A stretch of DNA of 64,000 nucleotides from Physcia stellaris (Eukaryota > Ascomycota > Lecanoromycetes > Caliciales > Physciaceae). This document shows positions 1 to 64,000 of this stretch, piece by piece. The notes beneath the pieces were generated by a model. That model made no database searches. It worked only from the letters and a program-made list of their open reading frames with translations, and was not told where the DNA came from. Both the position numbers and the translations under genes were made by a program. How positions within the stretch are numbered: position 1 is the stretch's first letter; each line of letters opens with the position of its first letter. The DNA lies in assembly GCA_018902385.1 (NCBI GenBank), contig JABSSW010000038.1, forward strand, positions 124,001-188,000, written 5' to 3'.

Positions 1-479
1 CGATTCAGCAATGACATCGTTTCGAAATGTCGTCATGCTATTCGCTTTTCACGATATTATCGTTGAAATGAAATGATTAAATTCGAAGTTCAATCATTTG
101 ATTGATTTATTTTCGCGAGATGAACACGATAAAATCGTTGACGAGTATTCACAATTGCAAATTCGTCATGATCAATTCGCGAATTAAATTTCGCATTCAG
201 CGACGACGTTTCAGAATATTGATATATTCAAATTTCGTTGAGCAGAATGACAGCACGTTTTCTGTGATGAAATTTGATTTCGAATATTCGCAAAATTTAC
301 AATTTCGCAATCAAATCATACGTGAAATTTTGCGCATTTGATGATTTTCAAACATTTTTTTTTAACATTTTCGTTATCGATGATTGAATGAATTCGTTGA
401 ACATAAAACGATTCAAATCGAAAATTATCAAAATTTACATCACGACATTACGTTTTGTTTGTGTGAATCGAAAATATTT

Positions 480-1104
480 CGATTTTAACGTTTTCAACGA
501 ATTTTTGTTATAACGCGAAATCGATGAAATCAAACGTATGTATGAAAAAAGCGAAAAACGTGAAAAAAAAATTATTACTCGTGATATTTTGCTAGATATT
601 TTGCAGTTTTTCGATATTCGTATCAAAAAAAATGCAACGTTGCACGTCGCATTTTGTTTGATTTTTGCAAATTTTTTGCGTATAAATGAATTTATTTGAT
701 CAAATGTTGATCGTATTTTCGAATTCAACAAATGAAATGTTATTCGTTTTTCGATGATTTTTTTCGATGATCATTTCATTTTAATTCTTTTTGTTTCGAA
801 AATCGATTCATTTCGCAAAAAAATTTCGATATTCATTGCGATCATCAACGATGTCGTTTGTGCGATGATTTCATTACGCAATTTTTTCGAACGTTTTTCT
901 GTTTCGACATTTTTTTTTCTATTTCAAATCGATCAATCAAAATTTTTCAATGCAAATTACGTCATCATCGTGCTACGTAAAGTGATTATAAATCTGAGTT
1001 TCGAAAACAATTATTCAAATCATTTTTTTCGACGAAACGTTGCAATTGAGATTCGCAATGCGAACGTTTTTGACGATTTGATCAAACTTTTAAAAAGATG
1101 AAAA
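480..1104 (+). pseudogene. Crypton-type tyrosine recombinase, decayed, 5' part
   Basis: Read through its stops, this AT-rich stretch gives a tyrosine recombinase of the kind carried by fungal Crypton transposons. It has an LRINEF-like segment (about 680-700), a DDHFILILFVSKID segment (about 765-805) and the conserved HxxRR catalytic block as NHFFRRNVAIEIRNA (about 1018-1062). This runs into LLKR followed by a stop where the family has LLGRW, which fits TGG changed to TGA. The frame then breaks at a gypsy LTR at 1105 and resumes after 7813. Such enzymes cut and rejoin DNA through a tyrosine. This copy is dead, with many stops and a 6.7-kb insertion. The N-terminal limit is unclear. Family assignment is recognition by eye. 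Confidence 0.7.
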
Positions 1105-1341
1105 TATCATGAGTCGTGTTTGAATAGACGTATTATTGATTAGCTAAACGAAGACAATAAGTCTGCAGAAACAAGTATGTACAAAATGATGAAATTGTAA
1201 ACAGTGTGCGAACGTCAAATCTCAAATCACGCTAATCTCGTCAAAGAATTAAAACATAATTCGATTCAAACATATTTGTTTAATCATTTATCATATCAAT
1301 TATCTATTTGTCAAATCTATTTGTCAGACATGTTCGTAACA
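1105..1341 (-). repeat. 3' LTR of the gypsy element
   Basis: This is a 237-bp direct repeat of 7577-7813. The two differ almost only by C/T and G/A changes. It is preceded on the element strand by a purine-rich tract. The left edge at 1105 is set by the GAAAA duplication. Confidence 0.88.
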
Positions 1342-2061
1342 TTATTTTCTTTTTTTCGCGAACGTCGTCTCGACGATTCGTTGTTGTTGCGAAATTTGAA
1401 AATCTTGTTGAGAATCTTGCTAATCAAATTGTATGACTGCAAAATTCAGAAATTTCACGATCATCATTTTTCATTTTCTAATATTTTAGTGTCATCTCAA
1501 CGTTCGATAAAATTTGACGACAATTTCTGAAAATGTTTTTGACACGATTCAGTTTTTCATGCGATGTAAATTTTGATTGTAAATAACATCGAAAAGATAA
1601 TAAAGATTGAACTGTTGAATAAAAATCGTGAAATCAAAAACAAATGAATGAAAATTGAATTCGTGACGTCAAATGCTAATCGAAAATAACTTCGATTAAT
1701 GTTAACATGACGATTTTTTTTCGAAAGCGACGACGACTCGCTGAGAAATCTGATTCGTTGACGACGATTTGAAATATTGAAATCAACGTTTTGAACGATT
1801 CTGAATTTGCTGTCGTGAAATGAATACGATGAAAATCGTTCATCACGTCGCGAACATTATCGAATTTTTCGTTATCGACATAATATCACGTTCGATCATG
1901 AAATCAGCTCGATCAATTGACACGATATTGAAAACGATTGTAATGATATCGAAATTTCAAAATATCGTTCATTTTCATTCGAAGTTCTCGTTGACTATGA
2001 CGAAATCGAAAAATTCATTGATTTGATTTTGAAAAAAATCACGAAAATCTTTGCGAAGAAG

Positions 2062-2877
2062 TCAACAATGAAACACATCGTAAATTCGCATGATTTTTGA
2101 CAATTCGAGTCGATAAAAATTGTTTTTACGTTTTAATATTTTGTATGAATTTAATTTTTTGTCATCAAACTTGTCAAATGATTTGATCGTCTTGATGTTT
2201 CGTCGATTCAAAAAAACGAAATCTTTCTCGACATATTTCACGATTTTTCGATGTTTGTTGATTTGAATTGTCATACGTTTTTGAATCATTTTTGCATGAT
2301 TTCGTACGTAATTGAGAATATTTTGCATCGTGTCGATGATATTTTCTGTTTTGACGATCAAAAGTCGTTTTCTCGTCGTAACATACGAAATAAAATTTGA
2401 TGAAAAGTTCATACGAAAATGAAAATTTTTATTGATGAAAAATGATGATAATTTTGTTGTTGCAAATATCGCGTTGTTGTTTGCAAATTCGATCATGAAC
2501 AATCAAACGTTTCAATCGTTTTGCATGTAATTGCAATATTGTCGCAATTGTTTCTCGATATTCTGATTGATTTTCTCGATTTGCTCATCGATTTCTGAAT
2601 GAAAAACGATGAAAAATTTACATTTGATATCGAAAATTTTGCAAAATGCTTGTCAAACGAATGATATGAATTGAGATTCTCGATTTGACGTTATAAAAAA
2701 AAATAACTCATGCGTACGAAACACGTAATTGATAAATATTTTGATCGTGATTTTCGCATTTGTATTTTCATCGTCGACGATGCAAAGCACGTAATGACGT
2801 TTTTTATTAAATTTGTCGATTATCGTGCAAATGACGTTGTGATCGTGAACGTCGAACAATTCGATGATAAAATTCAT
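2062..2877 (-). pseudogene. Retrotransposon integrase remnant
   Basis: The minus-strand frames 2653-2877 and 2062-2502 carry the integrase catalytic core (a MNFIIELFDVHDHN segment and ITSNRESQFISFV, where active enzymes have ITSDRGPQF). The C-terminal part follows, with TTKLSSFFINKNFH and the GPY/F-like region ending in YDVFHC. The catalytic Asp of the SDRG block now reads Asn, a GAC-to-AAC change expected from RIP-like decay. The enzyme would have inserted the cDNA. This copy is inactive. Confidence 0.82.
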
Positions 2878-3581
2878 GAATATGTCGATTCAACGTTGCA
2901 AAAAAATGATCAAAAAAATGAGTAAATCATTTTTTCGATTTCGAAAGATTTTCGTACGTTGACATTCATGACAATTGCGTACGTATCGTCGAACGAATTT
3001 GCGCATGTTGAGTCAATAATAATCGCGACGTATAAAATTTTTCATGCGATTAAAATTTGAATGCTTTGAAATCGAGAATTTATGAATTTTTCTGAAAAAA
3101 TCAACGAGTAAAAAGACGTCGACAGACATTTATAATCGATCATTTCGATATAAAGCATCGTTTTTTCATTGCAGTCTCGTAAGTTGATTTCGTTCATTGA
3201 TGTGAGATTTTGTTCGATAATTTAACGATATGTCGTGCAATCATCGTCAATTTTATTGACAATCAAAATTCGTTCGTAAATAAATTCGTCAAATTTTATC
3301 GCGTGAATTTCGAGTCGTTTTGAAATGAACAATATTTGTTTTCGATATTGATGTCGTTCATCAATTTCGTTTTTGAATCGAGAATCAAACATACGAGTCA
3401 AAACATTTGTTTTAACGTTTTGAGTTTCGAATTGAAACTGAATGACAATGTTGAATTTCGAAAGAATTTTTGCTCAACGAGTCTGACGAGAAATGAATTT
3501 CTTTGACGTCATGAAAATTTTCAATTTTTTGTGATCGATGAAAATTTTGATCGATTTCTCGATGTTTTCGAATTCAAAACG

Positions 3582-3803
3582 TCAATGCTTTAAACAACGA
3601 ATGATGATTAATAACTTTTTGTTATAAATTTCGTAATTGCACTCGACTAAAATCATGTTGCGACTGTAAAAAGCAACGAAATGCAACATTTTTTCGTCGT
3701 CGTATTGAAATAATATTTTTGCATTGACGTAATCAAAAAAATCGATTTTCAAAATGACTTGTTTTGTTCGATCGTAATGTCGTAATATGAAAGCTTTCGT
3801 CAT
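3582..3803 (-). pseudogene. Retrotransposon RNase H remnant
   Basis: The frame contains FDYVNAKILFQYDD and FYSRNMILVECNYEIY, the standard Ty3/gypsy RNase H blocks (active copies have AFYSRKM and ECNYEIYDKELL). It lies directly 3' of the reverse transcriptase on the element strand. It is degraded and non-functional. Confidence 0.82.
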
Positions 3804-3980
3804 TGTTTTCTTGAGAAAATTGAAAACTTCTTCGATTTTTTCAATTCATTCGAAATTCACAAATTTTTTGATCATTCGAATGAAAACTCGAATCTTTTTT
3901 GAAAAATCACGAATGAATCGTTTGTAGAAATTGACGAAATTCACGAAAATTTGTACTTTCTTCAAATTCGTAAAACGTTT

Positions 3981-4910
3981 TCAATTGACAATGATTTTTA
4001 TTTTTTTCGAATTCATGCGAAAATCATCTATCGATAATATGACGCTCAGAAATGTCATTTCTTTTTTAAAAAACTCGCATTTCTCAATATTCATCTGTAA
4101 TTCGACTTTTTTGAATTTCTTCAATATTTTACGAACGTGAACGATGTGCTTTTTCTTGAATTTGCTGTAAATGAGAATATCATTTAAATAGACTTGACAG
4201 AAATCGTTCAAAAAATTGAATAACAAATCGTTCATGTAATGCTGTCAACTCGCGAATTCGTTGATCAATTCGAAAAATAACACTCGATATTTGTATGATT
4301 TCATGAAAATAACGAACGTGATGAATTTTTCACTCTTTTCACTCATTCGAAGTTTGTTGAAAATCGATATAATATTCAATTTGATCAAATATTTGCAACT
4401 TTGCATTTTGACTAAAGTCTTTTCGATCAAGAAAATGAAATATCGATTGCGTTTCGTGATGTGATTAAATCGTCGATAATTCACACACAAACGCAATTGA
4501 TCGTTCGACTTGATTGCAAATAAAACGAACGAAACGTATGCAATCTGACTGAATACGATAAAACTTTTTTGAAAATTATCTTTCAAATACTTTTTGAATT
4601 TTTGAAGTTTGAATTCGAACAGAAAATATATTTTGCTTCGAAACAATAAATTGTTATCGTTTAAAAATTCGATTTTGTGATCGTAAAATCGATGCGATGA
4701 CAATTCAATTGTTTTTTGAAAATCGAATATTTTTGACAAATGTTTGAAATATTTGAGTATTTTCTTCATTATGCGTTCAAAAATCGATTTGATTTGTTCG
4801 TGTTTCAAAATTTCTTTGATCATGACAACAATTTTCAACGATTCAGAATTTGTTCGCAATGCTTTGAACGCGAAATCGATTTGATTGATCGTAATGAAAA
4901 AGCATTGCAT
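3981..4910 (-). pseudogene. Retrotransposon reverse transcriptase remnant
   Basis: Two frames (4245-4910 and 3981-4235) give a Ty3/gypsy reverse transcriptase. The segment LRLCVNYRRFNHITKRNRY corresponds to the family block LRxCVDYRxLNxIT. The catalytic Y-x-DD box appears as VYLNDILIYSKF, with the first Asp changed to Asn, and IEKCEFFKKEMTFL follows. The enzyme copied the element RNA. The active-site change and stops make this copy inactive. Confidence 0.86.
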
Positions 4911-5486
4911 TTTTTACTTTTTACTTTTGAAATCGACGAATAAACAAAAGAAAATTGCATCAATCATCGCGATATTCATTGAATCGTTTGAATTCAATCT
5001 CGATGATGAAAAAATCTCGAATTGTTGTTTTTTGATTTTTCAACGCTTGTTGCGTTGTCTTTTCAAATTTCTTTTTTTGATGAATGTCGTTTTCGTAATT
5101 GTTGTGATATCAATTTCTGAATCATTTGACTCGATGATTGACGACTCGTCATCGTCGTCGACGTTCGAGTGAATTGAACATTCGAAACATTTCGAATCGA
5201 ATACATTTGATTTATTCTCGACTGTAAAAAACAAAAATTTGATTTTGAAACGAAACAAAATGATATATCGAGATTTTATCATCGTTATATGTTTCGAATT
5301 GCTCTTTTGCGATAACACGATATTACGACGTCAGTTAGATACATTTCATCGACGATTTGATTTGAAAGTTTCCAAACGTCGAGTCTGAACAACTTGACTA
5401 AATATATTATCATGATGATTGCATTTGAACGATTTGAAAATCAATTTATCGTAAATCATGTTCAATATGATTTCATGTTTGTTCAT

Positions 5487-5819
5487 TCACGACTTTTCTA
5501 AAATTATCGAATGATTATTCAAATCGATGATTAACAAAAAAACGATCAACTCGAAATGCAATTCTATCGTTAATTTAAAATATATGACGTGAATTATTGA
5601 AAAAATCTGACGATCGTCGAATTCAGTCAATGATTTCGATTTCAATAAAAATACGAATTTCATGTTCAGCATGTTGCATACAAATTGCGCGATTTCTCTA
5701 TCAATGAATGCATAATTAATTGCATCAATGTTTATTAAAGTTTTTAATTTATGTTTATTATCGTTGAATGATAACGTACAATTGATGATTAAAAATCGCT
5801 TGATGAAAAAATCAAACAA
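5487..5819 (-). pseudogene. Retrotransposon aspartic protease remnant
   Basis: The frame carries LIINCTLSFNDNKHKLKTL followed by INIDAINYAFID, where active copies have a D-T/S-G-A catalytic block; it is mutated here to NIDA. It sits between gag and the reverse transcriptase, as expected for Ty3/gypsy. It is non-functional. Confidence 0.7.
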
Positions 5820-5989
5820 ATCATCGTTGTGAATAAAAAAAAGTTTTAAACATTCATCAATCGCGTTTTTGATGTGAATTGTTAATTTTTCGAATCAAAA
5901 TCACTCGATTCGACGATTAAATTCATGTACGATATTTGCATTTTGTGTCAATGACGTTTTTGATGTTTGTGATCGTTCGAACATTTTTT

Positions 5990-6511
5990 TCAAACGTGAT
6001 TCAATTCGTCACATGTGAAACATTTGTTCGTGACGATCAACTTGTCGATCATCGAATCACGAATTTTGATTTCAACGTTGAAATGTAAATGAGCTGTAAA
6101 TTTCACGAAAAAAATCGAAATGACAAATTTCGTAAAAAGCATCGAAATCGAAACGACAAAAATTGATTTGAATTGAAACAATTCAAAACGTTGTTGACGT
6201 GTCGCGATTTTTTTTTTTCGAAAATTCGATTGTCGATTGTATATTTGTTGCAAAGTGATTCGAATTTCGTCGAACGTGATGAATTCACGTGAATATACAT
6301 TCATCGTTTTTTTCAAATTTCAAAAAATTTTGTTCATCAACTTTTCGATTTTGATGATTTCGTTGTAATCAATTGAATTGCTAAAACGAAAAAAGATGAA
6401 GTAGAAAAATTGAAAATTTTGAATATTCATGATCAATGTTCGAAATTGATTACGCATATTGCGTTTGAAATCAAAATTTTCGTAAATAATGTTCAAAAAT
6501 TTCAACATCAT
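5990..6511 (-). pseudogene. Retrotransposon gag remnant with zinc knuckle
   Basis: Minus-strand frames 6320-6511 and 5990-6316 resemble fungal gypsy gag, ending in KCFTCDELNHV, the start of a CCHC zinc knuckle. They lie upstream of the protease on the element strand. Stops interrupt the frame. Confidence 0.65.
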
Positions 6512-7576
6512 ATGTTAAATCTTGAAATGATTCATATCAATATCACGAATCGATTGTATGTGATCATCGACATCATTTTCAATTCAATCAATCACAATAA
6601 TGATTGCGATCATGTTCGTGTCGTAATGATCAACGTTGATCGTCATTTTATCGTGTATTTTTGTTTTTCAAACACGTCAAATGAATTTTATTTCATCGAT
6701 GAATTTAAAAAAATCTGAATGTGTTTTGAAACGTCGTTTGTTCTTTTGAAAAAAATTAATTACGTTGATTTCATCGTCGTTTTTTTCATCGTCGACGTTC
6801 GAATTTCGTGCACGATCGCGAATCTTGATCAGCAAAACGTCGTGATTTTTTTTCCAAAAAATGTAATTCTTTTGCTTGATCAAAAATAAATCACGTTGTT
6901 TTTCGTATTCGTTTTTCAAAATATTCAACTCTCGACGAATTTCATTTAATTCGACATTCGTATTGATCAACTCGTCACGATCGACGCTGACAATATTGTA
7001 CAAATTCTGATATTGAGTCAAAACGTTCAGATAGTTGTCACGATCGATGCGTAATCGATCAAATTTTTTTAAAAAATCGACGATTTTATGATTGATTCAT
7101 CATTTCAATTGATCGATGATGACGATATTCAAAAAATGAATGATTTTTTCATTTTTCATTTTTATGAAATCGATCGTCGATACAAATCGACGACGTTTGA
7201 ATTAATCAACGAAATTCTCGTCAAAAAAATTGTCGTTAATTTCATGCAACATACGATTCACGTTGACGCGTAGCGTTTTGAAACGTTGTTTCATCGAAAT
7301 AGAAAATTCGAAAAAAGTTGTTTCGTGATGACTTCGAATCATAACTGAAAATGAAAAATTGAAAATGATAAAAAGAAAAGAAATTAATCGAATCAATTCT
7401 CGTCTTTTATCGTCGAAAATTTCGTCGTTGTTTCGTCAAAAAAGTTTTCAAGTCATTTGTCTGATCAACAAGATTTTTCGTCGTTTGTCTCGTCAAAAAA
7501 ACTTGATCGATTTGAGATTTTATTTTTGAACGCTCGCGTATCTCGACGAGCGATAAAAATTAAAAACTTATTGTAA

Positions 7577-7813
7577 TATCATGAGTCGTGCTTGAATAGA
7601 CGTATTATTGACTAATTAAACGAAAACAATAAGTCTGCAGAAACAAATATGTACAAAATGATAAAATTGTAAACAATGTGCGAACGTCAAATTTCAAATC
7701 ACGCTAATCTCGTCAAAAAATTAAAGCATAATTCGATTCAAACATATCTGTCTAATCATTTATCATATCAACTATCTATCTGTCAGATTTATCTGTCAGA
7801 CATGCTCGTAACA
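7577..7813 (-). repeat. 5' LTR of the gypsy element
   Basis: Partner of 1105-1341, with the same length and ends. It is followed on the plus strand by GAAAA and then by the resumed recombinase frame. Confidence 0.88.
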
Positions 7814-7818
7814 GAAAA

Positions 7819-7966
7819 TTCGAAACGTTTTTGTTGTATATCGAAAACAACAAAAAATACATTTTTCAAATATCGCGATATCATCAGAACGATTGAATTG
7901 CTTTTTTTTCGTTTTTTTGACGACGACGTCGTTTTTCGACGTGTTTTGAAAATTGTGAAAAAATAA
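7819..7966 (+). pseudogene. Crypton-type recombinase, 3' part after gypsy insertion
   Basis: Downstream of the right-hand GAAAA duplication the frame continues as FEKFLLYIENNKKYIFQISR, the natural extension of the LLGRW block at 1104 and the site of the family's catalytic Tyr (LLYIE). Removing the gypsy element and one GAAAA joins the two parts in frame. The gene was therefore interrupted by, and is older than, the gypsy insertion. Confidence 0.68.
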
Positions 7967-8505
7967 TTAAATTTTGAAAATTGCTTTGTTGAATCATTTT
8001 GTTCAACGAAATCGATTTTGCAAAGTCATTTTGCTTTGCAAAATCATTGTTTCAAATCGATCATATTCAAAACATCAAAAATTTTGTACATAACAATGAA
8101 AAAAGTACGTAACATTAATTCGTTCAAATTAAACATGAATGCTAATGCAAAAATGACGAAATGAAAAAAATTTGAAAAAATTGATTTTTTAATTAAATAG
8201 AAAATTAATGTTTCATTCATTTCATTTTTCATTTTTCGTTTTTTTTTTTGTTTCGTTCATTCATTTTTTGTTTTTGATTTTTTTCGACGTTTTCATTTTC
8301 TTTGAAAGCTTTTTTTCGCTCCGTAATTCAGTCGCAGAAACAGAGAAAGTAATTAAGTTTTGAAAGCTGTTTTGCTGAGTCACTTTGTTCAGCGAGGTCG
8401 GTTTTGCAAGGCCATTTTGCTTTGCAGAGTCACTGCTTCAGGCCGGCCATGCCCAAAACACCAAGGATTTTGTACATAGCAATGAAGGAAGTACGCAGCA
8501 TTAGC
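7940..8505 (+). repeat. Dispersed non-coding repeat (two tandem units, one heavily and one lightly mutated)
   Basis: About 150 bases at 7966-8112 match 8351-8503 nearly base for base, except that most differences are C-to-T or G-to-A in the left copy. Between them (about 8113-8350) lies the 5' part of a second unit. The same sequence occurs inverted at 35599-35937 and direct at about 60415-60715. A unit runs from a GTCCAGGCTAGACATGGG-like 5' end to a GTACGCAGTATTAG-like 3' end, about 340 bases. I see no open frame, terminal inverted repeat or Pol III box. Its right edge (about 8504) cuts into the zinc-cluster codons of the next gene. Confidence 0.75.
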
Positions 8506-10752
8506 TTGTCTTAAATCACGGGCTAAATGCGTGCCCGCCACTTTGGCCCCTCGGCAACGAAGGCGCCACTTTCCTGAAAGAGACCTTCTCGAACGTCTTC
8601 GTAAGTATGAGGATCTACTCCGGCAAAATAGCATCACTTTCGAGCCTTTTCATAAAGAATTGAGTGGAGAAGAGTCGCCTTGCAGCGCAAAGAGCATTTA
8701 TGGTCTGGACGATGAGCAGCCAGAAGCTATCGGGGCTAACCGGTCATCTTCTTCGAGAACCATCAAGCATGAAAAAGCATATGAGGCTAAGTACGTGCGT
8801 TCAAGGAAGATGATATCCCGTCGCTAATTGCCTTAGGAACATTTGGCGTGCCATAAATCAAGGGGTAAGATGTTTCCAGATTCAAAACAACCTTTGCTGA
8901 CACGTTGTATAAGGTTCGGGACCGCGATGATGATAGCGACTCCTCGTATGATGATATGCATGAGGTCGTAATCAGGAAGGCGTGGGACTCATCATTTGAT
9001 AATGACGACCATCTTTTATTTGGCTCACGCAAGACAGCCGTGGACCTTTCTACACTACACCCTGAAACAGGCCACATCTTCAGGCTTTGGCAGATTTATC
9101 TAGACAATGTCGACCCGCTTCTCAAAGTTACACACACTCCTAGCATCCAAAGGCGTATCATAGAAATCGCCAGCAGCATGAATAACATCAGTCCTCCATT
9201 AGAAGCGCTCATGTTCGGCATTTACTGCATGTCCGTTCTAAGCCTTGACGAGGCAGACCTCCTGAACATGTTCGATTCGTCGAAGGAGGATCTTCTGAGG
9301 AAATATCAATTTGGTTGTCAGCAAGCGCTGTTGAATTGTGGGTTTCTACGGTCCAGCGATCGCGATTGCTTGACCGCCTTATACCTCTACTTGGTAGGTC
9401 TTTGGATGTTGATGCGAGTGATGGGTGGTTTTGGCTAACGATCATAGATCTCGATCAAACCGAGCACCAATCCTGAATCTCTTTCCTCTCTTCTTGCTAT
9501 TGCAATTCGCATCGCGCAACGCATGGGCATCCACAGTGAGTCGGCCAATGCCAAGCATGGCCCTCTTGAGGCCGAAATGCGACGAAGACTTTGGTGGTCG
9601 CTTGCACTCCTCGACGCCCGCATTGGCGAGCTGGCTGGATACAAGACTACAACGCTGGCACCTACCTGGGACTGCAAAGTTCCACTCAACGTGGATGACT
9701 CTGATCTCCGGCCTGAGATAAGGGAACCACCCGCCAATCTAGGGAAACCGACCGAGGCGATCTTTGCCGTTGTGCGCAGTGAGTTGGGAGATTTCATCCG
9801 CAACACAAGATTCCACCTTGATTTTACCAATCCAGCTCTAAAGCCCATTGCTAAGCATGTTCAGCGGAGTTCAATCCCTGATGGCGGTGAGCTGCCTGAA
9901 CTGGAGAAGATTATCGAGGACAAATATTTTAAAATCTGTAATCCCGAGAACCCACTTCACTTCATGACCATCTGGACAGCGCGAGCACATCTTGCTAGAT
10001 GCCGGCTCATGGAACACTATTCAAGATTCTCCAGCTCTTCTCTAGAGCCAACTGAGGTGCAGCGTCAAGCTGCCAACAACCACGCGCTTAGCATGCTTGT
10101 GTGTGATACGAAGATCAGGACCTCGCCCCTTACCAAAGGCTACGTTTGGATGCTCTACTGGTACTTCCCCTTACTCGCTTACATCCAACTTGTTCAAGAT
10201 ATGAGCAGGCGACCTGTCTGCGAGCAAGCCAGTCAAGCCTGGGAAGTCATGAGTGATCATTACGACGCTCACACCGCTCTGCCAGACAGAAATGACAGCC
10301 CTCTCTTCAAGATGTTTACCAAGTTGGTCCTCAAGGCTTGGGAAACTCGGCGGGCAGCGCAACCAGACCAGAATTTGCTGCCGCCAAGAATAGTGACTCA
10401 CATTCGACGGACATTGGCGCAGAGTGCACAGCAAACCGACACAGAACAGGCCAATGGGGTCACAGATATGGGCATCGATGATCTTGCATTATCGATGCCC
10501 ATAGGCTTTGACAGCGATAGCCTGTTCTATAGTATGGGAGAGCAAGACTACGCCCAAGTAGGGCAGGGAGAACACCAGAATATACCTGGACGCAATCCAA
10601 TTAACATTGATTTTAATCAAATCGGCTGGGCTGGGATGGACTGGGATGTCGATGATTCAACTACCGAGACATCAGGCTTGTCACTGCCAAGTCAAGCATT
10701 TGAGCCGGCGGCATCTCAAAGCTCATGGATGTATGGGAGATCAAACGTATAG
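8505..10752 (+). pseudogene. Fungal Zn2Cys6 transcription factor, 5' truncated by a repeat
   Basis: Four exons are visible: about 8505-8790, 8837-8864, 8914-9393 and 9448-10752. The introns start GTACGT, GTAAGA and GTAGGT; the branch points CTGAC and CTAAC are seen in the second and third. The protein opens with ACLKSRAKC, the last two cysteines (C-x6-C) of a zinc cluster. The linker RQRRRHFPERDLLERLRKYE and a fungal-specific TF domain (AEMRRRLWWSLALLDARIGE) follow. In the family, six cysteines bind two zincs and contact CGG-type DNA sites. Here the first four are missing because the dispersed repeat ends at codon level just before them. Downstream the gene is open for about 690 codons, so loss looks recent. 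No in-frame ATG replaces the start. It may once have regulated the nearby cluster (inference). Confidence 0.82.
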
Positions 10753-11035
10753 AATAAGAGAAGAGAATAAGGTCCACCGCCGGTGAACTTGGTCGGTATT
10801 GCGAGCAAGGTATTTTTTTCGCAAACTGTTATCCCGCCGCGTCCTCTTACTACGGTAGCGTCGCCAACTTGCGCATCAGTGGCAGCATCCAGAGGGATTC
10901 CGCGAATCGCATGTCGCCTAAAATGGACATTATCCTTACATCCTTCGATCCAATGTAAAAGCTGTGGCTGGAGATCTTGAGCTTCATCCAAGCTGAGGTA
11001 ACACAAAAGTTTACAGCCTGCGCGGAGAAGCCATC

Positions 11036-11727
11036 ATGGATTTCATGCTTAGGGTATTCCGCCTCGCTGCCATACTGCTTGCTTTACATCAATCTTTAGC
11101 ACTAGCATTGATCATTCCGTACAAGCCATCCTGTGGCCCCGGACAGCGGATGCTCCAAGGAGACAACGTATGTCTCGGAGTGTCCTCCGACGGGCGCAAC
11201 ATCAGCAGTCCAATGTAAGTCACCGTGCGAAGCACCCTATCGAGACATTCAGCGGCGACCCACATCCTAACCCATCCTCCTCCCAAAGCTCCTCCCTCGA
11301 AATCCGCCCCCTGCCGCCTACCCCCTTCCGCTACACCAGCGCCAACACCGACATCGGCATAATCCTCACCAAATACGGCGCCGCGATCCCGTACCTCCAA
11401 GCCCAGAACTTCATGAGATTCTGGCTCGATTCGTACAAAGATGTAACCCAGAACAACCCGCACATCAAATACTCGCACCTGGACGACGAATTGGGCTGGA
11501 GCGCGGGGCCCGTGAGCCTTACTCTGCGGCCGGGGGCGTACGGGACCGGAGCGATGCGGTGGATCGATGTGTATGAGATGATTACTCTGATGCTGCAGTT
11601 TATCGCGACGTATGGCCTAGTGGAGGCGGATATGAAGGTTGTGGGGATTTTTCGGGGGTCATCGAGACCGGATATTGGGTTGGCGACTGCGACCTTGGAA
11701 TTAGCTCAGCATTCCGGGAGCATTTAA
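11036..11727 (+). CDS. Small secreted protein of unknown function
   Basis: Exon 1 (11036-11214) and exon 2 (11289-11727) are joined by a 74-bp intron (GTAAGT start, CCTAAC branch, AAAG acceptor) that keeps frame. The product is about 205 residues. Residues 1-24 form a signal peptide (MDFMLRVF then a hydrophobic run AAILLALHQSLALA). The mature part has two early cysteines (CGPGQ and NVCLG) and a regular C-terminal segment around MRWIDVYEMITLML. I do not recognise a family. It would be secreted or cell-wall associated. It lies between the broken transcription factor and the dehydrogenase. Confidence 0.72.
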
Positions 11728-12215
11728 TTGGTTGGTGATGTTGGGGTCAGTTAAGATGCTGCTGCGGTATGCTGAGATCGCCATTTGTACAGTTTTCCAA
11801 AAAGAAAAAAAAGGTTAGGTCTGATTCGAGTATCCGCTAAAAGAAAGCAATAGTGCTGAAGATGCAAGCTCCTTACTACTTTCATGATTCCTGGTCCAAG
11901 GGTGATGCATTCGTGCTTGAATATCATTCCCTTTGCCCCAGTATACCGGATGAATCAATAGAGATTCTATTCATATCAGTTTGCGTTCTTGATTCCACAG
12001 ATGGGTAACCTTGATTTGGCAAGTGATTTATATGTGTCACCCGCGTTTTGTTCTGGACTCCCAATCTCCCAACGCGATATACTCACCCTGCTTGCTCTGA
12101 TTCTGCGGCTATATCAGCTTTTGGTATATGATGTTGAGATTTCCTCGAAATATTCTACTAATTTGGGTGATGTTTTCGAACTCAACAACAATCTGCATTC
12201 TCATCCATGAGTAAT
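11728..12215. other. Intergenic, nothing recognised
   Basis: Moderately AT-rich spacer downstream of the secreted-protein gene. An open frame at 11989-12210 has no recognisable content. No repeat or RNA gene is seen. Confidence 0.5.
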
Positions 12216-12424
12216 TAGTCTAAGTCAAGCTCCTCGTCGTCATGGGATGGATTCCAATGAGTATCGAAGTCATACTGTCCTTCTCGATGTAACTGTAAGT
12301 CATATTCGAAACAAGCGAACAACGATTTCAATATCACTTTGTATCCTACACTCAATAAAATTAAGCTTCTGTCTTTGAATTTATTCCGAATTGGAACATG
12401 AATTGTTGAGTCGATTGAGAACTT
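12216..12424 (-). CDS. Orphan C-terminal-like open frame, acidic tail
   Basis: A frame without ATG runs to a stop at about 12216. It ends in an acidic tail (HDDEELDLD) after a hydrophobic LILLSVGYKVILKSLFACF segment. It could be the last exon of an unrecognised or lost minus-strand gene, or chance. No homolog comes to mind, and no convincing upstream exon was found in 12425-12616. Confidence 0.2.
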
Positions 12425-12729
12425 TCAATAGATAGATTCTTTTTGTATGATTAAATGGCAACGCGACGGAAAATGAGAATGGAAAATCTTTCGAGGGCAG
12501 CTTCGAAAACTTGAAGACTTTCCCTGGAAAGAAGAGTGCACATACCGGAGAGGGAGATGCAGATACTGGTAAAAATAATTTGTGATATCGCTGTCACATC
12601 GTTTCCTTATTTTCATCGATGATAGAGGTCACCTTCCAAAGTACAAAGGAGCCCAGAAACTCCTCGATTCGACTAGCAACACAAATACACCCAGCCATAC
12701 CATCGGATATCTTTCATCAATCCCACTCA

Positions 12730-14459
12730 TCACTCCATTCGCATGACTTTATCGCAGTTGAGGATACATTGAGGATCTAGGGCAAGCTTGATCTGTGATG
12801 GTATCAAAAGATCAGCCCCGCTCTCAGATCCTCTATTCGGGGAGGTATACCTTCCGCATCATATCGACAGCATTGTCGCCGACTTCCTCAACGAGTAAGT
12901 CCCTTAATTTCAGGCCGATGCCGTGCTCTCCTGTCACAGTGCCTTCGAGCTCTATAGCTCTCCGCTGTACACGGAGGATAATATCCCGAGCGGCATCCTC
13001 GTCTTGTTTGGGGCAGACTATGGCAGTGTGGTAATTTCCTACATTAATCATTAGTAAGATTCAGCGTTGCGTTCGACTTCCAAAACCACTCCATTGTCCA
13101 AATGCAATGTTCGAAACCGAGGATATAGCTTACCATCCCCCACGTGACCAAGGGTACAGCCGTGAAGACCTGCCTCCCCAACCATACCGTTCGTCCAGTC
13201 GATCATAGACGCGAGTGAGCCAATTGGTACTGCAGCATCTGTATTCAGGAAGAGGTCGCTCGGATCCTGCTTCATTGCCTGCATGCTGGGAGCGACTTGT
13301 TTCCGAGCCTCCCAAGCCACTCGGACATCGTTCTTCCCTGATAAAATCAGAAAATCCTCGCAGCTGTTTTCCACGGCAGATTCCCGCGCGAGATCAAGTT
13401 GCTCCTGCACCGCCTGGTTAAATCCAGAGATTTTGAGGAAAAGCGACGGTTTCTCTTCCCAGTGTTGCGAGGAGAAACCCGATCTGTTGATGGCGTTCAT
13501 GCTGTTCTGATCGAGCAACTCCAGAGCATCGATAGGGAGCCCGTGTTGGATAAGAGCAATAGCGGCCTTAACGGCTTCGTGAGTGCTCGGAAAGGCAGCT
13601 ACAACCACATGCTGGTTTTTGGGCACTGATGTCACCTTGAGCACAGCTTCTGTGACCATGCCAATTGTACCCTCCGATCCCACAATGAGACCCGTGAGGT
13701 CGTAGCCAGCTGATGACTTGCGTGGTCGATTCCTAGTCTTCACGATTGTGCCGTCGGCGAGAACGACGGTCATGGAAATGACCCACTTTCTCATCGTGCC
13801 GTGACGATAGGCGTTTGTGCCCGAGCAGTTTTGAGAAATCTGGTCACTTCGTAAATGCGGACACACATAGTAATAATGAGAACCAAGATACTTACCATGC
13901 CACCGATCCTCGCTCCAGGCCCCGGGTCAGGGGGAAAGAAGAGGCCTCGCTCTTCCAACACGGCATTAAGCTCCTGCCACCCGACCCCTGGTTGAACGAC
14001 CACATCCATGTCTTCAGCATGTATCGCCACAATTTTCTGCATCCTGTTAAAGTCGATGCAGATTCCGCCTCTCGTAGCGTTGAGAGCACCAGCGAGACTG
14101 GTCCCGCCGCAGTACCCGTAACAGGTTATCCTTCGTCTAGAGCATATTTTCAGGATTTCACTGACCTCGGGAGTGCTCTGGGGCAATACGACTAGTGCAG
14201 GGGTTTGGGAGGGAGGACAAGGCGACCAGATGGTGGAAGAATGTGCTCGGAGTATCTCCTGATCGGAAGTGACGTTGTCACTGCCCACGATAGCAATAAG
14301 TTCTTTGCACGCCGCCGCAATATTCTCAGTGGAAATGTCATGGTTTAAGAATGGTGCTTCGGACAACGGGGTCGTCGAGTCGTTATTGGCATTGGCATTT
14401 TCATTCGGATGGTGTCCATTAGCCTTTTGCGACCTATCAGATTCTTGGGCTATTGCCAT
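12730..14459 (-). CDS. FAD-linked D-lactate dehydrogenase / glycolate oxidase-like protein
   Basis: Four exons on the minus strand (14459-13896, 13839-13134, 13038-12851, 12792-12730) splice in frame to about 505 residues, normal for the family. Introns start GTAAGT, GTAAGC and GTATAC. The FAD_binding_4 domain shows YCGGTSLAGALN and PPDPGPGARIGGM, then NCSGTNAYRHGTM. The FAD-oxidase C domain shows GHVGDGNYH across the exon 2/3 joint, GEHGIGLKL, and a C-terminal ALDPQCILNCDKV. Members oxidise D-lactate or related D-2-hydroxy acids to the keto acid with FAD. The N-terminus is Asn/Glu-rich without an obvious mitochondrial presequence, so location is uncertain. A second, mutated copy of its 5' half abuts the NRPS at 32236, which ties it to that gene as a cluster partner (inference). 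Confidence 0.88.
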
Positions 14460-15529
14460 CTTCAGATATCTGGTCTTCGTCTTAGAAGAAGAGTAAACGC
14501 TCTACGATGAACCAAGCTCGGGGTCTAAGCTCTCGGCTAGGTTGTTGAGCCAATGATCCTGCCACTGTTATCGAAATAAAGCTATGGCATAATCCGCCTC
14601 GATACTCTATCTCAATTGATGAGCTTGTGTCAACAAGTTTGACGAGTATGATCTTACGAGCATATATGCAACACAATCCATGCTTTGACGTCATGAATCT
14701 ATGGAGTTTCTACGATCTAAGCAGCGATCACTGTCGTACATTTTACGATGTCACACTGCATAACCGACAGCCGTTTTTCGGATCTCTTGAGGTTTTTGCC
14801 GACACATAACCCGAAGATCCAAATCCTCATTCATGAGAAATTTGAAATGGAATGGCCCATTTCTTACAAGAGGGCATTCGCCTAGTCTCGCCCCTGGAAA
14901 AGTTGAGCGGAAATTCCTGTGACACAGCTTCGTATCATGAAGGCAAAGAGAAATGGAAAAAGACCATTACGACCTAGTGGCTCCGGGCACAAGTACAGAG
15001 GATGTTATTATCTTTACTCGTTCTCGCAGCGAGCGACTCGCGATTGGGCGGCGTCTATCCCTATTGGTGGGTGAATTAAGCCCGAGAGTAGCCCGGGAAG
15101 CCTAACCCAGTGTAGGCTTGGGGTTAGGGCTCTAACAGCGAGGACTAGCGTCATTTTCTAAGCCGAGGAAGAGCACCATTCATTTGGTACCGTAAGGATC
15201 ATCGGACAACCTGTCATCCAGGCATCTGCTCTACTGCGTCTTGCTCTAGTCTGATAATTGGAAAGCGCTACTCCATTTGCTTTTGTAATGTCAGTTCTGT
15301 ATAGACATTTCGTTGGATCAATGAAACTGTGCCGGCCTAATTTGTTTACCTCTCCACTGCTTCGATCCCCACACAATTAGTGAGGCTCGCTCTATCTTTT
15401 GGTCAGCGGTAATCTCAATGGGCTCATAGTTGAGTGAAAAGAAAAGCAATGGTATAGTCTCAACAAGATCACATGGTTCAATCGAATTCGACAGAAAAAA
15501 GACAGACGTAGATAGTACGAGGCTTCAAA
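14460..15529. other. Intergenic region upstream of the dehydrogenase and HET genes
   Basis: The first 300 bases (to about 14760) are the dehydrogenase promoter and are duplicated at 32840-33173. About 15020-15150 is GC-richer. No convincing coding sequence is seen. Confidence 0.5.
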
Positions 15530-17722
15530 ATGCGACTACTCAACACATCGACTTACTCAATTGAAGAGCATAACCCTCCCAACATACCTCTCTACGTTAT
15601 CCTCTCGCATACCTGGGGAGGCGATGAATACCTTTTCGCAGATAGAAATGAGCCACAACGTCGAGGATCTGATGGCTTTCGGAAAATATCTGCATGCTGT
15701 GAACTTGCTGCCTCTGAAGGATGGCGGTATTAGCGTATGCAGAACCCATCGGAAAGCTCGTTTAAATGCAGTTCGCAAATCCCCTCCCCGCAATACCTAC
15801 GAATAAAAAACGACTTTCGCAATTTCGATTTTTTGAAGTTTCTGAAAACGCACAGTTGTTTGAAATCTTTTAATTGATATATAAAACAATTGTTGTTCGA
15901 TTTAATAATCGTTACATACGAGAACATGTCTTTTTTTGCATTAAAAACACACGAGAAATTGAAGTTCAAATATTTGCTAAAATAAGCTTAAATTTAGTAT
16001 ATCTTGGCAATTTTGTTCTACAACATTGAAATTTCAATGTTGTAAATACATTGTTTTGAATTTGTGAATGAGTTAATTCATATACGTCTAAATAACAATA
16101 CGAATTTTCAATTCATTTGTATTTGTTGTTGTTGCGAAAACTCAATTATTGGCAAAAATTCGTTATAATTTCTTGCGGGGAGGGGATTTTCGGATCCGCA
16201 TTTAAGCGAGCTTTCCGATGGGTTCTGCATACGCTAATACCTTTGGGTCGACACCTGCTGCATTGACAAGTCCAGCAGTGCCGAGCTTACAGAAGCTATC
16301 AACTCGATGTACAAGTGGTATGAGGAATCTCAAGTGTGCTATGTCTATCTGGCAGATTATTCTCTGCAAAAGCCAAGAGACGAGTGGCATACCGTGGAAT
16401 TCGACAAGAGTAGATGGTTCACAAGAGGATGGACTCTACAAGAGCTCTTGGCCCCCAAGAATGTTGTTTTCTATGATCGAAATTGGCTGGAGATAGGAAG
16501 CAGATCTTACCTCGAACTTAGATTAAGTCAAGTCTGCCGTATAGCACCAGAGCACTTGAAGAAACCTAGAACGGCCAGTATTGCTACAAAGATGTCGTGG
16601 GCATCAAGAAGACAGACAAGCAGGGAAGAAGATATGGCTTATAGTCTTCTTGGAATCTTTGGTATCAACATGCCTTTGATATATGGAGAGGGAAAAAATG
16701 CGTTCTTTAGATTACAATGCGAAATTATCCAAAACAGTGCGGACGAAAGCATATTTGCTTGGCATGATCACGGAATCAAGACCAGCGGACTTCTTGCGCA
16801 ACATCCTGCTGCTTTTGAAGAATCCGAGGATATAATACCTATATCACTCGGTGGGCTGATTCGGCCGCCATATCACATGACGAATAGAGGCCTAGAAATA
16901 AAGCTTGGTGTTGAAGTCCAGCGTTTACCAAATGGACACTATACGACACCCTTAGCTTGTGCTAGACTAATGCACGCAGATTTCCCCGTTGTTCTTGAGT
17001 TGAAGGTCTTTTCTGGTGGAATTGCCGTCAGAAGAAAGTGTAATATGCTTCAGTTCGACACCACTGGCTTGATGCAGAAAGTGGCCAGCTTAAATGCGCT
17101 ATTACTTCACTTTCCAAATGAGTATGAGCTATCTCGCCTATATTCTGCGCCGACGAGGTCATGTGTAGAGCTCAAAATCATCTTGGCGCAAGCTGCTCAG
17201 TCTCAGTTGGTAATAAATGACCCTACGGTATCTCCAAATGACCACAAAAACGCCTTGGTAGGTTTTGTCGCGAGCTCTTCTTACTGTTCTAAGAGTCTAT
17301 CTTAGTCACTCGCTTCAAACCACAGTGTCTTTCAAGTATGAGAGGGACTTAGCCGGCACTGACTTCTACGATAGAAAGCTAGCTTGTTGATCTTCCTTTC
17401 ACTGGTCTCCTGGGACACTAGCAACTTGAAGATCAAGCTGGATCATCTCGAAGATCCGATGCGTTCTATCGAAATCCGTTATAATATCTGGGATCATTTT
17501 GCCGTAGTCTTCGATTGCCAGGCAGATAAAGAAAATGAATATATAGGAAGACTGGGACTGTATGAAAACCTATCGTGGCCATTTCGTGACGGCAAATTCA
17601 TCTGGATGAAGGCAAGATTGGAAATTGACGCATCAAACGGGGATCTGGGGTCACGATGGGTGATCATAGTGGACATCACATCGGTCAATCATTCTAACCT
17701 GGCGTACCCTTCAGGGGCCTGA
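15530..17722 (+). pseudogene. HET-domain protein, interrupted by a MITE
   Basis: The frame opens with MRLLNTSTYSIEE and the HET signature YVILSHTWGGDE. It stops after GWRY at 15729 because of a 508-bp insertion (15730-16237). It resumes with LWVDTCCIDKSSSAELTEA, WYEESQVCYVYLADY, RGWTLQELLAP and EDMAYSLLGIFGINMPLIYG. Deleting the insertion and one TA restores GWRYLWVDTCCID exactly. After 17257 two short introns (17258-17305 and 17336-17374, the second only 39 bases) would join a last exon ending at 17722; this tail is less certain. HET proteins trigger cell death on non-self fusion. This allele is expected to be null unless the insert is spliced. Confidence 0.83.
15730..16237 (+). mobile_element. 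508-bp MITE (Tc1/mariner-like, TA target duplication)
   Basis: Terminal inverted repeats of about 64 bases begin TTAGCGTATGCAGAACCCAT at the left and its complement ends at 16237. TA lies directly outside each end (15728-15729 and 16238-16239). The centre is AT-rich with no transposase, so the element is non-autonomous. The host gene frame is restored on removal, which fixes the ends to the base. Confidence 0.93.
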
Positions 17723-18234
17723 GAGATAGGGGTTTTCAGACGTGCGACAGTGGAGTCCATGCAATTTGCTTTCAGGAGTCTCTTGGCGGACTTCAAGGAC
17801 CAGAGAGAGAAACTGCCACCATCCACCAAAACATGGGACAAGTCAAAGGAGATGTGATTCTAAGGCGCCCCTCCATTATTCACTACTAGCTTGAAGTCGA
17901 CAGTCTCCCGAATTCATCCGCATTTCGAGTCATTGGTATCTCCAGGCTTCTTTTGTCGCACCTCTACTATCTAAAAACAGGTCTATCAGTTTCATCAAAA
18001 TATCATTCCTCGAAGCCAGGATATTCAACTTCGAGACCGAGATCTGATCATCCACAAACGGGTTTTTGATAATTAACCATCATTAGTCACATTTCTTCTG
18101 TGCATCTTCAGAGCTCATTCAACCAAACTTCTACTAAAAGAGATCTTCGCTAGGCACATTTCATCCCATATCTGCCTACAGTAGCTCTCATAACGACTAT
18201 TTCCTGCTCCAGCCCAGATCTCAATGACTCCATT
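17723..18234. other. Spacer between convergent HET and NRPS genes
   Basis: Holds the 3' flanks of both genes. No open frame or repeat is recognised. Confidence 0.5.
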
Positions 18235-19560
18235 TCAGAGATCCGCAAGGATGTCTCGAAGCCCCAAAACGATTGCCCTCGCAGTCTCCTCACTAGTCAG
18301 CCTCCGATTGCCCTCAAATGACAACACGAGCGTTCCCCCTTTCGGCGTGCCATAGACCTCCGGCCGTGTCCTCGGAAGCATCTTCCTCTCATAAGCGGTA
18401 ACACGACTCGGCCTGCCCAAAAACTCGAAACCGTCCGACTCTTCGCTTTGCTGGAACGCGGTGCGCCAGCCAAAGTCCCTGACGTGTGCGGAAGTGGACC
18501 AGTTGGTGCATTGCCGGATGATCTCGTCCATGCCTAGGCCTTCATGTGAAGAGTCTTCGAGGAACTGATGATGAAGCTGCTTCGCCACTGCCAACAGCGT
18601 GTCGGTGGGCTTGACCGATATGCGAATGGGGATCTCTGATAGGCATGGTCCCATGGTGTTTTGCAGAGCACTGGGTAGCATCGAGCGCCCGGTGACCAAG
18701 CGGCCGATGATCAGTTCTTCTTGCTGGAAGTGGCGAGACAGAACGATACAACAGGCGGCATGGAAGATTGTTGCTGGAGAGTAAGCATCCGTGTTTACTG
18801 GCATTGGTATCGATTCCTCCATTACCAGTCGATCTTCAAGACCATATGCTCGAGCTGGTGGTGTCGGGTTGCTCGTGCTCCAGTGGGGAAATGCCGAACC
18901 CTCCAGTCTTCGAGTCCAGTAAGCCAAATTTGTCTTCTCTCGTTGCTGATTGAACGCCATGAATTGTGCGAAGGTCGGCGGTTTGGATAGCTTTGCTCCC
19001 GCGTACAGACTAGACAGGGTTTCGAGAAGCAGGTTCAACGAATAGCCATCGAATTGAGCGTGAGAGAGTCTGAAAACCAGCCTATGCCGCTCTGAATCAT
19101 GTTTAACAGTTATGAACCGAATGAATGAGGAACCCAAAACTCGTCTTCTTCTCAAATCTTTCTCACATAATGCATCGACGAAGGACGGCAAGTCCTCATT
19201 TCTGGATTCGAAGAGCTCGAACTCTGGCTTGAAGTTTTCCAGTTGGACCTGCAAGAACTTGCTATCGGTGTGAATGAATACAGTGTGTAGGATATCAAAG
19301 CAGTCCACAAGCTCTTCGCACGCCCGCTTTAATCTCGAAAAGTCCACCTCTGAAGGTAAGTCTAGGATCCAATGGTGCCATCTGCTGGGGGGGTCCTGCA
19401 AGTTGTCTAAGATTGCCTGTGTCTGGAAAGCCGAGGTGGGCAAGACATCTTTTACTTCTTCTGCTTTCGAGTCAAGCAAGGGAAGTACAGAATCACGAAC
19501 AAACGATGCTGTGTCGATTTCAGGTGGGAGCAGTGAAAAGGGGGCTTGTAGCTGTAAGGT
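18235..19560 (-). other. NRPS terminal condensation-like (CT) domain
   Basis: It starts after T4 with an APFSLLPPEID linker and VLPTSAFQTQAIL. It has SHAQFDGYSLNLLLETL in place of the HHxxxDG of ordinary C domains and ends the protein with GLRDILADL. In fungi such domains cyclise and release the peptide. Pieces of a second copy lie at 33174-33208, 35503-35598 and 35938-36000. Confidence 0.75.
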
Positions 19561-22500
19561 GTCTTCTCCTACCGAGCTATATGTTACCACCTGTGCTAAA
19601 CGACAGAGACGCGGCGTTCTGAAGATATCTGCAACAGTCAGTGATATTTGCTGTTTGCGCGCTGCTCCTACCAATCGCATAGCTGCGATAGACTCCCCGC
19701 CGATTCTGAAGAAGTTACTTTCTGCGCTGATACTTGAGGATTCAAGACGCAGAATCGAGGACCATAGAGCTTGCATGCGTTGCTCCATCACAGTGTTGGG
19801 TGCACGAAATTCGTCCTCACGCTGATGTAATTGAAAGTCCGCGAGCATCCTTGTTGTCTGCGCACTTCCCATTTCGCGCAGGACTCGCCTATTGATCTTA
19901 TTAGTGCCCGTTACGGGCATTTTTGCAAGAGGTATATAAGCTCCTGGAAGCATGTATCGTGGTAGGCACTCAGAAAGCCGCTCTTCAACACCTTTCAAGG
20001 CCAGCCTCAACTTAGTTTGCAAGTCTTGCTTTGACGTCTCCAACGCTCCCTTCATCTCGACCAGACTGACGAAAATCGCAATAATTGGACTTTCGGCATC
20101 TCGTGGTATTATCATCTCTGCGGCAATTGCATCACACACGTTCGGATCGTGCAGGCTTGATCGGACGTTGCACTCGATTTCGCTCAACTCGATCCGTTGG
20201 CCTCGAAGCTTGACCATTCCGTCTTTGCGGCCAATAAAAGTGAGTGTCCCATCTGAATTGTAGCGTAAAAGATCTCCAGTCCTGTAGAGCCTACTCTTTC
20301 GTCCTTGGTGTCCCGTATGGCCTCGGCGGAGCCATTTCGGAGCGTCGATAAACGCCGCTGCAGTTTTGTCCGGGTCTCCAAGGTACTCTCGTGCAATGGT
20401 CGGACCCTCGATCAGGAGTTCTCCAACTGCCGCGATGGCTGCGAGCTTGTCAGGACAGCCGGGCCGAACGAGCCAGACTCGAGCTCCGAAGGCATATCCG
20501 ACGTGATTGTTGGGAGAATTCGCGTCAAGTGGATCTATTGACAAAGCCCCTTGAGCATTCTCTGCCGGACCATAGATACCGAGGATGTTCTCTGCTTGGG
20601 TCCAGCGGGACACTTCGAGGTTGAGGATGGGCTCGCCTCCCATGACCAATGTCTTCAGCCCCGGCAGTGCAGACGGATCCAGCGATGCCGCTACCGAAGG
20701 CGGGAAATGTACGTAATTGGCCTGCAGCCGGTTGAAAGCGCCGGCGAAATCGTTCATACGCTCCCATTCGGACGGTATGCAAAGACAGCCCCCGCGAATC
20801 AGGGTATTGAGCAAATTCGACCACGTAATGTCGAAGCTGTACGAGACGAAGTCGAAGATCCTAGAGTCTTCTCCGACAAGCAGTGCGTCCGCCTGATGTG
20901 TTACGGCGGACGAGAAGGCTTCACTGGTCATAACGACCCCTTTCGGCACACCTGTCGAGCCTGACGTGAAAAGAACGTAAAGAGTGTCCGATGGAGAATG
21001 CTTGCGCTGAGACATATGGCTGTCTAGTACGGGGACTGTGTGAGGTTCCGAAAAGCGCGTACTGTCAACGACGATTACGTCGCCGTTCGAGATTCGCCCC
21101 GCTAAACCCAATTTACTGGCAGATGCTAGTACGAGCTTCGGTTTGACTTGACTAGTGATAGCCCGCAATCGCTCTTCAGGTTGCTGCACATCCAAGGCCA
21201 CACAAGCCGCGCCGGCCTTGATTGAGCCCAAAGCGGCTACCGGCTGCCACATCGATTTTTCAAAGCACAGGGCAATGATCATGTCCTTCCCAGCTTCCAG
21301 GGCAATCAGCTGACATGCTAGCTGATCTGAAAGCTCATGAATTTGTTTGTACGAAAGCGATCCATCCCATGCACGTACGGCTTGTGCTTCAGGCCGAAGA
21401 CGCACGACCTTGGCGATCCTATCTTGAACGCTTGTCTGCACGGCATCAGGCAAATGAGCATTCCACTTCCATAGCTCGTCTAAGTCTTGCGGGCTCGTCA
21501 TGTCTATCTCCTCAACTTTCGTGTAGCCTGACTCACAAATTTGACGCAGCACATGCTCGAATTGAGCAGCGAGTCGTTCTATCTGCGCCGCGTCAACCAC
21601 ATTGGAATCAAAACTCAGTTCCAGACCTAGGCTGTTGGTATGGCTGAGCTGACACATAACCAAGAGAGCGTGAGGGTTGAAGTTGCCAAGCCCACTGACA
21701 GATGATTTGAGCTCCGTCCAAGATTCGAAAGGACTCTCGCTGTCATCTATACGAGAATCACCCTGTACAGTCGTTGGAGGTTGCACGACCAGGAGAGTAT
21801 TGAAACGAGTAGCCCGCTCCGTGTCGGCATTGATCTGGCGAATATCAAGAAATTCGGTCTGTTCGTAAGCAATCATGTCAACAGATTGTTGATGTACCCT
21901 TTTCAAGAAAGCGTCGACCCGTTCTCCTGGTTCCAATCTAATCCGGATGGGCAGAGCAGCGATCAGTGGAGCGATCATGCGTTCAATGCCCCCAATTGGA
22001 GCTTGTCGACCTGTGACCAGGGCTCCGAAGACCACATCATCGGAATCGGTGTGCTGGGCAGCTAGAATGGACCAAGCTGCTCTAATGATCGTCGAGGCCG
22101 TGACATCTTGCTTGCCGAATTTTGAAGGTAAATTGTCAAAGGTCCGACGAAGGGCGCTGTTAGCCTTGGGTTGATACCCATGATGAGGTAGAGGTGGAAA
22201 AGGAATAGCCTCAATCCCCGAGAACTGGCACCGCCAGAATTCATTTGCCTTGTTTTTGTCCATAGTCTTCACATGCTTCATGAAAGCCTGGAACGAGGTC
22301 GCGGTGGGAGCATTAACTTTTTGATATCATGCACCGGATGCAAGTATGCTTTGCTGACTTCTTCGAATAGAAGCTTCAACGAGTAGCCGTCGTACATGGC
22401 GTGATGCTGCGTCAAAAGACAAGAACGTCTTCTATCACCATCGTCTCCTGTGGAATCAATTATTGTGAGCCGAGTGAGCGGCTGAGCCAAATTCATAGAT

Positions 22501-25500
22501 CTACGCGAACTCTTCTCAAAATATTCATCGACATCATGACAATTATCCCATTCGATTGCTTCATCCACTTGTACTTGGACAAGCCCGTCCCCCATCGACA
22601 TATCGACAACTCTACAGCGTAATATTGGTGCCTTTGATCGGCTGACCTGCTCCCAGGCTTCTCGGAGGCGATTCACGTCCACATGTTCACGCAACTTGAG
22701 CTCGAAAGTGGCAATACAGTCTCCCGGCCTCTTTGCTGTCATTGAAAGAAGTTCCTTTTGCGCACCGGTGCATGGGAAAATGTCCTCGATGTTCGAAACA
22801 TTGACACCACATTGGTCTGCTGTTTCGCGCACAAGAACGTCTTTGTCTTGTGGTTGTTTCAGTAAAGAGAACGGCTCGATTATATCTGCTGTCACTTTTC
22901 TGTTGGCTTTCGCGTTATCAACAGCTTTTGCCATCTCGCTTAGTCGCGGCGCAGACAAGACATGTTGCACGGTTAAGGATATGCCCTGGCTGCGAGCAAG
23001 TGATGCCAGTCTCATCGCCGTAATCGAGTCGCCCCCCAAACGCAAGAAGCTGCTATTTGCGCGGATCTTTTCCCTGGGAATGTCAAGAACGGTTTCCCAC
23101 AGCTGCTGGAGGTGAGTTTCTGACGCTGTGCTGGGTGATCTCCCCTTTGAAGAAGCCTCTTGAAGCTTTAGTTGCTCGATATCCAGGTTAGCTCCAATTG
23201 TTTGGAGCCGCCTTCTGTCCACCTTTCTCCCGGCAGTCATGGGAATCTCCTCGACTGGAATGTAAGCAGTGGGTACCATGAACGAAGGTAGCTGCTCGGG
23301 CAACTCGACATTGAGTTGATCCAACAGCTGATCGAAATCAGACCTACTGTCATTTTGCTTGAATTGCACAAAGACAACCAAGGTTGCTTTTCCAGTGACT
23401 TGGGGAATAACAATCTCGGCGACTACAGCAAAGCTGTCTTCAACGCGCGCTTTCACGCAACTTCGGACGTGATGCTCGACTTCAGAAAGCTCGATTCTTT
23501 GCCCACGAAGCTTCATCTGTGTATCGCTCCTCCCAACGAAGATGATTGTGCCATCCACGGGGTTGTATTTCACAAGGTCCCCCGTTCTGTACAATCGAGC
23601 TCTTCTGCCAGGTACACTGCCATCGGGTGCTCCCTCCAGAAGCCACGGCGGATCCGTCAGAAAAGATGACGCAGTCAGATTCTCATCTCCCAAGTAACCT
23701 TGCCCAACCAGCGGACCCTCAAGATAAAGCTCCCCAACCGCGCCAATTGGCGACAGTTGCCCACCGGAGCGCGGATCTACGATCCAGGTTGAAACGCCCT
23801 GTCCATTGCCTATAGAGAGCTTTGACGGAAGAAGTTCCAGGCTTGTTAGTCTCCAATACAGCGAGATTGCGGAGCATTCCGTGGGTCCGTACACGATGAA
23901 GGTATTCTTTGCGCAAGTAAGCCATGGAGCAACATCAGCCTTCAACACTTCCTCTCCACCAATATAAATGTTACGAATTGTGGGTAATTTTGAGGGGTCC
24001 AGCGACCGGGCGGTAGCTGGAGTGAGGAATATGTCAGTGGTGCGGTGGCCGCAAATGCTTTCTGCCAGGGAGCTGCTCCTTTCCTCATCGCTAGGAATGC
24101 ACAAGGTACCGCCAGCAGCCAAGATGTGGAAAGCACTCCAATAGCTTGCGTCGAACGCGTATGACGAGAAATCGTAGACTCGGGAGTTTCTGTTCAGCCC
24201 TAGGATATTCTGTTGATGTACTATTGCGCTGCTGAAGTTTTGATGTTGTATCATACACCCCTTTGGAGTCCCTGTGCTTCCAGAGGTGAAGATTACGTAC
24301 AACAAACCAGTTGGTTCAACCACTGGCAGCCGCTGCTGGACTTGTGGGGTCATTTTGTTCTTCCAGCCATGCACAATATCTGTGTCAGGGCCTATTATCA
24401 ATGTCTTCATCGCCAACCTCGATGAAAGCTCTGCATTTGCGATGGAGGAAAGTATAAGCCTTGGCTGGACTCGCGACAGCATGGCCTCAAGCCGTAGGGT
24501 TGGTAGCGCAGAGTCCAGCAATAACCCAGCAGCACCAGTTTTCACTACGCTTAAGAAAGCCACCGGCATCCACATTGACTTCTCAAAGCATAGCGGAACA
24601 ATTGTATTTCGCTCTACCCCAATATCGATCAAATGACATGCAATAATGCTAGAAAGTCGGTCCAGCTGTTCATAAGTCAGATCTCCATCCCATGCAGAGA
24701 CTGCGATGGAATCCGGCTGAATACGTGCGATATCAGCGATTATCTCATGCACACAGCGTGAGTTTGTCTCGACAGCTTTAGAGTTCCACTTCCAACACTG
24801 ATTGAGGTCTGAGTCGGTCATCGTACTGACCTGAGAGACAGGAATTCCATTCAAGTCTCGCCAAGAGCATAGCTGACTGAGGACTCGACCAAAATGCCGC
24901 GCCATGCGATGCAGTGTTTCATGCTCAATTACTCCGAGAGTCGAAGCTGAACTCTACCTGTAGATGGTCTGCACCTACAGTGCACACCATCATCAGGGCA
25001 TAAACATTGAAGTCATCATAGCGGCTGCTTTGGTGCTTTGACGAGTTCGTAACAAACAGAGCGCTGTCCCCAATGCCCACCTCCTGCGGCTGCACCACCA
25101 ACATGGTCTGGAATTGACACGCCTGTTGAGCCTCCTCGCTCACCCGAGCTATATTCGACAGCCCAGTGTGTTCATACTGGATCAAATCCGTCGCTTGATG
25201 TTGCAAATTTTGCAATAGATCGTGACACACCTGCTTCTCAATGAGTTTCACCCGTATGGGTACAGCGGAAATGGTTGGGCCTGCGAGTCGCTCTATCCCT
25301 GCAACGGGTACTTTACGGCCCATGCTGATTGTTCCGAATACCACGTCGGGAGTGGCTGTGTATTGCGAGCACATGATTGACCATGCTGCACGGACTACTG
25401 TCGAAGGAGTGAAGTCGTCGACTCGCCAGGGTATGTTGGCTATTGTGTGGGAGATAGCAGAGGTGGCTTTTGGTTGGAATGTCACTGATGGGAGAGCGGG

Positions 25501-28500
25501 AAATTGGGGTGCTTCTAGGTACTCAAATTGGCTTTTCCAGAACGTAGCTTCCAGTTCCGTGTTTTGATTTGATGTATATCTGACGAAGGATTGGAAAGGA
25601 TAAAGTCGGAGAGGTATTGTACCGTTGTATAAGCTTTCTAGAGTCTCGAGTACCAGAGTGGTAGTCACGCCATCGTATATTGAATGGTGCATCGTCAATG
25701 CAAAACTGAAGCTTTGATCATTGTTGTCTTGATTGTCAGAGTCTGGGAACAATTCGCATCGCATGAGAGGCGATCCCAAACCGATAAGGGACTCTTGTTC
25801 TTTCTTCAAGTAATCATCCAGGTCTTTTGCTCCAGTCCAACATGTCATACCCGCAATGACCGCTTGAACCAATCCTTGGCCCGGTAAATTAACAATCCGC
25901 GTCCGCAAAATGGGTGTCCTCAAGACCACTTCTTCCCAAACCTCCTTAAAATGATGAATGTCGACGGAAGGCGACAGCTTCATCACGTTGCGACCAACGT
26001 AGGCCCCTGTCGCTTCATGCTTAGAGCTAAAAGACCTGCTTGTAGCGGCGTACAGGGATACAAGTCCTCGACGTTATTAGGTCTCACACCGCATAAAGAT
26101 GCTGCCTGCTGACGTTTTCGCTCGACGTCTGATCCACCTCCCAGAAGCTCAAAGGGGCAAAAATTCTCGTCATCGGCGCTGTGTTGATTCTTGAGACACT
26201 TTGCCATCTGCTTCAATTTGGGATTCTGGAAGATATCAGACACGGTGAGCGAAAGACCCTGCTGCCGAGCTATTCCAACCAAGCGCATTGCCTGTATGGA
26301 GTCACCTCTCTGAAGAAAGCTGTCATTTGCTGATATACTATCAGCATCAATCTGAAGAACCGATGCCCACATCTCTCGAAGCGTTCTTTCTGCAATAGTT
26401 GCAGGCTCCTGTCGTCTACCGTAGTTTTGCTGCGGAGGCTGGAATGATGCTCCTATCTCACGAAGTCGCCTTCTGTCCCGTTTGCCCGTCGAAGTCATTG
26501 GAATAGATTGGACGGGTATGTAGAAACTAGGCACTGAGTGCCAGGGCAGCAAGGAGCTTAATTTCTCGCTGAGACTCGCAGTCATGTCTTCCATATCGAG
26601 ACCAGACATTTCATGCACGTTAGGAAAGCATAGGAAAGCGACGATAGTGGGATCGTAGCTCCCCTTGGGTGTTATCATCTCGGCGACCACTTCGAGATTA
26701 CTGTATTGAGTGAGACATTCGTGTATGTGATGCTCTATTGGTTCCGGGGCAACTAGGTTGCCTCGAATCTTGAACAGAGTATCATTTCTTCGCACGTATT
26801 CGAGATCGCCGTTTGGCCTGCATCTAGCCAGATCGCCGGTCAGGTAGACATGATTTCGTCGTTGGGAGGCTGTTGCCGCTTGCCTGCGAGTAAGAAACGA
26901 CGGATTGTCGCGAAAGGACTGCAGGGTCAGGTCACGGTTTCCCAGATAGCATTCGGCGCGCGCCGGTCCTTCAATCGCGATCTCGCCAATTGCGCCCCAT
27001 GGAACAAGGTTGTTGTAATTCCTAGGGTCGACAAGCCAGCAGCGAGATGAGGCACTTGAGTTAGAACGTCCGATTACACCACTGCACCATGCCTCATCAT
27101 CCACGGCGCTGAAGGCTGCAGTAGAATGTTCGCAAGGGCCATACCAGTTGAGAAGGCGACATTTGCCTTTCCAGCGGGCGACTTCATCCTCGACCAATTT
27201 CTCACCACAAAAAGCGAGACTATTCAAACAAGGCACCTCTCCCGGCTGTAGTAACTTAGCTGTTGATGGTGTGAGGCAAACAAAATCACAACGGAAGCGC
27301 TGGATGGCCTGCGCTAGGCTATCTAATCTTTCTGACTCGGAAGGAATACATAAACATGCGCCCTGAGTGATTGTGCTTATCATCTCAATGGTGCAAGCAT
27401 CGAAGTTGTGAGACATGAATTGAAACACCCGACTACCTTCATTGATTGTTGTAGCTTTCACAAAGGCATTTACATTAGCTGCCAGGGCCCTGTGACTCCA
27501 TAGAATTCGCTTTGGCTCTCCTGTACTACCAGATGATAGTAACAGTGCCGCTGCGTCGCTCATACGCAGCGTTGGCATCTGCTCGCAAGCAATTTGTTGA
27601 GCAAAGTTCCCGTCTATGATCTGCTGAATAGTGAAAGCGCGAATGCCATAATGCCCAATTATGTCCACGTGAGATACTTCATGAACCAGCGCAATGCAAA
27701 TATTGACGGAGCTGAAAAGAGAACGTGCAAGTTTCTCTATAACCTGTGCTGTTTGTAACAAGCATACACCTCCAGCCTTCCAAATCGCGAGCTGCGCAAC
27801 AGGAGTCCACCTGGACTTATCAAAGCATAGCGCAATTACAGACCCCAATTTAAGACCTAGTCGGATCAAATTCCGAGAAATCCCGTTCGAGAGCTCATCT
27901 AGTTGGTGATAAGTAAATTTCCCATCATGTGCATCGACAGCTATGACGTTTGGACGTTTCTTTGCCATTTTGGTGAATGAGTCAGGTACGCATACCGTGG
28001 GCTCTTCAGGGCACTCTGCATTCTGCTTCCAGAAAAAGTCAATGTCAGCATCACTGGCAGTCTGAACGTCTTTGACCTTAATCGTGGCCGCATCCTCTCC
28101 GCACATTTGCTGCAAGATCTTCTCGAATTGATGAGCTATTCGCTGAGTCACCGTGGGCTCAAGGATTGCATCATCGTAGCTCATCCTCATAGAGAGACCT
28201 GATCGAGATAACTCACAGATGAGCATCAAGGCATAAGTGTTGAAGGGATCAATGCCTGTCGTGTCGATGTTTGACGCGAATGTGCGAGCTTTGAACAATA
28301 GGCTGTCCTCGTTGAGACTTTTCCCTTCAGCTACTGGCTGCACCACAAGCAGAGCTCGGAAAAGGGGTCTTGCCCGCGTTCAATGGTATGCTGAATGTTC
28401 CGCAGCCCGTACTGCTCGAAAGGTGTCATGGCCAACGTTTGATGCTGAACTCGCGCTTGCAGTTCGCTGACTGTCTCATCGCCATTAAGCGTAATGGCGA

Positions 28501-31500
28501 TTGGCACTGATGAAATAGTAGGACCCACACAATTGGATATGCCTTTCATGTCCACCTGCCTTCCGCTAACGGTTGCGCCGAAAACAATGCCATCCGAAGA
28601 AGTATATGCAGCTGTTAATATAGCCCAGGCTGACCGTATGATTGTTGATGGTGTCATTCCACTACGGGGCCAGTCTAACTGGATGGAGTACTGCATCTCT
28701 TTATTCGCCACCGGCTGGTACCGTGGAGAGGATACGGTGGGAAATTGACTGAGCTCTGATTGGGACATTTCTTGTCGCCAGAAGGTTACTGCTTGTTCTC
28801 CGTCGACCTGGGTCAAATATTTAATAAAGCTTTGGAAAGGTGTAACACTCATGCCTGTCTTCCCTAGGTATTGTGCTTCGACTTCGTCCAGGATCATCTG
28901 AAGAACATTGCCGTCATAGAGGCAATGATGAATAGTAAGAATAAAATGTTGGGAGACCACACCCGCTCGACACAGCTCTGTTGCTAGGCCCATGGGCTCA
29001 CATTCGTCTTCGTGTACGTAATTGTCAATATCGGCGCCAGATCGCCATCTCAAGTGACTGAGCACGACTTGTACCAGACCTTGCCCCGGGATATCCACGA
29101 TTCGAGTCCTCAAGATGGCAAATTTGTCAACTGTGGTTTGCCATGCTCTTTGTAAGCGGTCAGGATCGATATTTTCCTGAAGTCGTAGAACACTGCGTGA
29201 TACATATTGACCCGGTCGCCTTGCCGTCATTGCAAGCAGACCCTCCTGAAGCGCTGTACAAGGATACATGTCAACAACTTGGGAAGCCGAGACATGACAG
29301 AGTCGAGCCGCACATAGCCGAGCCTCCCTTTCAATAATCCCTGGACGAAGAAGCGAAAAGGGCGCAGGTGTCATCTCATTTGCCGAGGGAGAGTCTTCCT
29401 TGATTAACTCCGCCATCCGGCTGAGTCGTGGAAAGGCAAAGATATCTGCAACAGTCAATAACAAGCCCTGATCATAGGCCAATGCAACGAGCCGCATTGC
29501 ACCAATGGAGTCTCCCCCCAACTGAAGGAAACTATCTTCCTTGAAGATTGCTTCCGGCTCCATGCCAATGATCTCCGCCCAAAGCCCTTGCAGTCGCTTC
29601 TCCATCTCAGTTGAAGGTTTCTTTGCTTCGCGACGAGAAGGTTGCATCTTTGCTAATTGTCCGTGAGTAAACGAGCTTCCGATCTGGCGTAGACGGCGTC
29701 GATCAGTTTTTCCTGCATGAGTCAAAGGGATGTTTGCAATGGGAACATAGAGCTTCGGGATCAGGTATGGAGGGAGGGTCCTCAACAGAGTTTCCTCGAT
29801 ATCATCAACTGGCAAAAGTTGCTTGACAGCGGTTTCGACACTTGCTCTCGAACCATCAACAACGCTCGCTGGCTTAACGAAAAGAGCTAAGGTCTCGTTA
29901 GTGCTCTTAGCCGGAGAAAATATCTCTGCAACCACAGTAGCCTCAATCTTCCCGGATAAAATGGGTTGTACGCGATTTTCTATCTCACCCAAATCCACTC
30001 TACATCCGTGTAATTTTCTCTCGGAGTCCTTGCTCCGACCAATGATGATCAGCCTGCCGTACGCATCATACTTGACAAGATCTCCAGTCTTGTAAATCTT
30101 TCCATTGCGTCCCGGAATGTCGGCGTAGCCACGCTGCAACCATGGTGGAGACACAAAAGCCTTTTGGTTGAGCGCTTGAGCAGTCTTACCAATGTATCCG
30201 GCCGCAAGAATAGGGCCTTCTATACACAGCTCAGCGATAGCACCGATTGGAGCGAGTCTCGCATGGTCTTTGGGATCAACAAGCCATCCCAAAGCATGTG
30301 AGCCCTGACCAATGAATCCAGGCTTCCAGGTTGATTTTCGAACGATGTAAGAAGTTGCCACGGCGGCTTCAGCGGGCCCGTACCAGTTGTGGAAAAAGTC
30401 GATTCCCTTCACCCATTTCAGCGCAGTCCGTTCATGCAACATCTCACCCGCGCAGACCAGTGTTTTTAGCAGTGGTACCTCCGCAGGGGATAGAGTTTCG
30501 GCCACAGACGGTGTGAGGCACATCCAATTAGCGCCTGTACGGTTGATCGCCGCCGCCAGACGATTCAGCCTGTCTGATCCCGTCGGGATGCATAAGCAGC
30601 CCCCAATCGAGAGGGTGGCAAAAGTTTCCAGATTACTTACGTCGTACTCGTAATCAGAGAATTGAAACACTCTACTCTCAGCAGTGAGACCGAAGCTGGC
30701 ATTGAGAGCGTAGCTGTTGCTGGACACGGTTCCATGGCTCCACAATATACCTTTCGCAGCTCCCGTCGACCCTGAAGTGAAGAGTATAACGGCAGAGTCC
30801 GAGAGTTGGTTTATGTAAGGTGGTGCAAAATCCGCTTGGTTTACCTCGTCAAGAGATTGAATAAGCTCGCTAACATGAAGGATAGGCACTAGGTTGCAGA
30901 AAGGGGACGACTCAGGCGCCACCGATGTTATCGCTAGCTTCGGTCGCAAAGTCGTCATCAATTCCTGAGCATTGTATGTAGACGAGATTGCAGAAAGTGG
31001 AAGCGCCGTCGCTCCGGTCCTAAGGACCGCGATCATTAAGACTGCCATCCACGCCGATTTCTCGAAAGACAATAGGACAATACTTCCAACGCCGATCTTC
31101 TTCTGCTGAAGCATGTAAGCGAGGCTGCATGACAACTCCTTCAGCTGTCTATAAGACACGCTCTTGTCCCAGGCGCTGATGGCTGGAGAGTCTGGCCTGT
31201 TCATCGCATGCTCATCAATCGATGTGACGACAGGCTTCAGAAACACCTCAGGAACACTTTTGTTCCAGTCCCACATGCTGCTGAGGTCATAATCGCTGAC
31301 TAATGTGAGTTCACGCAATTGAGACTGCTGGCACTGTTCGGAGCAGAGCTGTCTCAACAAAGTCTCAAGCTGCTGAGCAAGCCGATGCACTTGTTGCTCG
31401 TGGATAGCTCCAGGATCATGGTTGATCGTTAGGGTGAGTCCATCAACTTCTAATTGGCATATGACTAACATTGCATACGAGTTGTAGATTCCCATGGTAT

Positions 31501-32235
31501 CCAAATCTGCTTCTACGACTCCTTGGCTTGAAACTGACACTGGCTTTACGAAGAGACCAGTTCCTTGATGGCTCCCACTTCGGACCACTGGTTGAACCAC
31601 GAGCAGGAGTTGGAACTCACTGGCATCGCGGAGAAGCGAACTGATACGTCGAACCCGCTGTAGACCATATTGCTCATGCTCTGCAATTTCTAGCGCTTGG
31701 TCTTGTATCTGTTTCTTGAGTTGCTCAACTGTCTGATGCTGATCTAAACTGACTCGTACGGGTGTTGTCGCGATAGTAGGCCCTGTGATATTTTCAATGT
31801 TAGGAATGGGAGCTTGTCTGCCGCTCGTTGTTGCTCCGAAAATGACATTGTTCGAATTAGTGTATGAGGCCAACAAGATTGCAATCGCCGAACGGATCAC
31901 ACTTGACGGTTGAAAGCTCGTTCGTGACCATTGCAGATTAGGCATACTGTATCTGAAGTCCTTCTTCGGTTGATTATCAGAAATGGATGACGGGAAAACG
32001 GAAGCTTCTGGGCCAGCGAGCTGGTGTTCCCAGAAGTTGACTGCTGCTGGGCTATCCAGAGTCATAACGTGCTTGACGAACGGTTGAAAAGGGGCCAGGC
32101 GAAGATCTGTAGACTGGACGCCACGATAAACTTCTTCCACAGCATTTAGGATAAGCTTTATGCACCATCCATCAAAGATAGCATGATGAACTTCGAGACA
32201 GAAAAGCGATTGGTCATCTAGAATTAGGCCTGCGA
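18235..32235 (-). CDS. Four-module non-ribosomal peptide synthetase, 5' truncated, four frameshifts
   Basis: A single minus-strand coding region of about 4,660 codons reads partial C - A1-T1-C1 - A2-T2-C2 - A3-T3-C3 - A4-T4-CT. Frames change at 28355-28368, 25999-26013, 24932-24942 and 22318-22322. Each change is a one-base indel, three of them at short homopolymers (T/C, G and A runs). On both sides the domain sequence continues without loss. The 5' end is cut inside the first C domain just upstream of HHAIFDG (about 32190), where a copy of the dehydrogenase gene begins. Internal C domains keep HHxxxDG (HHCLYDG, HHSIYDG, HHAMYDG). The last C domain has SHAQFDGYS, the form typical of fungal terminal CT domains that release by macrocyclisation. 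No epimerase, methyltransferase, TE or R domain is seen. The product would be a short, probably cyclic peptide; substrates cannot be named from sequence alone. The gene is a pseudogene unless the indels are assembly errors, and the lost 5' end is real either way. Confidence 0.93.
19610..21460 (-). other. NRPS module 4: adenylation A4 and thiolation T4
   Basis: A4 has FTSGSTGVPKG, IYGPAEN, YRTGDLLRYN and KLRGQRIELSEIE. T4 has FFRIGGESIAAMRL, with Glu for Asp next to the attachment Ser. Pocket read: D-I-S-H-V-G-I-Q-G-K. Confidence 0.75.
22930..24790 (-). other. NRPS module 3: adenylation A3 and thiolation T3
   Basis: A3 has FTSGSTGTPKG, VYGPTE, YRTGDLVKYN and KLRGQRIELSEVE, all intact. T3 has FLRLGGDSITAMRL. 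Pocket read: D-A-W-F-Y-G-V-A-I-K. It looks catalytically competent. Confidence 0.75.
26210..28000 (-). other. NRPS module 2: degenerate adenylation A2 and thiolation T2
   Basis: The core motif reads LLSSGSTGEPKRILWSH, with Arg where the family has Gly after PK. The A8 region reads FKIRGNLVAPEPIEHHI instead of RGxRIELxEIE. The carrier motif reads FLQRGDSIQAMRL, one residue short of LGGDS, but the phosphopantetheine Ser remains. Pocket read: D-A-I-C-A-C-W-T-A-K. This module may be inactive or specialised. Confidence 0.65.
29440..31250 (-). other. NRPS module 1: adenylation A1 and thiolation T1
   Basis: A1 has the core motif LFTSGSTGAAKGILWSHG, NWYGPAE in place of the usual N-YGPTE, and KTGDLVKYD. 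The pocket positions read by eye give D-V-L-C-V-A-W-V-A-K. T1 has the intact carrier motif FLQLGGDSIGAMRL (about 29500-29530). The upstream C domain is truncated at 32235. Confidence 0.75.
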
Positions 32236-33173
32236 TATCTGATCACTTCGTAAATGCGAACACATAAAGTAATCTCAAGAACTAAGTAAAATATTTATCA
32301 TGTCACCAATCTTCGCTCCGAGCCTCGAATCAGAGAAAAAAAGAAATCATGTTTTTTCAACACGACATTGAGTTTTTGTCACTCGATTTCAGATTGAACG
32401 ATCACATTCATGTTTTGAACATGTATCGTCACAATCTTTTGTATTCTGTTAAAGTCGATGCATATTTCGTCTCTCGTAGCGTTGAAAGCATCAACGAGAT
32501 TAATTTCATCGCAATAATCGTTACAGAATATTTTTCGTCTAAAGCATATTTTCAAAATTTCATTGATTTCGAAAGTGTTTTGAAACAATACGACTAGTGT
32601 AAAAATTTGAAAAAAAGAACAAATCGATCAAAAAATCGAAAAATGAGTTCGAAATGTCTTTTGATCGAAAATGACGTGATCATTGTTCACGATAACAATC
32701 GATTTTTGCATATCGTCGCAATATTTTTCGTTGAAATGTCATGATTTAATAACGATATTTCGAATAACAAAATTGTCGAGTGAATATTGACATTGAACTT
32801 TTCATTCAAATGATCATCGTTAATCTTTTGCGATTTATTATGTGTTTGGGCTACTGCCATCATCGGATCTCAGTTTTGGGAAAAAATAATGCGCTTTACG
32901 ATGACTCAAGCCCGCGGTCCAGCTCTCGGCTAGGTGGTTGATCCTGCCACTGTTGTCGGAATAGAGCTATGGAACAACCCACCTCGCTATCTCAATTGAT
33001 GAGTTTGCGTCAACAAGTTTGACTAATAGACTCAAGAGCATACATGCAAATTTCCATAATTTGACGTCATGAATCTATGCAGACGTCCGGTTTCTACTAT
33101 GGACAGAGCTGAACGTATGGATACAATAGTTTTAAGCAGCGATCACCGTCGTGCATCTTACAATGTCACACTG
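32236..33173 (-). pseudogene. Second, partly mutated copy of the dehydrogenase 5' half and promoter
   Basis: The sequence aligns along its length to 13838-14757 (end of intron 1, exon 1, promoter). The coding part 32260-32830 is full of C-to-T and G-to-A changes, while the promoter part 32840-33173 is almost unmutated. It is fused on the left to the cut NRPS C domain (about 32235) and on the right directly to NRPS tail sequence. It cannot encode a working enzyme. Confidence 0.9.
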
Positions 33174-33208
33174 CGGTAACACGACTCGGCTTGCCCAAAA
33201 ACATCAGC
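33174..33208 (-). pseudogene. Scrap of a second NRPS CT domain
   Basis: About 35 bases (GCGGTAACACGACTCGGCTT onward) match 18397-18431 of the NRPS tail in the same orientation, directly after the duplicated dehydrogenase promoter. The short length limits confidence, but the neighbouring scraps support it. Confidence 0.6.
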
Positions 33209-33552
33209 AATCCGTGGACCAGCTGCTGTCATACGGTTGCTTGGCCTTTCTGCAATGCATCTCCTAGTCGCTTAGCATGCCGAGACCGGTATCTCGTATG
33301 CAGAAAGCGCATGATACGAGTCGAATTACATAAGTGGCGCGTTGAAGACAAGTGGTATTGTGTGGAAGGACAATCTGGGCATACTTGGCCAAATTTAGGG
33401 ATTGCGTGATCTATTTTCGAAGCCTCGAAAAGCATAGCCGAGAAGAAAGTTCATTCCAGCCAGTAAACGAGAAGAACAGCCGTCAATTGCTTATGCACAC
33501 ACATCTCCGCGTGCCCTTGTCAGGCAGCACAGTTGCCCAAACAGAGCCAGGC

Positions 33553-34658
33553 TTAGTCTCCACAAGGGACTTGATGCTCGTCACACCATTTCCCCTTCGT
33601 AAAGTTATATCCCACCAATCCACCGTTAATCCCCTGATAGAAGACGCGCACCTCGGGCTTATCGTTTTCCGGCCACCAAGTCGCGGCAACCTTGCCCTCG
33701 GGCAAGCAGAAATGCAAAGGGGTATGAGTCCACCCTTCTGTTTTGGAGTCCCATCTTCGTTCGTGGACTCTGCCGGGAGGATCGACGGTGAAGACACGCA
33801 CCACATCGGCATCATAGCCGAGCTTTTGGTGATCACATGCCGCGTACCCGAACTCGTGGGGCATGTTGGGGAGGTGCAGATAGCCTGGGGTGGAGTCAGA
33901 AATCTGCGACGGGAACGGTGGAGCGGGGGTGCAACTTGCCTTCTCGCCATCCTAGGTTATCGGTGGGAAGATACCAGGTCGAAACACCCTCGTTGTTGGG
34001 TGCCTGGTGGAAGACCTGGATCTCTCTAAGGTCTCCATTATCTTCCAGCCACTTGCCACAGCCCAGGCTGGACCCAACGATCGCGGGAAATGTATATCCT
34101 CCTGTGTACCATTCCCCACTGCCATCGAAGCAAAGCTCGTGAAGGTCATTGCCGGGGTCTTGGTAGTAGATTCGGATCGCCTTATCTTGGTTGAAACGCA
34201 GTACCGCGAGCTTGGAATCAGGGTTGGCCTCGGTATTCAATGCGTTGAGACCTTCGAGGGGCTTCCATTGCCGGTCGCCGCCGTCCCACCGAAGTCCACG
34301 GATGATGTTGCTCTTACTGATGTAGATGATGGTGATCTGCCGTTATGTAAGCGGTGCGAAGAAGTAGAATGAATCTATTGAGGCGTACCACTGCATCCTG
34401 ATTGCGTCCCTCAACGGCGGCGAGGGGACCACGATATTTCATGTCGTCGGCGATCTTGATCCTACTGGCTTTGTCCCCGCCCTGGTATTTGCCTTTGATA
34501 TATTGCGTCTCCCGGATGAAGCCATCGGTATCCTGGAAGAAGATGAAGACACCAACACCGGGGACATTGGAGGCAGCTATCGACCCTCTACGGAGGATGT
34601 CGACATGAGCGGGGAGATTGGTCTTTGATGTTCTCTCATCCGATGTAAACGCAGCCAT
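33553..34658 (-). CDS. Fucose-specific lectin (AAL type, beta-propeller), one frameshift
   Basis: Exon 1 is 34658-34389 and exon 2 is 34336-33553, joined by a 52-bp intron (GTACGC start, ACGGCAG acceptor) in phase 0. The product has about 350 residues with repeated blades: VFIFFQDTDGFIRETQY, IIRGLRWDGGD, IRIYYQDPGNDLHELCFDG and VRVFYQGINGGLVGYNF. This is the pattern of Aleuria aurantia-type fungal lectins (about 310 residues). They bind fucosylated glycans and usually stay in the cytosol or on spores, which fits the lack of a signal peptide. A single extra base in a five-base G/C run at 33925-33929 shifts the frame between blades; reading around it the protein is whole. Either an assembly error or a recent inactivation. 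Confidence 0.82.
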
Positions 34659-35340
34659 GATTGCTAAGGAGGAATGGTTTTGGAGGTGGAAGTTGGACTA
34701 TGGCGGATAGCTATGTCCCACGGAGCGTTTGCTGGACCATGGAGTATTTATGATCAAGCCCAATGCCATGGATCGCTCCGATCGTCCAGATTTCGAGGCA
34801 GGCCCGAGGATCTCCATTAATTAAATGAGGTCTTCGCGCAGAACAGAGGCACGTCCTGGTCCGGTGGAAGCAAAAACATACCAGTGGAATGACGTACATT
34901 GGCAGCGGTTTTCGCGATGGGTATCTTTCTATGGGAAAGTTGGGTTGTACCACCCCTCGCGCGGGGTAAGCTGACATTGGCACACCAACCATCTCCGTAT
35001 TTTTCAGCTGTGCATGAACTGCATGAGCTGCATAGACTCTGCCTGACACACCTTGCTGCACCTGGTTGACGTATCAGAATTTCCAGGTTCCCCACACTCT
35101 CTCTCGGCTCGGCTCGGGCCATTGACGAGTGGTCACCTCGTCACTTCCCCGCTGGTGGCACGCCGACTAGTCGCTGTAGGCGCCTCGTATTCCCAATCCA
35201 GCCTCGTATCGAAGCTCTCTAGATGCGCCTTCGGCTATGACAACCACTGCGACGGGCCTGCCCAATGACACTGGTTTCGGTAGATGCCAGGATCGCGATC
35301 GGTCAGACTTACGTTGAAACGATATTGGGATGAGTACACT
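34659..35340. other. Lectin upstream region
   Basis: Promoter side of the lectin gene. Minus-strand open frames at 34711-35122 overlap in two frames and show no domain. Nothing else is seen. Confidence 0.45.
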
Positions 35341-35481
35341 CCCCACACAGCGGGCGGTTAAGCGTTGATTAGTCTTCTCACCTCAAAAGTAGGCTTCACG
35401 AAAGCCATCCTTACTACTCTCGTAAGCAGGGATTCCGTCCTCGAGTAACTAGAGAGGCTAACCACCCGCTGTGGTACGGGG
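35341..35481. mobile_element. Short inverted-repeat element, possible MITE
   Basis: The ends form an imperfect inverted repeat of about 23-26 bases: CACAGCGGGCGGTTAAGC at the left, and GCTAACCACCCGCTGTGG at the right, which is its near complement. The segment is 141 bases, with GTACA found just outside both ends (35333-35337 and 35484-35488). It has no coding capacity. Confidence 0.5.
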
Positions 35482-35502
35482 CTGTACATCATAGGAGTTG
35501 AC

Positions 35503-35598
35503 TACAAGCGTCCGATGACCAGTTCTTCTTGTTCGAAGTGGCGAAATAGAACGATACAATGCGGCATGTGATACCGTTGCGGCACAATAAACGTCGGT
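35503..35598 (-). pseudogene. NRPS CT-domain relic, left part
   Basis: The plus strand CGTCCGATGACCAGTTCTTC onward matches 18697-18785 of the NRPS, encoding HFxQEELxIGRL. It breaks at about 35598 where a dispersed repeat is inserted, and resumes at 35938. Confidence 0.75.
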
Positions 35599-35937
35599 GC
35601 TAATACTGCGTACTTCCTCAATTGCTATGTACCAAACCTCGTGTTTCGGGCCTGGCCGGCCTGTAGGCTTCCTTCATGAGCGAACAGCCCAGCAGAGCAG
35701 CTTTGAGAGCCTAGCTACTCCCCTGCCTCTGTGACTGGGTTATGGAGCGAAAAAGAAGGAACAAATCCTCACAAGGAGGTGAAAACGCCGAAGGAGGCCA
35801 AAAAAGGAGTCGATGGGCGGGGCAAAAGAGACGAACGATGAGGAATGGAAGGAATGGGGCATTAACCTCCTATTTAACCAGGACGCCAGCCCCTCTAAGC
35901 CCCTTTAATTTCGTCCTCCCTGCAATAGGACCCATGT
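35599..35937 (-). repeat. Dispersed repeat copy inserted in the NRPS relic
   Basis: Inverted copy of the repeat at 7940-8505 and 60415-60715. Because its host sequence is known from 18780-18840, this copy defines the unit ends: about 339 bases, from GTCCAGGCTAGACATGGG to GTACGCAGTATTAG on the minus strand. Confidence 0.75.
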
Positions 35938-36000
35938 CTAGCCTGGACGGATTTACTGGCGTTGGTATCATTTCTTCCATTGCCTACGGTACTTCACGCT
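35938..36000 (-). pseudogene. NRPS CT-domain relic, right part
   Basis: GATTTACTGGCGTTGGTATC and the following bases match 18792-18840 of the NRPS tail at roughly 80 percent by eye, continuing the relic interrupted at 35598. Confidence 0.7.
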
Positions 36001-36532
36001 TCCATCACCACCAATTCATGCTTCCATCACTACCAATTGATGCTCTAATCCCAGGCTCAGTGACTCCTCGAGATGAATCTAGTGAGAAATCAGGGTCAAC
36101 TCCAGGGTGAACAAGTGATTATTGGGATGAACTGCCCAATCACGCCTCGAAAACCGAGTGAATACCCTTGTCGACCTATCGATCACTCAATGTTCACGAT
36201 TGAGTCGATTGAGACAGCGACATTTGCAACTACTTAAACCCCCATTCCTCCCAGACTGAACCTTCTCCTTTACATACTTCCAACACCAGATCGCCACACC
36301 ACTATCTCCTTACCTCGCCACACCACTGTACCCTTACCTGCCCTAGCTATTACTCTATGCATTCAGGCTGAGCGTTATTACAGATAATATATATACAAAT
36401 ACCCGCATCTCAGCCAATTTATCATCTAATACTCCAACGTCATCATCCGACCCTGGTATTCTCTTCCTCTCACCTATTTTACTTATATTAGCCCAGCTTG
36501 TTTGTTTCCCTCCAGACCTGCTGGTAGTACTC
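36001..36532. other. Pyrimidine-rich spacer
   Basis: Contains a short direct repeat (CTTCCATCACCACCAATTCA region, twice at 35999-36042). A CT-rich stretch with CGCCACACCACT repeated is at about 36290-36330, resembling a core promoter. No gene is seen. Confidence 0.4.
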
Positions 36533-36775
36533 ATGGCCTTCACCTCCTTGATTGCGCTATTCGGTTTCGGAGACCCGCGGCAGCTGCCTCCAATGCTTCA
36601 AGCTGGGTCGGCCAATGAGTTCTCCAAGTCTGCACGCATATCTATGCTTGCAAATTGGGTCGATAAGGGAAATCTCTTTATTTTCCTTAACGTCCAATAC
36701 CGAATGAACCCGGAAATAGCGGATTTTCCAAATAGACAGTTCTACCGGACCATGAACCACGCTCGAGACTCACGG
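36533..36775 (+). pseudogene. UPF1-like (NFX1-type) helicase fragment, motifs III-IV
   Basis: The frame carries FGFGDPRQLPPM and FLNVQYRMNPEIADFPNRQF, the superfamily 1 helicase motifs III and IV as found in fungal NFX1-type zinc-finger helicases. It starts and stops abruptly. The Walker A part of such a gene lies downstream at 39178 instead of upstream, so this is a displaced fragment. Confidence 0.75.
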
Positions 36776-37132
36776 TAGCTGCCTATATCTCCTTATAAGC
36801 CGTCATATAATCAAATTTTTCTATTATCACAAGGGGCTGGAGTCACTTCAGAAGCGCTCGAAAGCTGGAACAGGCAACCAGCATTGAACCGAGTTAGGGA
36901 AAGGAACTTCGAAGTGGAATGGAACCATTTCATGGTTGAGCGTTGCGTTGCTGAAGCCTGGACATCATTACTACAGAGCCGGAACAATTCATCATGGAAG
37001 GAGAAAGGATTTCATCTATGATCTCGGGTGATCAATTTACCAAGGAACGGCTTTCTTATTTGCCGAATACTCTCACGCGATCTACAGGTATGAAACATTA
37101 CCCACGTATGCGTTGCCGCTTCTGAAGGGCTT

Positions 37133-37432
37133 TTGACTAACAGCGATAGTGAGACTGCAACGAAATATGCCGAAGCCTTAGAAGGCGTTCAATTGCCAGC
37201 GGTGTATCTGAAACCATCACTTCTCAGCAAATCGAAGAGCATTGCGACCGAATTCAAAACGCTACTTCAGATGATGGGTCCCAAGTTACGCGATCACGAC
37301 GATGACTATTGGCATCATAACAAGTTCCGCTCCGAAGACGGGTGGTTCAGGAACTGTAGGGTCCCTCGCAAGCAGCCCACCTGGTATTACTCCTTCATGG
37401 GTCGGCCAGTTGGATTGATACCCTCTTGGTAA
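37133..37432 (+). pseudogene. Unrecognised gene fragment
   Basis: Open for about 99 codons with a plausible protein composition (EALEGVQLPAVYLKPSLLSK, YYSFMGRPVGLIPSW). There is no family I can name. The flanks are also fragments. Confidence 0.3.
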
Positions 37433-37550
37433 TAAAGGTTAGTGATAGCGACGTAAGACTGGACCTGACGAAATAAGTAACATTCTGCTAGGTGTACGAC
37501 TGGTCTACATTGAATCTGTCGATATCCCCGTATTCTGAGAACAGTGGCAC

Positions 37551-38010
37551 TTGGCACTCAAGTATGCCAGATACGCCCGTCGTATTTCTCCATCCCCTAC
37601 TTCAAACACGTTCCGCCTTCAGCTATTGCATGGGCAGGCATACACGGGGCTAAAACAAGATTCCAAGGCAATGACAGCATTGCTGAACGCTCAAGCATTA
37701 AGGCCTACAGATTCGACCGTCATCCAAGCGCTCGGCGTACTAAAGAAGTCATTAGATGTTGATCCTAATGAAGCCCTTACGAAGTTCAAGGAACTACGCC
37801 TTTCGATTTTTAAGGAGCGGAAAGCGGAGGGGAAAAGTGACGAGGAAAAGATTCAAGAATTTCTCACCGGCAACATTGTGGTTCGAGTACCTACATCCAC
37901 TGAGGATGGGATCTACTTAGAATATCACTTGCTCTACCGAGTTGGCACAGCTCACCTCTCTGGAAGTGTGAAACATCCACCGATCCGGCGAACAACGACA
38001 CGACTTAGCC
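37551..38010 (+). pseudogene. TPR-like protein fragment
   Basis: ALKYARYARRISPSPTSNTF, HGQAYTGLKQDSKAMTALLN and AQALRPTDSTVIQALGVLKK have the spacing and A/G/Y pattern of tetratricopeptide helices. After about 38010 the frame loses meaning, then runs into ubiquitin-ligase sequence. Confidence 0.45.
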
Positions 38011-38292
38011 AACAAGCCCCTTCAACTCATGCGGCTTTAAAGTCACTCGACCGACTTCAAGCTCGAATGCCGAGTGATAATGCCAGACAATACTTTGATG
38101 CCCGATATCACCAGGATCATATCACATCTCTGGGGGCGGCTTTTTATAGCGCAGAGCGCTGTTGCTATAGGACCAGCAAATATAGCAGACAGCAAGGGAT
38201 ACTAAATTGCTTGCAACCGAGATACCTGCAGTGTGGAGAACCGTATGACATGGGATTGGCAAATGTCCTACGGATAAAGAGCGCGAGAGAAT

Positions 38293-38810
38293 AATGGCAC
38301 TATCCGAGTCCAGGATTGGCAGCCTTGCTATAACTGCAGCAATATGGTTGAGCTAAATATGGGGTGTTATCACATCAGGTAACTCTACATTGATTCTTTT
38401 GTCATTCTACTCTTACTGACTTGCTCCAGATGCATTTGTAAAGCGGAATTTTGCTATCTCTGTGAAAAACCCTGGAAAGTCTGCCAATGTGTCGCGCATG
38501 ATGAGCGTCACTTGCTAGACAGAGCCGAGGGAATCTACCAGAGACGGATCGACCGACTGGTGGAGCTAAATATGGGGTGTTATCACATCAGGTAACTCTA
38601 CATTGATTCTTTTGTCATCCTACTCTTACTGACTTGCTCCAGATGCATTTGTAAAGCGGAATTTTGCTATCTCTGTGAAAAACCCTGGAAAGTCTGCCAA
38701 TGTGTCGCGCATGATGAGCGTCACTTGCTAGACAGAGCCGAGGGAATCTACCAGAGACGGATCGACCGACATACAAGGGACGGAACCTACGACCTTCGTC
38801 AATAAAATAA
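38293..38810 (+). pseudogene. RBR-type (RING2/IBR) ubiquitin ligase fragment with tandemly duplicated exon
   Basis: WQPCYNCSNMVELNMGCYHI, then after a short intron (GTAACT to CTCCAG, about 38397-38436) CICKAEFCYLCEKPWKVCQC, gives the cysteine pattern of the last RING2 domain of fungal RBR E3 ligases, followed by ERHLLDRAEGIYQRR. The intron-containing segment is repeated in tandem, so a transcript would carry RING2 twice. RING1 and upstream parts are missing here; a RING1 piece sits at 40050. Confidence 0.72.
38350..38775 (+). repeat. 213-bp tandem duplication (two units)
   Basis: 38350-38562 and 38563-38775 are identical apart from about one base (GTCATTCTAC versus GTCATCCTAC). Each unit holds the end of one exon, the intron and the next exon of the RING2 coding region. 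Near identity implies a recent event. Confidence 0.92.
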
Positions 38811-38879
38811 AGTTCATTTATCGATGGTTTTAATATCAACTGGTCAAAGGGCATCAGTGGTATCAACATGGCGGACTAT

Positions 38880-39125
38880 TACCAGATATTACTCCTCAGA
38901 CCTTGCTCGAAGCCTTGCAAGGAACTAAAGGCAGTGCAGGCAATGATATTGTTCAGAACCATATACTCCCTTATGCCGTATCGATCGTTGGCCTGCAGCA
39001 TCTTCTGCGCATTCGGGATGCGCACCTGCGGAAAGATACTATTCAAGTTGCAAGCGAGATGCGTAGCACCGCCCACAAATCCTGGTGTGCAAATCCTCCC
39101 GAGCGGACGATATCATTTGGTTGAG
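38880..39125 (+). pseudogene. Unrecognised open frame between gene fragments
   Basis: LLEALQGTKGSAGNDIVQNH and RIRDAHLRKDTIQVASEMRS read like genuine helical protein, but I cannot place them in a family. It ends at TISFG shortly before the helicase fragment and may be its N-terminal side. Confidence 0.3.
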
Positions 39126-39177
39126 TACAGTCATGTCGACCGTTGGAGCAGTATCAGAAGCGTTGCCAGCTGCTTGA

Positions 39178-39402
39178 TTGGGTGATCACAACGCACTGCA
39201 GAAGAAAACGACGCTCGACCCCGCCCAACAGGCCTCAGTGTTACACGCTCTGAGTAGCGAGCTGGCGCTTATTCAGGGACCTCCCGGTACAGGGAAATCC
39301 TATACAGGTATCTGTCTCGTGAAGACTTTACTGGACAGCTGTAGTAAAATCGAATCGGGGCCAATCCTTATTGTATGCTACACCAACCACGCCCGGCCTG
39401 AA
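39178..39402 (+). pseudogene. UPF1-like (NFX1-type) helicase fragment with Walker A
   Basis: LDPAQQASVLHALSSELALI, then QGPPGTGKSYTG (Walker A) and ILIVCYTNHA, match motifs I and Ia of fungal NFX1-type helicases. The frame is cut exactly after YTNHA, where the family continues LDQ, by a 75-bp minisatellite. Confidence 0.78.
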
Positions 39403-39770
39403 GACGAACCGCAAGTCAGAAGTTAGCCCCTTTCAATCACCTAGACACGCTGATTCCAGACTATATCAAAACCTGAAGACGAACCGCCAAGCCAGAAGTT
39501 AGCCTCTTTCAATCGCCTAGACACGCTGTATCCAGACTGCGACACGGCCTGAAGACGAACCGCTAACCCAGAAGTCAGCCTCTTTCAATCGCCTAGACAC
39601 GATGGTTCCAGACTACAACATGACCTGGAGACGAACCACAAGCCAGAAGTTGGCCACCTTCAATCGTCTAGACACGCTGGTTCCAGATTACAAGAAGACC
39701 TGGAGACGAACCGCAAGCCAGAAGTTAGCTACTTTCAATCGTCAAGGCACGCTGGTCCCAGACTTCATTT
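39397..39770 (+). repeat. Minisatellite, 75-76 bp x about 5
   Basis: CCTGRAGACGAACC starts at 39397, 39472, 39548, 39624 and 39699. Units share CCAGAAGTTAGC and TTTCAATCGCCTAGACACG. The last two units are open in one frame (WRRTxSQKLATFNR). It follows the cut helicase frame directly. Confidence 0.9.
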
Positions 39771-39859
39771 TTCCACGCCTTTTTCTAAAAACCTCCATGC
39801 TTCCCATGACAAAACACTTTTCAATTCCTCTCGGCCTGCTTGACTGCGCCATGATACGC

Positions 39860-40200
39860 TGAAAATCGATTACAATGTTGTCGAAGCTGCCTCTAAGCGA
39901 GTTGGTACAAAAAGAAGAAGATCTGTCCTTTCTGCATTCGAGCTGCACGCCAGCGCAATCGGCACACTGAAATCTGGGACTCGCCATGAACAAATCGATG
40001 CTGACCCACCAACAATAAAGCGGGAGAATTGTCCCATCCAAGCCCAGGGGTCACTGATTGCGCAGCGTGTGGAGATGAATCAATGGAGAGCGATCTGGTT
40101 CGTACAGCTTGCGACCACACGCACTGTCACGACTGCGTTGCCGCATCCCTCGAGTCAGCTCTGCGACTGGACTCTATATACCATGTCCAAAATGGAACAC
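39860..40200 (+). pseudogene. RBR ubiquitin ligase fragment, RING1
   Basis: CAACGDESMESDLVRTACDH followed by THCHDCVAASLESALRL shows the C-x2-C ... C-x-H-x-x-C-x2-C layout of a fungal RBR RING1. An upstream open segment (KIDYNVVEAASKRVGTKRRR) is one frame off, with a GGGG run at about 40050. The frame ends in unrelated sequence after 40200. Confidence 0.6.
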
Positions 40201-40582
40201 AGCCTTCCACTCAGAGTGATAAGTTCGAAGGGTTGTCTTTCCCGGATTGGCCGACCCCTATGCTCTCAGAGTCGTCCCTCCATACGCCACGACCAGTACC
40301 GATGGCATCACTTGGAGCATCATCACGCTCTCGCGCAATTGAACGCTCCCTACGAAGAAGCATGTGCTACCGGAAACCCGAACGCTGCAGAGTCCTGGAC
40401 TGCAGTGGCCGACAGAGCGATGATGGTGAGATGCACTACATCACGGTTCGATTCTCCCGTATACGACCTAGGTCGATCCGCTTATAGTTATGACGACAAC
40501 TCCTGGACTACCTCATCTATTACCTATTTCTTCTTCGTTCTCCTGATACAGCATGACCATATTTAGAGGACTTTGTCCCCGG

Positions 40583-41139
40583 TTAAAAATACGGAACGTT
40601 CTCGGGCGTAGTGAACTAGAGACGTTAGTATCATCGTAGACTTGAGGCGAAATAGCTGCAGTTCTGTTAATCAAGCTACTTACACATTGACCACTGGGAA
40701 AGCCAAAGCCCCAGAGATAAGGAATCGGAACCTCAGGGCATTGCTCTTTGATCCAGATAAATGTAGCAGCTTCACAACGGAGTTTTTCTTCGACATTACC
40801 GGGATTTGTCTCCTCACCTAATTTATAGGGTAATGGAATTCTAATGAGGACCCGCTTGCCGGGGAAGCCGACCCAGCCATCAACATAGATCGGAATGCAA
40901 ACGTTGTAGTATCCGCACATCCATTCTCCGGTCTCTGACATCCGACAGCGGTCCGTTCTACCCAAGCCGAGATGAAATGCTACAAGAGCCTCGATGCCGG
41001 ACTGTTGTTCGCGGAGGTGAGAAAAGAAAGCTGTTTGCTTTGAAGGGTAGGAGAGTTCGAGCAGCATGTCGTCTACGCTATCTAGTGCAGCTTCCAATGT
41101 TATCTGTCGCCCAAGGAGAAGCGGAAGGCATTTTGGCAT
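40583..41139 (-). pseudogene. Phosphotransferase (APH/kinase-like) family protein, C-terminally truncated
   Basis: Exon 1 (41139-40684) and exon 2 (40615-40583) are joined by a 68-bp intron with an ACTAAC branch. The product, 163 residues, shows NVCIPIYVDGWVGFPGKRVL, RIPLPYKL, EEKLRCEAATFIWIKEQCPE and VPIPYLWGFGF, then GQCFTTPENVPYF and a stop. Fungal relatives are 400 residues or more and carry the catalytic HxD and DxD downstream, all absent here. The rest was lost where RING1 sequence begins. Confidence 0.6.
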
Positions 41140-41715
41140 TGCAGTACTTAGCCTAGATAATCACGCGAAAGGGCTTTGGAACATGTGTGTATGAGTATCC
41201 GAAAACAGAGGCAGCCTTGTTGCCGACTGACCATCAGGGCCACACAGGTTATTACGTCCAAATCGCCCAGCACTAGGTGCCTCAAGAGGCATTCAACGAG
41301 AAGTCGCGTGCGTGTGCATGAACATGTATATCACTAGTAGGAGAGTTTTTACTGCACTAGTGCTCTCTAGGATGGGCCGGGCCGAATTCCTTCCTTCCGC
41401 GCGGCTGAGCCTCCATCCAAGTTGGACGCGTCTCGCGCTAAAACATCTCCATCTCCCTAAAGCATAAGCGGGACTTCGCAAGCCTGGCATATTAACGCTT
41501 AGAATGGAATAGAGTAAGAGTCACTAATTGGTCGAGTCTTTGACAAGCAGGGTCGAATGCAGCAATGAGAGAGGGGTGTCATGGGGACTGGACCTCGGAT
41601 ACGACTCAAGTGTCAATACGTCTTCCAGCCCAGATCAATTGGCCCAGATCACCGGATGCTGAAGACCGAGTGGGCGCTACATTGGGCGTCACCCAGTCCC
41701 AGTCATAGACTTGTA
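41140..41715. other. Spacer, nothing recognised
   Basis: No convincing frame or RNA gene is seen between the truncated phosphotransferase and the MITE at 41716. Confidence 0.45.
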
Positions 41716-41943
41716 TCCCATGGTCTGGTGTTGAGCGGTGCTAAGTTTTAGGATGCACCAACAGATCTACGAGTACCCGAATTAGGACAGAATCAGAAGA
41801 GGAGGTCTGTTTCATGTCATCTTCATGCTGTCTTCATGCAATCTTCATATGGTCTGTGCCAAACACGGGTAGACGTCTTTTCATACTGGGTGTATTGGTG
41901 GCAATGCATGGGAGGCAAGCTCGCACCAAACCAAACCATGGGA
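41716..41943 (+). mobile_element. MITE family 2, copy 1 (228 bp)
   Basis: Ends TCCCATGGTCTGGTGTTG and the near-complement CAAACCAAACCATGGGA. TA stands at the left edge and TG at the right. The interior matches the reverse complement of 45741-45946 over most of its length (shared GAGTACCCGA, CTTCATGTC, GTGCCAAA, GATGCAT/AATGCAT, GAGGCAAG). It is non-coding. Confidence 0.8.
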
Positions 41944-42533
41944 TGATCATTCAACGTGTTGAGGCCTAACGACACACATGATTACGGTAATTATCAGCTT
42001 AACCGAGTAAGTGACAGCCAAGTAATCAGAGATTCAATTAGCATTCCAGATTTCCAGATGCTGAGGGCAAAGGGCGTAATTTTGCCATGGCGGTGCACTT
42101 ACAAGGTATTGGGTAAGCCCTCTGGCAATGAACTCCTTTAGTCACAGAGCTGTCTATATCTACTTTATTCGGCTGGAGCGGGTGAGAAGTCAAGTCTTTA
42201 GAAAGGGCGCGAAGCTTGACTGGAACCCCTTGTTATGACTATGATACGTTGTCAGAGGCTGCGCAGCATCTGTGAGAGACAATGGCTTCATTCTTTCGTT
42301 ATCCCGCAAGAGTGGTTTCCTCCGGGAAAGAGTTGGAAACGGTGATATCCCCAAAACATATCCGGTTGACACGCTATATCTGACTTTACAAAGGCCCGCA
42401 GTTAGAGAATCTGAAATGGCCTGAATCCTCACGAACGTCAATTAGGCTGCCTCCTTAGTACGCCACCAACCCAACTTTTCATCGTCGTCACTTGCTCCAT
42501 CGGCTTCATTGTTAACTGACATTTTTGACATAA
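41944..42533. other. Spacer upstream of the DUF6606-type pseudogene
   Basis: Promoter-side sequence of the following gene remnant. Short frames only. Confidence 0.4.
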
Positions 42534-43339
42534 ATGATGGCGCAGATATCGCTCCAGTCGCTTCAATATATTGTCAACCATGTTGTTTTGCCTCCCCAGC
42601 TACCATCGTCGGCGGAATCTTCCGAAGTAACTCAGCTTGCAGAACAAAACCTCCTCCAGATCGTAGCACAGTCAGTGCAGGAGTTGCTAATTCGCTCTTC
42701 AAACGATGAAAAGCTAGCTTGGGCCTCGTTGGAAAAGACTCTTCGGCACTGGAGAGTTATTCAACATGGGCGCACTTTATCTACAGAGCTTCTGCTTCAG
42801 TGGCTCGCGGACACGCGACCTAACGGTATTCTCTCACCACCACATCAACTTTGAGGCCATACTAACTTCTAGTAGATGTTGTCTCACTGGTCATCAAGGC
42901 ACAGAACGCCTCTCTCGTCATGCGTGTTCGTAACGACGGAGTTGTGTTCGAGACTTTTGAATTATCACCCAGACCAGGCTCAGTGATCAGTTGCAAGACA
43001 AGTCTGCGTCGTTCTTTCCCATCTGCTGCAGTCTTCGTGCCGAAATTGATCTTCGACAATGACGACTTTCGTAATCAACTGGTGGGAACTCTTCGAAAGC
43101 TCGATCTTGAGACAGTGGAAGAGATGGTGCCAAAAGCAACCAAGGCTGGTAAAAAATCAGCGGAAGTAAGAGATACAGTCCATCCTGGTCTTGTAACGGA
43201 TATGCTCATGGCGTTACTATTGTCATTCGGGAACTCATTCACGGCTTCTCAGATCCACAAACAAAATCGCCAGGTGAATCGTGGGACATTATCCTTTTAT
43301 CATTGCGGCATTCTCTCCTATCACTTTATACGTCCTTAG
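42534..43339 (+). pseudogene. DUF6606/DUF3638-type giant protein, N-terminal piece
   Basis: QYIVNHVVLPPQLP, SLVIKAQNASLVMRVRNDGV, VFETFELSPRPGSVI and VRDTVHPGLVTDMLMALL are the conserved N-terminal blocks of the fungal DUF6606/DUF3638/DUF3645 family, large P-loop-related proteins of about 3,000 residues with unknown role. An intron-like break lies at about 42852-42875. After HKQNRQ (about 43275) the frame becomes meaningless. Family recognition is by eye. Confidence 0.62.
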
Positions 43340-43852
43340 TTATAAATACAGACGACTCTTTCACCGATACTCACATCTAATGTGTCATTATATATTCACC
43401 AGATCATGACCCTTGTATCATTGACGGAAATAATGTCTCTCGCCTATTAAAGCTCCTGACGCGTCTCTGCTCCATCTTCCAATCCGATGCTCCTCGCCTC
43501 ACCAGTATACTTAGCATCGTCGTTTCCGACATCCTCCATCACATTTACATAGCTACATCACAAATAGTCATGAGCAATTCAGTAACTTCTTATTAAAACA
43601 CGTACATTGCTGAGGCAACGATTAAGACAATACTATATCACATCTCTAGAGAGAAATACTTCAATCACCCTCATCTCTTGTACATTACCCGCTGATGTCG
43701 TTCTTCAACCCGGGAATTCCATATTGTCGAATGGTCAATTTCAGATCTCCCATGAGCTAATTGGGCGAGAATCACTATAGACTCTCATCTAGCGACATCT
43801 GTCTCTTACTTAGTGGATATTTGAAGCTCACTACCTTGAGAACTCAAGCCAT
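43340..43852. other. Degenerate interior of the giant-protein pseudogene
   Basis: Short readable bits (GNNVSRLLKLLTRLCSIF at about 43435) hint at coding origin. No continuous frame. Confidence 0.35.
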
Positions 43853-45220
43853 GTGAGAGATCCATCTCTTGATTCGACATCTCAGATCCAATCATCTCCC
43901 TCTGAACTACAGAGTTTCCCAATCTTCACTTTACATCGGACTACACTAGTCTCTGGTTTGCTTCAAGCTCATCTCGGTGATATTTTCCACGATCAACGTA
44001 GTCATTTGTCCAAACTCTCAGAACACTCCACTAGTGACAATTTAATGTTTGACTTGGCCTGTCTTGAGATATGGGTTGCTGAAAACCTTGCAGTATGGAC
44101 TGCAGAAGCCAAAGGAAACCCGCTCGACGATCACTGTAGTGGACTTGCTTCGTTGGCGCTGGACTACAAACAGAGAGCTAAGTCAGCCTACGTTGACTCT
44201 CCTGAACAACTTTCCGTAATGTTGCTTACAATCGCGGAGTTGTGGCTCGCGTTGGACACCGTGGTATCAACAATCATTCCCTTACTTTTGTACTTTCCCC
44301 TTGGATTGCCTGACTGTCTTTTCTATCCAATACTGTCAGCCAAAAGACGGGACATGGTCTGTCTCAAGGCTGTCAAGGACTACACGAGATGACCGATCAC
44401 CTAGTGAAATTATACACGAAGCAGCAGGCTACAACGAAGCTGTTTAACCTACTTGTCAGATTGGATCGACTGGAAGAAGCGCTTCATCTTTTGTCAAGCC
44501 AAAAAGACCTGATCTCGCCAGATATCCATTTATCAAAGATTGTACAAGTCGCCTTGGCCGATCGCATTCATCGGACTTCATCTCTTGACAATCTGGCAGC
44601 AGACAGCAAGCTTAACAACTGCATTCTTTGCCCAAGCTGCCATTCGATGGGTTTTCGAAGAAACTCTAATCACGCTACCTACCGATCTTCTTCAAATTAA
44701 TGAAACCCATGATCTGGTCCGTAAAGAATACCGGGCCGAGGCCAACGCTAAAGATAGGGGTATAGATGTCCATGAATGGCCGTTGCCAGAAATGGAGTGG
44801 CAGAGTCAGGCCGCAGTATTCGAGCTTGATTGCCCATCCGGGTTCATTGCCTGGCGCAATTTAACCTGGATGATTGTTCATGATCTCGGTCGGAAACCCT
44901 GTGATCGAGGCGTCCAACCTAGGGAGATTGTGTCCAATTACAGTGGCCTCAAAGATTATCGAGGTCAAACATTCTCTAGAATCACCCTCGCATCGAAAGT
45001 CAAGTCCTTCATTAAAGCGCACTACAGCACCGTCAAGTTCCCACAACGCCTTTCCAGCTTTACCCGACAACACTCTACGCTACTCCACTACGATTATAAT
45101 TTGGATGACTGGAGAGATGAACTTCCCATCTTCACCTCGTACTTTAATACCTCATTTTCAGACGGCCCACATCACGATATACAACACGTAGTAGACACCG
45201 CCGTGTATCACCAAGCATAA
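43853..45220 (+). pseudogene. DUF6606/DUF3638-type giant protein, second piece
   Basis: Three frames in series (43853-44392, 44389-44700, 44540-45220) carry FDLACLEIWVAENLAVW, SVMLLTIAELWLALDTVV, then AVFELDCPSGFIAWRNLTWM and VKSFIKAHYSTVKFPQ, the expected order for the family. Frames shift at about 44390 and 44650. It stops at YHQA (45220). Confidence 0.58.
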
Positions 45221-45740
45221 GTCAACGCCGATCACAAGGCCGGTAGCAAGGACCTCACATCACCAGCTCGTTACCTTTGAACCTCTAAGAACCGATGGCG
45301 AGACAACGCAAGAGTGAGTACTACCGAGAACTGAAAGTCTCGAGTCTGACTTCAAACATCGACGCTGAATGTGTACTGATAACACAGGCAGGAATTCAAG
45401 TGTGGAATTCAGTCACTGTTTCTGATACAGATCAGCCCAGAGATGTCTTCAAAATACCAACAATTTCAACATGACATCGGAATCCCACCAACTCGAAGGA
45501 ATGGAGAGAGCAATGCTCCAGATCACGAAGACAGACCTACGCCTTAGTCATGGTACGCTTGAGAGTGCTCAGCTTTGTCTTGAGCTACTATCTAAAGTGA
45601 GATCGATCTCAGTTCTAATTAATATGTTGTCTTCTCTCACTTTGAACATCCCCTTTCAAGCCAAAAATTACCGATTTGAGGGAAAATTAGAAGATGACCG
45701 GTTTTCCGAGCTACATCGAGTTTATGATAGCCAATGAGTA

Positions 45741-45946
45741 TTCCATGGTCTGGTGTGGTGCTATCTTGCCTCTTATGCATCGCCACTAGTACATCCATTA
45801 TGACAAAGCGCGTACCCGTATTTGGCACAAGGCATATGAAGACGACATGAAGGTGACACCATTTTCTGATTGCGTCCCAAGTCGGGTACTCACAGATCTC
45901 TCGGTATATCACAAAAATTCGCACCATTTACTACCAGACCATGGGA
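45741..45946 (-). mobile_element. MITE family 2, copy 2 (206 bp)
   Basis: Inverted relative to 41716-41943. Ends TTCCATGGTCTGG and CCAGACCATGGGA, with TA directly outside both ends (45739-45740 and 45947-45948). It sits inside the giant-protein pseudogene. Confidence 0.82.
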
Positions 45947-46128
45947 TAACTATACCATACCATACCAGGCCATGCATTATCTGCCGTTCAGATAGCAACC
46001 TAGGCATCTGAGTTGGATTTGAAATCCATGAGATTAATAGCATTGGAGGCAAGATAGCATATGCTGATGTTTACTCTTCGAGCAGGATCCAAGTGATCTT
46101 CAGGCTGGCGAGAAAGCGCATAGCCTAA

Positions 46129-46623
46129 ATGACTTCGGATTTGGTCCAGGATTGGAAAAGTGACAACACTATGATCCTGGTAATTGTTGTTTTAGTGAGG
46201 ATAATCAATCTCACTACAGACGAAGACTGCAGGACCCGTGCGCTTGAAGCTGTTCACACTTGCCGGCAGATCGTATCTAGATGGATTGAGAGTCTCAACA
46301 GGCTTCTTGAGAGCACTAATGAAGGTACTCAAGTTCAAAGAATCCAACATAGCCTACTCAAGCTTGGCCTTATGGGTAAATTAAGCTATGGAATGGACAG
46401 CGAGCACCTCAAAGCGTCGTTGAAAAGTGCGGAAGATGTAAAGCAATGGACTTTCTTCTCCATAATGGTGCACGACAATACTCCTGGCTCGAAGCAAAAT
46501 CTTCCGATTGTGGTTCGCCGACTTCTGTTGAATGATAAGAGACTCTCCTATGGAATCGGTACCGTATTACCGCCACTACTCTCGATCCCTTATTACTCCC
46601 CTATTGAACTTCTTGTCGGCTGA
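46129..46623 (+). pseudogene. DUF6606/DUF3638-type giant protein, third piece
   Basis: One open frame with RALEAVHTCRQIVSRWIESL, MDSEHLKASLKSAEDVKQW, IMVHDNTP and LLNDKRLSYGIG, family blocks that normally follow the 45.2-kb segment. It ends at a stop in ELLVG. Confidence 0.55.
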
Positions 46624-46899
46624 GCTTGATTTGACTTTGAACTATTCTCTTCTCCTCGGAATCAGTTTCACCGGTGCTCGGGACTTGTCAATTTCAGGAC
46701 TGAAAACCTGAGAGCGTCTCCTGGGCCATTAGAAGACGAACTGCTAGTGAGGGGACAGCCTTTGGAAAATAACTCTCAGAAAATCATCAATGATGATGTT
46801 TTTCTCGACTCTGAGTTTTCATATATCCCATACTCCGGTCTTTCACGAATATTCTCTATCAACTCTCAGGGTTAGAAGGTCATTGTTTATATATTTCCC

Positions 46900-47141
46900 A
46901 AAGGCACGCAGTATCAGTCAGTGTGCTTAATTGCCTCATCGTATGGCTCTACATTAAGCAGTCCGATGAGTTTGTGCTTTCGAAAAGATACAGTGGAATC
47001 AAAGGATACATTCTACTGTACGCCTTAGCAGCGAAGCTTGAGATCGATTCATTCGGTAACCACCATGGTTCAATATTATGTGAGAGACATCATGCCGGAG
47101 ATGATGACTCTCAGAAAGACTTCTCTCTCACTTTCTCCTGA
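46900..47141 (+). pseudogene. Possible BTB/POZ-domain relic
   Basis: LNCLIVWLYIKQSDEF and LLYALAAKLEIDSFGNH resemble the second half of a BTB fold (VxWLYTxx..., LYxLADKLxIxxL). No start or partner domain is seen. The assignment is weak. Confidence 0.25.
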
Positions 47142-47528
47142 CTTTAATGCTTAGAAGACTTCATAATCTGGCAGTTGTGATTCGGAGACTAAGTTCCATC
47201 CTTCAGTACACTCTACCGGTAAAGCCGGGTATGGCAGCTTCAATATAGCATTGTCATCACATTGTCAGTCGGTGAAACCATTATCTATATATACAGTCTC
47301 TCAGCAACATGAAATCTTCAATCACTTCCGTTCTCGCGCCGCTATAGACTGTACGCCTTTTCTATATCACCATGTCTCGGGATGACCACAATCACATTGT
47401 CTTGATATGATTGGACTTACAACTCTCTTTCACATATTATTGTCACTTAGTTCAGCTACGACTAGGTTCATCTCTCAGCTCATGTCGAGTATAGCCATCT
47501 TCCTTGCTGCTTCAGCTGATGATGAAGC

Positions 47529-47764
47529 GCTGGAAGGAAGCAGCGGCTCACTGCGAGTCTACCATTGCCTTCCCAGCAGACTGTTACAAAATATACGGTC
47601 CTCAATTCATCGAAGACATTGGTTCAGTCTCTGGAAGAGAGCAAGCGGTGAAAGGAAGCAGCGGCTCAATGCGAACTTACCATGGCTTTTCTAGCAGACT
47701 GTTACAAAATATACGGTCCACAATTCATCGAAGACATTGGTTCAGTCTCTAGCTCGATCAGACG
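47529..47764 (+). repeat. 118-bp tandem duplication (two units) in the giant-protein pseudogene
   Basis: CAGCGGCTCA starts at 47541 and 47659. The units agree except for a few bases. Each encodes the same block ending in ADCYKIYGPQFIEDIGSVS. The same block is duplicated again at 51 kb. Confidence 0.88.
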
Positions 47765-49610
47765 CGTGACTGGCAAGCCTTTGGGCGAAGGGGAAGAAGC
47801 TATAGTAGACCAAATGGCAGCGTTAACGCCACGCCGGACATACTACCCACAGCATCTGCAAGTTATGCAACAAGTCGAATGGTCTTCAAAATTGTCATTC
47901 ATAGCCCAACATGATGACTTTGCGCCTTTGTGCGCCCGACTCGTCGAGTCTGGTAATCGCTTTGGTATTTTTTATACCAACGACAACGAGATCAAGACTC
48001 TTCAACAGCCAAGCCATTCTCACCTGTTGCAGCGAGCCAGATTGCGACATTCGGCCTTTCGTAGCTCACAGTTTGGGGGAGGAGCAGACTTTTACGCTTT
48101 TGACAAGACCTATCAGGGACGTGACTGCTCTTGTATAACCGATCGTGGTCTAAGAACTTATCAAATCTCTGCTCTGATTGCGGAATGGCCTTCTAGGTTT
48201 GAAGCATCTCCCGACATCGCCGCAAACTTTAGACGATGGGGTACCATGTCCGGGTTTGGCAAAGTATTTGATACTTCTAAGCCAATCGTCGATTTGCTAC
48301 AAGTAGCCTATTCTTCGTCTTGGGGCCCATTGCGTGGCTTATGCTGTCGCCTCAATCAAAACCATGACAAGTACAGGCTACTCTTTACCTTTGGAATTAT
48401 TGCCTACGGCAAGAAGATCGGCGCTCTCGAAGATCTCCAGACGCTTCTCGCGTTTGCCTTTTCAGAAGACTTGCGTCAAATACAGCTTCATCTGCATGAC
48501 TCGTATGGTCTAAGGACTGGCAGTGTGTCGCAAGAGGCTACTCTCATAATCCCACCAAGAGATATGCATATCGTTTTAGTATCTCACGAAATTATAATGC
48601 GAACGAAGATGCACTCATAGAGATCATCGGGGACGAAAAGATGTGTCCAGACGACATGTCAACCGGGAATTTCCATTATCTCAGAGCTCTACTGGTCCTC
48701 GAAGCACAATCACTCTTTGCTCGCTTTCTCCGTGATTTCATAACTCTAATGGTTGCAAACATCGAAGAGTGCCGTCGGCAAGAGCAAACTGACTACCAGA
48801 TTCGAGTCCAGGCCCAGGCGAATACCGTTGCAAGAGGATATATTGCTCAATGGCCGTGCGCCCGTCCTTTAGCTTTTGCTGAATCTACAGCGCCTCCACT
48901 TCAAACCCGACCGGTTTACAGCTCTTTGGCGTCGCGCTTCGCAGCTTGCATTAGGAGTAAAGAAATGGAAGCCTACCTTTTGAAACTACAAGCAAAGCTC
49001 GACGATGCCAAACAGATATTAACTCCTGTGAGTCCTGAGGGTTGGCAGGCGCTTGTTGATGCGACTCGTCCTTATGAGCCATTTATTTTGCCTAATCTAA
49101 CCTCTTTACTGTCTATCAAAGCGTCCAAGGTACGTACAAACATTGCTTTCCCTCTTCACGTCTGTAGCTTCCTGGGTACGACAAACGCAACTCCAAAACC
49201 GCTGACATTGCTTTGCACAGTTTGAAACGTTTCCAGACCAGCTGTATACCGTCCCAATAGTAAAGTCACCAGTGGAAGACACGAAATTCCGGCATGTACT
49301 CTCAACTATAACCCCCAAGAAAGGACTCTCGCGCCATGATGGGATGCGTCAGAGGTACAAAGCGGACCTGGAAGGTAGCCTTGATGCTTTTCTTAAGCGT
49401 GAGGAGTCTGTTGAGCCAAGAGAGTTACCATATGAGCTTGCCGCTGTAAAACTGTACTTTGATGCCAGCAAAAAGTATGTGGACAATTTATACGAACAAA
49501 TCCTTATGGCCATCGAAGCAGCAGTTCCTTCGTCTAATATGCTGGATTTAAGCGGTCTCTGGCCTCGTACTACCCTCACTGAGCTGAACTCCTTTGAACA
49601 ACGTCATTAA
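47676..49610 (+). pseudogene. DUF6606/DUF3638-type giant protein, fourth piece
   Basis: Frames 47682-48620, 48641-49225 and 49272-49610 continue the family in order: LTPRRTYYPQHLQVMQQVEW, WPSRFEASPDIAANFRRWG, SGFGKVFDTSKPIVDLLQV, then AYLLKLQAKLDDAKQIL. After an intron (49128-49222, GTACGT to TTGCACAG) come FETFPDQLYTVPIVKSP and LSGLWPRTTLTELNSFE. A frame change lies at about 48620-48640. It ends at 49610 where the family normally enters its P-loop/DUF3638 core, so the core is missing. Confidence 0.6.
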
Positions 49611-50220
49611 TCACCAACCTGCCTAAGGAGCTCCTCACTTGAGGTGAACATTACCAGTAACCTGTCCATTCATCGCCAATTCCCCCATGTCCAGGTGAAT
49701 CTACCAATCCCCCGCTCCTTCCTCGGCTATTCACCGGCACTAGCGCCGTATTGAAACCGCTAGCGGTCTCTAGCGGTTTCCAGCCGCTTCTAGTGGCTTG
49801 GCGAAAGTACTTAAGACTCCTTCCTGCCCGTTCAAACCTTCCCCTCTACACATTCGACACCTCCATCATCGACACCTCCACCATCGACATCTCCATCAAA
49901 CACCTACTCATCCCTTTATCTCCCTATCTCCCTATCCTCTATACTATATCTCTTGTCACCTCCACCTCTCACCTGAGAGCGCACGCCATCTCGCTCGTAT
50001 ACTGGGGGCTTACTCGAGACTACTTGTAGTCTTGTCCTATGGTAACCTTTGGGACTCACGTCTCATAGGCTCTTCCTAAGGAAAACCCAACCGCAAGCCG
50101 TAGGCTACGCGGGTCACCTCCTCTTTTCCCTTGTAGATACATCCCGTAGCTTTGACATTGATCGACTCCAACTACCTGTGTACTCTACTACGACAAGAGC
50201 GAAACCTGGCAGCTGGACCG
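49611..50220. other. Inserted non-coding segment replacing the gene core
   Basis: It breaks the giant-protein frame. It contains short repeats (CTAGCGGTYTC at 49755-49790 and CGACAYCTCCAYCAT three times at 49856-49900) and a CT-rich promoter-like stretch similar in style to 36.2-36.4 kb. No gene is seen. Confidence 0.45.
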
Positions 50221-50579
50221 TGCGGTGATTGAGGACCTTCTTATCGGTCTCGGAATCGATCGTCCTGGAACTCAGAAAGAGTTTGCGAAGCTACCAATCC
50301 CGTGCTCGACGGGCGTACAACTTTCTGCATGACATTCTCATCGTCAATACTATCCTTTGCGAAATGAATTCTCTTTACCTCCAGCGTGTTATGCCTGAGA
50401 TTGTCTCAAGGGATCTAGGGACGCGAAGACACTGGCTGGAAAGGCTAATTGCAGCGCTTTCTTTCGTGACAGCTTGGGGTGCTTTCTTTGCAATGATGTG
50501 TGTATCTACGAAGCTTCGATCGTGGATGTCTGGCGACGTGGCTGCTTCTGCGAAGCGACGGAGCTGAACATTCCTGGAT

Positions 50580-50760
50580 GCTCGATCCTGTCAACAGTGT
50601 GTTGAAGATTCTATCAAGGAAACAATGATAGACTACATCATGCAAACTACATATGCGGAGATTAATCTAAACGAAAATCCCATCATTGTCCCGGCCTGCG
50701 GGCATATAATTACGGTCGACAGTATGGACGGCCATATGTAGATGAAACTCGTCCTGCGGG
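50580..50760 (+). pseudogene. NFX1-type helicase zinc-finger fragment
   Basis: CQQCVEDSIKETMIDYIMQ, NENPIIVPACGHIITVDSM and DGHM match the C-x2-C ... CGHxxTxxSMDGxM block of fungal NFX1-type helicases. It is a third separate piece of such a gene in the window (others at 36.5 and 39.2 kb). It is surrounded by unreadable sequence. Confidence 0.6.
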
Positions 50761-50934
50761 CAATCTCCGACAAAGAACAGCTAGAGCAAAGAACAGCTAG
50801 AGAGTATAGCTGGCGAGGATCTATCAACCACCGTCCGACTTCTAATCCGCTTGAAGAGTGTTGACCGCTCCAAGATTTGAATCATTGGAGGAGCTTGATG
50901 CCTTAGTGCTGCTAACTTCCTCGGAGCTCGGATC

Positions 50935-52246
50935 GTGGAAATCCAGAAGTCTGAGAGCACGGCCCAGTCAGAGACTCTCTTAGCAAAGCGAACAGCTGGA
51001 GAGTTGGAAGCTGCGACTTACTGCGAATCTACCATTGCTTTCTTAGCAGACTGTTACAAGATATACGGCTCTCACTTCATCGAAGACATTGGGTCCCGGA
51101 AGATGATCTCATCCATGATTTCATTCATGACGATTATCTGCAAGCCGAAATCCGCTCTGGAAGGAAGCAGCGGCTTACTGCGAATCTACCATTGCTTTCT
51201 TAGCAGACTGTTACAAGATATACGGCTCTCACTTCATCGAAGACATTGGGTCCCGGAAGATGATCTCATCCATGATTTCATTCATGACGATTATCTGCAA
51301 GCCGAAATCCTGAGACCGAAGACGATATTGGGATGCATTGGTTGTCTGGAGCATTATTGGACCATGTTATGAGAACTTTTGTTTTGAGGAGCGGTCCCAT
51401 AGCAGACTTCGTTACATACGAGGCTGTTAAGGAGCTGCAACTCAGTGGAAGAGTGTCCATCACGATACAGACTCTTTTGCATCGACCCCTCCATCGCTGA
51501 CGGTGCTAATGTTCAGGAAGAGCACGAACGAGAGGTTGCCCATGAGGTAGAGCAAGAAACGCAGATCCAGCGACCGCCACCAGCTAAGCCTCTTAAGGAA
51601 ATCGTGGATGCTCGACTGAAAGCCTATATTCAAAGTGGAGCTTCTGAGACTTGGAAGCTCTTCCAATCGGCCGACAAGGCAATAATCCGCAAGTCATCAG
51701 CTGGCAAGAAAGTCGGCCCGCAGAGAATCTGGACGGGAATACGTGTCTCGGAGGGCTTCTACTCGACCGTGTGAAAGTCCGCCTCAGGACCCTATCACAA
51801 TGGCTCTCGACCTGTCAATTGGATGCTGACGGACAAAGGCGCGTTGGTGGCTACACGTTGCTCATTACCTCCTAGTACGAAGTCAGCCAGCTCTTCGCGG
51901 GCATTGCATGTCCCTCGTGTGCAGTTGTTCTGCAGAGCTACGAGGCTCGAGTTGCACCTGCAATGTCGTCCGTCGATTCCACTGCTGTCAATCCGTTGCT
52001 GCAGTCGACGCAGAATTGGCTGAGGTTGACCTTCGTTTATTGGCGGGTCAGCTTCGTAGCGATAACTACAAGGATACCTACAAGGACTACATCGCGTTGC
52101 GAAAGTCCCCGCCGTCTACAATGATAACTGTGGCTTTCTTGAAAGAGTGGATTGGGATACGGCGCCGTGGTCAGAACTTCTCTCAGACGCATGTTGGACG
52201 GATGGTGGCGGGATGGAATTTGCAGGAGGAAGATTTCGAATGGTAG
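50935..52246 (+). pseudogene. DUF6606/DUF3638-type giant protein, C-terminal piece
   Basis: It starts with another copy of the STIAFLADCYKIYG block (51.0-51.3 kb, duplicated). Then come EHEREVAHEVEQETQIQRPP and FQSADKAIIRKSSAGKK, YEVSQLFAGI with a broken frame (about 51877), and LRLLAGQLRSDNYKDTYKDY, AFLKEWIGIRRRGQNFSQTH and VGRMVAGWNLQEEDFEW, the expected C-terminus. The piece confirms the orientation and end of the original gene. Confidence 0.6.
51009..51322 (+). repeat. 157-bp tandem duplication (two units)
   Basis: CTGCGAATCT starts at 51021 and 51178. The units are almost identical from there to GCCGAAATCC. They encode the same YKIYG-IEDIGS block that is duplicated at 47.5 kb. Confidence 0.9.
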
Positions 52247-53767
52247 TTCACACTCACGACTCATGATTGGTATGCAGCCTCCACGCCACCTCTAGAGTGG
52301 CTTGTTACTTACAGCTGAGCAGGGTCCCAAAGTCTACTTCATGATCGGGAGATGATTACGGGCAACAGGTTCTTGGACGTAACCTCTGGGTGATGGAAGT
52401 CATGGAGCCTCTCCGACAGTTGGAAGACGTCACAGATGGGCGCACATGGAGGATAGACGAGCTCTGGATTCCCTAATATCCTGCTGTCTCAGGAAACTCC
52501 GCAGGCGAAACGACACGGATAATTGGCACAGAGGCAGCAAGAGGCATGGAATGATCTTCTGACGATGACCTGCTAGATAACAGTATGACACCCTCACAAC
52601 TAGACCAACAACCCGACCTTTCGCTCCATCCAGCCTTCTGACTCTCCCAGCGTAGCATAGCGAGATACCAAAGGTCCGCAATTACCGCCAAAGCGAACCA
52701 TTATCCCCAATCCTACCCTCGAACTCCGAAGCTCTTTGACCCTTTGCTCGTTCCGAACCGCCTTTCCAGATCCATGTACCCCCAAGTCCCTCACCAGTGC
52801 CAGCCGTCCGCAAAGTACTGCTCTAGGAGTGTTCATAATCGAGTGCGCTACCGGTGCGGTGTTTGAGATGATCCAAGGCCGCTCCACCTTTCCCTCTCGG
52901 ACAATAATGGTGAAGCGGAGCGAAAGCCTGGGCTGGTGTGGAAGGATGAGCAGACGATACCAGGGGACTTTTGGACGGCTACGGACTAAACGATGTGTCA
53001 GCAAATTCTGTACTTCCGCTCGAGTTGTCTTCCTGACCTGAACGCCTCAACATCCAGCTCATAATTCTCAAGCTTCGCACCCGTTCCTGCCTGACTTGAT
53101 GAGCTTGCGCAGGCCGTTACCGCTGCGGCTCACACGGTAGCTTACCAAGCTTCCGCTCAGCTTCATGAAGCGAATTCTGAAGATTGCGCTCGTCGTTCGG
53201 CCGGTCTGAAGATTCTGTTCGAAAGGCTCGATCTCTGGGCTAGCCGCAGCGAACTGCTGTTCCATTTTGGAAATCTGTAAGGTGACCCAGCAATTAGCTC
53301 ATTAATTCGATAAGATCTTGCAGCAAATGGGCGGAGGACTCGCGGCCACGATTACAGTCAGAGAGGCTCAGACTGCCAGTAATGCTAACATTGATTTCTT
53401 CTGCAAACAATGCCTAGCAGTGGAATGTTATCATAAATAATGGAATTTCACTTACATTGATGCTTAAATTTGAAGACTAACCGGGAAATCCCGCTCTCCG
53501 GATGCCGGCTTGGAAAGCCAAGCGAATGACACAAGTCCATTCTCGCTCGCCGTTCCCCTGCTCTTTGATCTTTTCTCGCAAACCGTTCATCAAATCATCG
53601 CAAATTCCACTCTGTCATACCTACGCGAGGCAGGATTCGTCGGTGAGTCTTCCTTCTACTCCCTCTTGCCCTCTGTTCGCTTCTCTGGGTCCAAACCCAG
53701 AGTCGCAACATCTTCTTCTTAAGCCCCGCCGGTCGTACGACTGGTGGAATTCGCTTCCTTTCCAAAA
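52247..53767. other. Unassigned region upstream of the 2OG-oxygenase-like gene
   Basis: Overlapping short frames on both strands (52430-53041) have no recognisable motif. A plus-strand segment at 53510-53641 (SPFSLAVPLLFDLFSQTVHQ) followed by a GTGAGT-to-TTAAG intron-like stretch could be an upstream exon of the next gene, but no start codon is visible. Confidence 0.35.
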
Positions 53768-55469
53768 ATGCCGGGTAGTGATACATCTGCATCCTCGCCT
53801 CGTGGCGCAAGACCTCTCCGGGCGACCATTGAGGAAAGGATATTGAGCAACATATCGCGCGCCGTCGAGACCGAGGAGCCTAAAGCGACATTTGTCTGTG
53901 GAGGGAGCATCGCTGTTGACACAGGCATGTTCCGGGGTGTTGGGCGGTACGCCGCAGCTGGCTGTATGGCAGACAATAGTTCGAAACCCATCGACATAAC
54001 TACCACACGGGTATCCATAGACCGACCAATCGATCTTTTCTGGACGTCGCAGGAAGGAACTACATCCAGCTGCAGGTTCCCGCTTCCCACGGATACCTCT
54101 TCTGCCTTGGACAAGCTCGTGAAGGACAGTCAGCTACCTTCGTCCACTAATACCGTTCAGCATCACGACCCAAGCATCGAGCGTTGCCCAGATGCCTTTG
54201 GTATGCCAGGCGATTGTTTGGCTACTAGTTTTTGCCCATACTCTTGTGGCATAATCGACACGGTCGCCCAGTTGCTTCTCGCTTCTCTGGCCAAGAACAG
54301 TATCCCGCTCAGAGGGATTCAAGCGGTGTTGACAAAGCTGAATGTAAGCAAGGTCCCAACTACACCCCTCAGAGGTTTCTTGCTAACTGGTTCGAAGGTT
54401 TTGGAAGGTCCATCGGGAAACTTCCATGCTCACACGGGTACCCCGAGTGTTGAGACCGGGTTCGCCACACTCCTCGTTCGTCTACCTGGAACTTCCGTAG
54501 GTGGCGACTTGAATGTCACCCATCAGGGCGAAACAGTACGCTTGGACTGGAGCCGAAAGTCATCACTGGACAAGCACCTCCTTCGATGGTCCGCATTCTG
54601 CACGGAAGCACAGCATTCATTCTCGCCGATCGTTTCTGGGCATTGTGTGCTACTGTCGTACACATTGTACCTTGCAGAGAACAGTAGCTTACTTTGTGGC
54701 CGCTTGTCCTCTCTCGACACCACTTCCCTGCCGTTATACCAGATTATGCGTGACTTCGTTCTGGCGCCCAGCATAATGCCAAGGGGTGAGTCCATCCACC
54801 GTTTATCCTCAATCACGCTAAACTTTGCAGGTGGCACTATCGGTTTCTTTTGTACGCATCCATACGCGCACAACAACAAAGATAGCAGCGACTGGCTCCC
54901 TGCCTCGATGAAAGGCACCGACATGGCTATCTATCAGGTACTGAGTGCCCTTGGACTCCAACCGATTGTACGACCAATCTGTGATGCCGAATGGGAAACC
55001 TACCAGTTCAGGCAATCACGCGACCGCAAATTTAACGTCAAGGTTGGGCCTGGCTTCAAGCATTACAATGTCGATACGAAGGAGCAACCTGCGAATCCAC
55101 GAGGTCCAGTGAGTGGGCTCTCCCTAATTATAGTAAATTATGGGGCTCCTAACATTTAAGAAGCCAGAATATGTGCCGGACCCTTTCACGGAATGGAGTG
55201 GCGTGCATTTCTTCAACAAACCGGTCTACGATGAATTGCACGAAGTCTCAATGACCGTATGTATTCGCCGACTATTATCAATGGATTTATGCTGATAGGC
55301 TTTCCTATAGAAGGAAGCCCATCGATTCTCTACTCCCATGGTCCAAAGGCGTACTTACGCCGCTATTTTGGCGAGAGTACCCGGTTATGAAGAGCGCAGG
55401 AGGCTATGCGAGGGAGAAGAGCAATTTGTTAGACCACCGAAGAGGAAGTTTGGGGAAATGTCAATGTAG
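53768..55469 (+). CDS. 2OG-Fe(II) oxygenase-like protein with altered active site
   Basis: Exons 53768-55108, 55161-55256 and 55311-55469 splice in phase 0 (introns GTGAGT with CTAAC branch, and GTATGT). The protein of about 530 residues matches the fungal prolyl-4-hydroxylase-like family: GGDLNVTHQGETVRLDW, LLRWSAFCTEAQHSF and SGHCVLLSYTLYLA, with a C-terminal RRTYAAILARVPGYEER. The family's iron ligands are an H-x-D pair and a distal His, with an Arg binding 2-oxoglutarate. Here the first motif reads AHTGTP (Asp replaced by Gly), the distal His is kept (AQHSF), and Arg is Cys (SGHC for SGHR). The enzyme is probably inactive or repurposed. The ATG at 53768 is chosen because upstream frame lacks one; an extra 5' exon is possible. 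Confidence 0.68.
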
Positions 55470-56288
55470 CGCATGATATCAGCTCGCGTACGGGTTGCTG
55501 TTATGCTCTTGTCCATACAATAGCCGTCCTGTCTCCTACGTTACACGTCCTTCTATGCTACATAGGCTGAGTCTCCTTCGTGAGGGTGCGCAACTCTATT
55601 CTTCATGTTTTCATTTATCCTTTATGTGGAACTGTAACAGGGTCAGGTCTGATCTGCCAGACCCTCTCGTTCAACTCAAGATTTACTGCCGTCGTTCTCA
55701 GGTTTCTCTGTACCTGCTGGTTGAGTTTGCTGGTTATAGAGGGACAGCCGGTTTCGCATATCAGGATGAGACAGACCCGTACTTATACCGCTATCATTGC
55801 GAAATTACCAGCCTTTGAGAAGCGACAGCGATTGGCAAGCAAGGATAGGATGTCATCAGGGCCCCGAAACGAAGGTTCAGTGAAATAAGTTAGAAGTATA
55901 GCGTGGTCGCCCATCCATGAGATTATCACACGTGTTACTGTAGAACTGTACTACGCCATCGACTATTACCGGGGCTTTGATTGTTAGCAAGAGGCCTGCC
56001 CACGTCAAGAAGCTTATGGGAACAAACCGAACAATCATTTCCTTGCTAATCTTTCATATACAAAATGCACTGCCCCAAGTCGGGGAACGGTCAATGTGAT
56101 TGAGTGCTACGCCAGGGCTCGCTTGGAAGAGTTCCTTGACTTACTCTGATCCTCTCATCCAGAACATTTATCAACCTTACAGACCAATGCTGACCTTCTA
56201 TAATTGTCGTTCATCTTGTCTATTCACTCAAGCCAATCTCGACTAGTAAGTAGACTCCTTTCCCTCTTCTTTCCCCAAGAGATCAAGG
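55470..56288. other. Intergenic, with possible 5' leader intron of the coiled-coil gene
   Basis: GTAAGT at about 56249 and CCCCAAG at 56280 could be an untranslated-leader intron. No coding sequence is recognised. Confidence 0.4.
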
Positions 56289-59200
56289 GTGCAAACCCTT
56301 GGTCTTCTTGGACTGGAGGCAACTCCATCAAGCCCCGCTGCGCGTATACGCGGTGGTATCTCTCTTTCTTCTAACAACATGGCTGGTATGCCAACGTCTT
56401 CGTATGACACGACTACGCGAGACGGGAGTGGTCTTCTTGACTCGGAGGCAACTCCACCAAGCCCCGCTGCGTGTATGCGCGGTGGTATTATCCCTTCTTC
56501 CACTGTGGCTGCTTTGCCAACGTCTTCGACGGACACGACTACACGAGACGGGAATGGTCAAATTGACAGCTTCATAACCAGTATCAACGCTAAGGTACAC
56601 GAACTTGGCAAATTTGCCTCTTGGGGTTTGCAGACACCTTCCAATTCAACAGATTCTTCGCCCGACACGGCTACCCGTTATAAAGACGATCAAGTTCAAT
56701 CGTTGGTTACCGATATCGAGACATGTCTCCGGGAACTTGGACGTGTATCAGGGATCCATAGAGTAGCATCAGGTTTAGGTAGGTCACCACTCCCGACGAC
56801 TGGACCTGGAATCACTCGAGTCAACGCTTCATTGGCAACAGTCGGCCAGAAGCTAGAGGAACTCGGAAATTTCGCGGAAAGACACAAGGAAGGGAATATG
56901 CGGGTGAAGGCGACCACGATGGGTTCGAATGCCAAGGAAGCCAACGAAAATGCGAAGGTCCTTGGTGAAATGGTGAAGTCGTGGACAGAGGATGACCAGT
57001 CCCGAGCGTCGGCACTTGCAGAATTGGACGAACAGATAGTCATCAAGAGAGGACAGCTGGAGAGTGTCAAAGAAAATCATGAGTCTACGGTACGCCAATT
57101 GCAGAGTGATGAGACTGCTTTGAATAGCAAGCTACAGAAACTGCAGAGTGACGTCTCCGAAGAGGGCCAACGCATGATCGAGACAACTAGAACCCTCGAA
57201 CAGAAGACCAAGAGCTTGGACCAAGTGGAGTCACGTCGGACCAGTCTTGATAGAGAAGTAGGATCACTTCAACTTGAAGTTGACGGGCTGAGAGATGCTA
57301 TCGACACTAAGCAGCAACTTCACGACCGGAATGAACGGGAACACCAGGAAGCACAGCGCCAACTGGAGACTGAGACGGCAGAGCTTGTCGGCAAGTTTGA
57401 TGAAACACGTGACAGTATTAAAGCTGAGGAGACTAGGCTCGGCCAACTTCGTGTAGAAATCAAGGAGAAAGAGAGATCCATCGAAAAACTCAGGCAACAG
57501 TCTCAGAGCGAAGCGACACAGCTGGAAGGCGAACTCAAGAAGAAACAGAGTGATTACAATACTTTGATCTACAATTGCAACACCAAGCAGGACGATTTAA
57601 CAAGGTTGACGCAGCAAGCTAAGGAGGAGCAAAGTAAGCTTGATGGCTTGAAGCATGATACAGACGTTCAATCTCAAAAAGTCGACGTCAACTCCAAGGA
57701 GCTGAAGGCTCTCGAGGATGATCTACAAGATAAACAATTGCGATTGACACAGATACAGCGCCACATATCACTCGAGGAAAAAGAGAGAACTGCTCTTGAT
57801 AGTAAAAAACACCAGAATCAAACCCAAGAGCTACAACAGGCGCGCCAGCAAGCTACCGACTTGGAAAATAGTCTTCTCAACATTGAATTATGGCTTCAGG
57901 ATTCTTTGGAGACCTACGACAACAGCGCGCCTACAGCGGCAGAACGGATCACTGTCAATTTCAAATCACTGCGAAATTGGTACGCTAAGGCAATGGAAAA
58001 GTTGGCCAGACTTGAGCAGCAAATAAAGAGCGATTCGATAAACATCCAATCGGTTCGAGAGCTAGCAGAAGATAGGAAGCGACACTTGGAGCAAACGGAA
58101 AAGGAGCGGAACGACTTGAAGCTCAAATACGACCAGCTGTCCGCTACCGCAGCCAAAGACAACAAACTTGTTGATAAGCTTCAGACTGGAAAGAGTACAT
58201 TAGAGGGCAAGATGACTGAGCTTCAAAAGAAGTTGGACCAATCAATATTTCGGGAAACCCAAGCGAGTCTGTGCGAAACGGACTGGGAAGGCCGGAAGAG
58301 TCTGCTCAAAGGACAGCTCGATGATCTACAGAAGAGAGAAAGGTCTTGGTCGGAGAGCAAGATAGGTCTGAGTCTGAAAAAGACAACTTCGACAGCAAGT
58401 TGATACTTTATCCAAAACCGAAAAGCAACTTCGGGATAAGCTGTCTCGTCTCCAATCCAAAGAGGAACAGTGGACCGACTCTCGAGATAAATTGAAAAAG
58501 GCAAATCAAGATCTGAAGCAGGAGATCAAAGAGTTGACCAGCCGTGACAAGGAGTCAAACATGGATAACCGGGACAATTTTCAAACCATCCAGAAGCTAA
58601 TTGTCGTCAACTCGGAGCTTGCTAGACAAGTCACCAACTATCAGGCTCTGAAACGTACTCAAAACAGCTCTCTGGTTGAGAAGCTAAGAGTTCTCCAAGA
58701 GCAGAACACCAATCTAACCCGCCGTATTAAGGATGCAGAAGAGCAGGACGTTAATCTAACCCGCCGCATTGAGGAGTCAGAAGAGCAGAACACCAACTTA
58801 ACTCGCCGTATTAAGGAGGCAGATGCAGAGACCCAGAAGACTGGCCATGCTGTACGGACGCTAGTCGTCGTCAATTCAGGGCTCGCCAGACAAGCCACCA
58901 ATCATCAGGCTCTGGAACGTGGCTGGAACGACGGTAGACGTTCGCTGGAGGAAGACAAGGTCAATCTGAACAGAGACCTTTCGAGGTTGCTCCTGGACGC
59001 AGAACAACATTCAGGAGAGCTTCAGCAGCAGCGGACCGATCTGGATGGGCAAATTCGGAGCCTAAAAGTGAAAGAAACTGAGTGGAGTCAGGAAAAGTCT
59101 CGGATGGAGAAATCAAGGGATGACCTCCATGTCCAGAAAGGTTCTCTGGACGAGAGGGTGAAGACTCTCCAAGAGCAGAACACCAATCTTGGCACACAGG

Positions 59201-60309
59201 TGAGCGATTTGGAGAAGATCAACAAAAATAGTGGTCTGCAGTTGGACCAAGAGAAGAAAAAGAACCAGAATCTTTCAATTAGTCTGACACGCTTCGACGA
59301 GACGACCAAAGAGCGAGATGAGCTGAAAGTGAGACTTACTCAAGAGAGGGACCAACATCGAAGGAAGGTCGAAGAGCTAGAGCGGAAAGTCAAATCTCTT
59401 CAGCTGGCGACGCCTCAAGCATCCTCTGACCCTGCCGAGCAACGAAACGCTACCTCCGAGAACCCACGATCTGGCCACGAGCCACCCATGACCCGTGATC
59501 GGAACCTAGGTGCATTCCCAGCGTCCGAGAATCCACGAGCCGGTCATGAGACACCGATGACCCGTGATCGAACCTTAGGTGCATTCGCAGCATCCGAGCA
59601 TCCACGATCTGATCATGAGACACCCATGACCCGGGATCGGAACTTGGGTGCATTCCCAGCGTTCGAGAATCCACGATCTGGTCCACCCATTACCCGTGAT
59701 CGGAGCTTAGGTGCATTCCCAACGTCCGAGGATCCACGAGCTGGTCATGAAACACCCTTGACCCGGAAGAGGAAGATAGGTGCATCCTCGGCGTCACTAC
59801 AAGGCAATCGGCAATCTGGTAGCAACCAAGAGACTCCTCATCGGGCTGTTGAAACACCGAGGACCCGTGTGCGGAATGCAGCAGACTCGACAATACCGGA
59901 GTCAGGATCAAGTATGCGGCGAAGCACAAGTACGCAGCGAAGCAAACGGACCAAGGCGACATCGATTCCGACGGATGCCGATCCGACTGGGTCTGAACTG
60001 GACGTGACACCGCTTCCCTGGGCTATCGAGGATGTCCGGCTTGAGGATTTCTCACCTGAGTCGATTCCGGCGGAGAGGTGGGCTTGGGTGCGTGATCTGA
60101 TGTCCGGCTTCGATGAAAGGCGCTCTAAATGGACGAGAGCCACGGACGCCTATGGAGGACCAGTGTGCGCTATCAACTACTCAAGAAAGGCGCCTACTGA
60201 TTGGGTCGAAGGAAAGTTTGAATTGGGATGCACAGGATGCAAGAAGAGGAGAACTCCATGTATCATAGTTCAAGACGGAAGGTTGGATATCGTGGCTATG
60301 GACAATTAG
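56289..60309 (+). CDS. Long coiled-coil protein with N- and C-terminal repeats, one frameshift
   Basis: Frames 56289-58403 and 58492-60309 belong to one gene. At an A run (58377-58381) one base too many shifts the frame; removing it joins SESKIGLSLK to RQLRQQVDTLSKTEKQLR in unbroken heptad pattern. The product has about 1,340 residues: two copies of a Ser/Thr/Pro-rich block (56305-56551), about 850 residues of Glu/Gln/Lys-rich coiled coil, five 23-residue repeats, and a conserved-looking end with GCTGCKKRRTPC (possible zinc site). No ATG lies at the frame start; the first is at 56380, inside the first repeat, so an upstream exon may supply the start. No named family is recognised. A structural or scaffold role is only a guess. 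Confidence 0.72.
56305..56551 (+). repeat. Coding tandem duplication of about 120 bp
   Basis: Two units encode GLEATPSSPAARIRGGIS...TTTRDGSG and DSEATPPSPAACMRGGII...TTTRDGNG. Confidence 0.85.
59455..59790 (+). repeat. Coding minisatellite, 69 bp x 5
   Basis: Units start at 59455, 59524, 59593, 59662 and 59725 (the fourth is 6 bp short). Each encodes about 23 residues of the form ENPRSGHEPPMTRDRNLGAF. Confidence 0.93.
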
Positions 60310-60414
60310 AGTAGTCCGAAGAGTAATTGGGTTGATTTGGCAGATTGCTACTTCAAAGCCGTGTTGTACTTTCATCCACCGTGAGAAGGAGGCCGCCATG
60401 GCCGGCGATGATAT

Positions 60415-60715
60415 CTCGTCCAGGCTAGACATGGGTGCTAATGCAGGATGATCAAATGAAAGGAGCTTGGAGGGGCGGGCCTCCTAGTTAAATAGAAGGT
60501 CAATGTCAATGCCCCATTTCTTCCATTTCTCATCTTTCGTATTTTGCCTCGCTCACCCACTTCTTGTTTTCGTTCTCCTTCGGCGTTGTCACCTCCTTAT
60601 GAGGCGTTATTTCAGATGCAGGGGAAGTAGTCAGGCTCTGAAAGCTGCTCTGCTGAGCTATTTTTCGCTTATGCAGGAGGTGTACAGGCCGGCAGTGAAG
60701 GAACTAAAAAGCATT
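60415..60715 (+). repeat. Dispersed repeat copy
   Basis: Runs from CTCGTCCAGGCTAGACATGG to about GGAACTAAAAAGCATTAA and matches 35937-35599 (inverted) and 8113-8503. It shares AGTTAAATAGAAGG, CACCTCCTTATGAGG and CTGAAAGCTGCTCTGCTGAG. It is unmutated and has no coding capacity. Confidence 0.72.
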
Positions 60716-61700
60716 AATCCCTTAAGCTATCAGGAAGAGATGTGACTGGTGTCGAGTATGTGAGATTATGTCGTACTATGTATCGAGTTCATCCCAAAAG
60801 GGGCACCTTTAGATAGTAAACATAGAGAAAAAGGTTCACGTCTAAACTTTTCACTACTGCTTTTCCGGATCCTTTTTGTCTCTTCATTTTCGATTTCGTG
60901 AAGAGTCTACCCTCGCATCTTGTCTCAATCACGCAGACAGAGAGAGATTATGTCTGGATAAGCGTTCAACGTTCTTACTGACCGTTACAATGACAAAATG
61001 CAGGTTCCAAACATCGCGATTGTTCTATCTCATAGGTCAAGACTAGTTAAATGAAGATTACACAAAGATTTGTACGTATGGTGATATGATTCTGCAGCAT
61101 CAATAACCATACACAGCAGCTGACAAGACTCGTTCACAGCCACAATTATCATCACAGATAATTGGCTCGTTTCAATTGGTTTTCACTACAAAGATATCTG
61201 ACAATAAGTAAAAGGTCAGCTGGCTGAATTAGAGTGCTGAAGCGTTGAGACGGAATCGCAGTGGCTGGACCTTAGCACGCCTGTATAAGAGTATAAACGA
61301 TCTCCTCCCCGAGTTACTACTTTCTGCATATTTGGTCCACTCCTTTTTTGAGATTAAGGATACAAACTATCTTTTGTTTTTCGCTCGGCGTTCCTTCAAG
61401 CCCGTCCTATGTCTCTTGGACGATGAGAGGACTGTCTAGGACTTCTTCTTTTGCCGCTTGGGTCTAGCGGTCTGGAACTTTGTTTCGGTATAATGACAGC
61501 TTCATTCTGGCTGTTAATCCCTGTGAACATACTGTTTGCTAGAAACTATCGTCCGCACCCATGTACATAGTGTTCTTGTTCTGACAATGAGACGAACGAG
61601 ACTTTAGCTGTCTGATAGAGAATAGAATTGGCATTCAATCTCTCCCTATCTACATATTGACTCTGAATCTGACATGTACATGAAACCAATGATCAAAGTT
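60716..61700. other. Intergenic, nothing recognised
   Basis: A short frame at 61245-61439 has no motif. No repeats are noted before the satellite. Confidence 0.45.
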
Positions 61701-64000
61701 AGGAAAATGCGCTTGAGGCGAGAACATCAAAGAACAAAGCACCAAAAACGAGAAAGAATGATCGGGAGCTCTCAATATAAAAAGCAAAATATTTAACTAT
61801 TTCTGAGGGCATTGCGCCTCCGCTGCATTAACGATATTAAAAAGCAGACTCGAAGCGTACTTTTTCTTTGCTCGGCGAACTTCTTGTTCTCGTATTGACA
61901 TCAAATCTGAAAAGATAGAAGAAAGTTGAAGGCCTAACCAACGCGATCTCGTCACAGATGAACTCTACATCTCTCGCTACTTACCTCTGTGTATTAATTA
62001 GACTTGAGTCACTGTTCTCGTTGAGTTGGCGAGTGACTGGATTCCCTCTAGAACGATGTTGGAAGGCGAGAATGTGTATAAGTCAAAACAGTGACGACTA
62101 CACTTTTGTGAAATTGACTCTTCATCAGTCGCCAGTCAGCAGAATATCTTCAATAAAGCTTAGCGATTCTTTTCATGGTGTTGGCGAATGACTGAGGTTT
62201 CTCTAGAACGATGTTGAGACGCGAAAGATGTGTATATAAGCCAAAACAATGACGACTACAACTTTGACGGAATTCGACTCTTCATCAGTCGCCAATCAGC
62301 ACGATATCTTCAATAAACTTCAAAGATTCCTTTCATCGTGTCGGCGAGTGGATGAGTCTCCTCTAGAACGTTGTTGAGACGCGGATGTGTATATAAGCCA
62401 AAACAATGACGACTACAACTTTGATGAATTTCGACTTTCTATCAATCGCCGACCAGCACGACATCTGCAGTAAACTCTAGCGATTCTTTTCATCGTGTTG
62501 GCGAGAGACTGGGCTCCGTCTAGAACCTTGTTGGAACGCGAAACTGTGTATAAGTCAAACCAGAGACGACAACTTTGACGAACTTCGACTTTCTATCATC
62601 GCCAATCAGCACGATATCTTCAGTAAAGTTTACCGTTGCTTTTCATCGTGTTGGCGAGTGCTTCAACAGTGTGTAGACGAGTGTTATGTCAATTCGAATC
62701 AACGGCAAAGACGTAGTGACGGCAACGAGCTTCAACAGAATCTCTAAGTCGATCGCCAATCATCGCAACATTCTTCGTCATCTTCGAACTCTATGCAAAT
62801 GTACTTGGCGAGAGATCTGATTTCTTGTAGACGATGATTTGGAAAAAATAGTGACAAGCGCAGACAATCATATGACTATAATTTAGTTTCAAACTCAATC
62901 GCTGGAACTACACGCCAGTAACTGCGATGCATTCAATACAGTATAGCGAGCTTTTTCAACGAGACGGCGAGAGATCTGACTCCTTGTAGGCGATGATCCG
63001 ATAAAAACATGACAAGGCAGACAATCATATGGCTATAATCTAGTTCCAAAACCAGTCGTTGAAACTACACGCCAGTAACTGCGATGCATTCAAAACAGTA
63101 TAGCGAGCTGTCTCAATCAGACGGCGAGAGATCTGGCTCTCTGTAAGCGATGATCCGATAAAAACATGACAAGACAGACAATCATATGGCTATAATCTAG
63201 TTCCAAAATCAGTCGTTGGAACTGTACGCCAGTAGCTGCAGAGCATTCAATACAGTATAGCGAGCTGTCTCAACGAGATGGCGAGAAATCTGGGTTATTG
63301 TAAACGATGATCTGGAAAAAAATATCAAAAGACAGGCAATCATATGGCTATGATCAGTCGCGAAATCAGTCGCTGAAACTGTACGCCAGTAGCTGCAGTG
63401 CATTCAATACAGCATGATGAGCTTTCTCAATGAGACGGCGATGCTTTTATGGGAAATACACGACGACTTTGCAACCAAGCTTGAAAGAAGTCAGTCACCA
63501 AAACAACAAACTCTTTTCGCTTAAACAGTATCTTCGCCATTAACGTGTTCTCAGTATGTTTTCAAGACTCTGTTGCTTAAGCCGACTGGCGATTTAATCT
63601 TGAAATGAGAGCGTTCTTGTTTTTCGTCACAAGAGAGCGATGATTAGTCGAATTTCTGAATCGATTAAAAGATCTATCAGTTCTATGTACGCTCATCGCC
63701 GAACTGTGAGATATCTTTTGTACTTTTCAGCGAATCTTCTCATGCAGTCGGCGAAAGGATGCATCTTGAATAGATGATTGTCTCGATGATAGAGACGGAA
63801 GCCTCTGAAAAGTGCATTTTTACGAAAGAGACATACAAAGCGTTTCTTTCAACCTCGCCAACAACGACAATGCAATACAATGCTTCCATCACGAACTCTA
63901 AATGTGCTGGCGGAAGGATGCAACTTGAATAGATGATTGTCTCGGTAATATAGACGGAAGCTCCTGAAAAGCGCATCTTTACGAAGAAACGTACAAAGCG
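61700..64000 (+). repeat. Diverged satellite, about 157-bp period, at least 15 units, runs off the window
   Basis: A GGCGA-type anchor occurs at 61717, 61874, 62028, 62183, 62343, 62500, 62653, 62807, 62966, 63123, 63277, 63437, 63588, 63750 and 63909 (spacings 151-162). Sub-families are clear: 62028-62653 (CTCTAGAACGATGTTG, TGTGTATATAAGCC), 62807-63437 (GACAATCATATGGCTATAAT, TACACGCCAGTAACTGC) and 63750-64000 (ATCTTGAATAGATGATTGTC). Other units are much diverged, so the period is retained better than the sequence. No open frame. Confidence 0.88.

Follow-up and report, generated by a model that had tools for sequence, protein, structure and literature searches.

The left end of a 64,000-nucleotide stretch of Physcia stellaris DNA (GCA_018902385.1, contig JABSSW010000038.1, positions 124,001 to 188,000; referred to here as the window) raises the question of what process can strip DNA of CC and GG and leave CG in abundance. 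A sequence-only reading had attributed it to a RIP-like process whose preferred target is not the CpA of Neurospora. Repeat copies, a gene pair, an rDNA copy and sampled tiles all agree with this proposal, and their sequences indicate a target order of CpC > CpT >> CpA >= CpG.

Composition and repeats of the AT-rich block

The GC content of window positions 1-8330 is 0.293, and the impression that the first ~8.2 kb is AT-rich, with abundant CG and hardly any GG or CC, held on counting: three CC or GG sites were observed against 356 expected (sd 17.1; 200 mononucleotide shuffles), and 537 CG against 180 expected (maximum 206 in a separate 200 mononucleotide shuffles). Odds ratios for both strands were 0.01 for CC, 0.35 for CT, 1.24 for CA, 3.0 for CG and 0.37 for TA. 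The three CC/GG sites lie at 5372, 6854 and 8321; of the two isolated CC pointed out beforehand, that at 6854 was correctly placed and that given near 5352 was 20 bases off. The whole block occupies 11.4 kb (C38:120928-132321), from a left edge 3.07 kb before the window to a right edge at window 8321, and CC and GG are absent over its first 8,444 bp (C38:120928-129372). Among triplets in 1-8330, TAA (280 versus 735 expected) and TAG (39 versus 305) are scarce, TGA is doubled (625 versus 305) and TGG is nearly gone (2 versus 127), so that gene breakage differs from that of classical RIP.

From its sequence, the block appears to be a nest of transposon-like repeats (Table 1). The inner element has a high copy number, being found at 89-94% identity over 3001-4000 in at least 39 other places (39 scored among 326 candidates). 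After about 20 aligned bases at the start, 19 transitions separate its right and left LTR-like repeats, and 18 of these fall in a CpT/ApG context.

Table 1. Features of the window, with positions counted from its first nucleotide
Feature	Position	Strand	Remarks
AT-rich block, nearly CpC-free, CpT-poor	1..8321		Right part of C38:120928-132321
Outer repeated element, left part within window	1..1105		12 other copies, 90-95% identity over window 101-1100
Left LTR-like direct repeat, inner element	1100..1341		Exact first base uncertain
Inner element inserted in outer one	1106..7813		In several other copies, flanking repeats pick up again at 7814
Right LTR-like direct repeat, inner element	7575..7813		Pairs with left repeat 1100..1341
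Outer repeated element, right end	7814..8505
Mutated partial unit	7966..8112		Compared with 8351-8503
~390-bp terminal repeat unit	about 8118..8505		Mutated in its inner part; little mutation in the last ~180 bp (8322-8505)
Twin of 32231-33173, without mutation pattern	13832..14757		Overlaps start of FAD-linked oxidase ORF 13051-13926 (minus strand)
CpY-mutated duplicate of FAD-linked oxidase gene region	32231..32860		Context counts versus twin
Dispersed ~390-bp unit copy	35599..35955	-	GC 0.52; scarcely mutated, CpC 3/66, CpT 4/52 versus L020
Partial dispersed ~390-bp unit copy	60411..60668	+	Lightly mutated, CpC 10/50, CpT 3/39 versus L020

Sequence context of the substitutions

Eight mutated copies of the ~390-bp repeat were each compared with an unmutated reference, L020:5280-5672; this count did not include L022b, L019 or the window copies at 35599 and 60411, and three of these four were counted separately. 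C-to-T change affected 513/578 CpC and 354/486 CpT sites, against 23/430 CpA and 3/206 CpG sites. Neither of the outcomes named in advance as able to refute the proposal, CpA as the principal target or depletion of CpG, was therefore seen. As in RIP, there was a strong C-to-T excess on both strands, accounting for 893 of 925 substitutions (479 C>T, 414 G>A). Together with odds ratios of 0.40 for TpA and 3.2 for CG in the AT-rich tiles considered below, these counts correspond neither to Neurospora-type RIP, with CpA preferred and TpA enriched, nor to CpG-type repeat mutation (Masc2, basidiomycetes).

In the eight copies, CC was mutated after every base (ACC 43/48, CCC 180/192, GCC 180/219 and TCC 110/119), and TpC before a purine was mostly unmutated (TCG 0/47, TCA 7/72). 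CC and CT are dipyrimidines, as UV or other dipyrimidine damage would require, but TpC is kept or enriched in the block, with TCA and TCG at 1.9x normal density, and mutation is confined to repeats; such damage, or a general AT-biased drift, is scarcely conceivable as the cause. Editing of element DNA by an APOBEC-like single-strand cytosine deaminase would share the strong context dependence. Known deaminases, however, read the 5' neighbour of the target C, and here it is the 3' neighbour that decides, with any base allowed before CC; the two strands are about equally hit, and the mutated sequences also include an rDNA copy and a gene fragment, all of which makes editing very improbable. Slow deamination of 5-methylcytosine at CpY in silenced repeats, with no mutagenic burst, would likewise yield C-to-T on both strands, and a DIM-2-type gene is present. 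Decay of this kind should, however, come with a much larger background than the 32 other changes counted in about 3,100 aligned positions of the eight copies, in which 867/1064 CpY sites changed; this explanation is also improbable. Dipyrimidine damage, deaminase editing, slow decay and general AT drift were considered and rejected.

Within the block, comparison of 7966-8112 with 8351-8503 gave CpC 12/13, CpT 18/20, CpA 2/26 and CpG 0/8, upholding the original observation that CC and CT (GG and AG) had changed and that CG and most CA/TG were kept. The sequence at 8351-8503 had been taken for a separate intact twin; it is actually the outer edge of the ~390-bp terminal repeat, the inner part of which is mutated. 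Pooled over 10 copies, the last bin of this unit has 14/79 CpY sites mutated, and the 300 bp beyond the repeat edge hold a normal 18-43 CC/GG sites in 8/10 copies; in the two exceptions, L022 and L027, AT-rich DNA continues beyond the repeat. Mutation therefore lies in repeated DNA and fades and stops at the repeat edge, again as in RIP. CpC leads early, because the partly mutated L019:4857-5255 has CpC 40/73 versus CpT 20/62 (CpA 1/53, CpG 0/26). Solo copies behave unevenly, L020 and L023 (98% alike) and window 35599-35955 being unmutated or scarcely mutated and L019:4857-5255, with GC-normal flanks, partly so; these copies do not point to a clean length threshold.

The duplicated dehydrogenase (FAD-linked oxidase) region, aligned over 32236-33173 and 13838-14757, gave CpC 73/102, CpT 47/113, CpA 13/123 and CpG 11/102. 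That it carries mostly the same pattern is true of 32231-32840 (CpC 71/85, CpT 39/70, CpA 12/85, CpG 9/72; CpY versus CpR, Fisher p = 4e-26) but not of the DNA past ~32860, where the mutated stretch ends inside continuing homology instead of at a repeat edge (CpC 2/17 in 32841-33173). Reverse counts revealed no CpY excess in the twin at 13838-14757 (CpC 4/26, CpT 4/72, CpA 13/127, CpG 6/96). RIP in N. crassa usually hits both copies of a duplication; in this one pair, a single copy carries the pattern, which speaks against classical RIP.

A search for 5.8S found, among the 39 of 2644 candidates scored, one copy, which was mutated. A mutated rDNA copy was compared with the Rfam consensus over all of 5.8S and 28S model positions 1-453. 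Conserved positions gave CpC 13/14, CpT 10/24, CpA 0/15 and CpG 0/18. With all positions included, the values were CpC 13/15, CpT 8/12, CpA 0/21 and CpG 5/26 for 5.8S, and CpC 55/87, CpT 34/58, CpA 6/39 and CpG 9/48 for 28S. Dinucleotide odds in AT-rich DNA elsewhere, proposed beforehand as a check, showed the same bias on other contigs: in AT-rich 500-bp tiles from sampled loci, the most depleted CpN was CC in 186/193 and CT in 7/193. This sample is non-random, most loci lying around repeat hits or contig starts; in the only arbitrarily placed loci, L034-L045 (96 tiles, 26 AT-rich), CC was the most depleted in 26/26 AT-rich tiles. CpC and CpT each exceeded CpA and CpG in 57/57 AT-rich/GC-normal alignments from the sampled loci, many of which share copies and are not independent.

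Candidate methyltransferases

The direction of change, the order of contexts, the involvement of both strands, the association with repeats and the fading at the repeat edge can be read from the alignments themselves. Their source is very probably a RIP-like, homology-linked C-to-T hypermutation of transposon-like repeats, in which C on either strand would be changed when followed by a pyrimidine, most readily in CpC, then in CpT, and hardly in CpA and CpG; the agent would be a RID-class cytosine methyltransferase recognising CpY, probably acting before meiosis, as in known RIP. Carried to saturation, the process would clear CC/GG and most CT/AG and leave C only before purines, so that CG and CA look enriched.

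Two methyltransferase genes in the genome are taken by us to be of the RID type and one of the DIM-2 type, assigned by motifs and architecture rather than by a tree, and a methylation/deamination machinery as the cause is consistent with them. The RID-type genes have diverged (43% identity over 297 aligned residues; motif VI LEQT versus MEET), and the matches of the longer RID-type exon in a PDB search were general C5 methyltransferases only. Tentatively, recognition of the 3' neighbour may have shifted from A to a pyrimidine in a RID-class enzyme, for which the shorter, MEET-bearing of the diverged paralogues is a candidate. This would constitute a repeat defence with its preference reversed relative to Neurospora, scored as absent by index-based RIP surveys and destroying genes via TGG-to-TGA rather than via TAA/TAG stops.

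The divergence of the two genes also fits a pair of mutators, one paralogue acting on CpT, a context reported to be targeted in some fungi, and a second on CpC, and the CpC and CpT fractions do vary somewhat independently among copies (L027, 66/73 and 33/60; L021, 60/73 and 48/59). However, copies hit at CpC are also hit at CpT, the two kinds of mutation die out at common edges, and none of the 57 alignments shows CpC or CpT mutation alone; a single enzyme with a graded preference for a 3' pyrimidine is the simpler account, and two mutators are considered unlikely.

Detection and comparison with known systems

RIP is detected and defined via CpA-to-TpA indices. As the target C precedes C or T in P. 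stellaris, and not the usual A, standard tests are blind to it: they were positive in 1/193 AT-rich tiles and 13/413 normal tiles, with RIPper and published RIPCAL thresholds. By such indices, a genome whose repeats are heavily mutated would hence be listed as lacking this kind of mutation. The statement in the available text of PMC12543289 that a preference for CpA is common to RIP-like defences would need a caveat, and the way in which RID-class enzymes recognise the 3' base becomes a question testable by sequence comparison across fungi. No CpC-first RIP was found in the literature searched, the scope of which did not extend to Clutterbuck 2011.

With RID-dependent RIP of N. crassa, the P. 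stellaris process shares C-to-T change on both strands, repeated DNA as its substrate, the AT-rich blocks left behind, and RID-type and DIM-2-type genes. It differs in that N. crassa RIP takes CpA first and CpC last (CpA > CpT > CpG > CpC in the accessible part of PMC5496416) and enriches TpA, which is depleted in P. stellaris, and in that one duplicate escapes in the dehydrogenase pair. Trichoderma reesei likewise mutates C to T in duplicated sequence but, in the same portion of that source, prefers CpA and CpG, with CpC least; the P. stellaris order thus puts first the least preferred site of the two tested fungi. Magnaporthe oryzae, Botrytis cinerea and Sclerotinia sclerotiorum have RID and share CpT as a major target, but with CpA alongside, and the available text of PMC4352252 reports no CpC signature. 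The TpCpG/CpG bias of Pucciniomycotina and the CpG bias of Rhizoctonia solani AG8 are also non-CpA C-to-T biases, but CpG is targeted there and most spared here. The SNP table for R. solani AG8 gives CpC changes the tightest spacing of the four contexts (214 bp), yet the bias is called CpG in the accessible part of the paper, which concerns heterokaryon SNPs in a basidiomycete (PMC4014442). In Monilinia, CpC sites are likewise reported to change, there to TpT as double mutations, but alongside classical CpA-to-TpA RIP (PMC8959702, available text).

Composition and make-up of the AT-rich block

The window spans positions 124001-188000 of contig C38. Its first 8.3 kb has a GC content of 0.293 compared to approximately 0.48-0.49 for the remainder, and the sequence-only reading had described GG and CC there as near-absent and CG as abundant. 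Both descriptions hold; in the AT-rich part of the window, 3 CC+GG were observed against 356 expected from shuffles, and 537 CG against 180. The initial 8,444 bp of the block contains no CC/GG at all, whereas normal DNA of the window goes at most 210 bp without either.

Positions 1-1105 and 7814-8505 belong to a single outer element, as shown by matches at other loci; 12 further copies share 90-95% identity with it over window positions 101-1100. The insert within it is abundant, being found in at least 39 other places with 89-94% identity over 3001-4000 (40 scored of 326 candidates), and is read as a putative LTR-type retroelement nested inside another repeat. Comparison of its LTR-like repeats placed 18 of 19 transitions past the ragged start at CpT/ApG. 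The ~390-bp unit has at least 47 matches.

Within 1-8330, TAA and TAG lie far under expectation, TGA far over, and TGG is almost gone; the stops come from TGG-to-TGA changes. Because TA dinucleotides are rare, the longest stop-free run reaches 222 codons despite the GC content of 0.29, compared to at most 128 in 20 shuffles. Further along the window, a strong AT skew (+0.29 to +0.33) at 57001-60000 spans long ORFs (56250-60309) of coiled-coil appearance, the first of which gave no match in a Pfam search.

Features and their locations (bare coordinates are window positions; C, contig; L, sampled locus)
Feature	Location	Strand	Description
AT-rich block	C38:120928-132321		right end at window 8321
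Insert within outer element	~1106-7813		direct repeats of ~240 bp at both ends
~390-bp unit	~8118-8505		terminal part of outer element; also found alone elsewhere
NRPS-like ORFs	18235-32242	minus	condensation, AMP-binding and PP-binding domains; frames change
Mutated rDNA copy	L033 (C41:44399-47552)
Methyltransferase gene 1	C3		1118-aa open frame; DUF7893, sub-threshold BAH match, methylase
Methyltransferase gene 2	C5, L015 4221-6700		934 aa, two-exon model; motif VI LEQT
Methyltransferase gene 3	C6, L013 2906-4449 onward		508 aa, three-exon model; motif VI MEET

Sequence context of the mutations

Two near-identical copies of the ~390-bp unit, L020:5280-5672 (GC 0.55) and L023:5050-5437, are unmutated, and eight AT-rich copies were each aligned separately to the former. 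C>T or G>A accounted for 893 of the 925 substitutions, with changes at 513/578 CpC (0.89), 354/486 CpT (0.73), 23/430 CpA (0.05), and 3/206 CpG sites (0.015). These counts bear out the earlier claim that CpC and CpT are lost with CpA and CpG mostly spared; neither CpA as the main mutated site nor a loss of CpG like that of CpC was seen. The difference between CpC/CpT and CpA/CpG gave a Fisher p of ~1e-243, the sites of related copies being non-independent, and each of the former classes exceeded each of the latter in 8/8 copies and in 57/57 AT-rich/GC-normal alignments from the sampled loci. The 5' base had a small effect on CpC (0.82-0.94) and a larger one on CpT (TCT 79/85, ACT 40/64), while the rare CpA changes favored ACA (8/47) and TCA (7/72). 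A partly mutated copy, L019:4857-5255 (CpC 40/73, CpT 20/62, CpA 1/53, CpG 0/26), shows that CpC is mutated earliest.

Further references were provided by rDNA and a dehydrogenase (FAD-linked oxidase) duplicate. The rDNA copy (SSU end, 5.8S, LSU start), the sole 5.8S match among 39 scored of 2644 candidates, is heavily mutated; against the Rfam consensus, conserved positions had changed at CpC 13/14, CpT 10/24, CpA 0/15, and CpG 0/18. Close to the 3' end of its SSU part lies an insert several hundred bases long. The dehydrogenase duplicate (32231-32840) had been said to show mostly the same pattern, as confirmed with CpC 71/85 and CpT 39/70 versus CpA 12/85 and CpG 9/72, on a background of ordinary divergence. 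Adjoining this stretch is the final NRPS-like ORF (28331-32242), which seemingly starts inside a condensation domain.

Across the genome (44.0 Mb, 147 contigs), a non-random sample of 624 tiles of 500 bp was drawn from the window and loci L013-L045. GC was below 0.35 in 193 tiles, from 18 loci on 15 contigs, and the lowest CpN in these was CC in 186, CT in 7, and CA or CG in none; CC was lowest in 26/26 AT-rich tiles of 12 arbitrarily placed loci. CC+GG averaged 2.3 per kb in AT-rich tiles versus 113 in normal tiles. CC odds exceeded 0.3 in eight AT-rich tiles, among them several on the edges of blocks and one (L031) where a contig begins. An exceptional AT-rich tile, L024 1-500, lacks CC with CG low (odds 0.39) and CA high; it holds repeated AAATCATTG-like words. 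RIPCAL-type criteria were positive for 1/193 AT-rich and 13/413 normal tiles.

Link to repeats and candidate methyltransferases

The last bin of the ~390-bp unit, compared across ten copies, was mutated at 14/79 CpC/CpT sites, with high fractions deeper inside; the 300 bp beyond it held 18-43 CC/GG in eight of these copies, and the other two (L022, L027) adjoin AT-rich DNA. The C-to-T mutation is real and strong, is linked to repeats, and prefers sites with a pyrimidine on the 3' side. Editing of a single-stranded copy as its source is disfavored because both strands are mutated. The process appears, from sequence, to work like RIP. Against a plain RIP reading stand the dehydrogenase twin (13838-14757), itself unmutated, and the uneven fate of short lone copies of the ~390-bp unit, some unmutated and one elsewhere partly mutated. 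Apart from the mutated copy itself, the dehydrogenase search found its twin (72%) and one short match (68%), the mutated/twin pair being the only close one.

The DNA methylase model PF00145 identified three genes in the genome. Judging by motifs and layout, we tentatively take the C3 gene to be DIM-2-like and the C5 and C6 genes, 43% identical over 297 residues, to be RID-type. All motifs sought (I, IV, VI, VIII, IX, X) are legible in both of the latter. One genome carries two diverged presumed RID-type genes, one of them short with the MEET form of motif VI.

Comparison with known systems

In the sections of the cited papers available, the preference of T. reesei is for CpA and CpG with CpC least (PMC5496416); only CpA, CpT, and CpG signatures are given and linked to methyltransferase classes (PMC4352252); CpA preference is concluded to be common to RIP-like defenses in 1,239 fungi (PMC12543289); and CpA with or without CpT is reported elsewhere (PMC5555474, PMC7493409, PMC4133081, PMC10998396, PMC2621366). 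CpC change is lesser or accompanying in Monilinia (PMC8959702); in Rhizoctonia AG8, SNPs are densest in the CpC class, and the authors name the bias CpG (PMC4014442). No report of CpC-first RIP was found in the partial texts of the literature searched, the main context survey (Clutterbuck, 2011) lying outside it. The process is not Neurospora-type RIP, since neither CpA preference nor, in the one pair examined, two-sidedness was found: N. crassa ranks CpA > CpT > CpG > CpC (PMC5496416), with CpA first and CpC last, whereas here CpC comes first and CpA changed at only 23/430 sites.
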